Assembly (NCBI GenBank): GCA_026388735.1
Contig: JAPLJG010000035.1
Location: forward strand, 1-49,491
DNA from: Deltaproteobacteria bacterium
GTDB lineage: Bacteria > Desulfobacterota > Desulfobulbia > Desulfobulbales > Desulfurivibrionaceae
DNA: 49,491 nucleotides
Reading direction: 5' to 3'
Shown: positions 1-49,491 of the stretch, one piece after another
How positions within the stretch are numbered: the stretch's first letter is position 1
Layout of the letters: every line of letters begins with the position of its first letter
Translations under genes and position numbers: made by a program
The notes under the pieces: generated by a model
What the model saw: only the letters and a program-made list of their open reading frames with translations
The model's database searches: none
What the model was told of the DNA's origin: nothing

Positions 1-954
1 CGGTTCGCTGAATTCGAAGCTGATCAGCCGCTGTTCCGGGGGCAGCTCGATGCGCTCGATCTTTTCCAGTTTTTTGACCCGGGACTGCACCTGGGAGGCG
101 TGGGAGGCGCGGGCCGCGAATTTGGCGATGAAATCCTCCTCCTTGGCCAGCATCTCCTGCTGGCGGCGGAAGCTGGCGGCCAGCTGTTCCCGCCGGATCT
201 CCCGCTCGCGCAGGTAAAAATCGTAATTGCCGCTGTAGGTGGTGATCGTAGCGTTGGCCACCTCGATGATCCGGGAAACCAGGCGGTTCATGAAATCGCG
301 GTCATGGCAGGTCATGAGCACCGCGCCCTTGAATTCCTTGGCCAGCCATTCCTCCAGCCAGACGATGGACTCCACATCCAGATGGTTGGTGGGCTCGTCC
401 AGCAGCAGGACATCGGGGTTCATGGTCAGAATCCGGGCCAGGGCGATGCGCATCTTCCAACCGCCGCTGAACGATTCCACCGGGCGGTTGAAATCCTCCG
501 GCCCGATGCCAAGCCCGGTGAGCACCGCCTGGGACCGGGATTCCAGATCGTAGCCGCCGCGATGCTCGAACTCCTCCATGGCGTCGCCGTATTTTTCAAG
601 AAGCGCGGTCATGGCGTCATCCTCCATGGGCAGAGCCATGGCAGCTTCCATCTCCTTAAGCTCCTCGCCCAACCGCACCACCTCGCCCACCGCAGCCATG
701 GTCTCCTCCAGAGCCGAGCGGCCGGACATCTCACCCACCTCCTGGGAAAAATAGCCGATCACTGTTTTTTTGGCGCAGGAGATCTCGCCCTTGTCCGCCT
801 CTTCCTCGCCGGTGATCAGGCGGAAGACGGTGGATTTTCCCGCGCCGTTGGGGCCGACCAGGCCGGTGCGCAGACCGGGGAGTATCTGAAGGCTGGCGTT
901 GGCAAAAAGGATCTGCGAGCCATGCTGTTTGCTGATGTTGCTAAGGTGTATCAT
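1..954 (-). CDS. ABC-F family ATPase, N-terminal part (runs off the window)
   Basis: This leftward frame is open from an ATG at 954 to the window edge, so only the first 318 residues are seen. It shows a Walker A motif (GPNGAGKST, residues 34-42), an ABC signature (SGGWKMRIALA), a Walker B with LLLDEPTNHLD, and the start of the charged linker that joins the two ATPase domains of ABC-F proteins. No membrane segment is present. ABC-F proteins of the EttA/Uup/YbiT type act on the ribosome, at the E site, during translation or in antibiotic protection. The subfamily cannot be assigned without the second domain. The ribosome binding site is weak (GAGTTCAAG just before the ATG). Positions 955-1174 hold nothing I can support. 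Confidence 0.9.
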   Translation of the reverse strand, partial: MIHLSNISKQHGSQILFANASLQILPGLRTGLVGPNGAGKSTVFRLITGEEEADKGEISCAKKTVIGYFSQEVGEMSGRSALEETMAAVGEVVRLGEELKEMEAAMALPMEDDAMTALLEKYGDAMEEFEHRGGYDLESRSQAVLTGLGIGPEDFNRPVESFSGGWKMRIALARILTMNPDVLLLDEPTNHLDVESIVWLEEWLAKEFKGAVLMTCHDRDFMNRLVSRIIEVANATITTYSGNYDFYLREREIRREQLAASFRRQQEMLAKEEDFIAKFAARASHASQVQSRVKKLEKIERIELPPEQRLISFEFSEP

Positions 955-1174
955 CTTGAACTCGCAAGAAAAGGAAAAAGGACGGATGTCCGGTGGGTAT
1001 ATCCACGAAAAAACGGCATTTATAGCATGATGGTAGTGGTGGTGCAACTCTATTCTGCCGCAATTCGTAAGGCTCTGGCGCCTGGCATTGTCAAGGGTGG
1101 GTGGGTCTGCTATGATGCGCGCAAGGAGCAGGGTGCAATGCGCCCCAGAGCAACCAAAGCAGAATGGAATTTTC

Positions 1175-1819
1175 ATGCAGCAAAGCATTGTCCGGGTGGT
1201 CACAATTTTTCTGTGTATTCTGCTGAGGTTCGGTTGCGGTGATCCGGAATCACAGGCGGCCCTCTCGACGGGCCAGGACGCGATGGAGGAGACCGCAACC
1301 GTGCCTGCGACGATGGGGGTGTCTCCTGAGCCTTTTTCTCTGGAGGAGTTCCGAGCTAACTTTGGCAGGCAGGGGCGCGATACGGATGAATGCTTCCAGT
1401 TGCGTCCAGGGGGGAAGGGGAACCGCTGCGAACCTCAGAGTCTTTCCTTTGCCCGCTGCCGGAGCGGTATTATCAGTTGTCGCTCCGGTCATGAAAACGG
1501 TCCGCTTACCTGGTTTACCTGTGAGAAATGGCGCGGCAACACCTCGCTTATCCCCAAACCTGGCTGTATCCTCATTCTTGCTGCCAATGGCCGGAGAAAG
1601 ATGCCCACCGGGCATGTTGCCTATGTCGAGGAGGTCGTTGCGCAAAGCGCCACGGTCTACCGACTGACCTTTACCCACACCAACTATGACCGCAAGTGCA
1701 GTCTGGAGTCGAACATCAAGGCCACTTACGACAGCGCCGCCCAAACCCTGGATATCCACGACGGCGCTTGGGGTGCCTGGGGCAAGGGGCTGCCGGTGGC
1801 AGGGTTTATCCTTGAGTGA
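1175..1819 (+). CDS. Putative secreted CHAP/NlpC-like protein
   Basis: I chose the ATG at 1175 because it opens on a hydrophobic stretch (VRVVTIFLCILL) that ends in FGC, which could be a signal peptide or a non-canonical lipobox. The frame itself is open from 1088. The C-terminal third resembles a CHAP amidase: GCILIL, then GHVAYVEEV with a candidate catalytic His, then a THTNYD segment and a closing GFIL. The nucleophilic Cys cannot be assigned among several candidates (DECF, NRCEP, FARC, ISC). If active it would be a periplasmic or envelope amidase/peptidase. It stands alone, downstream of the divergent ABC-F gene and upstream of the sensor triad. The family call is tentative. Confidence 0.6.
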   Translation: MQQSIVRVVTIFLCILLRFGCGDPESQAALSTGQDAMEETATVPATMGVSPEPFSLEEFRANFGRQGRDTDECFQLRPGGKGNRCEPQSLSFARCRSGIISCRSGHENGPLTWFTCEKWRGNTSLIPKPGCILILAANGRRKMPTGHVAYVEEVVAQSATVYRLTFTHTNYDRKCSLESNIKATYDSAAQTLDIHDGAWGAWGKGLPVAGFILE

Positions 1820-1898
1820 TACGCCGGTAGGGCAGTCCCGTGCATAGCATGGTATTTTTTGATGAAAAAAACATAACCCCGATGTGATATATTCTGTC

Positions 1899-2828
1899 AT
1901 GACCGTGTTCACGAAAAAAAGGTTTGGCTGTGTCTGGCGCAACGCCATGTGTTTGGGGCTTCTTTTTTTCCTGCTGGTCGGCTGCGATTCCGGGCAGCAG
2001 GAAAAGGCGGAGCAGGAGCGGTTGGTCCGGCTGGACAAACTCCAGCAACTTCCTGCTGGACAGGCCGAGTCTAACTCACAGACGCTCCGGATCGGGGTGG
2101 GGGCGATCCTTTCTCCTCAAGGCACCGCGCTCTCCTATCAGCCGCTCATCGATTACCTAGGCCGCAGGATGGGCAAACCGGCAATCCTGGTGCAGCGTAA
2201 AACCTACCAGGAGCTGAACGACCTGTTGGCCAGAAACGTGGTGGACCTGGGTTTCATCTGCACCGGGGCCTATGCCGAAGGCACCCGGAACGGGGCGATC
2301 TCGCTGTTGGTTGTCCCCCAGATCAACGGCAAGACCACCTACCGGGCCTTTGTCATCGTCCCGGCCGCTTCTCCGGTCCGGGAATTTGGGGACCTGCGCG
2401 GCAAGGTTTTCGCCTTTACCGATCCGCTGTCCAATACCGGCTATCTCTACCCGCTCTCCCTGTTGCGGGGCATGGAGCAGCAGCCGGAGACCTTCTTCGG
2501 TCGGACGATTTTCACTTACAGCCACGACCGTTCCATGGCCGCGGTGATGGAGGGCTTGGCGGACGGCGCCTCGGTGGACAGTCTGGTCTATAAATTCGCC
2601 GGAAAGCGCAACCCTGAAATTCTTGCGCGGACCAGGGTGATCTGGGAATCGCAGGATTTCGGCATCCCCCCGGTGGTGGTGCCGCGCACCATTTCCCCGG
2701 AGAAGAAGGCCGCGTTGAAAGAGCTGCTCCTCGGGCTGCATCAGGATGCGGAAGGCGAAAAAGCCCTGGCCGCGATCGGGGTGGAACGTTTCGTTGAGCC
2801 TCCTGAGCCGCGACTGTATGGATTCTAA
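1899..2828 (+). CDS. PhnD-like periplasmic oxyanion-binding lipoprotein
   Basis: A lipoprotein signal (LLFFLLVGC, Cys29 counted from the ATG at 1899) is followed by a type 2 periplasmic binding fold of the phosphate/phosphonate PhnD family: TLRIGVGAILSP, LIDYLGRRMGKP, VDLGFICTGAYAEG, LRGKVFAFTDPLSNTGYLYP and a GVERF ending. A GTG at 1884 is an alternative start. The gene ends 6 bp before the histidine kinase and no transporter genes follow, so a sensory role is more likely than uptake. PhnD-like proteins serve as the sensing part of AioX/ArxX arsenite systems and of the tetrathionate kinase TtrS. The ligand is probably the oxyanion reduced by the enzyme encoded at 9148-12402; that is inference. 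Confidence 0.85.
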   Translation: MTVFTKKRFGCVWRNAMCLGLLFFLLVGCDSGQQEKAEQERLVRLDKLQQLPAGQAESNSQTLRIGVGAILSPQGTALSYQPLIDYLGRRMGKPAILVQRKTYQELNDLLARNVVDLGFICTGAYAEGTRNGAISLLVVPQINGKTTYRAFVIVPAASPVREFGDLRGKVFAFTDPLSNTGYLYPLSLLRGMEQQPETFFGRTIFTYSHDRSMAAVMEGLADGASVDSLVYKFAGKRNPEILARTRVIWESQDFGIPPVVVPRTISPEKKAALKELLLGLHQDAEGEKALAAIGVERFVEPPEPRLYGF

Positions 2829-2834
2829 GGAGAG

Positions 2835-4304
2835 ATGCCCGTGCCTGTTGCCCTGATCTCTGTGCCCGCATTTTTCCGGCAAGCCGTACGCCGGGTCAGG
2901 TCCGTCCTGCTCAGTGTGCCGCTGAAGCTCAAGATTCTGGGACTGGCCCTTGCCCTGATCCTGCTCTTTGGCGCGGTCACCATTTACAAGGTGCAGGCGG
3001 CGCTCAGCGAGAATTTCGACGCCTTTCTTCAGGAAGAGAGCCGCTTCGTGGCAACGGAACTCTCCTACCAGTCCCACGATTACCTGTTGATCAACGATAT
3101 GTACGGGCTGACCCAGATGCTCAGGAATACGGTGCAGAATCGCCCGGACCTGCGTTATGTTTTTGTCCGCAATGCCGAAGGGCAGGTGGTGGCCCACACC
3201 TTTGAGGGCGGGTTTCCCGGAGATCTGTTGGAAAAAATCTCCGGCCTTTCGCCGCAGAGGTCGGAGCCGAGGCTGCTTCGCACCAATGAGGGCAGCATCT
3301 GGGAGGCAGAGGCCGGCATCAGCAACGGCAACGAGGGCGCGGTGGTGGCCGGAGTGAAGGGCGACAGCTTGCGCCGCCAGATCGGGGTGATCACTCGTTC
3401 CCTTGCCCGGACCACCCTGCTGGTGGCAATATTCGGAGCGCTCTTGTCCCTGGGGCTGACCTGGCTTATTACCCGGCCGGTGACCAGGCTGCTTGAAGCC
3501 ACCCGGGCCGTGCGGCGGGGAGATTATTCCGTGCGCCTGGACCCGGCGGAAAGCCGGGATGAATTGGGGAAACTCATGGAGGGTTTCAATGCCATGGTGG
3601 GCTCCCTTGTCATCGCGGAGAAGGCCCGGTTAGGAAAGGAATATCTCCAGCGGGATTTTTTGCACCGGGTCATGGCCGGGCAGGAGGGAGAAAGAAAACG
3701 GATCGCCCGGGAGCTCCACGACCAGACCGGTCAGGCCCTGGCCTCTTTCATGGTTGACCTCAAGGTGCTTGAAAACGCGCAGAGTGTGAATGATCGGGGC
3801 CAGGGGATCACCCGGCTGAGAAAGGCCATTACCGAGGAGATGGAGGCGATCCATGATCTGGCCGTGGCGTTGCGGCCCACGGTGCTGGACGATCTCGGCC
3901 TGGTGCCGGCCGTGGAGATGCTGGCCCGAAATTTCGAAAAACGGCACCGGATACAGGTGCGCCTGAATTTTCTCGGCTTTCTTGACCGGCGGCTTGAACT
4001 CTGTCTGGAAACCTGCGTGTACCGGATTATTCAAGAGGCGCTCACCAATATCGTCAAGCACGCCCAGGCCACCGAGGTGACGATTTTTCTGGAAGGCGGG
4101 GAAAAAACCCTGCGCGGCGGGGTTGAAGACAACGGCCGCGGCTTTGAGCCGGAGAATATCGACCAGGCAAAACATATGGGAATCTACGGCATGCGGGAGC
4201 GGATCCAGCTTCTGGGCGGCTCTTTTCACATCGACAGCGACAAAGGGATTGGCGCCATGATCTCCTTCGAAATCCCTATCAAACAGGAAAAATGCCATGA
4301 GTAA
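2835..4304 (+). CDS. Membrane sensor histidine kinase (NarX-type, HisKA_3)
   Basis: The start at 2835 has a good ribosome binding site (AAGGAGAG). The protein has a first membrane helix at about residues 30-52, an extracytoplasmic sensor of about 130 residues, a second helix at about 190-212 and a HAMP segment (RPVTRLLEATRAVRRGDY). A HisKA_3 dimerisation box follows with phospho-acceptor His295 in ERKRIARELHDQTGQ. The HATPase domain has its N box (EALTNIVKHAQA) and DNGRGF. This class phosphorylates LuxR/NarL-type regulators, and exactly such a gene overlaps its 3' end by 8 bp. With the PhnD-like lipoprotein in front it resembles a split TtrS, or an ArxX-ArxS arrangement. Confidence 0.92.
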   Translation: MPVPVALISVPAFFRQAVRRVRSVLLSVPLKLKILGLALALILLFGAVTIYKVQAALSENFDAFLQEESRFVATELSYQSHDYLLINDMYGLTQMLRNTVQNRPDLRYVFVRNAEGQVVAHTFEGGFPGDLLEKISGLSPQRSEPRLLRTNEGSIWEAEAGISNGNEGAVVAGVKGDSLRRQIGVITRSLARTTLLVAIFGALLSLGLTWLITRPVTRLLEATRAVRRGDYSVRLDPAESRDELGKLMEGFNAMVGSLVIAEKARLGKEYLQRDFLHRVMAGQEGERKRIARELHDQTGQALASFMVDLKVLENAQSVNDRGQGITRLRKAITEEMEAIHDLAVALRPTVLDDLGLVPAVEMLARNFEKRHRIQVRLNFLGFLDRRLELCLETCVYRIIQEALTNIVKHAQATEVTIFLEGGEKTLRGGVEDNGRGFEPENIDQAKHMGIYGMRERIQLLGGSFHIDSDKGIGAMISFEIPIKQEKCHE

Positions 4305-4965
4305 AACACGCATCCTGATTATTGATGACCACCAGCTGCTTTCCTCCGGACTGGCCATGCTGCTCTGCGCTGAAAAAGACCTGGAGGTGACAGGGCAGGC
4401 GGACAGGCCGGAGACAGCCCTGCGGCTTGCAGAGGAACAACAGCCGGACATCCTCCTCCTGGACATCTCTCTTCCGGGCAGAAGCGGCCTCGACCTGCTC
4501 CCGGAACTGCTGGCGCGTTCGCCGCAATCACGGGTTATCATGATGACCATGCATGAGGAACAGCAATATCTTAAAAAAGCGATCGAAGGCGGGGCCAAGG
4601 GCTTTGTGCTCAAAAAAGGGGGAGGCACGGACCTGATGTACGCCATTCGGGCGGTGATGCAGGGCGACACCTATATCCAGCCCTCCATGCTGGCCGATTT
4701 TATCAAAACAGGTGAAGAGAGCAGCGAGGGATCTCCGGAAAACCTTTCCGAGGATGAGCAACGCTGGCGGATGTTAAGCCAGCGGGAGCAGCAGATTGTG
4801 CTTGGGGTCGCAAAAGGATATACCAGCCGCGAGATGGCCGAAGGGATTTTTTTAAGCGAAAAAACCGTGGCAACCTACCGCTCCCGCGCCATGACCAAGC
4901 TCGGCTTTGAGAGCAGGGCGGATCTGGTTGAATTTGTCCTGCGGCTGAGGAAAATCGATATCTGA
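4297..4965 (+). CDS. NarL/LuxR-family response regulator
   Basis: The N-terminal receiver domain has the acidic pair D10-D11, phospho-acceptor D56 (LLLDISLPG) and a late conserved Lys (VLKKGG). The C-terminal LuxR helix-turn-helix reads LSQREQQIVLGVAKGYTS and then SEKTVATYRSRAMTKLG. The length of 222 residues is usual for the family. It overlaps the kinase gene, so the two are translationally coupled. The next operon on this strand begins 412 bp downstream, and an imperfect inverted repeat at 5224-5243 could be its operator. The likely job is induction of the molybdoenzyme operon in response to the PhnD-like sensor; this is inferred from position only. Confidence 0.93.
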   Translation: MSKTRILIIDDHQLLSSGLAMLLCAEKDLEVTGQADRPETALRLAEEQQPDILLLDISLPGRSGLDLLPELLARSPQSRVIMMTMHEEQQYLKKAIEGGAKGFVLKKGGGTDLMYAIRAVMQGDTYIQPSMLADFIKTGEESSEGSPENLSEDEQRWRMLSQREQQIVLGVAKGYTSREMAEGIFLSEKTVATYRSRAMTKLGFESRADLVEFVLRLRKIDI

Positions 4966-5139
4966 ATCGGGAAACCCCAGCCAGGTTTTTGGCCGCAAGA
5001 TCCGTCCAATGCCTACAGCCGTTTTCCCTGTGCCAGCAAAATCCCTGCACCGAAATCTAATTTTTCCCGCTATATTTTCCTTGCGATCTTCGTCATAGTG
5101 TTGCCAGGTTTGGTGACGACCAAATACCCTTTCCTCCTT

Positions 5140-5181
5140 CCCACTTCTCCCTGCCCCCTCGGGGAGAAGTGGGTTTTTTTT
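5140..5181 (+). terminator. Rho-independent terminator after the sensor triad
   Basis: A perfect 12-bp stem (5140-5151 with 5162-5173, core CACTTCTCC/GGAGAAGTG) is closed by a 10-nt loop and followed by eight T residues. It lies 175 bp past the response regulator and separates the sensory genes from the moaA operon. Apart from this and the repeat at 5224-5243, I see nothing in 4966-5377 that I can support. Confidence 0.85.
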
Positions 5182-5223
5182 CACCATATGTCCCGCGGAA
5201 AAAAACGCAATGTCAGGAAAATA

Positions 5224-5243
5224 CCTACACATTTCGGCGTAGG
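5224..5243. promoter_or_regulatory. Candidate operator upstream of the moaA operon
   Basis: CCTACAC, a 6-nt spacer and GCGTAGG form an inverted repeat with 6 of 7 positions matching. It sits about 135 bp before the moaA start, in the leader that follows the terminator. NarL-class regulators bind short inverted heptamers of this general kind, and one is encoded directly upstream. No convincing -35/-10 pair could be placed, so the assignment is weak. Confidence 0.35.
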
Positions 5244-5377
5244 GGTCACACATTTACCGGCAAATAAATCAAATAAAAACCGCTACTTTTTTTTTCTTCT
5301 TCATGCATAATAACGGTGGTCTAGGAAAGAGATCTTCAGCGCGCATCGTGCGCGACTTCCATGGACTGAGGAGGATC

Positions 5378-6361
5378 ATGCCGAATACCCTTTGTGACTC
5401 CCACGGCAGATGCATCACCTATCTGCGTCTGGCTGTCACCGACCGTTGCAACCTGCGCTGCACCTATTGTATGCCGAAGGGTTGCCTCACCTCCAAAAGC
5501 GAACTGCTCGATTATGATGAACTGCTCCGGGTGGTCCGAATCTTTGCCGGTCTCGGTATCGGCAAAATCAGGCTGACCGGCGGAGAACCTTTTGCCCGCA
5601 AAGGCTTTGTCGATTTTTTGGCGGAGATAAAAGAGGTGCCGGGCATCAAGGAAATCGGCATTACCACCAACGGCACGCTCTGCTTTAATGATATACAGCG
5701 CCTCAAGGCCTCGGGGGTTACCGGCCTCAACTTCAGCCTGGATACCCTGTCGCCTGCCCGGTACAAAAAAATCACCGGCGCGGACCTGTTCCATGAGGCG
5801 TTTGCCTCCATCATGGAGGCTGTTTTTCTGGGAATCCGCGTGAAGGTGAATGTCGTTGTCCTGGACAATGACAATTGCGATGAGCTGTTGCACCTTGCCG
5901 GACTGGCGGATGATTATCCCGTTGAGGTGCGTTTTATCGAACCCATGCATTTCAACGGCAGCGGAGAATTTACTCCGCCGCAGTGGAATGCGGCGCGGCT
6001 CAAGGCTTTTTTTCTGGAAAATCTTCCCGGTTGCGTCGAACTCCTCAAGAAACATGACTCCACCGCCCAGCTTTTCAAGGTGAAAAATTATCTCGGCATA
6101 GTGGGCATCATCGCCGGGCACTCCCGTAGTTTCTGCGCCTCCTGTAACAAGGTTCGCCTGACCCCGCAGGGGGTGCTGAAAAACTGTCTGTACGACAACG
6201 GCGTTCTCGACATGAAAGGGTTATTGCGCAGCGGCGCCGATGACGGGGAAATAATCGTTGCCATCCAAAACGCGGTGACGGCAAAATCCGCGGATGGGTC
6301 CATCGTGGAAAAAGATCGGCGCGACCGCATGCCCCGCTCCATGGCGACCATCGGAGGATAA
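5378..6361 (+). CDS. moaA: GTP 3',8-cyclase MoaA (molybdenum cofactor synthesis)
   Basis: MoaA is a cytoplasmic radical-SAM enzyme that makes the first molybdopterin intermediate from GTP. The radical-SAM cluster motif is C24-x3-C28-x2-C31 (DRCNLRCTYC). The second C-terminal cluster ligands are C253, C256 and C270, and the protein ends in the family's Gly-Gly tail (ATIGG). The ATG at 5378 is preceded by GGAGGATC; the frame stays open further upstream, but no other start there has such a site. It leads the operon of the molybdoenzyme at 9148-12402, so it probably boosts cofactor supply when the reductase is induced. It may be an extra copy beside a housekeeping moaA elsewhere. Confidence 0.93.
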   Translation: MPNTLCDSHGRCITYLRLAVTDRCNLRCTYCMPKGCLTSKSELLDYDELLRVVRIFAGLGIGKIRLTGGEPFARKGFVDFLAEIKEVPGIKEIGITTNGTLCFNDIQRLKASGVTGLNFSLDTLSPARYKKITGADLFHEAFASIMEAVFLGIRVKVNVVVLDNDNCDELLHLAGLADDYPVEVRFIEPMHFNGSGEFTPPQWNAARLKAFFLENLPGCVELLKKHDSTAQLFKVKNYLGIVGIIAGHSRSFCASCNKVRLTPQGVLKNCLYDNGVLDMKGLLRSGADDGEIIVAIQNAVTAKSADGSIVEKDRRDRMPRSMATIGG

Positions 6362-6856
6362 ATGAACATGAAAGCGAATACCGGACACGTGGAAGCGGTC
6401 TGCGTCAGCGAAAAGAAAGGCATGGTGAAAAAAGAGGTGCCTGAGATCCTCCTGGAGGAAAAATGGGGGATCACCGGGGACGCCCATGCCGGAATCTGGC
6501 ACCGGCAGGTCTCCCTGCTGGCCGGGGAAAGCATCGATGCGGTGAAAAAAAAGATGCCCCACCTCAAGCACGGGGTGTTTGCCGAGAACATCGTCACCCG
6601 GGGGCTGGATCTGCTACAGCTTGCCATCGGCGACCGGTTGGTGATCGACGGCACGGTGGTGCTCGAAGTCACCCAGATCGGCAAGGAATGCCACAACGCC
6701 GGCTGCGCTATCAAGAAGGCCACCGGCGACTGCATCATGCCCAAGGAAGGGATCTTTACCAAAGTCATCCACGGCGGGGTTGTCAAGGGGTGCTTCGCCA
6801 TTGAAGTAGAATTTGCCGCCTACCTTGCCACCAAGAGTGAGGCCGCCTGCCGCTGA
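6362..6856 (+). CDS. MOSC-domain protein
   Basis: The start codon follows the moaA stop directly, and the GGAGG in the last codons of moaA serves as its ribosome binding site. The 164-residue protein is a single MOSC domain: [30 protein letters not shown], and then a Cys-rich [11 protein letters not shown] with [15 protein letters not shown] domains bind molybdenum cofactor and use a Cys for sulfur transfer or Mo-centre maturation. Stand-alone forms are often found beside moaA or moaB. Here it probably helps cofactor insertion, storage or sulfuration for the adjacent reductase. The exact reaction cannot be read from sequence. Confidence 0.88.
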
Positions 6857-6899
6857 GTTGTGCCGTTGTCGTGATAATTTTAATTTTAAGGAGAACCTC

Positions 6900-7988
6900 G
6901 TGCCGGAAACACCCAGAAAACTTTCCTTTCTTGACCGCTTTCTCACCCTGTGGATATTTCTGGCCATGTTTGCCGGGGTAGCCGGAGGGTATCTTTATCC
7001 CGGCATCCGCGACATCATCAACTCGTTTCAGGTCGGGACCACCAACCTTCCCATCGCCTTCGGCTTGATCCTCATGATGTACCCGCCCCTGGCCAAGGTG
7101 CGCTACGAAAAGCTGCACGAGGTGTTCGGCAATACCAGGGTGCTGCTGCTTTCGCTGGTGCAGAACTGGCTGATCGGACCGCTGCTCATGTTTGGGCTGG
7201 CAGTGGCTTTTCTTTCCGGCCAGCATCAGTACATGGTGGGATTGATCCTCATCGGCCTGTCCCGCTGCATCGCCATGGTCATCGTCTGGAACGACCTGGC
7301 CGACGGCGACCGGGAGTACTGTGCCGGGCTGGTCGCCTTCAACTCCATCTTTCAAGTCTTGTTCTTCCCTTTCTATGCCTGGCTCTTCATCACCGTCGTT
7401 CCCGGCTGGCTGGGGCTTGAAGGGGCGGTGGTGGACATCTCCATGGGGCAGATCGCCGAGAGCGTCTTCATCTATCTCGGCATTCCTTTTCTCGCGGGCA
7501 TGTTCACCCGGCTGCTCGGGCTACGGCTCATGGGCGAGGACTGGTATCAGCAGCGATTGCTGCCGAAGATCAGCCCGCTGACTTTGGTCTTCCTGCTCTT
7601 CACCATCGTGGTGATGTTTTCCCTCAAGGGCGAATACATCGTGCAGCTGCCCCTTGATGTGCTCCGCATTGCCATCCCGCTCACCATCTATTTTCTGGTG
7701 ATGTTTTTGGTCTCTTTTTTCCTGTCCATGAAAGCCGGGGCCACCTACGAGCAGTCGGCCACCCTGTCTTTTACCGCTGCCTCCAACAACTTCGAGCTGG
7801 CCATTGCCGTGGCCATCGCCGTGTTCGGCATCGACTCGGGCCAGGCCTTTGCCGCAGTGATCGGGCCGCTGGTCGAGGTGCCGGTGCTTCTTGGCCTGGT
7901 CCATGTGGCTTTGTGGTTTCGAGGCCGTTATTTTCCGCATGTCAGGCAGACTCCGGCTGGCGTCTGCCATGTGAGCTGTAAATCGTAA
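6900..7988 (+). CDS. acr3: ACR3-family arsenite (antimonite) exporter
   Basis: About ten hydrophobic helices, the opening [16 protein letters not shown] and the segment [17 protein letters not shown] identify the ACR3 family; Cys123 in SRC is the conserved residue needed for As(III) transport. I start at the GTG at 6900, which has AAGGAG 7 nt upstream. An in-frame upstream start would overlap the MOSC gene and add a non-homologous tail. ACR3 expels As(OH)3, and in many cases Sb(OH)3, from the cytoplasm using the proton gradient. Its position inside the molybdoenzyme operon, not in the ars cluster at 33 kb, suggests that the enzyme's product is As(III) or Sb(III). Confidence 0.92.
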
Positions 7989-8032
7989 GCAGTGGTTGGT
8001 GGAATCTGAACACACACAAGAGGAGGAGCATC

Positions 8033-8347
8033 ATGAGAAGCGTTCTGGCAGTTCCGGCGGTGCTGGCCCATCTGGTCTTGATGGCCGTGCCAGCCTTTGC
8101 CGTGGTCGGCGGCGGGGAGATCACCATGCAGAACAAGGGAGGGAGTGTGGTTTTTAGTCACGAACTCCATGTGGACGGGCTGGGGAATGCCTGCCAGGCC
8201 TGTCACCCCAAGCTCTATACCACCAGCAAACAGCATAAACCCGTGACCATGAAGGCCATGCAGGCCGGAACATCCTGCGGTGCCTGCCACAACGGTGCCA
8301 AGGCCTTTTCGGTGAAAGGCAACTGCGCCAAGTGCCATACGAAATAA
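8033..8347 (+). CDS. Triheme c-type cytochrome (c7-like), periplasmic
   Basis: The 104-residue protein has a cleavable signal peptide (ending near VPAFA, residue 23) and three CxxCH heme sites: C54-H58, C82-H86 and C98-H102. Extra His residues (FSHELHVDG, KQHKP) can serve as distal ligands, as in c7 cytochromes. The ribosome binding site is AGGAGGAG. It lies between the exporter and the ferredoxin subunit. There is no membrane quinol-oxidising subunit in the operon, so this cytochrome probably carries electrons from the periplasmic pool to the FeS/molybdenum subunits. Small c7-type proteins of this kind are typical of deltaproteobacteria. Confidence 0.9.
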   Translation: MRSVLAVPAVLAHLVLMAVPAFAVVGGGEITMQNKGGSVVFSHELHVDGLGNACQACHPKLYTTSKQHKPVTMKAMQAGTSCGACHNGAKAFSVKGNCAKCHTK

Positions 8348-8364
8348 CCCCACAAGGAGAAGCC

Positions 8365-9111
8365 ATGAACGACATTCTCGTTACCATGCACGAAGAGCTG
8401 GCGCAGGCGCTGCAAAGAAAGCCCGATGAGCGGCGGTGGGCCATGCTCATCGACCTGCGTAAATGCGTGGGCTGCCACGCCTGCACCATTGCCTGCGTTT
8501 CTGAAAACAAGCTGCCCCCCAAGATGCACTACCGCCCAGTGTACGAATATGAGCAGGGCAAGTACCCCAAGGTTTCCCGCACCTTCCTGCCCCGGCCCTG
8601 CATGCAGTGCGACAAGCCGCCCTGCGTGGACGCCTGCCCAGTCAAGGGCGAGGCGACCTGGAAGGAAACCAAGGGCATCGGCGCGGGCACGGTGCCCATC
8701 GATTACGCCAAATGCATCGGCTGCGGCAAGTGTGTCCCGGCCTGTCCCTATGGCGCGCGGACCATGGACGAGGGCAAGTTCCACAGCGAAGGCACTCCCG
8801 CCATTCAGAAATACGAGACCATGCCCTCTTTTGAATACGGCAAGCAATGGCCCCGGTCCGGCAAGAACCAGCCCATCGGCAATGCCCGCAAATGCCATTT
8901 CTGCGTGCATCGGCTCGCTAACGGCATGCTCCCCCAGTGCATCACCACCTGTGTGGGCCGGGCCGGCTACTTCGGCGACGAGAACGATCCCAAGAGCCTG
9001 ATCGCCCAGGTGAAAAAGGCCAACAAGGTGCAGATCCTCAAGGCAGGCAAGGGCACGGCCCCCAGGGTCTACTATGTGTCCAACGACAAGCTGGAAACCC
9101 TGTACCGCTAA
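8365..9111 (+). CDS. Four-cluster ferredoxin subunit of the molybdoenzyme (TtrB/PsrB type)
   Basis: The start at 8365 follows AAGGAGA. The 248-residue protein has four Cys groups in the usual order: CVGCHACTIAC (C34-C44), CMQCDKPPCVDAC, CIGCGKCVPAC and CHFC with CITTC, enough for four 4Fe-4S clusters. It has no signal peptide, so it is probably exported with the Tat-dependent catalytic subunit as a pre-formed complex. Salmonella TtrB carries its own Tat signal, so this is a difference. The role is electron transfer from a donor (probably the triheme cytochrome) to the catalytic subunit's own cluster. It ends 36 bp before the catalytic gene. Confidence 0.92.
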   Translation: MNDILVTMHEELAQALQRKPDERRWAMLIDLRKCVGCHACTIACVSENKLPPKMHYRPVYEYEQGKYPKVSRTFLPRPCMQCDKPPCVDACPVKGEATWKETKGIGAGTVPIDYAKCIGCGKCVPACPYGARTMDEGKFHSEGTPAIQKYETMPSFEYGKQWPRSGKNQPIGNARKCHFCVHRLANGMLPQCITTCVGRAGYFGDENDPKSLIAQVKKANKVQILKAGKGTAPRVYYVSNDKLETLYR

Positions 9112-9147
9112 CGCTGCCCCGCATGAAACTATCTCTCTGGAGGAGTT

Positions 9148-12100
9148 ATGAATAATCTGAAAAAAACGAAAGACAAGGAAGAACAGTCCGGCCTTTCCCG
9201 GCGGGATTTTCTGCAAAAAACCGCCCTGGCCGGTTGCGCGGCCCTGGCCGCAAGCCAGTTGGATTTCGCCCATATGCTGATCGCACGGGTCGAGGCCGGG
9301 GAGCTGACCGCGGCCGAGGCCTACGAGTTGATGAAAGCCGAAAACACCCTGTACACCGTGTGCCTCAACTGTAACACCGGCTGCGGCATCAAGGTTAAGG
9401 TCCTGGATGGGGTGGCGGTGAAAATCGACGGCAACCCATACAATCCCTTCACCCTCAATCCGCATCTACCCATGAAGGAAGACCTGAACTACGCCGCCAA
9501 GCTGGACAGCGGCATCTGTCCCAAGGGCCAAGCCGGACATCAGGGCGCCTACGATCCGTACCGGATCAGCCGGGTACTGAAACGGGCGGGCAAGCGGGGC
9601 GAGGGCAAGTGGCAGGCAATTCCCTTTGACCAGGCGATCAGCGAGATCGTTAACGGCGGCCTGCTTTTTAAGCAGGTGCCCGGCGAGGAGAGCCGCCAGG
9701 TTGCGGGGCTGAAAGAGATCTTCGCTCTCAAGGACGCCAAGGTCTACGAGGAGATGGGCAAGGATGTCGCGGCTCTGCGCAAGAAGAAAACCCCGGAAGA
9801 GAAGCTGGCCGCCATCGCCGAGTTCAAAGTTAAGCACGCGGCCAATCTCGACAAGCTCATCGACCCGGAGCACCCGGATTTTGGCCCCAAGAACAACCAG
9901 TTCGTTTATATGTGGGGCCGCAAAAAAGGCGGGCGCGCCGATTTTGCCAAGCGGTTCACCGAGCAGTTCGGCACGGCCAATACCCACGGCCACACCACGG
10001 TCTGCCAGGGTTCGCTCTACTTCGCCTCCAAGGCCCTGAGCGAGCAGTACGTGGGCGATACCTTCAAGGACGGTCAGAAATTTTACTGGCAGGCCGACCA
10101 GGAGAACTCCGAGTACATCATGTTTGTCGGGGCCAACCTCTTTGACGCCAATTACGGCCCCAGTAACCGTAGCCCGCGCATCACCCAGCGTCTGGCCGAT
10201 GGCAAGCTCAAAATCACCGTGCTGGACCCCCGGTTTTCCAAGCTGGCCAGCAAGGCCAACCGCTGGGTGCCGGTGCTGCCCGGCACCGATGCCGCCTTTG
10301 CCAACGGTGCGGCCCGCTGGATTCTGGAAAACAAGCGGTTCGACGCCAAATACCTGGGCAACGCCAACAAGGCTGCGGCCACAGCCGGCAAGGAGACCAC
10401 CTGGTGCAACGCCGCCTGGCTGATAAAACTGGACAAGGAAGGCAAGCCCGCCTCCTTGCTGCGCGCTTCCGACATCGGCCTCAAAGATAAGGAAACCCGC
10501 AAGGACAAGGACGGCAAGGAGTTCACCTTTGAATATTTGGTGGCCATGCAGGGCGGCAAGCCGGTACCCTTTGATCCCAACGACGAGAAGGAAGCCGTGG
10601 TCGGCGATCTCTTCGTCACCGCCGAGCTGACCGCTCAGGACGGCAAGAAGGTCAAGGTGAAGAGCGGTTTGCAGGTGCTGCTCGACACAGTGCGCGAGAA
10701 ATCCATCGCCGAGTACGCGGCTATCTGCGGCATCGAGGCCAAGGTGATCGAGGAGGTGGCCAAGGAGTTCACCAGCTACGGCAAGAAAGCCTGTGTGGAC
10801 ATGCACCGCGGCCCGGCCCAACACACCAATGGCTTTTACAACATCTCGGCCCTGTATGCCTTGAATCTGCTGATCGGCAACTTCGACTGGAAGGGCGGCA
10901 TGATCGTGGCTTCCACCTTCAACACCGACGGCACCAAAACCGAGGCGCAGCCCTTCAATTTTAAGAAAATCACCCCGAAAAGTCCCAAGGCCTTTGGCCT
11001 GTCCATCATCCGCCACGACGCCAAGTACGAAGAGTCCACCATCTTCGACAAGGACAAGTACCCGGCCAAGCGCAACTGGTGGCCGCTCTCCTCGGATGTG
11101 TACGAGGAGATTATCCCCTCTTGCGCCGATGCCTATCCGTATCCGATCAAAGCGCTTTTTTCCTACTGTGGGGCGCCCACTTACTCCCTGCCCGCCGGGC
11201 ATACCCAGATCGAGGCGCTGGTCAATTTGGAGCGTATCCCGCTTTACTTTGCCAGCGACATCACCATCGGCGTGACCACCGTGTATGCCGACTACATCTT
11301 CCCGGATCTCCACTATTTGGAGCGCTGGGAGATGCAGGGCTCGCACCCCAACATGCCGGTCAAGGTGCAGCCCATCCGCCAGCCGGTTATCCAGTCACCC
11401 AATGAGATCGTCACCGTATTCGGCGAGCAGCAACCTATCTCCTACGAGGCGGTATGGCTGGCCTTGGCCGAGAAACTTGGCCTGCCTGGCTTCGGACCCA
11501 ACGGCTTTGGCGAAGGCCAGCCCCTGACTCGACCCGATGACTTCTACATCCGCATGGTGGCCAATGTGGCCACCGACGGCAAGGAGCCGGTGGCCGATGC
11601 GCAGGCGGCGGAGATCGAGCTGTTTACCAAGTCCCGCAGGCATCTGCCCAAGAATGTTTTTGACGTGGATCGCTGGAAAGCCATTGCCGGTGCGAGTTTC
11701 GCCAAAGTGGTGCATGTCCTGAACCGGGGCGGTCGTTTCGAAACCCAGGAGAACAGCTACAAGGGCGACCAAGTGGCCAACAAGTGGGGCAAGTACATCA
11801 ACCTCTATCAGGAAAAGACCGCCAAGTGCAAGGATGCCTTCACCGGCAAGCACTACTTGGGGATGGCCAAGTACATGCCCATTGTCGATTGCCTGGACCG
11901 CCCGCCCACCGAGCAGTCCAAGGGCTACGACCTGCACATGATTACCCAGAAGGACGTGCGCATGACCAAGTCCCGCACCATCACCCAGCAGTACCTAAAC
12001 GACTCCACGGGGGAGAACGGCATTGTCATCCATACCAGCGATGCCAAGCGTTTGGGTCTCAAGACCGGGGATCAAGTCAAGGTTATTTCGGCCACCAACG

Positions 12101-12402
12101 CGGAAGGGAGCTGGAACCTGCAAAACGGGAAAAAGAAGCCGATGGTCGGGAAGGTCCAGGTCACGGAAACCATCCGCCCTGGTATCATTACCATTCTCCA
12201 CGGCCAGGGCCACTGGGCTACCGGTGCCGTGGATCAGACCATCGACGGCAAGGTGATCAAGGGCGATCCGCGCCGCGCTATGGGCATCAATGCCAATGCC
12301 GCCATGTGGGTGGACTCGCATCTTAAAAACACCTGCATGATCGACAAGGTGGGGGGGAGTGTCTCGTTTTATGACACCAAGGTGAAGCTGGTGAAGGTAT
12401 AG
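9148..12402 (+). CDS. Tat-exported TtrA-like molybdopterin oxidoreductase, catalytic subunit
   Basis: This is a 1084-residue DMSO-reductase superfamily protein with a twin-arginine signal (SRRDFLQK, residues 17-24) and GGAGG before the ATG. The FS0 cluster ligands are C72-x2-C75-x3-C79 and a distant C124, a 44-residue spacing unlike ArrA but like TtrA. C286 in HTTVCQG is the probable molybdenum ligand. From memory of Salmonella TtrA I recognise matching blocks: GKRGEGKWQ, HPDFGPKNNQ, VKSGLQ, LLIGN, DFYIRMVANVA and a C-terminal HGQGHW region. Known members of this clade reduce tetrathionate and, in some bacteria, selenate or other oxyanions. The partner genes argue for a metalloid substrate. 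Substrate identity is not shown by the sequence. Confidence 0.9.
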   Translation: MNNLKKTKDKEEQSGLSRRDFLQKTALAGCAALAASQLDFAHMLIARVEAGELTAAEAYELMKAENTLYTVCLNCNTGCGIKVKVLDGVAVKIDGNPYNPFTLNPHLPMKEDLNYAAKLDSGICPKGQAGHQGAYDPYRISRVLKRAGKRGEGKWQAIPFDQAISEIVNGGLLFKQVPGEESRQVAGLKEIFALKDAKVYEEMGKDVAALRKKKTPEEKLAAIAEFKVKHAANLDKLIDPEHPDFGPKNNQFVYMWGRKKGGRADFAKRFTEQFGTANTHGHTTVCQGSLYFASKALSEQYVGDTFKDGQKFYWQADQENSEYIMFVGANLFDANYGPSNRSPRITQRLADGKLKITVLDPRFSKLASKANRWVPVLPGTDAAFANGAARWILENKRFDAKYLGNANKAAATAGKETTWCNAAWLIKLDKEGKPASLLRASDIGLKDKETRKDKDGKEFTFEYLVAMQGGKPVPFDPNDEKEAVVGDLFVTAELTAQDGKKVKVKSGLQVLLDTVREKSIAEYAAICGIEAKVIEEVAKEFTSYGKKACVDMHRGPAQHTNGFYNISALYALNLLIGNFDWKGGMIVASTFNTDGTKTEAQPFNFKKITPKSPKAFGLSIIRHDAKYEESTIFDKDKYPAKRNWWPLSSDVYEEIIPSCADAYPYPIKALFSYCGAPTYSLPAGHTQIEALVNLERIPLYFASDITIGVTTVYADYIFPDLHYLERWEMQGSHPNMPVKVQPIRQPVIQSPNEIVTVFGEQQPISYEAVWLALAEKLGLPGFGPNGFGEGQPLTRPDDFYIRMVANVATDGKEPVADAQAAEIELFTKSRRHLPKNVFDVDRWKAIAGASFAKVVHVLNRGGRFETQENSYKGDQVANKWGKYINLYQEKTAKCKDAFTGKHYLGMAKYMPIVDCLDRPPTEQSKGYDLHMITQKDVRMTKSRTITQQYLNDSTGENGIVIHTSDAKRLGLKTGDQVKVISATNAEGSWNLQNGKKKPMVGKVQVTETIRPGIITILHGQGHWATGAVDQTIDGKVIKGDPRRAMGINANAAMWVDSHLKNTCMIDKVGGSVSFYDTKVKLVKV

Positions 12403-12423
12403 CCAGCAATTTTTTGAAAGGGT

Positions 12424-12464
12424 AAAAAAAACGGGCGGCCTATTTTTCGGCCGCCCGTTTTTTT
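12424..12464. terminator. Bidirectional terminator between convergent operons
   Basis: A perfect 10-bp GC-rich stem (12431-12440 with 12449-12458, ACGGGCGGCC/GGCCGCCCGT) has an 8-nt loop. It is flanked by an A-run on the left and a T-run on the right, so it can end transcripts from both the reductase operon and the long leftward cluster. Confidence 0.9.
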
Positions 12465-12570
12465 GTTGTTTCACACAAAGGGATGGGAGATGGAGTCAAG
12501 TCGATCAAACCCGGCTGTCTACCCGTGGCTCTCGGGGTATCGTTTTTTTCGACAGGGTGCTCCATACTCG

Positions 12571-12819
12571 TTATCTTTCAGCGTTTTCAACCAGCCAGTC
12601 CTTCACTTCGGCGCGGGTCGGTATACGTCCGGCGCAGACCAACTTTTCGTTTATTACCAAGGCGGGGGTGGAGAGAACATCATAGGCTAGGATTTCGGCG
12701 TAATCACTCACCTTGACGAATTCCGCTTCCAGTCCTAGATCAGAAGTCGCCTCACGAGTAACTGCCTCTATTTTTTTACAGTTGCCGCATCCTGGCCCAA
12801 GAATTTTTATTGTCAACAT
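12571..12819 (-). CDS. Small thioredoxin-fold protein, redox-active disulfide type (CGNC)
   Basis: The 82-residue protein opens with MLTIKILGPGCGNCKK, followed by LSTPALVINEK, the cis-Pro loop of thioredoxin folds. This is the pattern of the small 'redox-active disulfide protein 2' family, often found beside ArsP/DUF318-type permeases. The start has GAGGAGG upstream. It is the last gene of the long leftward run, 33 bp after the permease gene. It probably passes electrons to, or binds metal(loid) for, that permease; the function is inferred from recurrent pairing. Related copies lie at 31882-32115 and 33676-33939. Confidence 0.88.
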   Translation of the reverse strand: MLTIKILGPGCGNCKKIEAVTREATSDLGLEAEFVKVSDYAEILAYDVLSTPALVINEKLVCAGRIPTRAEVKDWLVENAER

Positions 12820-12852
12820 GGTTGCCTCCTCGATAAATTTTAAGGTTATTTT

Positions 12853-14313
12853 TTAGGGAACAGGCGAAGGCGAAAGGCTGCGTCGGCTCACCAATTGCAG
12901 CACAAGCGCCAAACCACCCAGAAAAAGGCTCAGGTACAACAAAATCAGCCAGATGCTCACGCCATCGATCCAGGTGCCGTAGAGCAACCCCGCCAAGGTG
13001 CTGAACAGCGCTATCCAGCCCACATAAGTCCATGTCTTCAAGGGGCCGATGATCTTTGAGGTGATGAGGATGCTCTGCAGACTCAATTCGGGATCGGCCA
13101 TGAGGTAGGCGAGCAGTGGTCCGCGGTGCATCCCCAGGCCGAGGAACATGTGGGCTATGGGAACCTCAACCAAAGTGGGGAAATACATGAACACGCCGAA
13201 AATAACGCCGGCGAGATTGCCGAGGATGGTGTTGCTACCCGCCAGATGTTGAATCCAGGTCGGGCGGATGAATTGCCGGATGACCCCCACCAGGAAGACG
13301 CCAACAATGAGCAGAGGAAATATCTGCTTGACGAACTTCCATGTCTCCCACAGCCAGGCGCGCACCTCCCGTTCTTCAAGGTGACGGCTAGCCAGGTAGG
13401 TGAGCAGCGCCAGACTGAACGCCACGCCAACGCTCTTGCCGGTGAGGTTGATGACAAGGCCGGAGGGCTGCGGAGTCATCCCCACCGATGCGGTAAGCAG
13501 GGTAAGCGCGGCAAGTCCGAGTGTGGCCCAAGCCCAGCCGTTGAATTCTTCGATGATGTTTTCCAGGCCCTTCCAGGCGGTGAGGGCAATCGCCATGAGA
13601 AGGGCGATGAGGATCGCGCCTTGGGCCGTTACCCCCTCCTCGCTCTTACTGGCGTCGAAAGGAACCAGGGAAAAAAGGATTTCCTGGAAACGATCCATGC
13701 CCGGAATTGGCAGGAACAACTGACTGTAGCTCTTGGTTAGCAGGTCTATTTTGAGCACTCCGGCCAGAAGAATCGCTACCAGGGTCAGCAGGAAAAAAAG
13801 CACCGGTCGGCTTAACTGGCCTTGTTCGGTAAAAAGTGTATCGGTCATCGTATCGTGGGCGATATCCTCTCGTCGGAAGAGAAGCGCCATGATCATGCCG
13901 ATGCTGACGCCAAAGGCGAGTGACAGGAAGAAGCGGGCCAAGGCGAGGTCCACGCCAATGACACTGCCAGTATAGAGCAGGGCCAAAATATTCGCGGCCG
14001 GAGCGAAGAAGAGAAAGGTGATGGCTGGCCCCAGGCCAGCACCTTTCTTGTAGATGCCAGCGAAGAGCGGCACGATGGTACAGGAACAGACCGAGAGTAC
14101 CGAGGCTGCCAGGATGGCGGCGGGATAGGAAAGGAGCCGGGGCGTATTGCGGCCCAGGAGGCGGGTTACCGTACCCTTGGGAATGAGCGCCGCCATGCAG
14201 CCGGCGATGCAGAAGGCTGGGACGAGGCAGAGCAGGATATGAGCGGCAAGATACGTCGCCAAGTTAGCGAGACCGGCTTGCACCAATTTGAACGCGAACG
14301 CCGAGCTGTCCAT
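12853..14313 (-). CDS. ArsP/DUF318-type permease, long form
   Basis: The 486-residue, strongly hydrophobic protein (about 11-12 helices) shows the hallmarks of the PF03773 permease family: SVCSCTIVPLFAGI in one half and FPTLVEVPIAHMF in the other. The Cys-Ser-Cys in a membrane helix is shared with the permease at 32130-33215, which is 125 residues shorter. The start at 14313 has AAGGAGG upstream. Some relatives export trivalent organoarsenicals, but most are uncharacterised. The gene is followed by its thioredoxin-like partner and preceded 32 bp away by the P-type ATPase. Confidence 0.85.
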   Translation of the reverse strand: MDSSAFAFKLVQAGLANLATYLAAHILLCLVPAFCIAGCMAALIPKGTVTRLLGRNTPRLLSYPAAILAASVLSVCSCTIVPLFAGIYKKGAGLGPAITFLFFAPAANILALLYTGSVIGVDLALARFFLSLAFGVSIGMIMALLFRREDIAHDTMTDTLFTEQGQLSRPVLFFLLTLVAILLAGVLKIDLLTKSYSQLFLPIPGMDRFQEILFSLVPFDASKSEEGVTAQGAILIALLMAIALTAWKGLENIIEEFNGWAWATLGLAALTLLTASVGMTPQPSGLVINLTGKSVGVAFSLALLTYLASRHLEEREVRAWLWETWKFVKQIFPLLIVGVFLVGVIRQFIRPTWIQHLAGSNTILGNLAGVIFGVFMYFPTLVEVPIAHMFLGLGMHRGPLLAYLMADPELSLQSILITSKIIGPLKTWTYVGWIALFSTLAGLLYGTWIDGVSIWLILLYLSLFLGGLALVLQLVSRRSLSPSPVP

Positions 14314-14345
14314 GATCTGTCTACCTCCTTATATTCTTAATATTC

Positions 14346-17312
14346 TTACGTATGCGCCATGACTATGCGGTGACCCCGCGATTGATAGCGCAGGTATAAC
14401 TTGGTGATTTCTTCCGTAACTGCGGGGATAAGTGCCAGACCCACGACAACACCCCACTCCCGTACCCCCAGGGAATGAGTATTAAAAACCGGCTGCAGGA
14501 ATGGCAAGGCACACACGATGAGGAGCAGTGTGATCGAAAGTCCGACGGCATATTGCATGAAACGATTCGAGAACACTCCAAGACGGAAGAGCGAGACCCT
14601 CTCCGAACGGACGGTATAGGCGCGGAATAACTCCGCGAGTGAGAGTGTGGCAAAAGCCATCGTCCGGGCGGTGAGGAGTGCCTCCGGTTCAATGGAGCGC
14701 CAGTCGAAGTTGAGAAGATACATCAGGGGGTTGGTCCCCTGTGGCACGCTGTGACCAAGCGCCTGTATTCCCCAGGTCAAACCAATGCCGAAGGCCGATA
14801 ACGTTGCGCCGGTCTGCATGATGGTCTGGATGAAAATACCTAATTGCATCGTGGTATTGATAATCGGTTCACGCTTCGGACGGGGCTTTCGCAGCATACT
14901 ATCCGGGTCGCCTTTTTCCATGGCCAACGCCAGTGCCGGTGCTCCATCGGTGATCAGGTTTAACCACAGGAGTTGGATGGCCGTCAACGGCGTGGGCAAC
15001 CCTGCCAGTGTCGTCAGGAAAATGATCATAATCTCAGCCACATTCGAAGAGAGCAGGTAAAAGACGAACTTGCGAATGTTGTCATAAATAATCCGTCCCT
15101 GCTCGACGGCAGATACGATGCTGACATAATTATCATCGGTCAGCACCATGTCGGCAGTCTCTTTGGTCACGTCTGTGCCGGTAATGCCCATCGCCACACC
15201 GATGTCTGCGCGTTTGATGGCCGGGGCATCGTTGACGCCGTCACCGGTCATTGCCACCACCTCTCCGTTACGATGCAGCGCGTCCACGATGCGCATCTTA
15301 TGCTCAGGTGAGACGCGCGCAAAGACATCCGTCTGCTTGATCTCGCGTTTCAGATCGTCGTCGCTCATTCGGTCCAGATCAGCGCCCGTCAGAACCTTAT
15401 TGCCGGGACGCAACAGGCCGATCTCTTTTGCAATGGCGCGTGCCGTGTTGGGATAGTCGCCGGTGATCATCATCGTACGAATGCCGGCATGCATCGCCTT
15501 TTCAAGCGCACCCTTGACCTCTTCCCGCGCCGGGTCAATCATTCCCACCAAGCCGACAAAAATCAGGTTTTTCTCCAATTCATCTGGCGCGGCGTCTGCC
15601 TTGGGCGCTTCCCGTATAACGCGGTAAGCGACGCCCAAGACGCGCAAGGCATCCTGGGTCATCGCATCATTGGCATCCAGAATGCGCCGCCTGGTAACCT
15701 CATCCAGAGGTTGCGATGTATCCGTGATGGACTGGTAATGGCTACAGAGATTCAAAACCACGTCTGGTGCGCCCTTGACCGCAATTACGACCCAGCCGCG
15801 CTGCTTCTCGTCATAGAAGGGCGAAAGGTCTTCCGGTCGAGGGGCGGCAATATCATGGATGGTCACCATGCGTTTACGTCCCGAGTCGAAGGGGACTTCA
15901 TGCGTGCGCGGGTACGCTTTGTGGAGTTCCCCGTGGTATTTATCCGCTTTCGCAACGGCAATCAGCAGCGCTCCTTCGGTCGGATCTCCGATAATACGAT
16001 AGGACTGGTCATCGGCGGTAAGCGGTTCGAGTTGGGCGTCATTATTCAGCCCCCCTACCCATAAAGTGGTGAGCACGGCAGGATAGTCCTTCATATCGCA
16101 CGGCTTATTATCCACCATAATTTCGCCGTGCCGCGAGTACCCTGATCCGGTAACGGTAACGAATTGTCCATCCACCCAGAGGTGGGTGACGGTCATCTCG
16201 TTCTGGGTCAGCGTGCCGGTCTTATCCGAGCAAATAATAGTGGCCGAGCCGAGTGTCTCGACTGAGGACAGACGGCGGATGAGCGCGTGGCGGTGGATCA
16301 TTTCGTGCATGCCCAGAGCCAAGCTAATAGTCACCACCGCAGGTAATCCTTCCGGCACTGCTGCGATTGCCAAGCTGACGGCCACCAGAAACATATCCAC
16401 CAACTGCCCTTTGGCTGCCTTCAAGTAGGGCAGGACGCCGCCGTCGGCTGCGGTCAGCAGGCTCAAGTCCGTATTTTTGAGAACTGAAACGATGAAAACC
16501 AGCCCGCAGACTGCCATTGCGCCCCAGCCCAGAACCTTGCCCAATTGATCCAGGCGTCTCTGCAACGGGGTTTCTTCTTCTCCCACTTGCTGGAGCATTC
16601 CGGCGATCAGGCCCAGCTGGGTGCGCATGCCCGTGCTGGTGATCACACCGTGCCCGCGCCCAGAGGTCACGGTTGACCCCATGAAGGCGGTGTTTTTGCG
16701 GTCGCCAAGCGGGATGTTACCATCAAGCTTTAGTGAAGCGTTCTTCAACACGGGCAGAGATTCGCCGGTTAGGGAAGCTTCATCTACTTGCAAATTAATC
16801 GCCTCCAGTAGCCGCATATCCGCAGGGATATGGTTGCCGGCCTCCAGATAGACGATGTCACCCGGCACAAGGCTACCGGTCGGGATCGCTATCCGATACC
16901 CATCCCGACGGACATGCGCCTCGGGAGCGGCTAGCTTCTTGAGGGCAGCCAGCGCGTTTTCGGCGCGTCTATCTTGAATGATACCAAGGATGGCATTCAG
17001 CAGCACAATCGCCATAATCGCCGAGGCGTCAATCCACTCACCCAGCAGGGAAGAGACGATGGATGCCGCAATCAGCAGCTTTACGATAAAATTATTGAAT
17101 TGACCCCAGAGCATCGAGAGGAAAGACGGGCGCGGCGCTTCGGTCAGTTGGTTTAAACCGTATTGCGCCAACCGCTCGGCTGCCTGCTTGGAGCTTAGCC
17201 CCTCCTCGCTGGCATTGAGACGCTCCAATACGTCCTGTGGAGAGAGCACATGCCAGTGTATCGTCTCGGTCTGGATGGCAGCCTCAACTGCCTGCGGAGT
17301 GGATTTCTTCAT
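14346..17312 (-). CDS. P2A-type cation ATPase (Ca2+-transporting, SERCA/PMCA-like)
   Basis: The 988-residue length and motif order fit a P2-type ATPase: an N-terminal cation-ATPase domain, TGES in the actuator domain, the helix-4 motif VPEGLPAVVTISLALG, phosphorylation site D363 in DKTGTLTQNEMT, KGAPD and TGDGVNDAP in the nucleotide and P domains, and a C-terminal group of about six helices with NLITDGAPALAL. Bacterial members pump Ca2+ (sometimes Mn2+) out of the cytoplasm. It has no CPx heavy-metal motif, so it is not an arsenic or copper pump itself. It sits inside the leftward resistance run, 21 bp after the CcdA gene. Confidence 0.92.
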   Translation of the reverse strand: MKKSTPQAVEAAIQTETIHWHVLSPQDVLERLNASEEGLSSKQAAERLAQYGLNQLTEAPRPSFLSMLWGQFNNFIVKLLIAASIVSSLLGEWIDASAIMAIVLLNAILGIIQDRRAENALAALKKLAAPEAHVRRDGYRIAIPTGSLVPGDIVYLEAGNHIPADMRLLEAINLQVDEASLTGESLPVLKNASLKLDGNIPLGDRKNTAFMGSTVTSGRGHGVITSTGMRTQLGLIAGMLQQVGEEETPLQRRLDQLGKVLGWGAMAVCGLVFIVSVLKNTDLSLLTAADGGVLPYLKAAKGQLVDMFLVAVSLAIAAVPEGLPAVVTISLALGMHEMIHRHALIRRLSSVETLGSATIICSDKTGTLTQNEMTVTHLWVDGQFVTVTGSGYSRHGEIMVDNKPCDMKDYPAVLTTLWVGGLNNDAQLEPLTADDQSYRIIGDPTEGALLIAVAKADKYHGELHKAYPRTHEVPFDSGRKRMVTIHDIAAPRPEDLSPFYDEKQRGWVVIAVKGAPDVVLNLCSHYQSITDTSQPLDEVTRRRILDANDAMTQDALRVLGVAYRVIREAPKADAAPDELEKNLIFVGLVGMIDPAREEVKGALEKAMHAGIRTMMITGDYPNTARAIAKEIGLLRPGNKVLTGADLDRMSDDDLKREIKQTDVFARVSPEHKMRIVDALHRNGEVVAMTGDGVNDAPAIKRADIGVAMGITGTDVTKETADMVLTDDNYVSIVSAVEQGRIIYDNIRKFVFYLLSSNVAEIMIIFLTTLAGLPTPLTAIQLLWLNLITDGAPALALAMEKGDPDSMLRKPRPKREPIINTTMQLGIFIQTIMQTGATLSAFGIGLTWGIQALGHSVPQGTNPLMYLLNFDWRSIEPEALLTARTMAFATLSLAELFRAYTVRSERVSLFRLGVFSNRFMQYAVGLSITLLLIVCALPFLQPVFNTHSLGVREWGVVVGLALIPAVTEEITKLYLRYQSRGHRIVMAHT

Positions 17313-17333
17313 TTCACCCCCATGAGTCCGAAC

Positions 17334-18035
17334 TCAGCCCACAAACGGCCTGACCAGAAAATATATCCCAAGTCCTGCGATCAATACCCCGGCCCCCTTG
17401 CGGAACCAGGGGCTTGCCTGACTGAATGAGGAACTGGCCAGCAGTCGTTTCACCGTAGCGGTTGAGCTGCCGGCCACGGCGATGGGCAGGCAGTGGCCGA
17501 TGGCAAACAGGAGGATGAACAAAACGCCGGTCAGCACCTGCTGCTGGACCGTGATAATGGCCAGGATGGGGGCGATAAAGCCGAAGGTGCAGGAGCCGGA
17601 GAGAACGCCGTAGGCAAGCCCCAATACAAAGGCGCCCCACGCCCCCCGGACCTTTAATTTCGCCATGAGCCCGCTGGGCACGGAGCACTTGGCAATGCCC
17701 AGCATGTCACCGGCCACCCAGAGCAGAATCACTCCCACGGCCATGGTCCAGTACGGCCCCACATCCCCCAGCATCCTACCGAGCAGGGCGCAGATCACCC
17801 CCACCAGGACGATGGTCAGAAAAAGGCCGACACTGAACAGCACCGCGTAGTGTACGGCCTGTCTGCCCTTGACCAGTTGTTCCTGGCCGCCCACATAGGC
17901 CACCACCAGAGGGATGGAGGCCAGGTGGCAGGGGCTGAGCAAAACGCTGATCATGCCCCAGAGAAAACAACCCAGGGCGGCAAGGGCGAGGCCAGCGCCC
18001 ATCCATTCATTGACCTGGAGAAAAAGGGCGTCCAT
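17334..18035 (-). CDS. ccdA: CcdA/DsbD-type transmembrane thiol-disulfide transporter
   Basis: The 233-residue membrane protein has about six helices and two conserved intramembrane Cys motifs, LLSPCHLASIPLV in the first helix and SGSCTFGFIAP in the fourth, the redox pair of CcdA/DsbD. It moves reducing equivalents from cytoplasmic thioredoxin to periplasmic thiol proteins. Its start overlaps the stop of the periplasmic thioredoxin gene by one base, so the pair is translationally coupled and probably works as a split DsbD. Neighbouring rhodaneses suggest the reductant serves sulfur chemistry in the periplasm, though cytochrome c maturation is an alternative. Confidence 0.9.
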   Translation of the reverse strand: MDALFLQVNEWMGAGLALAALGCFLWGMISVLLSPCHLASIPLVVAYVGGQEQLVKGRQAVHYAVLFSVGLFLTIVLVGVICALLGRMLGDVGPYWTMAVGVILLWVAGDMLGIAKCSVPSGLMAKLKVRGAWGAFVLGLAYGVLSGSCTFGFIAPILAIITVQQQVLTGVLFILLFAIGHCLPIAVAGSSTATVKRLLASSSFSQASPWFRKGAGVLIAGLGIYFLVRPFVG

Positions 18036-18436
18036 TACTTGCCGCTCCCGGCATCGGGCTGGGCAACGCCCATCTGGGCAAGCTGGGCGATAATGGTTTT
18101 TTTGTCCATGAAGCCGCTGTGGCGGTAAATCTCATTGCCTGCGCGGTCAAAAAAAATCTGGGTGGGGATCATGCTTACCTTGAATTTCTTGGCCTCGTCC
18201 GGATTCTTCCAGACATCGATAAAGATAATCGCCGCCTTGCCCCGGTACTCTGCGGCAAGCTCCTCGATGATGGGCGCCATCATCTTGCAGGGGATGCAGG
18301 CCGTGGCGCCGAGATCAACCATGGTCACCGTGTCGGGAACCGGCACCGGCGCAGACGGGCTTGCCGCCGTGCCGATAGAGGCGTGCAGGACTACCAGGGC
18401 GATCAGCAACAATGCGCATCGAACAATTGTTTTCAT
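18035..18436 (-). CDS. Periplasmic thioredoxin-like protein (CIPC)
   Basis: A signal peptide (residues 1-24, ending in GTAA) precedes a thioredoxin fold with active site CIPC (ATACIPCKMMAPIIEEL), a VSMIPTQIFFD segment with the cis-Pro, and a GFMDKKTIIAQL end. The start at 18436 has GAGGAG upstream. With the one-base overlap to ccdA it should receive electrons from CcdA and reduce periplasmic disulfides. Candidate partners here are the rhodanese-type proteins at 18496-18951 and 19973-21760, and c-type cytochromes such as the triheme protein. Confidence 0.9.
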   Translation of the reverse strand: MKTIVRCALLLIALVVLHASIGTAASPSAPVPVPDTVTMVDLGATACIPCKMMAPIIEELAAEYRGKAAIIFIDVWKNPDEAKKFKVSMIPTQIFFDRAGNEIYRHSGFMDKKTIIAQLAQMGVAQPDAGSGK

Positions 18437-18495
18437 GAGTTCTCCTCTGTGTTGTATGGGACGCTCCCGTGGGAAGGGGAGCTATTGCAAGCATC

Positions 18496-18951
18496 TTATT
18501 GTGCCGGAGCAGTGAAAAAATCCCTGGCCGTGTCGCCCCGGAGCAGTTCGGCAAGCCCGATCAGGCCATCATGCAGGTATCTGGTCCGGTATCCTTTGGT
18601 GGTGAGAAAAATTCTGGCGATATGTGAGCGGTCATTATGGGGGCAGGCTGTGACGATGAGCTTATTTTTGTCCAGCTCATCCAGCCGGGACGGAAGTTCG
18701 TTGAGCGGGATGTTCTTGGCAAACCCCATCCGCCAGGCGGCGAATTCTTCTGGGAAACGGATGTCGATGAGCTGGGCCTCGCCTTTTTGGAGTAGTTCCA
18801 CCAGTTCCTTGCTCTCGATTTTCATCGCCTTGCGTTCCTGGTAGGTGAAGCCCGCCAGATATTCGTCAAACTTGTCGGCGTTGGACGTGGCTGGCAGCAC
18901 GAGAAACAGCGTCAAGGCAAGAAAGGCTGCTGGTATGGATGGTGTTTTCAT
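18496..18951 (-). CDS. Secreted single-domain rhodanese-like protein
   Basis: I start at 18951, where AGGAGG precedes the ATG and a clean signal peptide begins (MKTPSIPAAFLALTLFLV, cleaved near SNA). The mature part is a rhodanese domain: AQLIDIRFPEEFAAWRMGFAKNIPL and the active loop TACPHNDRSH with its Cys. The loop lacks the usual Gly, so activity may differ from classical thiosulfate sulfurtransferases. The frame continues upstream to 19029 but would overlap the CDF gene. It lies between the thioredoxin/CcdA pair and the CDF exporter, in keeping with periplasmic persulfide handling. Confidence 0.85.
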   Translation of the reverse strand: MKTPSIPAAFLALTLFLVLPATSNADKFDEYLAGFTYQERKAMKIESKELVELLQKGEAQLIDIRFPEEFAAWRMGFAKNIPLNELPSRLDELDKNKLIVTACPHNDRSHIARIFLTTKGYRTRYLHDGLIGLAELLRGDTARDFFTAPAQ

Positions 18952-18971
18952 CGGTCGCCTCCTGTGGATGA

Positions 18972-19943
18972 TCAAGGGTGTTGGGATTGAACAGCACCGG
19001 GTGTCGTCGTTTTTCCAGGCCAGCAGCAACCCTGATTTTTGTTGTTGATATGGCAGACACCCTTCCCATCCTCCACTTCTATCTGCAAGGTGGTGTGGTG
19101 GATATTAAAGTCATGGCGCAGATGCTCGGCGGTCTGGTGGAGAAAAACGTCATCGCCGCCCGCTGGCATGACCAGATGGGCGGTGAGTACTGTTTCCGTA
19201 GTGCTGGCCGCCCAGATGTGCAGATCGTGGACGCATTGCACCCCTGGCAGTCCGGTGAGATAGTCGAGTACCGCCTCCGCCTCGATATGGTCTGGCACCC
19301 CGGCCATGGTGAGATGGAGAGAATCTCTTAACAGGCCCCAGCCGGCAATGAGGACCACGAGGGAGATGGCCATGGAGATCAGCGGGTCGAGCCAGTTCCA
19401 GCCGGTGGTCATGATGGCGAATCCGGCCACCACCACCCCGGCTGAGACCGCAGCATCGGCGGCCATGTGCAGGAAGGCCCCTTTGATATTGAGATCGTTC
19501 TTTCGGCCCGAGATGAAGAGCAGTGCTGTGGCGGTGTTGATCACCACCCCGATGGCGGCCACCACGGTGATGGCCATGCCGTTCACCTCGGCAGCAGGGG
19601 CGCGCAGGCGGCCCACCGCCTCCCAGAGGATGACCCCGATGGCGGCATAGAGAAACAGCGCGCTCCCCAGGGAAACCAGGATGGTGCCCTTTTTGAAACC
19701 ATAGGTGTGCCGGGCGGTGGCCCCGCGTCTGGCCAAAACCATGCCGCCCCAGGCCAAGAGCAGGGTCATGACGTCGCTTAGGTTATGCCCGGCGTCGGCA
19801 ATGAGCGCCAGGGAGTTGGCCATGAAGCCGTAGCCCCCTTCCACCAGGACAAAGGCCAGGTTCAGGGCGGTGCCGATGGCAAAGGCCCGGCTGAAGTCGG
19901 TAGGGGTGTGGTCGTGCCCCTCGTGGTTGTGATTATGCGCCAT
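18972..19943 (-). CDS. Cation diffusion facilitator (CzcD/ZitB-like)
   Basis: The 323-residue protein starts with a His-rich metal-binding tail (MAHNHNHEGHDH). It has six helices with the transport-site motifs IADAGHNLSD and LHMAADAAVS (two His/Asp sets), then a cytoplasmic domain with VHDLHIWAASTTE and an LHHTTLQIE-like strand (IHHTTLQIEVE). CDF proteins of this type exchange cytoplasmic Zn2+, Cd2+ or Co2+ for protons. The tail ends with CHINNKNQGCCW, an unusual extra Cys cluster that might bind soft metals. The ribosome binding site is weak, and the gene lies 29 bp after the large rhodanese gene. Confidence 0.9.
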   Translation of the reverse strand: MAHNHNHEGHDHTPTDFSRAFAIGTALNLAFVLVEGGYGFMANSLALIADAGHNLSDVMTLLLAWGGMVLARRGATARHTYGFKKGTILVSLGSALFLYAAIGVILWEAVGRLRAPAAEVNGMAITVVAAIGVVINTATALLFISGRKNDLNIKGAFLHMAADAAVSAGVVVAGFAIMTTGWNWLDPLISMAISLVVLIAGWGLLRDSLHLTMAGVPDHIEAEAVLDYLTGLPGVQCVHDLHIWAASTTETVLTAHLVMPAGGDDVFLHQTAEHLRHDFNIHHTTLQIEVEDGKGVCHINNKNQGCCWPGKTTTPGAVQSQHP

Positions 19944-19972
19944 GGGAAATTATCCGCAATTAAATATTTTGC

Positions 19973-21760
19973 TCATTTCGTCGTTTCTGCAGATTTTAGC
20001 CGATATAAGCGGTCTTCAACCATAATTTTATCGGCGGTTCCGTCATAAGATGAGAGCGTATCAACCTCCGGCCAGTCGATAGTAGGGTTGTATGTTCTAT
20101 ACCCTTTCGGGTCGTTGATCTTTTTGGATGGTCTGAAAACAATATGTTCGGAGCGGCGTAGCGTATCCCAGCGAGAATTTCCCTTCAACGTACCACCCGG
20201 TTTGATCTGTTTATCCGTTGCCGGAGAACCGGTTGCTCCGTTGACAAACTGGGTGCCGTTCCACTCCAGATAGCGGTTTTCACCTGAAAACATCATCACG
20301 GACGGGCTCATGGCTGGCCAGGAGGGGTACAGCGTTTCAACATCGTGGCGCACATAAGCGGTGTTTACCGGTTCAAAGGCGGTCATATTTGCCCACTCCT
20401 GCCAAGAGCCGTCATACATTCTGACATTTTCAAAGCCGCAGACTTCATGCAGGGCATAAAAGTAGAACGAGCCGAGAGCGCCTGCATTGCAGGAGATAAT
20501 AATTGGCGTGCTTCCATCAATTCCAGCCTTGGCAAAGACGGCGCGCAACTCTTCACGGGTTTTGAAGCTATTGTCCTTGCTGGCAATGGCGGGAATTGTG
20601 AGGTTGTAGGAGTCGGATTTGATAAGCCGCGCTCCCTTGATGATCCCCTCGAAATCACCACTGCGCCCGCCAATCGGGATGGGGAGCGGTGCTTCGCCGG
20701 AGGCTGTTGTGACGGTATGCAGCGCCACAAATCCGTTAGGAAGCTGAATAGGTGGGTCACCGCCAGGGTTAAAGATGAGCCGTGGGGTTTTTCCATCGTT
20801 GGCTTCCTTGGTAAAAAGCATCTGACTGAGATTGAATCGCTTCTTGTCTGCAGTGCGGGTAAAGAGTTTATCCTGTGGCTTGTAGCTGAAACCTTTGATC
20901 TGGTAGATATCCGGAATGCCGTCCGACTTTTGTGATCCCGCGGCATTCTGCGCATCTTTCAGATAATAGGCTGCCGGAGGCTGGCGGACATCCAGCAGAT
21001 ATACTGAGCCGTTGCTGGTCTTGCCGCTGTCAACCAAGTCCATGATCTCTTGCAGACTGACTCGCACCTCAAAATGACGGGTTGGGAGCGTGGAGAGCGT
21101 CATCTTCGAAGGCTTGATCTGTGGCTGATCGAGACCACGCTCAAGGGGATAGCCGGCCAGGGCGTAAGCCTTGTTGCCTCCGTTCAGGAGTTTTATCTTT
21201 TCGGGCGTAAAGCCCCAGTAATAGAGGGTCCACCAGAGACGTGGAGGACATGACATCCACGGTATTTGCTGGGAACTGGTGATGACAATTACATCATCAG
21301 GCATTACGCCATGTCCCTGGAGAAGCTCGTCGATTGCAGCGCCGGTGCCAACTTCGTGATCGGCGACTATCGGCCCATCGCTGCGCTCCATCGTCTCTAA
21401 ATTTCCATGCGAGATATTCAGTATGGCTCCGGGTATATGCCCCAAAAGACCTGCCCGGTCCTGCTCGGCCAGCAGGTTGTATGCAGGCGACTGCTCGCTA
21501 TACTTCTTGGCAAGCTGTTTCTTCAGCATTTCAAGATCACCGGCAAACCAGCTTTCGCGGCCCTCTTTACCCGGCACCACGTCAATGATCACTACTCGCT
21601 CTCCCTGTTCCGTACGGTAAGCGGCATCGATCCATTTTTTAAGCTGTACTGCTTCGACAAGCGAGCCGCCTGGCGCAGCCTGAACAGGCAGTGCGGCGCA
21701 AAAAAGGAGGAGCATGAGGATGAGTGGGAAAAGATTGTTTTTCTTGGCTGAAATCTGCAT
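19973..21760 (-). CDS. Large secreted multi-domain rhodanese (sulfurtransferase)
   Basis: A signal peptide (MQISAKKNNLFPLILMLLLF, cleaved near VQA) leads into at least two tandem rhodanese modules. The first contains AGLLGHIPGAILNISHGN and VIVITSSQQIPW without an obvious catalytic Cys. The last has the active-loop Cys424 in IIISCNAGALGS, then GFENVRMYDGSWQEWA, typical of thiosulfate/mercaptopyruvate sulfurtransferases. At 595 residues it is about twice the usual two-domain length. Related multi-rhodanese exoproteins in deltaproteobacteria are linked to sulfur, selenite or extracellular electron processes. Here it probably handles sulfane sulfur in the periplasm, with the CcdA/thioredoxin pair as reductant. 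Confidence 0.85.
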   Translation of the reverse strand: MQISAKKNNLFPLILMLLLFCAALPVQAAPGGSLVEAVQLKKWIDAAYRTEQGERVVIIDVVPGKEGRESWFAGDLEMLKKQLAKKYSEQSPAYNLLAEQDRAGLLGHIPGAILNISHGNLETMERSDGPIVADHEVGTGAAIDELLQGHGVMPDDVIVITSSQQIPWMSCPPRLWWTLYYWGFTPEKIKLLNGGNKAYALAGYPLERGLDQPQIKPSKMTLSTLPTRHFEVRVSLQEIMDLVDSGKTSNGSVYLLDVRQPPAAYYLKDAQNAAGSQKSDGIPDIYQIKGFSYKPQDKLFTRTADKKRFNLSQMLFTKEANDGKTPRLIFNPGGDPPIQLPNGFVALHTVTTASGEAPLPIPIGGRSGDFEGIIKGARLIKSDSYNLTIPAIASKDNSFKTREELRAVFAKAGIDGSTPIIISCNAGALGSFYFYALHEVCGFENVRMYDGSWQEWANMTAFEPVNTAYVRHDVETLYPSWPAMSPSVMMFSGENRYLEWNGTQFVNGATGSPATDKQIKPGGTLKGNSRWDTLRRSEHIVFRPSKKINDPKGYRTYNPTIDWPEVDTLSSYDGTADKIMVEDRLYRLKSAETTK

Positions 21761-21782
21761 TCAAATTTCCTTATTATGATAA

Positions 21783-22838
21783 TTATTCCAGCATGAATCC
21801 TTTGTTGAACAAGGCCAGACACGCATAAACGACTTCAGAGGCATAACGGGAACCACTGTATGCTGCTATCTCTGCCAGAGCAGCGGTAATCCCGTTGGCC
21901 GGCCGGTATGGCCGATAGGAGGCTATCGCTTCGACAACATCAGCCACGGTCAGGATTCTCGCCTCCAAGAGTATTTCCTCGTTCTGAAGTCCCAACGGAT
22001 AGCCGGTGCCATCCATCCGCTCATGGTGCTGCTGGACGATGCGGGCAATCGGCCAGGGGAACTCTATTCCATCCAGTATTTCATAGCCCGCCTGAGGATG
22101 GATTTTCAGGATACTGTGTTCGGCCTCCGATAGCCGCCCCGGTTTGTTGAGAATCTCAACCGGTACAGAGAGCTTCCCGATATCGTGGACAATGGCAGCT
22201 GTACGAATGCCGTTGGTCTGTTCTGTCGGAAGCCCCATTTCGCCGGAGATGGCGCAAGCCAGCCGGGCGACCCGCTGCTGGTGACCGGCGGTGTAGGGGT
22301 CTCTCTTTTCCACAGCCGAGGCAAGGGCGTGGATCGTCTCGTCGAATATCCTCTGCGACTTCTGCAGGCTCTCCCGCAGGGCATCTTCCATCCGCTTGCG
22401 TTCGCTGATATCGGCAACGACCACCATGAAGCCGACGATGACGCCGGACTCATCTCGCAAGGGAGCCGTGGAAACGCTGATGTCAACGGGTGAACCGTCT
22501 TTCCTGCGGACGCGCACTTCCATGCCGGTGTAGACCTCCCCAGCAATGGCACGTTCTCGTAACTGGCGAAACTCTTCTCCCCGTCCTTCAGGAACGATCG
22601 GGTTTGTCTGCCCCAAGACATCCTGTTCGTCCCAGCCGAACAGTCGCTCGGCAGCCGGGTTCCAGACCAGGATCATGGCTTCCCGATCAACGGCAAAGAT
22701 CGCCAGTGGTGAGCCATGTACCAGTGCCCAGAGGGTCTGGAGACCGACTTGCTCCGCGGTCATTCGCTGTTTCTGGTTCGGGACTGATTGCATCGCCTTG
22801 TTCCCTGATCGTTCACCATGTCGTTTTTTCAGTGGCAT
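21783..22838 (-). CDS. PAS-HD-GYP protein, probable c-di-GMP phosphodiesterase
   Basis: A PAS domain (about residues 35-150: LAIFAVDREAMILVWNPAAERLFGW, then a PAC end GFMVVVADISERKRME) is joined to an HD-GYP domain with AIVHDIGKLSVP and the signature HHERMDGTGYPLGL. HD-GYP enzymes hydrolyse c-di-GMP; the PAS domain may sense redox or a small ligand. No membrane segment is seen. The start is uncertain: 22838 lies 13 bp after the previous stop, 22793 is also possible, and the frame is open to 23273 where it overlaps another gene. A PilZ protein, a possible c-di-GMP receptor, is encoded upstream at 34603-35106. Confidence 0.88.
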   Translation of the reverse strand: MPLKKRHGERSGNKAMQSVPNQKQRMTAEQVGLQTLWALVHGSPLAIFAVDREAMILVWNPAAERLFGWDEQDVLGQTNPIVPEGRGEEFRQLRERAIAGEVYTGMEVRVRRKDGSPVDISVSTAPLRDESGVIVGFMVVVADISERKRMEDALRESLQKSQRIFDETIHALASAVEKRDPYTAGHQQRVARLACAISGEMGLPTEQTNGIRTAAIVHDIGKLSVPVEILNKPGRLSEAEHSILKIHPQAGYEILDGIEFPWPIARIVQQHHERMDGTGYPLGLQNEEILLEARILTVADVVEAIASYRPYRPANGITAALAEIAAYSGSRYASEVVYACLALFNKGFMLE

Positions 22839-22851
22839 GCACGCCGGGAAA

Positions 22852-23310
22852 TTATTGGTTGCCCGCCTGCGGCCCCCGTACCGCCCGCACATACCCGACA
22901 TTCTTGTATTCGATCTCCTGGTCGCCCCGGCACATGCAGGAGATATCGAGCTTGATCGGTTGTGTCCCTTTGTGTGTCTCCAGCGTCCAGTACTTGTTGT
23001 CGAATTTTGGGAACTCGATGCCGCCATTATTCTTGATGACAAAGACCCGCAACAGATCCCACCGTTCCTCAAGGGTTGGCAGACGCCAGTCATGGTACCC
23101 GCCCAGGTCAAGGTCGCTGGCATATTGGGCTGCCTTTTCCTGGGAGTCGAACATTTGCGGGCTTTTGTCAAGCTGCCAGATGAGCCCGGTTTTGGTGTCC
23201 TTGACCATGCCGCTGTCAAGTTCCACCAGTCGTGCTTCCCCGGCAAGGGCCAGCGAGGCGGTGAGAGTGGCAAGCAGCACGAACACGAAACAGAAACGGT
23301 TTTTCTTCAT
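22852..23310 (-). CDS. Secreted DUF1566 (Lcl-type) domain protein
   Basis: The 152-residue protein has a signal peptide (MKKNRFCFVFVLLATLTASL, cleaved near LAGEA) and a DUF1566 domain: VKDTKTGLIWQLDKSP, then GGYHDWRLPTLEERWDLL and a closing VGYVRAVRG. DUF1566 is common in secreted or surface proteins of deltaproteobacteria and has no agreed function. Its start overlaps the RND transporter stop by 4 bp (ATGA), so it is translationally coupled to the efflux operon; the ribosome binding site is AAAGGAG. Confidence 0.85.
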   Translation of the reverse strand: MKKNRFCFVFVLLATLTASLALAGEARLVELDSGMVKDTKTGLIWQLDKSPQMFDSQEKAAQYASDLDLGGYHDWRLPTLEERWDLLRVFVIKNNGGIEFPKFDNKYWTLETHKGTQPIKLDISCMCRGDQEIEYKNVGYVRAVRGPQAGNQ

Positions 23311-26300
23311 GGAGTTTCTCCTTTGGCTTGTTGTCGTGCGTCTTTCCCTTCCACGGAATAGGCGAACATGGGGATGTAGATCAGGGTCAGGATGGTGCCG
23401 ATGATCAGCCCGCCGATGGCGACATCGGCAAGCGGTGAAAGCTTTTCAAGCCCCACGGCCCATTCGAAGGCGATGGGGATCATGCCGGCGATGGTGCCGA
23501 AGGCGGTCATCAGCACGGGTCGAAAACGCACCCGGACCGATTCAATCGCCGACTCAAAGGACGACTCGCCCCGCGCGCGGTGCTGCTGGTAGAAATCGAT
23601 CAGCAAAACCGAGTTTTTGATGATGATGCCAAAAAGCAGCATGATTCCGATCATGCTGGGCATGCAGCTCGGCTTGTTGAAGGCCAGCATGCCCCAGGAG
23701 GCGCCGATCATGGACAGTGGCAAGACCAGGACCATGACCACGGCCATGCGGGTTGATTGATAGATGGCGACCAGACAGAGGAACAGGAGCACCACCCCGA
23801 TGCCGATGGCCCTGATCATCCGCGCGAAACTGTCATTCATTTGGAAGATGTCGCCCTGCTGGTCGATCTTGACCCCGCTGATTCCCGCTTTTTTCACGGC
23901 GGCCACGGTGTCGGTGGTCAGGATGGAGACGGGCCGGGTGCGGCGGTAGCCCGAGACATCCACCGAATAGAGCATCTGATTGCGCTCGATCTTGCCTGCG
24001 GTGAAATCGTAGGAGATCTTTGCCAGGGTGGAAAGGGGCACCACCCCTTTGGCGGTCTGGATGGGGATGAGTTGCAAGTTTTCCAGATTGTCGTCAAAGC
24101 CGTGGTCGAAATAGAGCCGGACGAACTGGGTGTCCATGGAGATCAGATTGCCGGAGAGGGCCACCGGTATGCCGGCCAGGGGGAGTTGCGCCGCGATGGT
24201 AGCCGGGGTCACCCCATAGGCCAGGGCCCGGTTGGTGTCGATCTCCAGTCGCGCCTCGGTGAAATCGTTGTCCCAACTGGTGTTCACCGAGGTGAACCCC
24301 TTGACCGTAGCCATGGCAGCAGCCGCTTTTTTCGCCGCCGCTGGCAGGAGGTGGTAATCCTCGGCATAAAGCCGGGTATCCACCGGCGCCTTGATGGAGC
24401 TCATGGCGCTGGCCCCGAAATCATAGACATCCACCGCCTTGACATTGGGCAGGGCCATGAGTTTTCTGCGGATCTCGTCCTCGATTTTCCAGATGTCCTT
24501 TTTTCGTTCAAAACGGTTGATGCAGTTGATGGTCATTTTCGCTTCCGTGGGCAGCGACCCGGACCCCAGGGAAAGTACCCCAGGCTCCGAGCCGAAGGTG
24601 ACGGAACTCATTGTTACTTCGTGTTGGGCGTGCAGCCAGGCGAGAAAAGGCGCCAGCCGCTGCTCCGCCGTCTCCACCGTCTCGTTGGCCGAGAATTTCA
24701 GCTGGGCTTTGATGATCCCGGTATCCATGGGCGGCACCAGATCCTTGCCGATGACCGGCATGATATTTTTCATGCTGAGCACCAGGATCACGATCACCCC
24801 CAGGGTCATGAGCACCCGCCGCAACACCGAGCGACCGCCGGCGGAAAATTGCAGGATGGCGACATAGGGACCGATCAGGCGGCCAAAGGTTTTTTCGTAG
24901 AATTCCTCCAGCCACAGTTCCGCTTTCATCTTGGTGTGGCCCTTGCGGTACAGGAAAAAACAGATGCTGGGGATGAAGGTGATGGAGAGGAAATAGGAGA
25001 CCAACAGGGCGATGATCAGGGTGGAGATCAGGTGGCGATAAATCTGCTGGGGAAAATCGCCGACAAAAAGAAAGGGAAACATGATGGCGATGGTGGCCAC
25101 CGTGCCGGCGAAGACCGGACCCACCACTTCCTTGGTGCCATGGATGATGGCTGTTTCCAGCCCTTCCTTCATCTCCTTGAGATGGCGTTCGATATTCTCC
25201 AGCACCACCACCGCGTCGTCCACCAGCATGCCTAGCGCCAGGATGATGGCGGTATAGACCACGATGTTCAGGTCGCCGCCCATGAGCCAGCGGATGGCGA
25301 TGGTGCCGAAAAAAACCATGGGGATGGAGACGAGCGCCGCGATGATCGCCCGGAAATTGCCGAGGAAAAGCAGAATCACCAGCAGGGTGAAAATGATGGC
25401 ATCCCGCAGGGCCTCCAGCATGTTGGTGTTGGCGGTTTCGATCAGGATGCGCTGGGTGTCGGCGAGGGTAAAGTCTATGTTCCGATAGCGGGCTTTGAGC
25501 TTTTCGATCTCGGCCCGGCCTGCCTTGGAGGTGTCCAGCACCGAGCCGCCCGGCGCCCGCTGGATGGCCACGGCGATGGCGGGTTGGCCGTTGCCGAGGT
25601 AGCCGGAGAAGCGGGTCTGGTGCCGCCAGTCGATGGTGGCGATATCGCTCAAGGTCACATTGGGGGCAACGGGCAGCATCCGCAGTTCGTCCACCCGGTC
25701 CTGTTCGCCGTAGAAGGTGAGGGTATAAAAGGAGTCGGCCCCCTTGGCAAACCCCACCGGCACGTCGCGGTCCAGGGCAGAAATGGTGGCGGCGATTTTG
25801 TCCAGGGCAACGCCATGGGCCTTGGCCTTGAAGGGATCGACCCGGATATTGATGGCGGACTGATAGCCGCCGAAGACCTCGACATTGCCGATGGCCGAGT
25901 TTCGCAAGAGTGCGGGCTTGATGTCGCTGTCAACAAATTTACGGAGATCCTCCACCGCCAGCGCATCGCCTTTCGGGGTCAGGGCGAAGACATCCACCGG
26001 CAGGGTGAAGGCGCCGGTGGTGTAAATGGAGGGGTTGGTTCCGGCGGGCAGCTTGCCCCGCACCTTGTTGATGGCGTTGTTCACATCCACCGCCGCCGGG
26101 TCCAGCCCCTTCGCGTACTCGAACTCGGCAGTAACGATAGACATGCCGGCGATGTTGGTGGAGCTGACCTGTCGGATCAGCGACAGGGAGGAAAGCTCCA
26201 TCTCGATGGGCTTGCTCACCGTGGCCGCCACCACGTTGGGGGTGCCGCCCGGCACCTGGGTCATGACGACGACCGTGGGCCGGTCGGAGTCGGGGAAAAG

Positions 26301-26441
26301 ATTCTTGGGCATAACCACCAGCCCGTAGATCCCGAGGACAAAAAACGACGCGATCAGGCTATAGAGCAGATAGGGCCTGGTGTAGAAGAAATCAAACAGT
26401 CCCTTGCTGCTGGAGCTGTTGTCGGTGGCGGGCTCAGCCAT
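23307..26441 (-). CDS. RND-family efflux permease (HAE1-like)
   Basis: I place the start at 26441, eight bases inside the upstream fusion-protein gene. The frame is open further back to 26612, but that part only shadows the neighbour. The 1044-residue protein has the RND plan of 12 helices and two large periplasmic loops. The proton-relay pair D408-D409 lies in helix 4 (GMLVDDAVVVLEN), matching AcrB positions and the drug-type HAE1 group; heavy-metal CzcA-type pumps differ here. Near the N-terminus are FPDSDRPTVVVMTQVPGGTP and SKPIEME. With the adjacent membrane-fusion and TolC proteins it forms a full tripartite pump. The substrate is unknown. Confidence 0.92.
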   Translation of the reverse strand: MAEPATDNSSSSKGLFDFFYTRPYLLYSLIASFFVLGIYGLVVMPKNLFPDSDRPTVVVMTQVPGGTPNVVAATVSKPIEMELSSLSLIRQVSSTNIAGMSIVTAEFEYAKGLDPAAVDVNNAINKVRGKLPAGTNPSIYTTGAFTLPVDVFALTPKGDALAVEDLRKFVDSDIKPALLRNSAIGNVEVFGGYQSAINIRVDPFKAKAHGVALDKIAATISALDRDVPVGFAKGADSFYTLTFYGEQDRVDELRMLPVAPNVTLSDIATIDWRHQTRFSGYLGNGQPAIAVAIQRAPGGSVLDTSKAGRAEIEKLKARYRNIDFTLADTQRILIETANTNMLEALRDAIIFTLLVILLFLGNFRAIIAALVSIPMVFFGTIAIRWLMGGDLNIVVYTAIILALGMLVDDAVVVLENIERHLKEMKEGLETAIIHGTKEVVGPVFAGTVATIAIMFPFLFVGDFPQQIYRHLISTLIIALLVSYFLSITFIPSICFFLYRKGHTKMKAELWLEEFYEKTFGRLIGPYVAILQFSAGGRSVLRRVLMTLGVIVILVLSMKNIMPVIGKDLVPPMDTGIIKAQLKFSANETVETAEQRLAPFLAWLHAQHEVTMSSVTFGSEPGVLSLGSGSLPTEAKMTINCINRFERKKDIWKIEDEIRRKLMALPNVKAVDVYDFGASAMSSIKAPVDTRLYAEDYHLLPAAAKKAAAAMATVKGFTSVNTSWDNDFTEARLEIDTNRALAYGVTPATIAAQLPLAGIPVALSGNLISMDTQFVRLYFDHGFDDNLENLQLIPIQTAKGVVPLSTLAKISYDFTAGKIERNQMLYSVDVSGYRRTRPVSILTTDTVAAVKKAGISGVKIDQQGDIFQMNDSFARMIRAIGIGVVLLFLCLVAIYQSTRMAVVMVLVLPLSMIGASWGMLAFNKPSCMPSMIGIMLLFGIIIKNSVLLIDFYQQHRARGESSFESAIESVRVRFRPVLMTAFGTIAGMIPIAFEWAVGLEKLSPLADVAIGGLIIGTILTLIYIPMFAYSVEGKDARQQAKGETP

Positions 26442-27543
26442 CTTTGCGCCCCCCGGCCTGCGTTTTCTTGTCCGCCGGAGCAGTGGCTTCACCTTGCCGC
26501 GCGGTCGCCTGCACCGGTACTCCGGTCGCGGCCCGCAGCAGGATGTCCGGCTTGGCCACCAGGATCGTCCGTCCGACAAGATCTTCGGCGACCACCGTCC
26601 CCTCGCTGCCACGGTGGAGCACAGTCACCGGCGTCCGGCGGGCCAGATTACCCTCCATGGTAAGAATGTAGGCCTTGTCGCCCATGGTGACTAGGCCATC
26701 CATCGGCACCAGTACCCCTGCGCCCTGAAAGAGCACCACCTGAAGGTTGAGATACTGGCCTTCAACAACCCTGACGGTATCGGGAAGCTGGGCCGCATAC
26801 TGAACCAGTCCGGTGGCTGCGGCCTGATTCCGCGGCACGGGCTTGATGGCGGTACCGTTGACCAGCAGCCCCTGCGGGGTGACGGAGTCGGGCAGGGAGA
26901 CGGTGAGGTAGAGCCCTTGGTCGGCCGCAATCCGCACAAGCGGCTTGCCGGGCACGGCGATATCGCCGCTGTTGACCAGAAGTTCACTCACTGTGCCAGC
27001 CACCGGGGCGACGAGGGTGGAGTAACTGCCCAGAGTGTCAATCTCACGGATATTCTGCACCAGGCTTTCCTTGCTCTTCTCCAGATTGGCGAGAGCTGCC
27101 TCTTCTACGCGGGTCTGTTCCTGGGAGGCTCCCTTGATGGTGAAGAGCTGCATGGTGCGCTGGTGGTTTTCGCGCTGGACGGTGATCTCGTAATCAAGCC
27201 CGTCGAGCTTGGCACGCAGGGAGGCTTTCTTGGCGTCCAGATCACTGGCGTCGATGGCAAGCAGTTTATCGCCCTTTTTAACCCGGTCGCCCTGCTTTTT
27301 AAGGACTTCCAATACCCGACCGGTCACCTTGGTGGAAAGGGTGGTGGAAAGGTCGCTGGCCACCTGGGCCATGGCGGGCGTGGTCAGGGTGACCTGGCCC
27401 GGCTTCAGGGTAACGGTTTCCGCCACCACGGGCAGAATATCAGCGGGCGGGGCCTTGGCCAGATCGGACTGGCGTTTTTTTACCAGCAGCACCACTCCAA
27501 AGGTCAGGACGATAACAAGGACGATAGTGACGATTTTTTTCAT
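26434..27543 (-). CDS. Membrane fusion protein of the RND pump (HlyD/AcrA type)
   Basis: The ATG at 27543 overlaps the TolC-gene stop by 4 bp; the frame open to 27603 is longer but not needed. The 369-residue protein has an N-terminal anchor helix (IVTIVLVIVLTFGVVLLV), a lipoyl half-motif (TKVTGRVLEVLKKQGDRVKKGDKLLAI), a helical hairpin (about residues 105-170) and the second lipoyl half (LVAPVAGTVSELLVNSGDIAVPGKP), then a beta-barrel domain. It connects the RND permease to the outer-membrane channel in the periplasm. The C-terminal end is Lys/Ala-rich. Confidence 0.92.
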   Translation of the reverse strand: MKKIVTIVLVIVLTFGVVLLVKKRQSDLAKAPPADILPVVAETVTLKPGQVTLTTPAMAQVASDLSTTLSTKVTGRVLEVLKKQGDRVKKGDKLLAIDASDLDAKKASLRAKLDGLDYEITVQRENHQRTMQLFTIKGASQEQTRVEEAALANLEKSKESLVQNIREIDTLGSYSTLVAPVAGTVSELLVNSGDIAVPGKPLVRIAADQGLYLTVSLPDSVTPQGLLVNGTAIKPVPRNQAAATGLVQYAAQLPDTVRVVEGQYLNLQVVLFQGAGVLVPMDGLVTMGDKAYILTMEGNLARRTPVTVLHRGSEGTVVAEDLVGRTILVAKPDILLRAATGVPVQATARQGEATAPADKKTQAGGRKDG

Positions 27544-28844
27544 TGGGTGATCTCCTGGAGATCGGCGCCGTAGAGCACGGCAAGTTGCGTGATGATCCGC
27601 CATCTGTCGTTTTCAGCCTGATAGAGCGCAGCCCGGGCGGCCAGTACCTGGGCCTCCTGGCGCAAGTATTCCTCGGTGGTGAAGCGGCCCTGCTCCAGAG
27701 ATAGCCGCGCCACGGCAAGGATCTGTTCGCTGTTGGCCAGGGATTTGGCCGCAATGGCTTGTGACTCCTCGACCACCGGCAGTTTGCCCTTGAGATTCTT
27801 TTCCTGGGCGGTAAGCCCGATGCGGATTGCCTCCAGCTCTTTTTCCGCCTTGTGGAGCCGGCTTTGGGCAATGCTTTGCTCCACGCTCAGGGTGTGATCA
27901 AAAAGCGGCATCTGAAGGGTCAGGCCGACGAATCCGTAGTCTCGGTAAAAATCCTCGTCGGTATTGTATGACTTGCCCTCGTTGCCGGTCATGCTGCCGG
28001 TGAGGTAGAGGCCGGGATAGCGGACGCTTTTGCTCCGCTGCAACTCCTCCCTGGCTGCGGCTGTTTCTTTTTCCGCGATCTTCTCCACGAGATACGGCGC
28101 CGGAACCAGCTCGCCGGTCAGGGACATGGGCGCCGGTTCGGTTATCTCAAGGCCGGTGAAGGTTTCGAGGTCCTTGCGAACATCGAGAATCCTGGCGGCC
28201 AATTCGTTTTTCTGCGCCTTCAGATCATTGATGGAGTTTTCGACCTTGAGGAGTTCCACCTCGGCGGTGCGGCCGACCTTGACCTTGAGTTCCATGTCCT
28301 CCCGGGTTTTGGCCAGGGAGGCGAGTCGGGCCTCAATGGCCTTGTCCAGGCCGAGCAGATAGGCAAGGCCGCTGTTAGCCGCCACCACCGCGGCCTTCCG
28401 GCTGGAAAGTTCCAGAACGTGGGCAAGGCTCGACTTTTCGGAAAGCCGGGCAGCCTTCTGCCTCAGGTCGTAAAGCGACTTTACAAAGAGCGGCATATCC
28501 AGAGTCAGGCCGTAGCGCATAAGGTTCCAGGAAAAGGGGATGGACTCGCCGGCTTGGACGTTTACCTCGGTGGGCGGCATGGGCCGCGGGTTGGTGGGCG
28601 AGTTGTAGAATTCGGCCTTGCCGAAGGCATTGATCCGGGGGAACAGGGCTGCGGTTGCCGCTTGTTCGCGCAGACTCCCCTCCCTGGCTGTTAGCTCGCT
28701 GGCGGCAACGCCGGGTTGCCGGGCCGTGGCGGTGAGCAGCTCCTGAATGGTGAAGGCTTGGGCCGGAAGGGCCAGCAGCAGCGAGAGCGTTATCGCTCCA
28801 CCCATCCAGCGCACTCCTGCGTGTGCCGCCCGAAAAATCTTCAT
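27540..28844 (-). CDS. TolC-family outer membrane efflux protein
   Basis: The 434-residue protein has a signal peptide (ending near LPAQA) and the two repeated halves of outer-membrane factors, rich in long helices: FTIQELLTATARQPGV and, in the second half, SLEQGRFTTEEYLRQEAQVLAARAAL. Its start overlaps the ferredoxin stop by 4 bp (ATGA), and its own stop overlaps the fusion-protein start by 4 bp, so ferredoxin-TolC-MFP-RND-DUF1566 is one coupled block. TolC proteins form the exit duct across the outer membrane. Confidence 0.9.
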   Translation of the reverse strand: MKIFRAAHAGVRWMGGAITLSLLLALPAQAFTIQELLTATARQPGVAASELTAREGSLREQAATAALFPRINAFGKAEFYNSPTNPRPMPPTEVNVQAGESIPFSWNLMRYGLTLDMPLFVKSLYDLRQKAARLSEKSSLAHVLELSSRKAAVVAANSGLAYLLGLDKAIEARLASLAKTREDMELKVKVGRTAEVELLKVENSINDLKAQKNELAARILDVRKDLETFTGLEITEPAPMSLTGELVPAPYLVEKIAEKETAAAREELQRSKSVRYPGLYLTGSMTGNEGKSYNTDEDFYRDYGFVGLTLQMPLFDHTLSVEQSIAQSRLHKAEKELEAIRIGLTAQEKNLKGKLPVVEESQAIAAKSLANSEQILAVARLSLEQGRFTTEEYLRQEAQVLAARAALYQAENDRWRIITQLAVLYGADLQEITQ

Positions 28845-29191
28845 GGTTTCACGCTGCTCCTTAACGCATATTTTTCCCGGTTGTCCGTCAGCGCGTCCTT
28901 TGCCTGCCTAACAAGGTGGCGCTCTTTGATCAGCCGGTATACATAGCTTAAGGGCGGGAAGCTGATGGCGTGCTGCGGGCAGGTGTTGGCGCAGGTCACG
29001 CAGCCGACCATGCAGTTCAGCGGCACCGTGACCAAGGGTTTGTTCTTTTCGTAATCAAAGCGATAGACCATGCGGCCACAGCCGGTGATGCACAGGCCGC
29101 AGCCGATGCACAGTTCTTCATCCACCGTCGGGTTCCAGGAAATTTCTTCCCGGTTGATCCCGTGCCATGGTTTGGTAAAGGTCTCATCCAT
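28841..29191 (-). CDS. Dicluster 4Fe-4S ferredoxin-like protein
   Basis: The 116-residue soluble protein has two Cys groups: ELCIGCGLCITGCGRMVY (a CxxCxxCxxxC set) and NCMVGCVTCANTCPQHAI. This suits two 4Fe-4S clusters with slightly irregular spacing in the second. There is no signal peptide, so it acts in the cytoplasm. AAGGAG precedes the ATG. It follows the PF04060-type Fe-S protein gene by 69 bp and is translationally coupled to the efflux genes, an unusual partnership. It may bring electrons to a reductive step on the compound that is exported; that is speculation. Confidence 0.9.
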   Translation of the reverse strand: MDETFTKPWHGINREEISWNPTVDEELCIGCGLCITGCGRMVYRFDYEKNKPLVTVPLNCMVGCVTCANTCPQHAISFPPLSYVYRLIKERHLVRQAKDALTDNREKYALRSSVKP

Positions 29192-29260
29192 TACAATTCT
29201 CCTTGTGGTGATTGTCCATCCGTCCTGGAAAACAGTTAGCCAGGGGCGGCCTGTTTTCCA

Positions 29261-29782
29261 TCAGTCAAAATGGAATTGCCCCAGGTACTCTTCCAGTTTT
29301 TTTCTTTGGTCTTGCTCAAGCGCCGGGCAGTCGTCCGCGCCCTTGCCGCCTTCCACCGCCAGGGACGCAAAGACCAGACAGGAGGGCTGGCCGCATTGTT
29401 TGCAGTTGGTTTTCGGCAGCAGCTTGACGATGGCCATCAGCTGCGGTCGTGGGGCGGCCTGGAAACTGGGGGTGATTTCAGCCCTTTTCTCCCAGGCGGC
29501 ATTGATCTCCCCTTGCAGCCACAGGAGGATTTTTTCGGCCTCATCGGCATCCTGCAAGGCGTTGATGGCAATATGGTCCTCATGCACAGAGATCAGTTTG
29601 CCCTGGTTGCGGAAGGTCACCGAGGGCGGCTCCTTGACATAGGTGTAGCCTCCCAGCACCGCGTTCAGATAGGGGATCGCCTCGCCGATATGTTGGTCCA
29701 GATGGGCAATGCAATGCACGGTCTGAGCCTCGGGCCGACATGCGGCCCTGGTTATTTCCTTGGTCCATCCCTTCAGCAGCAT
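29261..29782 (-). CDS. PF04060-type Fe-S protein, copy 1
   Basis: The start at 29782 has AGGAGG upstream and gives MLLKGWTKEI. The 173-residue protein has an N-terminal part of unknown fold (AIPYLNAVLGGYTYVKEPP, LLWLQGEINAAWEKR). The C-terminal cluster motif is C-x2-C-x4-C-x16-C (NCKQCGQPSC and DDC), the pattern of the PF04060 domain seen in RnfB and the corrinoid Fe-S protein. A paralogue lies at 34000-34530 with the same layout. The function is unknown; the context is arsenic-type resistance and redox genes. A cytoplasmic place is likely since no signal is seen. Confidence 0.82.
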   Translation of the reverse strand: MLLKGWTKEITRAACRPEAQTVHCIAHLDQHIGEAIPYLNAVLGGYTYVKEPPSVTFRNQGKLISVHEDHIAINALQDADEAEKILLWLQGEINAAWEKRAEITPSFQAAPRPQLMAIVKLLPKTNCKQCGQPSCLVFASLAVEGGKGADDCPALEQDQRKKLEEYLGQFHFD

Positions 29783-29819
29783 GGCGTCCTCCTGGCAATG
29801 GTGCGATTTCCCGTCATGT

Positions 29820-30242
29820 TCAACCCCTCTGCTTTCCCGGCGCAACCGTGGACTTGATATCCAGAATCGGGGTGCCGTCGATCACATCAACGCCCGAGAC
29901 TTCAATTTCGTTGTCCTGCACCGAGAGCACCGTAAGCTCCGAGAGGGCGATGGGATTGGGGCGCACGGGGCTTCTGGTGACGAACACCCCGCGCAACCTG
30001 CGGCTGTGATTCCCGCGTGGATAGACCTTGAGAAGATTCCGGCGCGCCTCGTGCAGCCAGAAGAGCACCACCAAGGTCCGTCCGACCTCAATGCCGTCCA
30101 TGGCCTCCAGGAATTGCGGAAATATCTCCAGTCTGCCGGTCTCGGCCGATTCGTTATAGTTTTTCGGAGCATCTCCAGGTGCTCGCAACCCGCAATGCAT
30201 CACACCAATGGGCGTAACCCTGATCTTCATTATTTTTTTCAT
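29820..30242 (-). CDS. TrmO/TsaA-like SAM-binding domain protein, copy 1
   Basis: The 140-residue protein is a single TrmO (YaeB/UPF0066) domain: TPIGVMHCGLR, YNESAETGRLEIFPQFLEAMDGIE, VVLFWLHEA and the signature SPVRPNPIALSELTVL. TrmO N6-methylates t6A37 in tRNA using SAM; enterobacterial TrmO is longer, so this short form may have another target. A 29-codon open frame (30239-30328) overlaps its start by ATGA, which supports the ATG at 30242; the inner ATG at 30230 aligns with copy 2. It shares about 90 percent of bases with the copy at 31376-31801. Confidence 0.85.
   Translation of the reverse strand: MKKIMKIRVTPIGVMHCGLRAPGDAPKNYNESAETGRLEIFPQFLEAMDGIEVGRTLVVLFWLHEARRNLLKVYPRGNHSRRLRGVFVTRSPVRPNPIALSELTVLSVQDNEIEVSGVDVIDGTPILDIKSTVAPGKQRG
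29832..30242 (-). repeat. Direct repeat unit A (TrmO-like gene copy 1)
   Basis: This stretch matches 31403-31810 on the same strand at roughly nine bases in ten, without large gaps. The similarity stops near the gene ends, so the duplicated unit is essentially one gene and not a larger segment. It is a possible target for recombination that would delete the Usp gene. Confidence 0.8.
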
Positions 30243-30328
30243 GCCGGGGATTTACCTTCAGCAATAGGCGCCATCGGGTGGGGCGACGGAAGCCAGGGTG
30301 ACACACGATCTAATAGGCAGTCAGACAT
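30239..30328 (-). CDS. Possible 29-residue small protein upstream of TrmO-like copy 1
   Basis: An ATG at 30328 has a strong ribosome binding site (AAAGGAG, 8 nt upstream). The frame MSDCLLDRVSPWLPSPH... runs to a TGA that overlaps the next gene's ATG. It is Pro-rich with one Cys and no membrane segment. It fills most of the largest gap in the leftward run and could be a real small protein or a device for translational coupling. I do not recognise it. The rest of the gap (30329-30428) shows nothing clear. Confidence 0.5.
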   Translation of the reverse strand: MSDCLLDRVSPWLPSPHPMAPIAEGKSPA

Positions 30329-30428
30329 GATAGACTCCTTTCTGATTGAAATAGGTTTATCGTTTTACGGTTTGCCGGAAACACGACAGGCACCCTGCCG
30401 GGGTTATTTTCCCACTTTCATACCCTGC

Positions 30429-31301
30429 TTACTGAAGAGCCGGAATAAAGAGAACCGGCAGCGCGGCATGCCGGGCGACATGGTGCGCCACGCTGCCCAG
30501 CAGAATTTCCCGGGTGATGCTCTTGCCCTGGGTTCCCATGAGGATCAGGGAGCAGCCCCCTCCCTTGGCCCTCTTTACAATTTCATCCCCCGGATTTCCT
30601 TGGGCGAGGTCGATGCGCACATCCGGCGCGCCTAGGCTTTTCAGCCAGCCTTGCAGCCGCTGCAGGCGTAGCCCGTCAAGGTCTTGGAGTTCCTTGAGGC
30701 GCTGGCCGAGATGCGGCGCTGGCCGGGACCGGTCTTGGACATGCAGCATGGTTACCGGGCATTGTATGGCACGGACCACGGTTTCGAGATAGAAAAAAGC
30801 AATCTCCGCCGTGTCGGAAAAATCGGTGGGATAGAGGATATGGGAGAAAAGACCCGGCATTTCCCGCCCGGATTCCATGGCCGGCAACGTGCCGGGGATG
30901 AGGAGCAGCGGGCGGCGGGTGATATGCAGCAGCTTGGCGGACACGTTGCCCAGCGGATTTCCCGCCAGGGTGATGGATTCGAGCAGCCCCCTGCCCTGTG
31001 CACCGATGATGATGACGGATACGTCCTCTTTTTCGGCAAGGTCGTTGAGGGCATGGGCCGGAATCCCAGCCTCCATTGCAATGGAGGTTTTGAGTCCAGC
31101 TTCTTCAAGCATTTGTTTCTGCCGCTCCATCTCCGGCCCTGCCTGGGCGATCAGCATTTTGTCAAGCCCTGGGGGGGCGTCCACGATAACGTGAGCCAGG
31201 ACAACCTCCTCCGCCCCCAGTTTTTTCAGGGAAACAGCACAAGAGATGAGGTTATTGTCCGGGGGGTAAGGATCGACGCAAACCAGAATCTTTTTGAACA
31301 T
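30429..31301 (-). CDS. Tandem-domain universal stress protein
   Basis: Two UspA domains are fused in 290 residues: the first starts at KKILVCVDP and ends with VIIIGAQGRGL and PLLLIPG; the second starts at HILYPTDFSDTAE and ends with LILMGTQGKS and PVLFIPAL. The nucleotide-binding glycine loops (GAQGRG, GTQGKS) are partly kept. Usp proteins are cytoplasmic and respond to growth arrest, redox stress or energy loss. The start has AAGGAGGG upstream. The gene lies between the two TrmO-like copies, as if it had been caught inside a duplication. Confidence 0.93.
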   Translation of the reverse strand: MFKKILVCVDPYPPDNNLISCAVSLKKLGAEEVVLAHVIVDAPPGLDKMLIAQAGPEMERQKQMLEEAGLKTSIAMEAGIPAHALNDLAEKEDVSVIIIGAQGRGLLESITLAGNPLGNVSAKLLHITRRPLLLIPGTLPAMESGREMPGLFSHILYPTDFSDTAEIAFFYLETVVRAIQCPVTMLHVQDRSRPAPHLGQRLKELQDLDGLRLQRLQGWLKSLGAPDVRIDLAQGNPGDEIVKRAKGGGCSLILMGTQGKSITREILLGSVAHHVARHAALPVLFIPALQ

Positions 31302-31375
31302 TTCATCCCTCCTTGTGGTGATGCATATTGGCCGGGCCGCGTATGCTTACACTGGCCAAAGGGTCGGCAACACAA

Positions 31376-31801
31376 TCACGCCCGGTCCTGTTTGTCTGTC
31401 CCGTGTCCCGGCGCAACCGCGGACTTGATATCCAGAATCGGGGTGGTGTCGATCACATCGACGCCAGAGACCTCAATTTCGTTGCCCTGCACCCCAAGCA
31501 CCGTAAGCTCGGAGATGGCGATGGGATTGGGGCGCACGGGGCTTCTGGTGGCGAACACCCCGCGCAGGCCGCGGCTGCGGTCCCCGCGCGGATAGACCTT
31601 GAGAAGATCCCGGCGCGCCTCGTGCAGCCAGAAGAGAACCACCAAGGTCTGGCCGACCTCAATGCCGTCCATGGCTTCCAGGTATTGCGGAAATATCTCC
31701 AGTCTGCCGGTCTCGGCCGATTCATTATAGTTTTTCGGCGCATCCGCAGGTGCTCGCAGCCCGCAATGCATCACGCCAATGGGCGTACCCCTGATCTCCA
31801 T
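31376..31801 (-). CDS. TrmO/TsaA-like SAM-binding domain protein, copy 2
   Basis: The start at 31801 has AGGGGA upstream and gives MEIRGTPIGVMHCGLR. It is 141 residues, with the same domain and signature (SPVRPNPIAISELTVLG) as copy 1 at 29820-30242. Differences are scattered and mostly conservative, so both copies appear intact and under selection. It follows the ArsP-like permease and its thioredoxin partner, and precedes the Usp gene. TrmO activity (tRNA t6A methylation) is the known role of the family; a methyl-transfer role on another substrate in this resistance context is possible but unproven. Confidence 0.85.
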   Translation of the reverse strand: MEIRGTPIGVMHCGLRAPADAPKNYNESAETGRLEIFPQYLEAMDGIEVGQTLVVLFWLHEARRDLLKVYPRGDRSRGLRGVFATRSPVRPNPIAISELTVLGVQGNEIEVSGVDVIDTTPILDIKSAVAPGHGTDKQDRA

Positions 31802-31810
31802 TATTTTTCC
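31403..31810 (-). repeat. Direct repeat unit B (TrmO-like gene copy 2)
   Basis: This is the partner of the repeat at 29832-30242, about 1.57 kb away and in the same orientation. The shared part extends slightly upstream of the ATG (TTATTTTT), so it contains some of the translation start region. Confidence 0.8.
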
Positions 31811-31881
31811 CCTGCGCGAATCTTTGTTGAAATCGCAAAAGCCGCGATTACCGGAGCCGATGGCGGGCAATGTTCACCACG

Positions 31882-32115
31882 CTACCTGCCAAGCCAGGCC
31901 AAGGCCTCACTTTTGCCCGGCACCTTGCCGACGCATTTGATCTGGCCGTCGATGACCACCGCCGGGGTGGAAAAAACCCCGAACTTGGCAATCTGCTGAA
32001 AATCGCTGACCTTTTCAATGGTGGCGACAACCCCTGCCTCTTCGACCGCAGCCCGCATGATTTTTTCCGCCTCGCCGCATTTCGCGCAGCCCGGTCCTAG
32101 TACCTTGATTTCCAT
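31882..32115 (-). CDS. Small thioredoxin-fold redox protein (CAKC), permease partner
   Basis: I start at 32115, where GGAGG precedes the ATG; the frame is open further upstream but there overlaps the permease gene. The 77-residue protein starts MEIKVLGPGCAKCGEAEK, with VFSTPAVVIDGQIKCVG as the cis-Pro strand. It belongs to the same small disulfide family as 12571-12819 and 33676-33939. It follows the ArsP-like permease by 14 bp, an association seen in many arsenic-type clusters, where it may feed thiol-bound metalloid or reductant to the permease. Confidence 0.9.
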   Translation of the reverse strand: MEIKVLGPGCAKCGEAEKIMRAAVEEAGVVATIEKVSDFQQIAKFGVFSTPAVVIDGQIKCVGKVPGKSEALAWLGR

Positions 32116-32129
32116 GATTGACCTCCGTA

Positions 32130-33215
32130 TCAGATGATGATGTTGAAGAGATAGCCGACCAGCATGATGCCGACGCCCACCACGCCGAGGAAGACCGCGA
32201 TGAGCCGCGGCTTGAGCACCTTCCGGAGAATGATCGTCTCCGGTAAGGAAAGCGCGATGACGGCCATCATGAAGGCGAGCACCGTGCCCAACGCCGCGCC
32301 TTTGCCGAGCAGGGCCTGGACCACCGGCACGATCCCGGCGGCGTTGGAGTACATGGGGATGCCGACCAGCACCGCCGCCGGTACCGCCCACCACTGCTTG
32401 CCCATGATCGAGGCCATTATGCCCTCGGGCACGTAGCCGTGGATTCCGGCGCCCACCGCGATGCCGAGCACCACATAGATCCAGACCTTGCCGACGATGT
32501 CCCGCACCGCCGTCTTGCCGTGATCGAACCGTTCCGCCCAGGTCAGCCTTTGGTCCGGGATGTCAGAGGCATTGATGTGCATTTCCCGCACCCAATCCTC
32601 GATGTGTTCTTCCATCCCCAGGCGGCCGATGGTCCAGCCGGCAAGAATGGCGATCACAAGGCCGGTCCCCAGATAGAGCGCCGCCACCTTCCAGCCCAGC
32701 AAGCCGTAAAGAAGCACCAGGGCAACTTCGTTGACCATGGGGGCTGAGATCAAAAAGGAAAAAGTCACACCCAAGGGAACACCTGCGGTGACAAAGCCAA
32801 TAAACAGCGGCACGGCCGAGCAGGAACAGAAGGGAGTGACGATGCCCAGCAGGGCGGCAAGCACATTGCCCACGGATTCGCGCTTGCCCGCCAGGATTTT
32901 CCGGGTGCGTTCCGGGGTGAAGAAGGAACGCAGGACCCCAACCCCGTAAACAATCAGGGTGAGCAGCATCAGCACCTTTGGGGTGTCGTAGAAAAAGAAG
33001 AGCATGGCCTCGCCCAGGCGGCTGCCCGGTGTTAGGCCGAGCAGGGAAAAGGCAAGATATCCGGCCAGGCTCTGTAATTGCCAATACAGGGCAAACCAGA
33101 GGCCAAGCCCGGCAAGACCGGTGAGAACCTTGAATTTTATTGAGGCCGCAAGCGGCGGAGCGGGTTGCGGGTTTGCGACAGGATTTGGCATGTTGGCCGG
33201 GTTGTCGGGCTGCAT
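32130..33215 (-). CDS. ArsP-like permease (PF03773), short form
   Basis: The start at 33215 has GAGGA upstream and lies 10 bp after the arsR stop. The 361-residue protein has a Pro/Asn-rich N-terminal tail, about 8-9 helices and the family hallmark TPFCSCSAVPLFIGF with a Cys-Ser-Cys in a helix, then ISAPMVNEVA and a second-half GIPMYSNAAGIVPV. Relatives such as Campylobacter ArsP export trivalent methylated or aromatic arsenicals. Being the first gene after the ArsR repressor, it is the most likely primary resistance determinant of this cluster. Confidence 0.88.
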   Translation of the reverse strand: MQPDNPANMPNPVANPQPAPPLAASIKFKVLTGLAGLGLWFALYWQLQSLAGYLAFSLLGLTPGSRLGEAMLFFFYDTPKVLMLLTLIVYGVGVLRSFFTPERTRKILAGKRESVGNVLAALLGIVTPFCSCSAVPLFIGFVTAGVPLGVTFSFLISAPMVNEVALVLLYGLLGWKVAALYLGTGLVIAILAGWTIGRLGMEEHIEDWVREMHINASDIPDQRLTWAERFDHGKTAVRDIVGKVWIYVVLGIAVGAGIHGYVPEGIMASIMGKQWWAVPAAVLVGIPMYSNAAGIVPVVQALLGKGAALGTVLAFMMAVIALSLPETIILRKVLKPRLIAVFLGVVGVGIMLVGYLFNIII

Positions 33216-33225
33216 GGCATATTCC

Positions 33226-33573
33226 TCAGGGCTTACAGATGTCGTTGCGGTCGATGGCGGGCAGGATTTTGAATATTTCCCGCATTTCCGGGTTCTCGTT
33301 GAGCCATTGGTGAAGTTGCATGAGCATGGCTGCGCCGTAAGGGGAAGGGCTGGCCGCATTCAGCCGGTAATTGACCCAGAGTTTCTCCTTGCTGCCGACG
33401 ATGAGCCCCGCGTCTTCCAGAACTTTAAGATGCTTGGATACGGTGGGCTGGGCCAGCTTCAGTACAGAGCGCATCTCGCAGACGCACAGGTCGTTTCTCT
33501 GCTGGAGCATTTTGATGATCTTGACCCGGCTCGGGTCGGAAAGGGCTTTCATGACCTTGACAAAGTCTTTCAT
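33226..33573 (-). CDS. arsR: ArsR/SmtB-family metalloregulator
   Basis: The 115-residue winged-helix protein starts MKDFVKVMKALSDPSRVKI and has the metal-binding pair CVCE (NDLCVCEMRSVL) in the helix that binds As(III) in classical ArsR, then the recognition helix QPTVSKHLKVLEDAGLI. I chose 33573 because TAGGAG precedes it; 33588 is also possible but lies inside the operator. Such repressors leave DNA on binding As(III), Sb(III) or Cd(II). A palindrome just upstream overlaps a good sigma70 promoter, fitting autoregulation of the long leftward run. Confidence 0.93.
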   Translation of the reverse strand: MKDFVKVMKALSDPSRVKIIKMLQQRNDLCVCEMRSVLKLAQPTVSKHLKVLEDAGLIVGSKEKLWVNYRLNAASPSPYGAAMLMQLHQWLNENPEMREIFKILPAIDRNDICKP

Positions 33574-33582
33574 CCGCACTCC

Positions 33583-33610
33583 TACCATATAGCTAAATAG
33601 TTATATGGTA
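33583..33610. promoter_or_regulatory. Probable ArsR operator
   Basis: TACCATATAGCTA and TAGTTATATGGTA are 13-bp inverted arms with a 2-bp centre and one mismatch. The palindrome lies immediately downstream of the -10 box (33610-33615) and reaches towards the arsR ribosome binding site, the usual place for ArsR-family operators. Confidence 0.8.
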
Positions 33611-33638
33611 ATATAGTTGGGGTGGATAGCTCTGTCAA
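33610..33638 (-). promoter_or_regulatory. Sigma70-type promoter of the arsR cluster
   Basis: On the minus strand, TTGACA (33633-33638) and TATATT (33610-33615) are separated by exactly 17 bp. It lies 37 bp upstream of the arsR ATG, next to the palindrome. It is the clearest promoter in the window and the only obvious one for the leftward run. Confidence 0.8.
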
Positions 33639-33675
33639 GTGTATTGATTTTTGTTTAGAGAAATGGACCGGAAGA

Positions 33676-33939
33676 CTATTCCGGTGTTCCTTGATATTTT
33701 TTCAGCCATTGGAGAATTTCATAGGGCTCCGGCACCCGGCCTGTGCATTTCACATCTCCGCCAATAACCACGGCTGGCGTGGACAACACCCCGAATTCCG
33801 CAATCTTGTCCACGCTTGAAATTTCTTCAATCTGCGCCGGGAGGCCATGTTCTTCAATCACCTGCCGGACAATCTCCGCGACCTGGATACATTTTTTGCA
33901 GCCTGGCCCCAGGATTTTTATATCAATGTCCATTTCCAT
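33676..33939 (-). CDS. Small thioredoxin-fold redox protein (CKKC)
   Basis: The 87-residue protein starts MEMDIDIKILGPGCKKCIQ and has VLSTPAVVIGGDVKCTGR, so it is the third member of the disulfide family in this window. It has no permease of its own next to it. It ends 37 bp before the arsR promoter, on the same strand, so transcription from upstream would run into the arsR cluster. GGGAGG precedes the start. Confidence 0.9.
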   Translation of the reverse strand: MEMDIDIKILGPGCKKCIQVAEIVRQVIEEHGLPAQIEEISSVDKIAEFGVLSTPAVVIGGDVKCTGRVPEPYEILQWLKKYQGTPE

Positions 33940-33999
33940 GATTTTCCTCCCTTAAATTTTTTTGGCTTTTTCGGGCAGATCGCCCGAATCGACAGGTCA

Positions 34000-34530
34000 T
34001 TATACATCAAAATGAAAACGGCTCAGGTGGGTGGCGAGTTCTTTCTGTGCTTCCGACGACAGGGCCGGGCAATGTTCCGCGCCCTTGTCGCCTGAAGCCG
34101 CAAGGGTGGCAAAGGCAATGCAGGTCGGCTGGCCGCATTGGCCACAATCGGTCTTGGGCAGTAGCCTCAGAATATTTGCAGGCTTTGGCCACGGGGCGGC
34201 TGTGTATTTTGGCGTAATCTCCTGGCGTTTTTCCCAGACAGTGTTGATTTCTTGCTGGAGCCATGCCAGGATTTCCCTTGCCTCGATTGGGTTTTTTACG
34301 CAGTTGATGGCTATGCTGTCCGCGTCCACGGTGATGAGTTTGCCCTTGGAATAATGGAAGGTGAGCAAGGGCGGTTCCTTGATATAGGTGTAGCCGCCCA
34401 GTATGGCATTCAGGTAGGGAAGAGCCTCGCTCACATTCTGATCGAGACGGGCGAAGCAACGCAGGGACTGCCCCTCGTTTCGGCAGCAGTCGGCATTGGA
34501 AAATTCCACGGTAAAAGATGTGAGCAGCAT
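34000..34530 (-). CDS. PF04060-type Fe-S protein, copy 2
   Basis: The 176-residue protein is a paralogue of 29261-29782. It shares ALPYLNAILGGYTYIKEPP, ILAWLQQEINTVWEKRQEITP and the cluster motif C-x2-C-x4-C-x16-C (DCGQCGQPTC ... EHC), ending SRFHFDV where copy 1 ends GQFHFD. The start at 34530 (MLLTSFTVEF) matches the MLL start of copy 1; the open frame continues to 34599. It carries extra Cys residues near the N-terminus (ADCCRNE) that copy 1 lacks. The function is unknown. Confidence 0.82.
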   Translation of the reverse strand: MLLTSFTVEFSNADCCRNEGQSLRCFARLDQNVSEALPYLNAILGGYTYIKEPPLLTFHYSKGKLITVDADSIAINCVKNPIEAREILAWLQQEINTVWEKRQEITPKYTAAPWPKPANILRLLPKTDCGQCGQPTCIAFATLAASGDKGAEHCPALSSEAQKELATHLSRFHFDV

Positions 34531-34602
34531 TTCTTGTGTTCTCTCCGTAACCGTGGGAATCAGTCCGGTATCATGGGTTGCAGGAAACATGGCAGGCACC
34601 GT

Positions 34603-35106
34603 TCATCCTTGCGATAATCCGCCGCATCGAGCCAACTGTACGTCCGCGTGGTCCTCCGATATCCGCTCCCGCACCGTGGCGTCTAAATCGGCTGCCCCGG
34701 TGGGGGCATAAACGGATTTGTACGCCAGGTACCTCGCATCGTATGAAAGTTGCGGGATGTGCGCATTTTCCAAGATAAAGCATTCCAGCTGTTTGACCAT
34801 ATCGGTGGAAAGCTCGCCGAAGCGGATCTGTCTTTCCCGGATAAAGTAGTCGCTTAAGAAAAACTGGCCATGCATGTGATCGCTGATAACCTTAAAGGGA
34901 ATTTCCTGAATATGCTTTCCACTGTGCGTAAAGAGCACCCCTGCTGCCGGAAATTTTTCAGGCGGGTGGTGGTCGGCAATGTATGTAAATGATACGCCAT
35001 CCATGCTGATGTCGAGAACCCTGCCGACCACATTATGGAAGACATACATCTCAAGGCACGGTGTGAACCGTGGGAATTTTCCGTGGCGTTCTTCTGGCTG
35101 AGGCAT
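34603..35106 (-). CDS. PilZ-like domain protein
   Basis: The 167-residue protein (start 35106, AAGGAC upstream; open frame to 35160) begins with RFTPCLEMYVFHNVVGRVLDISMDGVSFTY, resembling the PilZ pattern of an early Arg region followed by D-x-S-x-x-G. PilZ domains bind c-di-GMP. The canonical RxxxR motif is not complete, so binding is uncertain. It stands at the head of the leftward genes, divergent from the CRP/FNR gene. The 270-bp gap (35107-35376) is AT-rich with no promoter I can place firmly. Confidence 0.7.
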   Translation of the reverse strand: MPQPEERHGKFPRFTPCLEMYVFHNVVGRVLDISMDGVSFTYIADHHPPEKFPAAGVLFTHSGKHIQEIPFKVISDHMHGQFFLSDYFIRERQIRFGELSTDMVKQLECFILENAHIPQLSYDARYLAYKSVYAPTGAADLDATVRERISEDHADVQLARCGGLSQG

Positions 35107-35376
35107 GATTTGGGAGTCCTTATTTCTTTGCGGGGAGAAGCTGCGGACAGAGGTAAGCATGCTGCACCCGGTTTCTGGTTTTCGTGAGCGTCTTTCCTTT
35201 TCTGGTTACCTACTGGGCTGACCAGATGCTTGAGGCAGAAAAGTTGGTTTTTATATTTTTTTGCAAGTTTTTTTATGCAAGAGAGTATATCCTCCTAAAC
35301 AGATGGGTTGTGGGTGTGGCATCATGCCTGCCTCCCCAAGATACACGTCCGAAATTAAATTCAGGAGGACACGCAA

Positions 35377-36066
35377 ATGGTCAATGGTCCGGATTATCAT
35401 TTTCTGCAAATGATCCCCGTTTTTTCTGGCCTTCCGGACGAAGTACTCAGAGAGTTGCTGGTCCGTTGCCGGAAAAAGAAGTTCCGCAGCGGCCAGCATA
35501 TTTTTTACCAGGATGACACCGTGGAGCATCTCTACATTGTCGAGATGGGCCTGGTGGAGATTTATAAAAGCGACGTCAATGGTCGCAAGGTAACTCTCTG
35601 GCCTGTTGATGCGGGGAAGGTTTTTTGCCTGGCCAATCTGTTTGCAGGCAGGGCCTTTGCCAACGCTCTGGCCCAGGATGACAGCCTGATTTTTTGTCTG
35701 CCGCGTCGGGATCTGGACTGGATATTGGCCCAGCATCATGAACTCGCCCTGCATTTTATCACCTGTATCTCTTCAAAGCTGGCCGCCTACGCGAGCCTGC
35801 TTGAGGATTTCACCTTTAAGAATGTGCAAGAGCGACTGATCAAAATTCTGCTCACTCATTCCCTGCCGGGCAAAGACAATATTCCGGTTTGTCGCCTTTC
35901 CCAGAGCGAACTGGCCTGTCGGCTGGGAACTTGCCGCGAGGTAGTCTCCCGCAGTCTGACCAAACTCAAAAACGAGGGGCTTCTGGATACGGTGAGCACG
36001 GGGAAAGTATCGCGTATCATGCTGAAAGACCCTGCCAGGTTGCAGGACCTGGGTGAACCCTTTTGA
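35377..36066 (+). CDS. CRP/FNR-family transcriptional regulator
   Basis: The 229-residue protein has a cyclic-nucleotide-type beta barrel (RSGQHIFYQDDTVEHLYIVEMGLVEIYK, VFCLANLFAG), a dimerisation helix and a winged helix-turn-helix (LSQSELACRLGTCREVVSRSLTKLKNEG). It has no FNR-type N-terminal Cys cluster, so it is unlikely to hold 4Fe-4S; the effector could be a nucleotide, heme or NO. AGGAGG precedes the ATG. Two CRP/FNR-type palindromes lie 2.2 kb downstream, in front of the porin gene, and are plausible targets. Confidence 0.92.
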   Translation: MVNGPDYHFLQMIPVFSGLPDEVLRELLVRCRKKKFRSGQHIFYQDDTVEHLYIVEMGLVEIYKSDVNGRKVTLWPVDAGKVFCLANLFAGRAFANALAQDDSLIFCLPRRDLDWILAQHHELALHFITCISSKLAAYASLLEDFTFKNVQERLIKILLTHSLPGKDNIPVCRLSQSELACRLGTCREVVSRSLTKLKNEGLLDTVSTGKVSRIMLKDPARLQDLGEPF

Positions 36067-36130
36067 TTGGGGCTGTGGTTGCAGGGTTGTAATTTTCAAG
36101 GGTCTCCGCTGATATTCGTTCTCTCTGGGG

Positions 36131-36217
36131 GGTAAAGGCCCCGGCTGGCCGCGGGAGGCCAGCCGGGAAGGAGATAAATGGTACTACAAAGGGCCGTCGC
36201 CCTGAATAGCTTTTTTT
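36131..36217 (+). ncRNA. Tandem structured RNA-like unit 1
   Basis: This unit contains a perfect 11-bp stem (36140-36150 with 36157-36167, CCCGGCUGGCC/GGCCAGCCGGG), a linker with AAGGAGAUAAAUGG, a second hairpin (36190-36194 with 36199-36203, AGGGC/GCCCU) and GAAUAGC followed by seven U. The second hairpin and U-run look like a terminator set 7 nt apart. The next unit starts 120 bp later with the same order of parts. No protein frame explains it. It could be a small RNA or a terminating leader read rightward. Confidence 0.5.
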
Positions 36218-36250
36218 CAGTATGCGCCCAACACCACTTGCTGGGGTTAA

Positions 36251-36339
36251 GGTTAAAGGCCCCGGCTGGCCACGATGGCCAGCCGAGTAGGTGATTCAGG
36301 CACTACAAAGGGCCGTAACTGCCCTGAATAGCTTTTTTT
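36251..36339 (+). ncRNA. Tandem structured RNA-like unit 2
   Basis: This is the second copy of the unit at 36131-36217. Stem 1 is CGGCUGGCC/GGCCAGCCG (36263-36271 with 36277-36285) with a changed loop. The second hairpin AGGGC/GCCCU (36309-36313 with 36321-36325) has a longer loop, then GAAUAGC and seven U. Stem sequences are kept while loops and linker differ, and the segment CACUACAAAGGGCCG is nearly the same in both. This supports conserved structure. No gene on the plus strand follows within 2 kb. Confidence 0.5.
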
Positions 36340-36372
36340 ACAGCGCGTCAAGCGTCGCTTGCCGCCAGGTTC

Positions 36373-36693
36373 CTAATCTTCGCTTTTCGGCTCTGCCCAC
36401 TTGAAGCGAAGCCATCGTTCTTTCCCGTTCTTGGCTTCAACCTGTTCCGGTTGAGAGGTAACGGCCTGTTTTTCTGCGACAGGTTGTTGGGCCCTGGCTG
36501 CGGGCTTGGTCGTGGTCGGCATGTCCAGACCCGCTATGGCATCGTTCTTTCCTTGAAAAGTTACCCCCTGAATGGCCCCCGTGTATTGGATCACCACCGC
36601 ATTGCCAGAGGTCAGATGCACGACCAGCTCTTCGGCAAAGGCTGTGCTGCTCGGGATCAGGCCAAGCAGGACGAAGAGAATTATTTTTTTCAT
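36373..36693 (-). CDS. Small secreted protein of unknown function
   Basis: The 106-residue protein has a clear signal peptide (MKKIILFVLLGLIPSSTAFA) and AGGAG upstream. The mature part starts ELVVHLTSGNAVVIQYTGAIQGVTF, a short beta-rich segment, followed by a Lys/Ala/Gln-rich tail. I do not recognise a family. It is read leftward, downstream of the porin gene and separated from it by hairpins, so it may be its own unit or a partner of the porin. Confidence 0.75.
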   Translation of the reverse strand: MKKIILFVLLGLIPSSTAFAEELVVHLTSGNAVVIQYTGAIQGVTFQGKNDAIAGLDMPTTTKPAARAQQPVAEKQAVTSQPEQVEAKNGKERWLRFKWAEPKSED

Positions 36694-36730
36694 TTTGTCT
36701 CCTGATGGTGGGTTCTACCGTCTTGTTTTA

Positions 36731-36787
36731 CTCCCAAGTTTAGATTGGGAGACAGGCCTTCCCGCCTTGCCGGACAAGAAGGCCTGT
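36731..36787. terminator. Two stem-loops after the porin gene
   Basis: CTCCCAA/TTGGGAG (36731-36737 with 36745-36751) and ACAGGCCTTC/GAAGGCCTGT (36752-36761 with 36778-36787) are perfect stems lying back to back in the gap after the porin stop. Neither has a good T-run on the minus strand, so termination is likely but not certain. Confidence 0.45.
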
Positions 36788-36802
36788 AAAAATTATGCCG
36801 TG

Positions 36803-38170
36803 TTAGAATGAAACCATGAACATGGCGGTCATCGTATCGTAACTGGTATACGATGCATGTGTCACGGTCTGGTCCAGATAATCACCAAGCAGCGTGGGCT
36901 TGTCAAACTCGGTATGGTAGTATTCCAGGGTAAATCGTACCTTGTCATCTCCCAGCACAAAGTAATTCGCGCCTATGCCAATCTGTTGAATATTCTGATC
37001 CTTGACATTGGAAAAAGACGCTACATCAAAATTCTCATAACGGGCAAAGGGCTGAAGTTTGCCTTTTGCGCCGACAGTAACAGGGAGAATATAGCCAAGT
37101 TTTGCATAATAACCTTCCTTCTGGCCATTCAAGCCCCCGACAATGGTATTCAGATCGGCAATGGCTGTGGTGGTCTTGTAGGCATCATCAAAATCGGCTT
37201 TCAGGTAGAGGGCGGTGGCCGTCAGAACCCCGCCGTTATCAAAGGGGTACTCAAAGAACAGGTCTGCGGTATAGGCCGTGTAATTCACGGTGTCATCCCC
37301 GACAACCGTGGCGCCATAACCATTGGCTGTTACAGTTTTATATGCAGCGTCCGCCTCGTAAGCTCCCGCAATACCCAGGGTGAAGACCTTGCCTTGTTTA
37401 CCCAGATAGGTGCCCTTGTACCCGCCGGCAGAAGGACTGAGTTCAGGATTCAGGAATGAATAATGTAATCTGGCCACGTATTCCAGATTGCTCTTGGGTT
37501 CGGCGCTTGAGTAGTATGTATTATTGTTAAACGGGTTGTCCCACTCGGAAGAGCCTTCCCTGCCCTCCATGACTGCAGCCCAGTATTTCAGATGACTATC
37601 AAAAAAACCGCCGGTTGCCACAAAACCCATGTCCCGGCTGTTCTTGGTGGCATCCGTGCCATAGGGAGAATAGACGAACATGGATCTTTCATGGCTTAAT
37701 GGAGAAAAACACTCGTCCAGATTGCCGCGGGTGAGAGGAATCTTGGTCAGACCGATCTTGATGTTGAGTGCATCGTCCAACATGCCGATCAGATAGCCAT
37801 CGACCAGCCGAATCTGGGAATTGGTTTTGCTGTTGGAGTTGTTAGTTTCATAGCCGCCACCGCCAAGATTTCGAGTGGCGCTGGTTCCGCCGCAGGTCTG
37901 GAATTTGGCGCCCCAGGTGTCATCATACATACTGGTGAAGACGAGCCTTGCTCTACGGAGATACAGGTCAAATCTGTCTTCATCGCCATTTTTGCCTGAA
38001 CCAAAATCCGTGTAATCCATGATCCCCTGAAATTTCAAATCAAACTGCAGGTAGCCATTATCGCCAAATTCAATCTGTGGTCCGGCGTTGGCCTTGTCCG
38101 GCAAGGCCAGTCCACCCGCAAGGCATGAACAGAAGGCGGTTGCCGCAAGAACCGTGTACATTTTTTTCAT
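36803..38170 (-). CDS. Outer-membrane porin (OprP/O-like beta barrel)
   Basis: The start at 38170 has AGGAGG upstream and a signal peptide (MKKMYTVLAATAFCSCLAGG, cleaved near ANA). The 455-residue mature region alternates polar and hydrophobic residues, has YLQFDLKFQG and RARLVFTSMY near the start and ends in aromatic Phe (AMFMVSF), typical of barrel proteins recognised by BAM. It resembles phosphate-selective porins O and P, which take up anions. Anion uptake would suit an oxyanion-respiring cell, but specificity cannot be read. Two CRP/FNR-type palindromes precede it. Confidence 0.85.
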   Translation of the reverse strand: MKKMYTVLAATAFCSCLAGGLALPDKANAGPQIEFGDNGYLQFDLKFQGIMDYTDFGSGKNGDEDRFDLYLRRARLVFTSMYDDTWGAKFQTCGGTSATRNLGGGGYETNNSNSKTNSQIRLVDGYLIGMLDDALNIKIGLTKIPLTRGNLDECFSPLSHERSMFVYSPYGTDATKNSRDMGFVATGGFFDSHLKYWAAVMEGREGSSEWDNPFNNNTYYSSAEPKSNLEYVARLHYSFLNPELSPSAGGYKGTYLGKQGKVFTLGIAGAYEADAAYKTVTANGYGATVVGDDTVNYTAYTADLFFEYPFDNGGVLTATALYLKADFDDAYKTTTAIADLNTIVGGLNGQKEGYYAKLGYILPVTVGAKGKLQPFARYENFDVASFSNVKDQNIQQIGIGANYFVLGDDKVRFTLEYYHTEFDKPTLLGDYLDQTVTHASYTSYDTMTAMFMVSF

Positions 38171-38251
38171 CTTTCTCCTCCTTATGAAGATTGAAAAACA
38201 ACGCGCAGGCACAATGCCTTTGTTTCTCTTAGCAAAATAAGGAAGAGGGGA

Positions 38252-38271
38252 ACAATGACCGAGGTCATTGT
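38252..38271. promoter_or_regulatory. CRP/FNR-type palindrome 1 (ATGAC-N4-GTCAT)
   Basis: ACAATGACC and GGTCATTGT are perfect 9-bp arms with a 2-bp centre, about 82 bp upstream of the porin ATG. The core TGACC..GGTCA resembles sites of HcpR-like CRP/FNR regulators of deltaproteobacteria. Confidence 0.6.
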
Positions 38272-38275
38272 GTGC

Positions 38276-38291
38276 TGTGACTTTAGTCACA
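38276..38291. promoter_or_regulatory. CRP-type palindrome 2 (TGTGA-N6-TCACA)
   Basis: TGTGACTTTAGTCACA is an exact match to the CRP half-sites with 6-bp spacing, lying 4 bp from palindrome 1. It could act on the porin gene (leftward) or on the srkA-like gene (rightward). Confidence 0.65.
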
Positions 38292-38448
38292 ACGGAGACA
38301 ATGGGGGGAGAAGAGGTGAGATTGCGGCGAGAGTAGTGGGGCGCATCGCCCTATTTCCCGCATATACTTTTCACCGCTTCTGGAATACAATGGCCATGCG
38401 AGGTTGTTCAGGAGCAAACCCCCAAGACAAAGGCGGCAAGGCACAACG

Positions 38449-38523
38449 ATGATTATTTTCCTCCAGAAATTACATCCGGGCCTCAAGACCCGGATGGCCG
38501 CATTTTTTAGTGAGTTGCCATGA
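38449..38523 (+). CDS. Possible 24-residue leader peptide before the srkA-like gene
   Basis: An ATG at 38449 with AAGG upstream opens a short frame (MIIFLQKLHPGL...) whose TGA overlaps the ATG of the kinase gene. A terminator-like hairpin lies within it at 38473-38508. The arrangement suggests translational coupling or attenuation. The frame is short and could arise by chance. Confidence 0.35.
   Translation: MIIFLQKLHPGLKTRMAAFFSELP
38473..38508 (+). terminator. Terminator-like hairpin just before the srkA-like gene
   Basis: CATCCGGG (38473-38480) and CCCGGATG (38489-38496) form a perfect 8-bp stem, followed by GCCGCA and six T. It ends 12 bp before the kinase ATG, an odd place for a full terminator and suggestive of attenuation. 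Confidence 0.5.
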
Positions 38524-39530
38524 ACCGGATTGTTGCGCCCGACACGCACTCCGCTTTTCACCGCCTGACCCCGGATATAGTCCTCGGTCTGGTGGAAAAG
38601 GCCCTGGATATCCGCTGCACCAATCTCTGTCGGCCTTTGGCCAGCTACATCAACCGGGTTTATGAGCTGGAAGGTGAAAACGGCGAAGGGCTGGTGGTTA
38701 AATTTTACCGCCCTGGGCGCTGGGCCCGGGCCGCGCTGCAAGACGAGCACGAGTTTCTCCTTGAACTTGCCAGCCGGGAGATTCCAGTCATCGCGCCTCT
38801 GGTCTTGCAGGGCAACGGCAGCCTCGGCGAGCATGAGGGGATGTATTTCACCGTGTTTCCCAAATGCGGTGGCCGCAGTTCGGACGAATTCAGCGATGAG
38901 CAGTGGCTGGAAATCGGCCGGTTGCTTGGCCGCACCCATGCTGTGGGTGCGGGCCGAATTCCCGAGGGGCGGATCACCATGACCCCAGACAAGTCAACCC
39001 GGCAACAGGTGGACTATCTTTTGGCCGGGAAATTCCTGCCCGCCGATCTTGCCCCGCAGTTTGCCGAGCTGGCGAAGGATCTGATTGCTGAAATCAGCCC
39101 GCTGTTTGCTAACACCGAGATGATCCGTATCCACGGCGACTGCCATTTTTCCAATCTCATTTATCGGCCCGGCGAATCTTTCTATCTCATTGATTTTGAC
39201 GACATGGCTCTCGGCCCGCCGGTGCAGGATTTCTGGATGCTGCTGCCCGGATACCGGGAAGAGACCTTTGCCGAGATCGACCTCTTCCTTGAAGGTTACG
39301 AGACCTTTCGGGATTTCGACCGCCGGAGCCTGCGGTTGATCGAGCCACTGAGGGCCATGCGTTTTATCCACTACATGGCCTGGTGCGCCTATCAGGTGGC
39401 GGAAGAGGGCTTAAGCCGGGTGGTGCCGGATTTCGGCACCCGTGAATATTGGCAGCGGGAGTTGCGTGAACTTGCCGAGCAGATGGAGCGGATCAAAACG
39501 GCGATTGAGCCGCAGGGGAATTGGCTTTGA
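38520..39530 (+). CDS. srkA: SrkA/YihE-like stress response kinase
   Basis: The 336-residue protein has the aminoglycoside-phosphotransferase-type kinase fold of E. coli SrkA (RdoA): SYINRVYELEGE..LVVKFYRP at the ATP site, the catalytic HGDCHFSNLIY and metal-binding LIDFDDMALGPP. SrkA phosphorylates proteins on Ser/Thr and limits stress-induced cell death; in E. coli it is Cpx-controlled. The gene appears monocistronic. No strong ribosome binding site is seen at 38520, so translation may depend on the overlapping short frame upstream. Confidence 0.88.
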   Translation: MNRIVAPDTHSAFHRLTPDIVLGLVEKALDIRCTNLCRPLASYINRVYELEGENGEGLVVKFYRPGRWARAALQDEHEFLLELASREIPVIAPLVLQGNGSLGEHEGMYFTVFPKCGGRSSDEFSDEQWLEIGRLLGRTHAVGAGRIPEGRITMTPDKSTRQQVDYLLAGKFLPADLAPQFAELAKDLIAEISPLFANTEMIRIHGDCHFSNLIYRPGESFYLIDFDDMALGPPVQDFWMLLPGYREETFAEIDLFLEGYETFRDFDRRSLRLIEPLRAMRFIHYMAWCAYQVAEEGLSRVVPDFGTREYWQRELRELAEQMERIKTAIEPQGNWL

Positions 39531-39721
39531 GGCCTGGTGGTCGTGCTGTGAGCGAGGTCATCCTGCCGATATTATTGTCTGAAATGGCGTACTGAACGAG
39601 GGGGTTCATTGCCTCCAGAAACCTTTCTCAATAAACGAGCTGGCAAGCAAGGTGCGCGAGGGGCTGGATAGTAAATAAGGAAAGCAAGTAGTTGAGGCAC
39701 ATTTTGGGGCGAAAAGAGGCC

Positions 39722-39751
39722 TTGACACGCGCTGAATTTTTTCGATACGCT
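39722..39751 (+). promoter_or_regulatory. Possible promoter of the Cache/chemoreceptor genes
   Basis: TTGACA (39722-39727) and TACGCT (39746-39751) are separated by 18 bp, about 90 bp upstream of the Cache gene. The -10 box is a poor match. The rest of 39531-39840 shows nothing else. Confidence 0.35.
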
Positions 39752-39840
39752 GATGGGGTTGGCTGGAGGCAAATTCTGGCTCGACACAATACTGATCGAT
39801 GGCAGCCATGCCAGAAACTAATGCAACAGGAGGATATGGT

Positions 39841-40344
39841 ATGAGGTTTTTGGGGAAATACAGTGTGAAACCGATGCTGGCGTTGTTTGTTCTTGGCCTG
39901 GTAATGGCGGGGGCGGTCACCGCCATGGCGGCGGAAGTTTCGCCAAAGATCAAAACCGCCATGGCCGCCATGAAGGATGAGGCTGCAAAGCTGGGCGCAC
40001 CGAAGTCGGACGGATCCTCACTGTCCTTCGGTGCCACCAAAATAAACGATAACTTCGAGCTGGTGGATGCCTTGAAGGCCAAATTCGGCTGCACGGCCAC
40101 TTTTTTTATGAAGAAAGGAGATGCGTTTGTTCGCGTCAGCACCAATGTAATGAAGGAAGGCAAACGTGCCGTTGGCACTCCTCTGGATCCCAGCGGTCCT
40201 GCCATCGCGGCCATCCGCCAGGGTAAAGCGTATTACGGAATCGTTGATATCCTCGGCAAGCTCTACGACACCGGCTATGAGCCCATTAAAAATGCGGGCG
40301 GCGAAATTGTCGGCGTTTACTACATCGGATACTTGATGGAATAA
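39841..40344 (+). CDS. Secreted single-Cache-domain sensor protein
   Basis: The start at 39841 has AGGAGG upstream; the open frame from 39799 is longer but without a site. A signal peptide (cleaved near AMA) precedes a single Cache-type domain: FELVDALKAKFGCTATFFMKKGDAFVRVSTNV, then GTPLDPSGPAIAAIRQGKAYYGIVDILGKLYDTGYEPI and VGVYYIGY, typical of sCache_3-like sensors, which normally sit inside chemoreceptors. Here it is a free periplasmic protein, 140 bp before a chemoreceptor gene, so it may present a ligand to that receptor. Confidence 0.85.
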   Translation: MRFLGKYSVKPMLALFVLGLVMAGAVTAMAAEVSPKIKTAMAAMKDEAAKLGAPKSDGSSLSFGATKINDNFELVDALKAKFGCTATFFMKKGDAFVRVSTNVMKEGKRAVGTPLDPSGPAIAAIRQGKAYYGIVDILGKLYDTGYEPIKNAGGEIVGVYYIGYLME

Positions 40345-40394
40345 AGGGGGCCGGGAAGGTCCCTTTCCCCTGAAACGAGGTCCGCGCAAGCATG

Positions 40395-40452
40395 GTCGCC
40401 AAGGGAGCAAAACGTTCCTCTGTCCAGTTCTCCCTTGGCGACAGGTTGTATC
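40395..40452 (+). other. Long stem-loop between the Cache and chemoreceptor genes
   Basis: The arms 40395-40407 and 40440-40452 (GTCGCCAAGGGAG/CTCCCTTGGCGAC) are perfectly complementary over 13 bp with a 32-nt loop. No T-run follows. It may process or stabilise the transcript, or weaken expression of the downstream gene. Confidence 0.5.
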
Positions 40453-40484
40453 GATTTTGTCAATTCGTGCATTAAAGGAAACAG

Positions 40485-41909
40485 ATGGCCAGACAACAGG
40501 CAACAATAGGCAAGAAGATCGGTTTCGGATTCGCGGTGGTGCTCCTGCTGGTTTTGGTGCTCACCGGAATTTATCAGTTCGCGCTGACCTCGGCCACCGC
40601 TAAGTTTACCCGTCTCATTGAACAGGAAATGGCTATTGCCCTGCACGCCAGCGCCGCTAAAATCGCCCTGATCGAGAGTCGCCAGGACGAAAAAGCCTTG
40701 CTGTACGCCGACGACGAGTTACTCGTCAAGGAAACCAACAACCATATCGACACCTTCAAGGAAGAGCTGGGCACCATTGAGACCTTGGCCAAGAAGGCGG
40801 AGCAAGCCAAACTGGTGGAGGCCGCCCAGAAGCTTCTGGCTATGGCCGCCGACTATCATAAAGCGTTTAGCGCCATGGTCGCGGCCCCTGTCGGAAATGA
40901 GCGGATGGTCTCCACCATTGCGGTGCGCAAGGCGGTCCAGCCCATTGAACCGCTGCTGAACGAGCTGCTCGACGACGTTAAGAAGGGGGCTGAAGAACAA
41001 ACTGTGGCGGCCAAGGATTCCGCCGTCGTGCTGGCCAGGATCGCCCTGACCTTAGGGGCTGCGGTCATGGTGGTCGGTGGGTTGCTGGCCTTGTTTCTTG
41101 GCCGGGGAATCTCGAGCCTCCTCAAGCAGGTCAGCATCTCCCTCCATGAGGGGGCGGATCAGGTGGCTGCGGCGGCGGGTGAGGTGTCCTCCTCCAGCCA
41201 GACCTTGGCGGAAGGCGCTTCCCAGCAGGCGGCGGCGGTGGAAGAAACCTCCGCCTCCCTGGAAGAGGTCGGGGCCATGATCAAGCAGGATGCCGACAAC
41301 GCCCGGCAGGCGGACGCGCTGATGAAGGAGGCGAACCAGGTTATTCAGAGTGCCGATGAATCCATGAAAAAGCTCACCGCCTCCATGGATGAGATTTCCG
41401 CCGCCAGCAGTGAAACCCAGAAGATCGTGAAAACCATCGATGAGATCGCTTTTCAGACCAACCTGCTGGCCCTAAACGCTGCGGTAGAGGCAGCCAGGGC
41501 CGGTGAGGCCGGGGCCGGTTTTGCCGTGGTGGCCGACGAGGTTCGCAACCTGGCCATGCGGGCGGCGGAGGCGGCGAAAAACACCTCCAACCTCATCGAA
41601 GGCACGGTGCAGAAGATCACCACCGGCAACGCCCTAGTCAGCGAAACCAGCGATTCGTTCTACGTTGCCTCCCAATCCACCACCCGGATCGGCACGATCA
41701 TCAGCGAGATGGCCGGGGCGGCAAGCCAGCAGGCCGAGGCCATCATCCAGGTCACCAAGGCCATCCATGAGATCGACGCCGTGACCCAGAGCAACGCGGC
41801 GGCTGCGGAAGAAGCTGCCTCTGCCTCCGAAGAGCTGAACGCCCAGGCGGATATGATGAAGGGCTCGGTGGAGCAGTTGTCGGAGATGGTGGGTGGTGTT
41901 GAAAATTAG
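40485..41909 (+). CDS. Methyl-accepting chemotaxis protein without a HAMP domain
   Basis: The 474-residue receptor has TM1 at about residues 11-32, a helical periplasmic domain of about 150 residues (4HB-like), TM2 at about 186-206 and a signalling domain with the hairpin tip [38 protein letters not shown]. Between TM2 and the methylation helices there are only about 20 residues, with none of the HAMP motifs (Pro after TM2, DE-x-G). It ends without a CheR-tethering pentapeptide. The Cache protein upstream is its likely partner. Confidence 0.92.
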
Positions 41910-41941
41910 CGGGGAACACCGTCGCTATTGTCGCAAACTTT

Positions 41942-41988
41942 GAACAGCAAGGGCAATGGAGTGGAAAACTCCATTGCCCTTGCTGTTC
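41942..41988 (+). other. Perfect 21-bp inverted repeat after the chemoreceptor gene
   Basis: The arms 41942-41962 and 41968-41988 are perfectly complementary over 21 bp (starting GAACAGCAAGGGC), with loop GGAAA. It lies 33 bp past the stop codon. No T-run follows, so it is not a standard terminator; it could protect the 3' end of the mRNA or end convergent transcripts with Rho. Confidence 0.7.
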
Positions 41989-42040
41989 TCCTAAATGCCG
42001 ATTTCTTGCCCCCGTTTTACTCCCCACGGCACCTACCGCT

Positions 42041-42412
42041 TCATTTTCCTTGCTTACGTCCGCTTCGGGGCGTAGGCATTGCCTTGATCTTCCCCAAGGT
42101 CTGACGGAAGTTTTCAAGCAGCGGCCCGCCAAGCTCCACGGCTCGCTGCGCCATGGCCAGAGCCTCTTTCCGCTTGCCCTGTTCGGCGAATACCTGGGCC
42201 AGGTTGTTGAAGGCCATGCCGTTCTTTGGTTCAAGCAGAGTGGCCCGGCGAAAGGCTTCGGCGGCTCCGGCAAGATCGTGCAGGCTGTAGCGGCTGTTGC
42301 CAAGGCCCATGCAGGCGGCGTAGCTCTGCGGCCATCGTTTCATGGCAGTGGCGTAACCGGTTGCCGCATCGTCACCGGCTGGCAACTGGTCCATGGCCTG
42401 GGAAATCTTCGC
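42041..42412 (-). pseudogene. Chimeric remnant of a PA2779-PA2778 gene pair
   Basis: The 117-codon frame (ATG at 42394) matches the C-terminal TPR part of 48153-49175 (KRWPQSYAA..LGNSRYSLHDLAGAAEAF). Its first residues (ISQAMDQLPAG, from about 42412) match the PA2779-like protein at 49144-49491. The join lies at TGCCGC (42362-42367), a hexamer present at both ends of the segment missing relative to the intact pair (48474-48479 and 49249-49254). So about 775 bp are gone, including the lipoprotein signal and catalytic Cys. It probably makes no functional protease; a residual TPR protein is possible. Confidence 0.8.
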
Positions 42413-42415
42413 CTC

Positions 42416-43111
42416 TCATACCGATAGCGGCATCGACTCTTCCTGCGGTTCAAACTTGTACCCCACCCCATAAATCGAGTGGATGACCTCGGCGTTGGCG
42501 TTGGCCAGGGCGATCTTCTTACGTAGTTTCTTGATATGACTGTCGATGGTCCGGTCAGACACGATTCGCTCATCGGGATAGATGCTGTCCATCAACTGCT
42601 GGCGGGTGCAGACCTGCCCTGTTTTTGAGGAAAGGAATTGCAGCAAGTTAAATTCAACAGCGGTGAGCCCGAGGTCGTGGCCGTTCAGGGTGGCCTGGTA
42701 GCGGGATTGGTCCAGGATTAGGCCGACGGGAGGGGAGGATGTGCCCCCCTCGGTTCGTCTGAGTACCGCCCTGACCCTGGCCACCACCTCTCGGGGGCTG
42801 AACGGTTTGCAGATATAGTCATCCGCACCCGTTTCCAGACCCTGGAGTCTGTCGATTTCCTCAATCCGGGCAGTGATCATGATGATCGGCACGGATGAGA
42901 AGGTGCGAATATCCCGGCAGATCTCCAGGCCGTTACGTTCGGGCAGCATCAGGTCCAGCAGGATCAGGGCAGGGGCGTGCTCCCGTACCCAGGGAACCGC
43001 GGCCGATCCGTTGACGATCCAGAAGGTCTTGAACCCCGCATGCCGCAGATAGTCGCGTAATACCTCGGCCAATTTCGGCTCATCCTCTACGATTAGGATC
43101 ATTTGCATCAT
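42416..43111 (-). CDS. baeR: OmpR-family response regulator (BaeR-like)
   Basis: The 231-residue protein has a receiver domain with phospho-acceptor D53 (LILLDLMLPERNG) and the late Lys in YICKPFSP, and a winged-helix OmpR domain (LTAVEFNLLQFLSSKTGQVCTRQQL, HIKKLRKKI, GVGYKFEP). It overlaps the kinase gene by 4 bp. BaeR-type regulators control envelope-stress and efflux genes; here the secreted proteins encoded just upstream in the same operon (44738-46301) are likely targets. The gene symbol reflects likeness and not proven orthology. Confidence 0.9.
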   Translation of the reverse strand: MMQMILIVEDEPKLAEVLRDYLRHAGFKTFWIVNGSAAVPWVREHAPALILLDLMLPERNGLEICRDIRTFSSVPIIMITARIEEIDRLQGLETGADDYICKPFSPREVVARVRAVLRRTEGGTSSPPVGLILDQSRYQATLNGHDLGLTAVEFNLLQFLSSKTGQVCTRQQLMDSIYPDERIVSDRTIDSHIKKLRKKIALANANAEVIHSIYGVGYKFEPQEESMPLSV

Positions 43112-44556
43112 TTGCCCTCCGCCAGTGGCAGTTCAACCTGCACCCACAGCCCGCCCAAGGCGGAGTGGCGGACCAATATTTTCCCTTGGTGGGCCTCAAC
43201 GATATTCCGGCAGATGGCCAAACCGAGTCCGGCACCGCCGGTCGCGCGGCTACGGGAGGCCTCCACTCTGTAGAGGCGCTCAAACAAACGCTCCATGTCC
43301 GCCTCGGTAACTCCGGGAGCGGAATCCTGGAAATCAATGGTCACCATGCGCTCATCACAGATCATGGTGATATGCAGTTCCCCGGCAGTGTCGGTGTATT
43401 TGAGAGAATTATTGAGCAGATTGGCGAAGAGTTGGTGCAAGCGCTCGGTGTCTCCGAAAATTGTCACCGGATTTTCTGAGGGAAGATTGGTGGCGAGGGT
43501 GATCCCCTTTGCGGAGAAATCCGCAACATAGGTGCCCACCGTTTCCTTGAGTACCTCGGTCAGATCCAATTTTTCCTTCCGGTAGGTGAGTGCTCCCAGG
43601 TCGGACATGGCCAGTTGATAGAGATCGTCCACCAGGCGGGACAGACGGAGTGTCTCATTGTGCAGGGAACGGAGAGATTCGGGTCCAGTTTGACGGATGC
43701 CGTCCTGCAGCGCTTCAATTTCTCCGCGCAGGATCGACACCGGGGTACGCAGTTCGTGGGAAATATCCGCCACCCACTGTCGGCGGGCCTGTTCGTTTTT
43801 TTCCAAAGTTGTGGCCAGAAGGTTAAAGTTTCCGGCCAACTGTCCCAGTTCATCGTTTGAGACGACCTCTACCCTGGTGGAAAATTTACCCGCAGCCAGA
43901 TGGTGGGTTGCCTCGGCGAGACTGCGTAATGGTCGGACAAGCCGTCTGGACAAAAGCAGTGAGAGTCCGGCGGCTAACAAGAGGACGATTCCCGCCACTA
44001 TGGCAAACGCCAGGGTTTGTTCCCTGAGGAACCGCTGCTGGTGGGGCTCGGATAGTTCTTTGCGGGGTAATAGTCCAAGATACCCCACAATTTTTCCATC
44101 ATGGAACAATGGTGTTGCTTCACTGTCCGCAGGGACTTCAATCCGGCTGATCAGTACTTTCTTGTCCGCATCCAGAAGAAAAAGGTGCTGAAAAAAGTAG
44201 TGGGCCAAGCGTGGAGGGAGTGGCCTGGGTGAAGGGCCTTCGCCCAGAACTGGTTTTTGGGCGGGGTCGGGCAGAGCTCCCGGCGGTGGAGGCGGGATGT
44301 TTCCAGGCATGGCGGCAATGGCCAGCCGATGCCATTGGGCGGGATAGTGCAGGACGAAATCCCAGCTGGTTTCACGGCGGTATCCCTCTTCCAGCGAACT
44401 GGCCAGACGGGAAACCCCTCCCTTTTCCATGGTGTTGACATAGCGAAGAAACCCCTGCTGTACGCTCCATTGCATGATGAGAACCATGCTGACTACAGCC
44501 ATCCCGGCAGCCAGAGCGATCGCCAGAAAAAGTCTCTGGGTGATGCTGATCTTCAT
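43108..44556 (-). CDS. baeS: Membrane sensor histidine kinase (BaeS-like)
   Basis: The 482-residue kinase has TM1 (about 9-30), a periplasmic domain of about 150 residues with an unusual proline run (NIPPPPPGALPDP), TM2 (about 183-203), a HAMP segment (RPLRSLAEATHHLAAGKFSTRV), a HisKA box with H267 in ADISHELRTPVS, and a HATPase domain (NLLNNSLKYTD, GGAGLGLAICRNIVEAHQG). It should sense envelope damage and phosphorylate the overlapping regulator. The proline-rich sensor segment is not a standard BaeS feature. Confidence 0.9.
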   Translation of the reverse strand: MKISITQRLFLAIALAAGMAVVSMVLIMQWSVQQGFLRYVNTMEKGGVSRLASSLEEGYRRETSWDFVLHYPAQWHRLAIAAMPGNIPPPPPGALPDPAQKPVLGEGPSPRPLPPRLAHYFFQHLFLLDADKKVLISRIEVPADSEATPLFHDGKIVGYLGLLPRKELSEPHQQRFLREQTLAFAIVAGIVLLLAAGLSLLLSRRLVRPLRSLAEATHHLAAGKFSTRVEVVSNDELGQLAGNFNLLATTLEKNEQARRQWVADISHELRTPVSILRGEIEALQDGIRQTGPESLRSLHNETLRLSRLVDDLYQLAMSDLGALTYRKEKLDLTEVLKETVGTYVADFSAKGITLATNLPSENPVTIFGDTERLHQLFANLLNNSLKYTDTAGELHITMICDERMVTIDFQDSAPGVTEADMERLFERLYRVEASRSRATGGAGLGLAICRNIVEAHQGKILVRHSALGGLWVQVELPLAEGK

Positions 44557-44620
44557 TTATTTTTCCTCGGACTGTCGAATTTAATCCTGATGGGATCGTA
44601 AACAGGAAAAATTGCCCAAG

Positions 44621-44655
44621 AGTCAAAGGGGGAACCTTTCGTTTCCCCTTTGACT
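44621..44655. terminator. Stem-loop between the BaeS-like and glycine-zipper genes
   Basis: AGTCAAAGGGGGAAC (44621-44635) and GTTTCCCCTTTGACT (44641-44655) pair over 14 of 15 positions with a 5-nt loop. It lies 83 bp past the stop of the leftward gene at 44738 and lacks a direct T-run. It may partly separate the secreted-protein genes from the two-component genes. Confidence 0.5.
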
Positions 44656-44737
44656 TTACTTATCATGGATGGCCATAGGATTTCAACTTGCATCGGGTGT
44701 CTTTGCGCTTCGGCAAGTTTTTCGCTGTTGCTATGGT

Positions 44738-45265
44738 TCAGTGCGGCGGTGGAGGTGGATATGTCCCTGGGACCATCGTGGGTGGAGGAGGTGGCGCTGC
44801 TGAAGGAATCTGGATCACCGTTACCGGCGGCTGGTGGGATGATGTCACGCTGGGCAGTTGGTTGCCTTTGGCGTACATACACTGTTCATAAGCCAGATCG
44901 TACCGCCATTGCAGATCGTGGACACTCTCACTTCCATGGCCTGCTCCGGCCAGCGCGCCACCGGCAAGGCCGATGCCGGCGCCGGTGGCAGCGCCGCGAT
45001 GACCACCCATCGCGGCTCCTGCGGCCGCTCCGATGGCAGTGCCGATCAAGGCGCCCGCCGCAATATCTTGCGCGTTGGCATCCGAAGGGGATATTCCCAC
45101 CGACTGTTCAGCGTAGCTTCGACACAGGTGGTCTTCTGCGGCAAATTGTTCAAACGCTTTGCCCGGCGGGGGCATTACTGCAACTCGGGGACCAGCGGGC
45201 AGGGTGGCACATCCTGTCAAGACGGAACCCAGCATAACCATGCTGAAAATTTTCTGGTATTTCAT
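44738..45265 (-). CDS. Glycine-zipper lipoprotein
   Basis: A lipobox (MVMLGSVLTGC, Cys19) is followed by a domain with two Cys (HLCRSY, YEQCMY) around a glycine-zipper segment (AAGALIGTAIGAAAGAAMGGHRGAATGAGIGLAGGALAG in two pieces) and a Pro-rich tail (PPPPPTMVPGTYPPPPP). Gly-zipper lipoproteins of this kind insert into the outer membrane or periplasmic face and are often part of envelope-stress regulons. It belongs to a leftward group of three secreted-protein genes upstream of baeSR. Confidence 0.85.
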   Translation of the reverse strand: MKYQKIFSMVMLGSVLTGCATLPAGPRVAVMPPPGKAFEQFAAEDHLCRSYAEQSVGISPSDANAQDIAAGALIGTAIGAAAGAAMGGHRGAATGAGIGLAGGALAGAGHGSESVHDLQWRYDLAYEQCMYAKGNQLPSVTSSHQPPVTVIQIPSAAPPPPPTMVPGTYPPPPPH

Positions 45266-45277
45266 AATATTTCTCCG

Positions 45278-45712
45278 TTAACGGGGCATATCGGAGGGGG
45301 TAGCAGGCACCACCCGCCAGCCTTTGGCACAGCTCGGTACATAGGGGTAATATCCCTTGGGCTCTTCGCAGTAATACCAAACCTGGGTGGGGGGGGCAGC
45401 GGTGCTCACTGATGGCGCGGGTGGCGTTTGCTGGATAACCACCGCAGGCGGCGGAGCCTGTTGTACTACTACCGGCGGGGCATAGGGATCTGGATAGGGG
45501 TAGATCGGCGCGGCATAGGGATACCAGAGTCCGCCCACGACCCACCACCAGCCCATTCGGCCATCGTACCATCCATGGTGCCACGACCCGCCCCCCCAAT
45601 GGTGCATGTCACCGCCGCGCCCTTCCCAGTGACCGCGTTCTGCCTGAACAGGAGCGACGGAAACGACTAGCGCCAGTGCCGCAAGAAATGTGTAGAGAAT
45701 GTTTTTTTTCAT
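45278..45712 (-). CDS. Secreted Pro/Tyr/Trp-rich protein
   Basis: The 144-residue protein has a signal peptide (cleaved near PVQA), then a His/Gly/Trp-rich start (GDMHHWGGGSWHHGWYDG), a Pro/Tyr region (YPYAAPIYPYPDPYAPP) and a conserved-looking end (VWYYCEEPKGYYPYVPSCAKGW) with two Cys. Proteins with this ending occur widely in proteobacterial envelopes and have no known function. It lies 12 bp before the glycine-zipper gene. The His-rich part could bind metal. Confidence 0.8.
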   Translation of the reverse strand: MKKNILYTFLAALALVVSVAPVQAERGHWEGRGGDMHHWGGGSWHHGWYDGRMGWWWVVGGLWYPYAAPIYPYPDPYAPPVVVQQAPPPAVVIQQTPPAPSVSTAAPPTQVWYYCEEPKGYYPYVPSCAKGWRVVPATPSDMPR

Positions 45713-45821
45713 GAGTTACCTCCCATTGTTATGAGGTCCTGGTAGAGGTGTGGGAGCCCCGATCTTATGCTGCGAGATTGTTCGCAGGGCAGGAAGTCGG
45801 GGTGAGCCAGGGGACTTGGGG

Positions 45822-46301
45822 TTACCATTCACGTGGCGCATGAGAGAAGCGTTTTTTCTCATTGGTTTGACGAAGGGTCTTTCTATGCGCACGCTGCTCC
45901 GGGGTCAAAATAGCGTTCATTTGATGGAACAGCCGTGCCCGTGCCATGGCCATTTCGACATGTAAATTCCCCTGCTCCGTTGCCAGCGCCTTGACCGCTG
46001 CTTCATCGAGGGTATTTGCCTCGATCAACTCCCGCATCTGCTTATGGGTCGCTATCAGCTTTTCCCGCAACGGCTTGTTTTGCTCGCGTGCTTCTTTGAA
46101 GAGGGTTTTGATCTGTTCTTTTTGTGCGCTGGTAAGCTTCAGTTGTGTCGCCATTTCTTGGAAATGTTTGTCCTTGCCCTGAGCAGACCATTCTTTGGTG
46201 GAAGTGTTCTCATGCATGTCCCCTGTAGCGTGGGCCACACCACCTCCAACAAGCATCATGGAAAGCATCAGGGATAACGCGGGAATCAGTCGTCGTTTCA
46301 T
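45822..46301 (-). CDS. Spy/CpxP-family periplasmic chaperone-like protein
   Basis: The 159-residue protein has a signal peptide (cleaved near AHA) and a helical domain with the family LTxxQ motifs: LKLTSAQKEQIKTLF and ILTPEQRAH. Spy and CpxP are ATP-independent periplasmic chaperones induced by Bae and Cpx signalling, and some homologues bind metals. Its position at the head of the leftward group that ends in baeSR fits feedback control of that system. AAGGAG precedes the start. Confidence 0.88.
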   Translation of the reverse strand: MKRRLIPALSLMLSMMLVGGGVAHATGDMHENTSTKEWSAQGKDKHFQEMATQLKLTSAQKEQIKTLFKEAREQNKPLREKLIATHKQMRELIEANTLDEAAVKALATEQGNLHVEMAMARARLFHQMNAILTPEQRAHRKTLRQTNEKKRFSHAPREW

Positions 46302-46835
46302 AGCATTCTCCTTTGTGTGACGGGCTTATTACCGTTCAAACGGTTTTATTTTTACTACCTTCACCGGATGTACGCATGAGATATTGTTGTTTGATTGCAC
46401 CTTTCCTTATTGTTTACACATTATTTTAGCTTTGTTTGGACGATATGCAAATCATGGGCATCATGCAGATGCATAAATAGATCACATAATAGGAGGATAT
46501 GGTTATGGTTAATGGAGTTTGTTGGTCAATCAGTAGTTTCTTCTACGGCGCACAGGCAAATCCGGCTGTTTTCTGGGAGGATAACATGGCACAAAATTGC
46601 CAACAGATGGTTATTTCAGTATGATTTGCACATTATTTGCACATTGTTTTTGTGAAGATCACAAAAACATCTACCGATAAGTAGCAAATCAAGATGCCGA
46701 CACATGGCGATCTGGATAGTTAGGCAATTGAAAGGCAAAGAAAAACCAGCAAGTTATGATGAGGCCAGGATTACGGTATGTCGCCCGTTGTTCTTGGTAT
46801 AGGGGCAATCCCAATTAAACAGGGAGATTTCGACA
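46302..46835. other. 534-bp AT-rich intergenic region
   Basis: This is the longest gap in the window. It holds a short frame with a good ribosome binding site (46505-46624), a direct repeat ATTTGCACATT (two adjacent copies at about 46624-46645) and a perfect 10-bp inverted repeat (46646-46655 with 46659-46668). Its composition is more AT-rich than the surroundings. I see no RNA gene or clear promoter. Confidence 0.5.
46505..46624 (+). CDS. Possible 39-residue small protein
   Basis: AGGAGG lies 10 nt before an ATG that opens a 39-codon frame (MVNGVCWSISSFFYG..., ending QQMVISV). It has two Cys and several aromatic residues and no clear signal peptide. The leader AGGAGGATATGG also occurs before the Cache gene at 39841. 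I do not recognise it; it may be real or chance. Confidence 0.35.
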   Translation: MVNGVCWSISSFFYGAQANPAVFWEDNMAQNCQQMVISV

Positions 46836-48020
46836 ATGACAACTTCGGGAATTTCAAGCAGTAACAGCAGCCTACAGGCTTGGCAGGCCATGATGCAGCA
46901 ACGCAAACAGGACTTAAGCCAGATTGCAACGGCGCTTCAGGGCGGCGACCTTGCCTCGGCACAAAAATCATTTGCTGACCTGCAAAGTCTCAACCAAGAC
47001 AGCAGCCAAGCCCAAAATAACGCCGTCAGTTCCATTGCCAACAGCGGCGAGACAACCGGGAACGATTTTTCTTCATTGGGACAGGCGCTTAATTCCGGCA
47101 ATCTTACGGATGCGCAAAGTGCCTTCAGTAAAGTTCTCGCCGACATGCAGACGCAAAAGGCGAGTCATCATGGCCACCATGGTCATGCCATGATGCAGCA
47201 GCGCGAACAAGACTTCAGTCAGCTTGGCGCCGCACTCCAGAGTGGAGACCTTGCTTCCGCACAAAAAGCTTTTGCTGATCTCCAAAGCCTCAAGCCTGGC
47301 GGTCAAGCCCAAGACAGCACAGGAAGCTCTACTGGCAATAGCGGAAATGCAATCTCCAACGATTTCGCTTCATTGGGGCAGGCGCTTGGCGCTGGAAATC
47401 TCATAGATGCACAAAGTGCCTTCAAGAATATGCAATCAGACATGCAAGCGCAAAAGGATAAGGCTGCGGCAGCCTATGCCGCCAATTCCGGCGGGGATTC
47501 GCTGTCCTCTCTTATTGCGGGGTTGCAAAAGTTGGTGGAGCAGTTGCAGGCCGGGTCCGGTGACCAAGGCACGTCCACAGCAACGGCATCCGTCGGCCAC
47601 CATCATGGTGGGCACCACGGATTGCAGGAATTTTTCAAGAAAGTAGATACGGACGGTAGCGGCGGAGTTTTCATGGATGAGCTGTCAGCCATGGCCAATA
47701 AGGTGCAGGACAAGACAGGCCAATCCATTACCGTTAACAAAGACACCTTTGCGGCGGCCGATGGCAACGGGGATGGCTCGCTCAATGCCGATGAGCTAAA
47801 AGCTTTTATGACCCAGAGCGGCTTTACCCCGCCATCTCACCCGGAAGGCATGGCCACGGCAGCCTCAAGTGATGCCACGCAAGCCGGAACTTCAAACACC
47901 AAGAATTACAGCCAGCAACAGATCGATCTTTTGAAAATTATGCTGGAGAAGTTGACAGAACTTAGCAGCACGGGGTCTGGATCGACAACGACTGCTTCCT
48001 TGCTGGATGTCACCGCCTGA
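46836..48020 (+). CDS. His-rich EF-hand protein with internal helical repeats
   Basis: The 394-residue protein has no signal peptide. Residues 1-115 and 116-220 form an A-B-A-B repeat: A is MMQQRxQDxSQ..AL.xGDLASAQKxFADLQSL, B is NDFxSLGQALxxGNLxDAQSAF. His clusters (HHGHHGHAMM and HHHGGHHG) lie between. Two EF-hand loops follow, VDTDGSGGVFMDEL and ADGNGDGSLNADEL, both with standard Asp/Asn ligands. The last 70 residues are Ser/Thr-rich with a helix (QQIDLLKIMLEKLTEL). Calcium and perhaps transition-metal binding are likely. The role and cell location are unknown; export by a signal-less route is possible. Confidence 0.85.
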   Translation: MTTSGISSSNSSLQAWQAMMQQRKQDLSQIATALQGGDLASAQKSFADLQSLNQDSSQAQNNAVSSIANSGETTGNDFSSLGQALNSGNLTDAQSAFSKVLADMQTQKASHHGHHGHAMMQQREQDFSQLGAALQSGDLASAQKAFADLQSLKPGGQAQDSTGSSTGNSGNAISNDFASLGQALGAGNLIDAQSAFKNMQSDMQAQKDKAAAAYAANSGGDSLSSLIAGLQKLVEQLQAGSGDQGTSTATASVGHHHGGHHGLQEFFKKVDTDGSGGVFMDELSAMANKVQDKTGQSITVNKDTFAAADGNGDGSLNADELKAFMTQSGFTPPSHPEGMATAASSDATQAGTSNTKNYSQQQIDLLKIMLEKLTELSSTGSGSTTTASLLDVTA

Positions 48021-48152
48021 ATGACACATGTGGCTGGCTGTCTTCCGAATTGAAGGCAGTCGGCCGCAAGAAAGATCTGAAAATTACGAAACCCGTACGG
48101 CAAGCAACAAGGTAGCGCGCCCTCTAGATTGTCGAGCCCTTGGCGCACCTTT

Positions 48153-49175
48153 TCATTTCCCTAGCCTTTTTCCGCCTCGAGGCGCAGGCATTTTCCGGAC
48201 ATTTTCCAAGGTTTGCTGAAAATTCTCAAGCAGCGGCCCGCCAAGCTCCACGGCTCGTTGTGCCGCAGCCAGAGCCTCTTTTCGTTTGCCCTGTTCGGCC
48301 AATACCTGGGCCAGATTGTTGAAAGCCATACCGTTTTTTGGCTCAAGCAGGGTGGCCCGGCGAAAGGCCTCGGCTGCGCCGGCAAGATCGTGCAGGCTGT
48401 AGCGGCTGTTGCCAAGGCCCATCGAGGCGGCATAGCTCTGCGGCCATCGCTTCAGGGCAGTGGTGTAGCCGATTGCCGCCCCCCGCCGCTGCCCGGCCTT
48501 TTCCAGCCCGGCAACGGCCTCAAGCCAATCCCCTTCTTCAACTCTACTGGGCAGCCGATTTGGCGGCAGGACCAAAAGCCCCCAGTACTCGCCCCGTTGC
48601 CAGACATTCAGGAAAACACCGGAACTGAGATGCTCGTTGGCAATGAGCCCTGAGTGGAGGATAACCTCATCGCGCTCCTGGTCAAAGCCGATGACCACGG
48701 CATAGTGCCATTTCGGATACCAGGACAGACCGAGATTGACCAGGACGATGACCGGATGACCGGCTGCGACCTCGGCCAGCAGGGTCTCGCTGCCGGTGAT
48801 GGGGTAGGCGACCCGGCCATGCCTGCGGGCAGCGCCGATCAGGGCGCTTTGCAGGCTGCCGTTGAGTCCGGGGGTGAAGACCTCAGGGGTAAGATCGGCG
48901 GGCTGGACGGCAACCCCGCTCCAGTTAAGGGCCATGGCCAGGGCGGCAGGGCCGCACTGCAATTCTTCCTGGGCAAAAAACGGCACTTTGGCAACCATGG
49001 CCTTGGTCGGACCGCCTGGCGCCTGGGGAAGCCGTTCGGTTGACAGCAAGCCGCAGCCGGAGAGAAAAATGGGCAGCGCAAAAAACAACAGGCCGACAAT
49101 CATCCGACTGTCGGCCTGTTGGAAAAGCGATTGTGCCTGGCGCTTAGCGCTTGTGGTTAACAAAGGAAAAGACAT
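48153..49175 (-). CDS. PA2778-family C39-like cysteine peptidase lipoprotein with TPR
   Basis: The protein has a lipoprotein signal (LLFFALPIFLSGC), a C39-like papain fold with Cys in EELQCGPAALAMAL, His in WHYAVVIGFD and an ILHSG segment, and C-terminal TPR helices (NSRYSLHDLAGAAEAF, FNNLAQVLAEQGKRKEAL). The start is uncertain: 49175 overlaps the upstream stop by 32 bp, and 49103 lies in the loop of a hairpin; neither has a good ribosome binding site. PA2778-type peptidases pair with PA2779 proteins, and the pair is thought to process or export an envelope product; the role is unproven. Confidence 0.85.
   Translation of the reverse strand: MSFPLLTTSAKRQAQSLFQQADSRMIVGLLFFALPIFLSGCGLLSTERLPQAPGGPTKAMVAKVPFFAQEELQCGPAALAMALNWSGVAVQPADLTPEVFTPGLNGSLQSALIGAARRHGRVAYPITGSETLLAEVAAGHPVIVLVNLGLSWYPKWHYAVVIGFDQERDEVILHSGLIANEHLSSGVFLNVWQRGEYWGLLVLPPNRLPSRVEEGDWLEAVAGLEKAGQRRGAAIGYTTALKRWPQSYAASMGLGNSRYSLHDLAGAAEAFRRATLLEPKNGMAFNNLAQVLAEQGKRKEALAAAQRAVELGGPLLENFQQTLENVRKMPAPRGGKRLGK
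49087..49120 (-). terminator. Terminator-like hairpin over the PA2778-family gene start
   Basis: AACAGGCCGACA (49109-49120 read on the minus strand) and TGTCGGCCTGTT (49087-49098) form a perfect 12-bp stem with a 10-nt loop that contains an ATG. GTTTTTT follows on the minus strand. It lies 24 bp after the PA2779-like stop and inside the 5' end of the peptidase frame, so it may attenuate the second gene. Confidence 0.6.
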
Positions 49176-49491
49176 GGGTGAGACCGACGATGTCGGTGAT
49201 CAGCAGCACCACAAAGATGAAAACCGCAGCGCCGATGATCGTCCCGATGCCGCCATCGCCACCGGCAGGCAATTGGTCCATGGCCTGGGAAATTTTGGCC
49301 AATTCCGCATCGGAAAGGCTGGCCACCCGTTTCTGGGCCTCGGCAGCATCAACGCCGTGCTGCACCATGACCTGTTGCACATCGTCACGGCCCAGGAAGG
49401 AGGCCACCCGCTCCCGGCTCGCGTCCTGCTTCTGCGCCGCGATTACGGTATTGGTGTCGATCATCTGCGCCTTTGCCGTCTGCACGGAAAA
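49144..49491 (-). CDS. PA2779-family protein (5' end outside the window)
   Basis: The visible 115 residues begin inside what looks like the end of a signal peptide (TAKAQMIDTNTVIAA), so the true start lies beyond the window. They contain RERVASFLGRDDVQQVMVQHGVDAAEAQKRVASLSDAELAKI in pieces, then QAMDQLPAGGDGGIG and a C-terminal membrane helix (IIGAAVFIFVVLLITDIVGL) before a short basic tail. This is the pattern of PA2779-family proteins, which are found next to PA2778-family peptidases, as here. The function is not established; a single-pass inner-membrane protein is likely. Confidence 0.85.
   Translation of the reverse strand, partial: FSVQTAKAQMIDTNTVIAAQKQDASRERVASFLGRDDVQQVMVQHGVDAAEAQKRVASLSDAELAKISQAMDQLPAGGDGGIGTIIGAAVFIFVVLLITDIVGLTHVFSFVNHKR

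Follow-up and report, generated by a model that had tools for sequence, protein, structure and literature searches.

A nine-gene island at positions 1884-12402 of the window, i.e. the whole stretch of 49,491 nucleotides that was analysed, probably encodes a periplasmic two-subunit molybdoenzyme for an arsenic-type oxyanion, most likely arsenate, that lies outside the ArrA clade. In its gene content the island looks like a little-studied respiration of such an oxyanion, in which a small haem protein would replace the usual membrane partner and which has kin in several phyla. The parts are of known kinds, and the predicted novelty is their arrangement, with a cytochrome c7 replacing NrfD on a non-Arr enzyme that is accompanied by an ArrX-type sensor. 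In arsenate-grown Melioribacter roseus, a TtrA-type gene next to a sensor of this kind and ars genes has been described before (PMC5492636).

All nine genes are located on one strand in the order sensor, kinase, regulator, moaA, MOSC, ACR3, c7, FeS subunit and catalytic subunit (Table 1), and both the gene calls on the window and the family models bear out the gene list of the original prediction. The gaps are shorter than 50 bp from moaA through the catalytic gene, while 337 bp separate the regulator and moaA. The start of the FeS subunit was taken at the ATG inside an open reading frame of 8332-9111, and a Tat signal of its own was not seen in this subunit on inspection by eye. One copy of the catalytic subunit gene is present in the genome, where six other matches are short and score 38 bits or less, and only one ACR3 exceeds the TIGR00832 cut-off in the 91.6% complete assembly, the second match reaching 85 bits. 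The thioredoxin-like gene that follows the island is also close to the reductase in several relatives' loci, and the ArsP_1 permease next to it is also present inside the flanks of L028, L029, L030, L031, L137 and L128. Both genes belong to a block at 12462-17679 that includes a cation P-type ATPase. Other observations in the window include a second ArsP_1-family permease (32130-33359; PF03773, 251 bits) and two similar small proteins about 4 kb apart (29261-29845 and 34000-34599), each with a PF04060 putative Fe-S domain.

Table 1. Predicted genes of the island and of its downstream flank, with the evidence for each assignment
Feature	Position	Strand	Evidence
PhnD-like periplasmic lipoprotein, predicted ArrX-type oxyanion sensor	1884..2828	+	Pfam PF12974 Phosphonate-bd 195.7 bits; lipobox LVGC by eye
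Membrane sensor histidine kinase	2835..4304	+	HAMP, HisKA_3
NarL/FixJ-type response regulator without AAA+ domain	4297..4965	+	Receiver and GerE
MoaA, molybdenum cofactor synthesis	5303..6361	+	TIGR02666 297 bits, cut-off 284
MOSC-domain protein	6362..6856	+	Pfam PF03473; 175 bits to MOSC half of PRK14499, cut-off 457
ACR3 arsenite/antimonite exporter	about 6900..7988	+	TIGR00832 445.7 bits, cut-off 282.8; start GTG 6900 by eye
Exported triheme cytochrome c7	8033..8347	+	TIGR04257 90 bits, cut-off 40; PF14522; CxxCH at 54, 82, 98
Four-cluster [4Fe-4S] subunit	8365..9111	+	16 Cys in four groups; TtrB model 168 bits, cut-off 416
Tat-exported molybdopterin catalytic subunit, TtrA/SrdA-like lineage	9148..12402	+	Family models, alignments, trees, AlphaFold model
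Thioredoxin-like redox protein	12571..12819	-	Thioredoxin_3
ArsP_1-family permease	12853..14313	-	PF03773 224 bits

The catalytic subunit fits the DMSO reductase (CISM) superfamily, with FS0 cysteines, a Cys ligand to molybdenum, and molybdopterin and dinucleotide-binding domains. The residues originally assigned to FS0 (C72/C75/C79/C124) and to the Mo ligand (C286) are invariant in alignments of 12 and 26 rows. The AlphaFold model (mean pLDDT 77.5, pTM 0.78) shows a DMSO-reductase-family fold; the fold comparison does not discriminate, since perchlorate reductase, ArrA and PsrA are all at 15-18% identity and no single solved enzyme is close. TtrA (NCBIfam NF011567) is the best curated model at 495 bits, as against a cut-off of 1750, a score of 2075 for E. 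coli TtrA and 1158 for L022, a locus of the same order but of another lineage, and assignment as a proven tetrathionate reductase was rejected on this basis. ArrA was likewise rejected, the score with NF041714 being 128 bits against a cut-off of 1600; since the ArrA-like protein of Geobacter OR-1 also falls under this cut-off (1007 bits), the threshold by itself is a demanding one. Round the Mo ligand the window enzyme reads HGHTTVCQGSLYF, which is invariant but for one Leu across the 26 aligned rows from several phyla, one of them Methanoperedens, while TtrA, ArrA and the basal rows L143 and L144 differ from it.

The sample of relatives behind the trees and the counts leans to window-like enzymes, since the search that supplied it was limited in rows and kept the best 80 of 559. 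Prior to tree construction 25 locus ids (duplicates or partial copies, one of them, L124, with an in-frame stop) and one short L045 open reading frame were dropped. In the resulting 109-row tree, with the ArrA-like protein of Geobacter OR-1 as the outgroup, the window enzyme is placed in a 29-row clade (SH-aLRT 99) within a 98-row TtrA/SrdA-like lineage (100), which is separate from TtrA, haloarchaeal and Citrobacter plasmid enzymes and at whose base (L143, L144 and kin) another motif is found. A 39-row bootstrap tree brought all 25 of the chosen clade rows together at 100/99. Long-branch warnings were given for both trees, and the deepest branchings of the relatives that carry NrfD are uncertain. 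By these models and trees the catalytic subunit is a member of a TtrA/SrdA-like lineage and neither TtrA nor ArrA, its likeness to SrdA being drawn from published description. Its placement outside the ArrA clade and apart from the proven tetrathionate reductases, as anticipated in the original prediction, holds in both model scores and tree.

The absence of an NrfD subunit from the island was also correctly anticipated: none was found in the gene cluster, and the five NrfD genes elsewhere in the assembly correspond to DsrP, a HybB-type hydrogenase subunit, an HmcC-like protein and two genes on contig C68. In the sample built on the best 80 of 559 relatives, NrfD adjoins the reductase in 0/25 clade loci (those with at least 1.8 kb upstream, out of 28 besides the window) as compared to 45 of the 63 comparable loci outside the clade, the 69 rows classed as others including three plasmid reference loci; NrfD was scored by phmmer at 1e-4 from nine queries, so that divergent copies may be missed. 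A cytochrome, counted as having at least three haems or being a c7 homologue, is beside the reductase in 19/25 clade loci and 8/63 others of the same sample. The c7 homologue accounts for 17 of these 19 clade loci, with only two CxxCH motifs in two, and six of the 25 have no cytochrome next to the reductase. The proposed replacement of NrfD by c7 thus extends to most of the 29-row clade. Records that carry the c7-FeS-catalytic triple bear names such as Desulfobulbaceae, Geobacter, Myxococcales and Nitrospirae. At least 12 changes of NrfD state are required on the tree, indicating that the module was swapped often, and when independent pairs are compared, the association of cytochrome gain with NrfD loss does not reach significance (median p 0.25).

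A stretch of contig C68 of the same genome (L162, 3-3554) carries an FeS subunit, a triheme c7 and NrfD, with about 1.1 kb without a clear gene between, and no catalytic gene was found in it; it is a possible quinol-to-c7 module. The NrfD of L162, NrfH or an Hmc-like complex could act as the quinol oxidiser for the island. Among the known arsenate reductases, ArrAB has a membrane subunit in few organisms only (PMC8076601), and Shewanella ArrAB is fed by CymA (PMC2500031).

The putative substrate was approached through the sensor and the linked genes. Among 17 matched PDB sequences, the window sensor matches ArrX (6x6b) best at 179 bits, followed by AioX (113) and PtxB (65). The pocket residues of AioX are named as Y88, C106, Y131, S161, S163, H192 and D210 (PMC5908839), and the aligned residues in the window are Y, C, Y, S, T, H and D, so that the predicted pocket is identical at six of seven positions, with S163 replaced by Thr (numbering counted by hand). 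ArrX binds arsenate (Kd 1 uM) and phosphate (150 uM) in vitro and none of the other oxyanions listed in that account, including selenate, tetrathionate and antimonite, antimonate not being among those tried (PMC5908839). Three other sensors were compared; for two of them, from relatives of which one lies outside the clade, ArrX is again the best match (199 and 178 bits). Chrysiogenes ArrR resembles the window regulator in having no AAA+ domain and a FixJ-like HTH (PMC5908839). A search of the window for the FixJ-like site reported as a palindrome upstream of Chrysiogenes arrA, with up to two mismatches, gave 22 matches where 27 were expected, i.e. no signal, and a second pattern was no more informative.

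Linkage of ACR3 to the reductase is not unique to the genome of the window, as ACR3 is present within the flanks of 8/28 other clade loci in the sample built on the best 80 of 559 relatives. A survey of whether ACR3 and the triheme cytochrome stay linked had been suggested by the original prediction; the cytochrome does so in most of the clade loci and ACR3 in a minority. With the window added to those clade loci that have at least 12 kb of flank, linkage in 7/22 corresponds to p of about 1e-9 to 2e-7 if a 1-2% chance per locus and independent loci are assumed, although the relatives are not independent. Among loci of this same sample with at least 12 kb of flank, ACR3 is near 6/21 in the clade and 6/40 outside, and a PhnD-like gene near 7/21 and 20/40, respectively, so that neither is special to the clade. 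An arsR gene is beside ACR3 in five loci (G005, L028, L032, OR-1 and L137), and an arsC-like gene occurs in OR-1 and L032 (145 and 143 bits, below the cut-off of 174). A full-length ArrA-like gene was found in only one of the 26 genomes with the enzyme and a stop-interrupted fragment in one more, some of the assemblies being incomplete. Four lines of comparison, the ArrX-like sensor, the linkage of ACR3, arsR and arsC-like genes, the scarcity of ArrA and a transcript of M. roseus described below, thus point to arsenic.

Selenate is the alternative that survives best, although it is still considered unlikely: the enzyme would be an SrdA-type selenate reductase, with the arsenic genes as neighbours suited to a habitat that contains both As and Se. 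In print, one clade unites TtrA and SrdA with an arsenate reductase of archaeal origin (PMC7331816, PMC10100899), Methanoperedens proteins have been named SrdA (PMC7327174) and an srdA survey lists Geobacter among possible hosts (PMC6662431). Since the motif round the Mo ligand is common to the Methanoperedens row and other Methanoperedens proteins are published as SrdA, the lineage may equal the selenate reductase of other authors. Many sister loci also show the FeS, NrfD, catalytic order of SrdBCA of Bacillus selenatarsenatis, from which the window, compared by description, is set apart by the lack of C and the presence of c7. However, selenate is not bound by ArrX in vitro (PMC5908839). The linkage of ACR3, arsR and arsC-like genes, too, points to arsenic.

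A respiratory antimonate reductase, with ACR3 exporting Sb(III), which this transporter moves in addition to As(III), is rather improbable. In Geobacter SVR, which respires antimonate (PMC8032467), similar accessory genes surround another molybdoenzyme: a candidate antimonate reductase locus (L186:1022-15328) contains PhnD-like, kinase, regulator and FeS genes, a different molybdoenzyme and MoaA-, MOSC- and ArsP-like genes, together with TatC- and MoeA-like genes recognised by eye. The SVR genome is nevertheless without the present enzyme family, its best match being 57 bits as compared to 1732 for Geobacter OR-1, and the window enzyme was rejected as an ortholog of SVR AnrA, with which it shares metalloid respiration as the proposed role. 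The SVR sensor, moreover, is no closer to ArrX (57 bits) than to PtxB (63). The original prediction had left the choice between arsenate and antimonate open; arsenate is now favoured, since the window sensor is closest to ArrX, which is reported to bind arsenate and phosphate but neither selenate nor tetrathionate, and antimonate loses ground for the same reason and with the absence of the enzyme from SVR, the one antimonate respirer compared.

A role in detoxification, or as an oxidase acting on As(III) or Sb(III) and yielding the +V state, in place of respiration appears very unlikely; arsR lies beside ACR3 in relatives and an auxiliary role has been proposed for the M. roseus enzyme (PMC5492636), but a periplasmic Mo reductase that is wired through FeS clusters and a cytochrome and accompanied by an oxyanion sensor triad would fit respiration better. 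Reduction of tetrathionate or another sulfur oxyanion can be nearly dismissed, in spite of the TtrA model being the best match and the occurrence of DsrK and DsrP in the genome, given a score far under the TtrA cut-off, a different Mo-ligand motif and, as compared with the B-C-A order, NrfD-type C and Tat signal on B of the Ttr clade (PMC2500031), an order of c7-B-A, no C and no Tat signal on B by eye. TtrBCA thus resembles the window system in its broad family, Cys ligand to Mo and four-cluster FeS partner, and differs in its identity of about 30%, active-site motif and NrfD-type TtrC.

One of the closest described systems is that of M. roseus (MROS_1076/ArrTSR/arsRPCB), in which a TtrA-type gene has a PhnD-like/kinase/regulator triad and ars genes as neighbours, and its transcript is up on arsenate (PMC5492636). 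Its authors preferred a PsrA-type enzyme, for which alone the rise was significant, as the main arsenate reductase, and proposed the auxiliary role for the TtrA-type enzyme (PMC5492636). The likeness to the window lies in a TtrA-lineage enzyme outside Arr, a sensor triad and ars genes with arsP nearby; the M. roseus system is, however, drawn as TtrABC with a membrane subunit, and the words triheme and cytochrome c7 are absent from PMC5492636. The M. roseus enzyme was compared by description, and an Ignavibacteriales relative (L043) is 57% identical to the window enzyme. The earlier statement that no described system has this gene set was therefore too strong, in view of this published locus and of the similar accessory set round a different molybdoenzyme in SVR. 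For the c7-FeS-TtrA-like cluster itself no description was recognised in open-licence PMC papers. Growth on arsenate without ArrAB has been reported for some bacteria (PMC9751042), and PAE1265 of the archaeon Pyrobaculum aerophilum, compared by description, is similarly a TtrA-clade enzyme proposed as an arsenate reductase in the absence of ArrA (cited in PMC5492636 and PMC9751042). ArrAB with ArrXSR of Chrysiogenes and Shewanella shares with the island the sensor type, the general lack of an NrfD subunit and the feeding by a c-type cytochrome (CymA in Shewanella), and differs in ArrA itself, given the model score of the window catalytic subunit and its other Mo-ligand motif. Another TtrA-family enzyme tied to arsenic genes, 30.7% identical to that of the window, is present on the Citrobacter arsenatis conjugative plasmid NZ_CP037863.1 (L106), where FeS and membrane subunits accompany it and arsBAD and a regulator lie alongside.

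The enzyme is patchily distributed. Within the genus of the window a close copy occurs in 2/17 genomes (its own and one at 96%), and other families of this order have copies at 88% and 79%. Among 141 genomes from the order to which Geobacter OR-1 belongs, 16 gave a match at 1e-100; 11 of these score at least 1,497 bits, and the weaker remainder are other TtrA-type genes or fragments. Such a patchy spread suggests lateral transfer of the enzyme. Named strains with it include Geobacter sp. OR-1, which also has the c7, and Anaeromyxobacter oryzisoli SG63. In a separate instance, genome G109 carries two members of the family 10 kb apart (L130 and L131), one with multihaem cytochromes upstream. In the nearest genome, G005, DNA identity to the window is 92% over the block that runs from ACR3 through the catalytic gene, while no DNA match to the sensor triad, moaA or MOSC occurs before the G005 contig soon ends; a diverged MOSC and arsR are found instead, without a sensor triad at the locus. 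No DNA match to the window block at 12462-17679 was seen in the 19 kb of G005 that were compared; thioredoxin- and ArsP-like proteins are encoded about 8.5 kb downstream of the reductase in that genome. With the same block under other upstream genes, regulation of the same enzyme seems interchangeable.

In the proposed working of the island, the ArrX-like lipoprotein would bind the oxyanion and signal through the kinase to the NarL/FixJ-type regulator, which would switch on the operon, while MoaA and the MOSC protein may, from their families, aid synthesis of the molybdenum cofactor. Because the Tat signal is on the catalytic subunit only, the folded catalytic subunit is likely to carry the FeS subunit through Tat. 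A separate module would oxidise quinol and hand electrons from the quinone pool to the triheme c7, from which they would pass to the four clusters of the FeS subunit, FS0 and the Cys-ligated Mo, the c7 route standing in for the NrfD subunit of many sister lineages, and ACR3 would expel any As(III), or Sb(III), that had entered.

It may be, though we put this forward with some doubt, that arsenate-respiring molybdoenzymes outside ArrA have spread laterally over Desulfobulbales, Geobacterales, Myxococcota, Nitrospirota and candidate phyla, dropping the NrfD quinol oxidase and gaining a dedicated c7, and have thus been missed by arrA surveys. If true, such surveys undercount the release of arsenate in groundwater and sediments, and the swap to a soluble c7 would show a reductase re-wired to the cytochrome networks of Geobacter-like bacteria.
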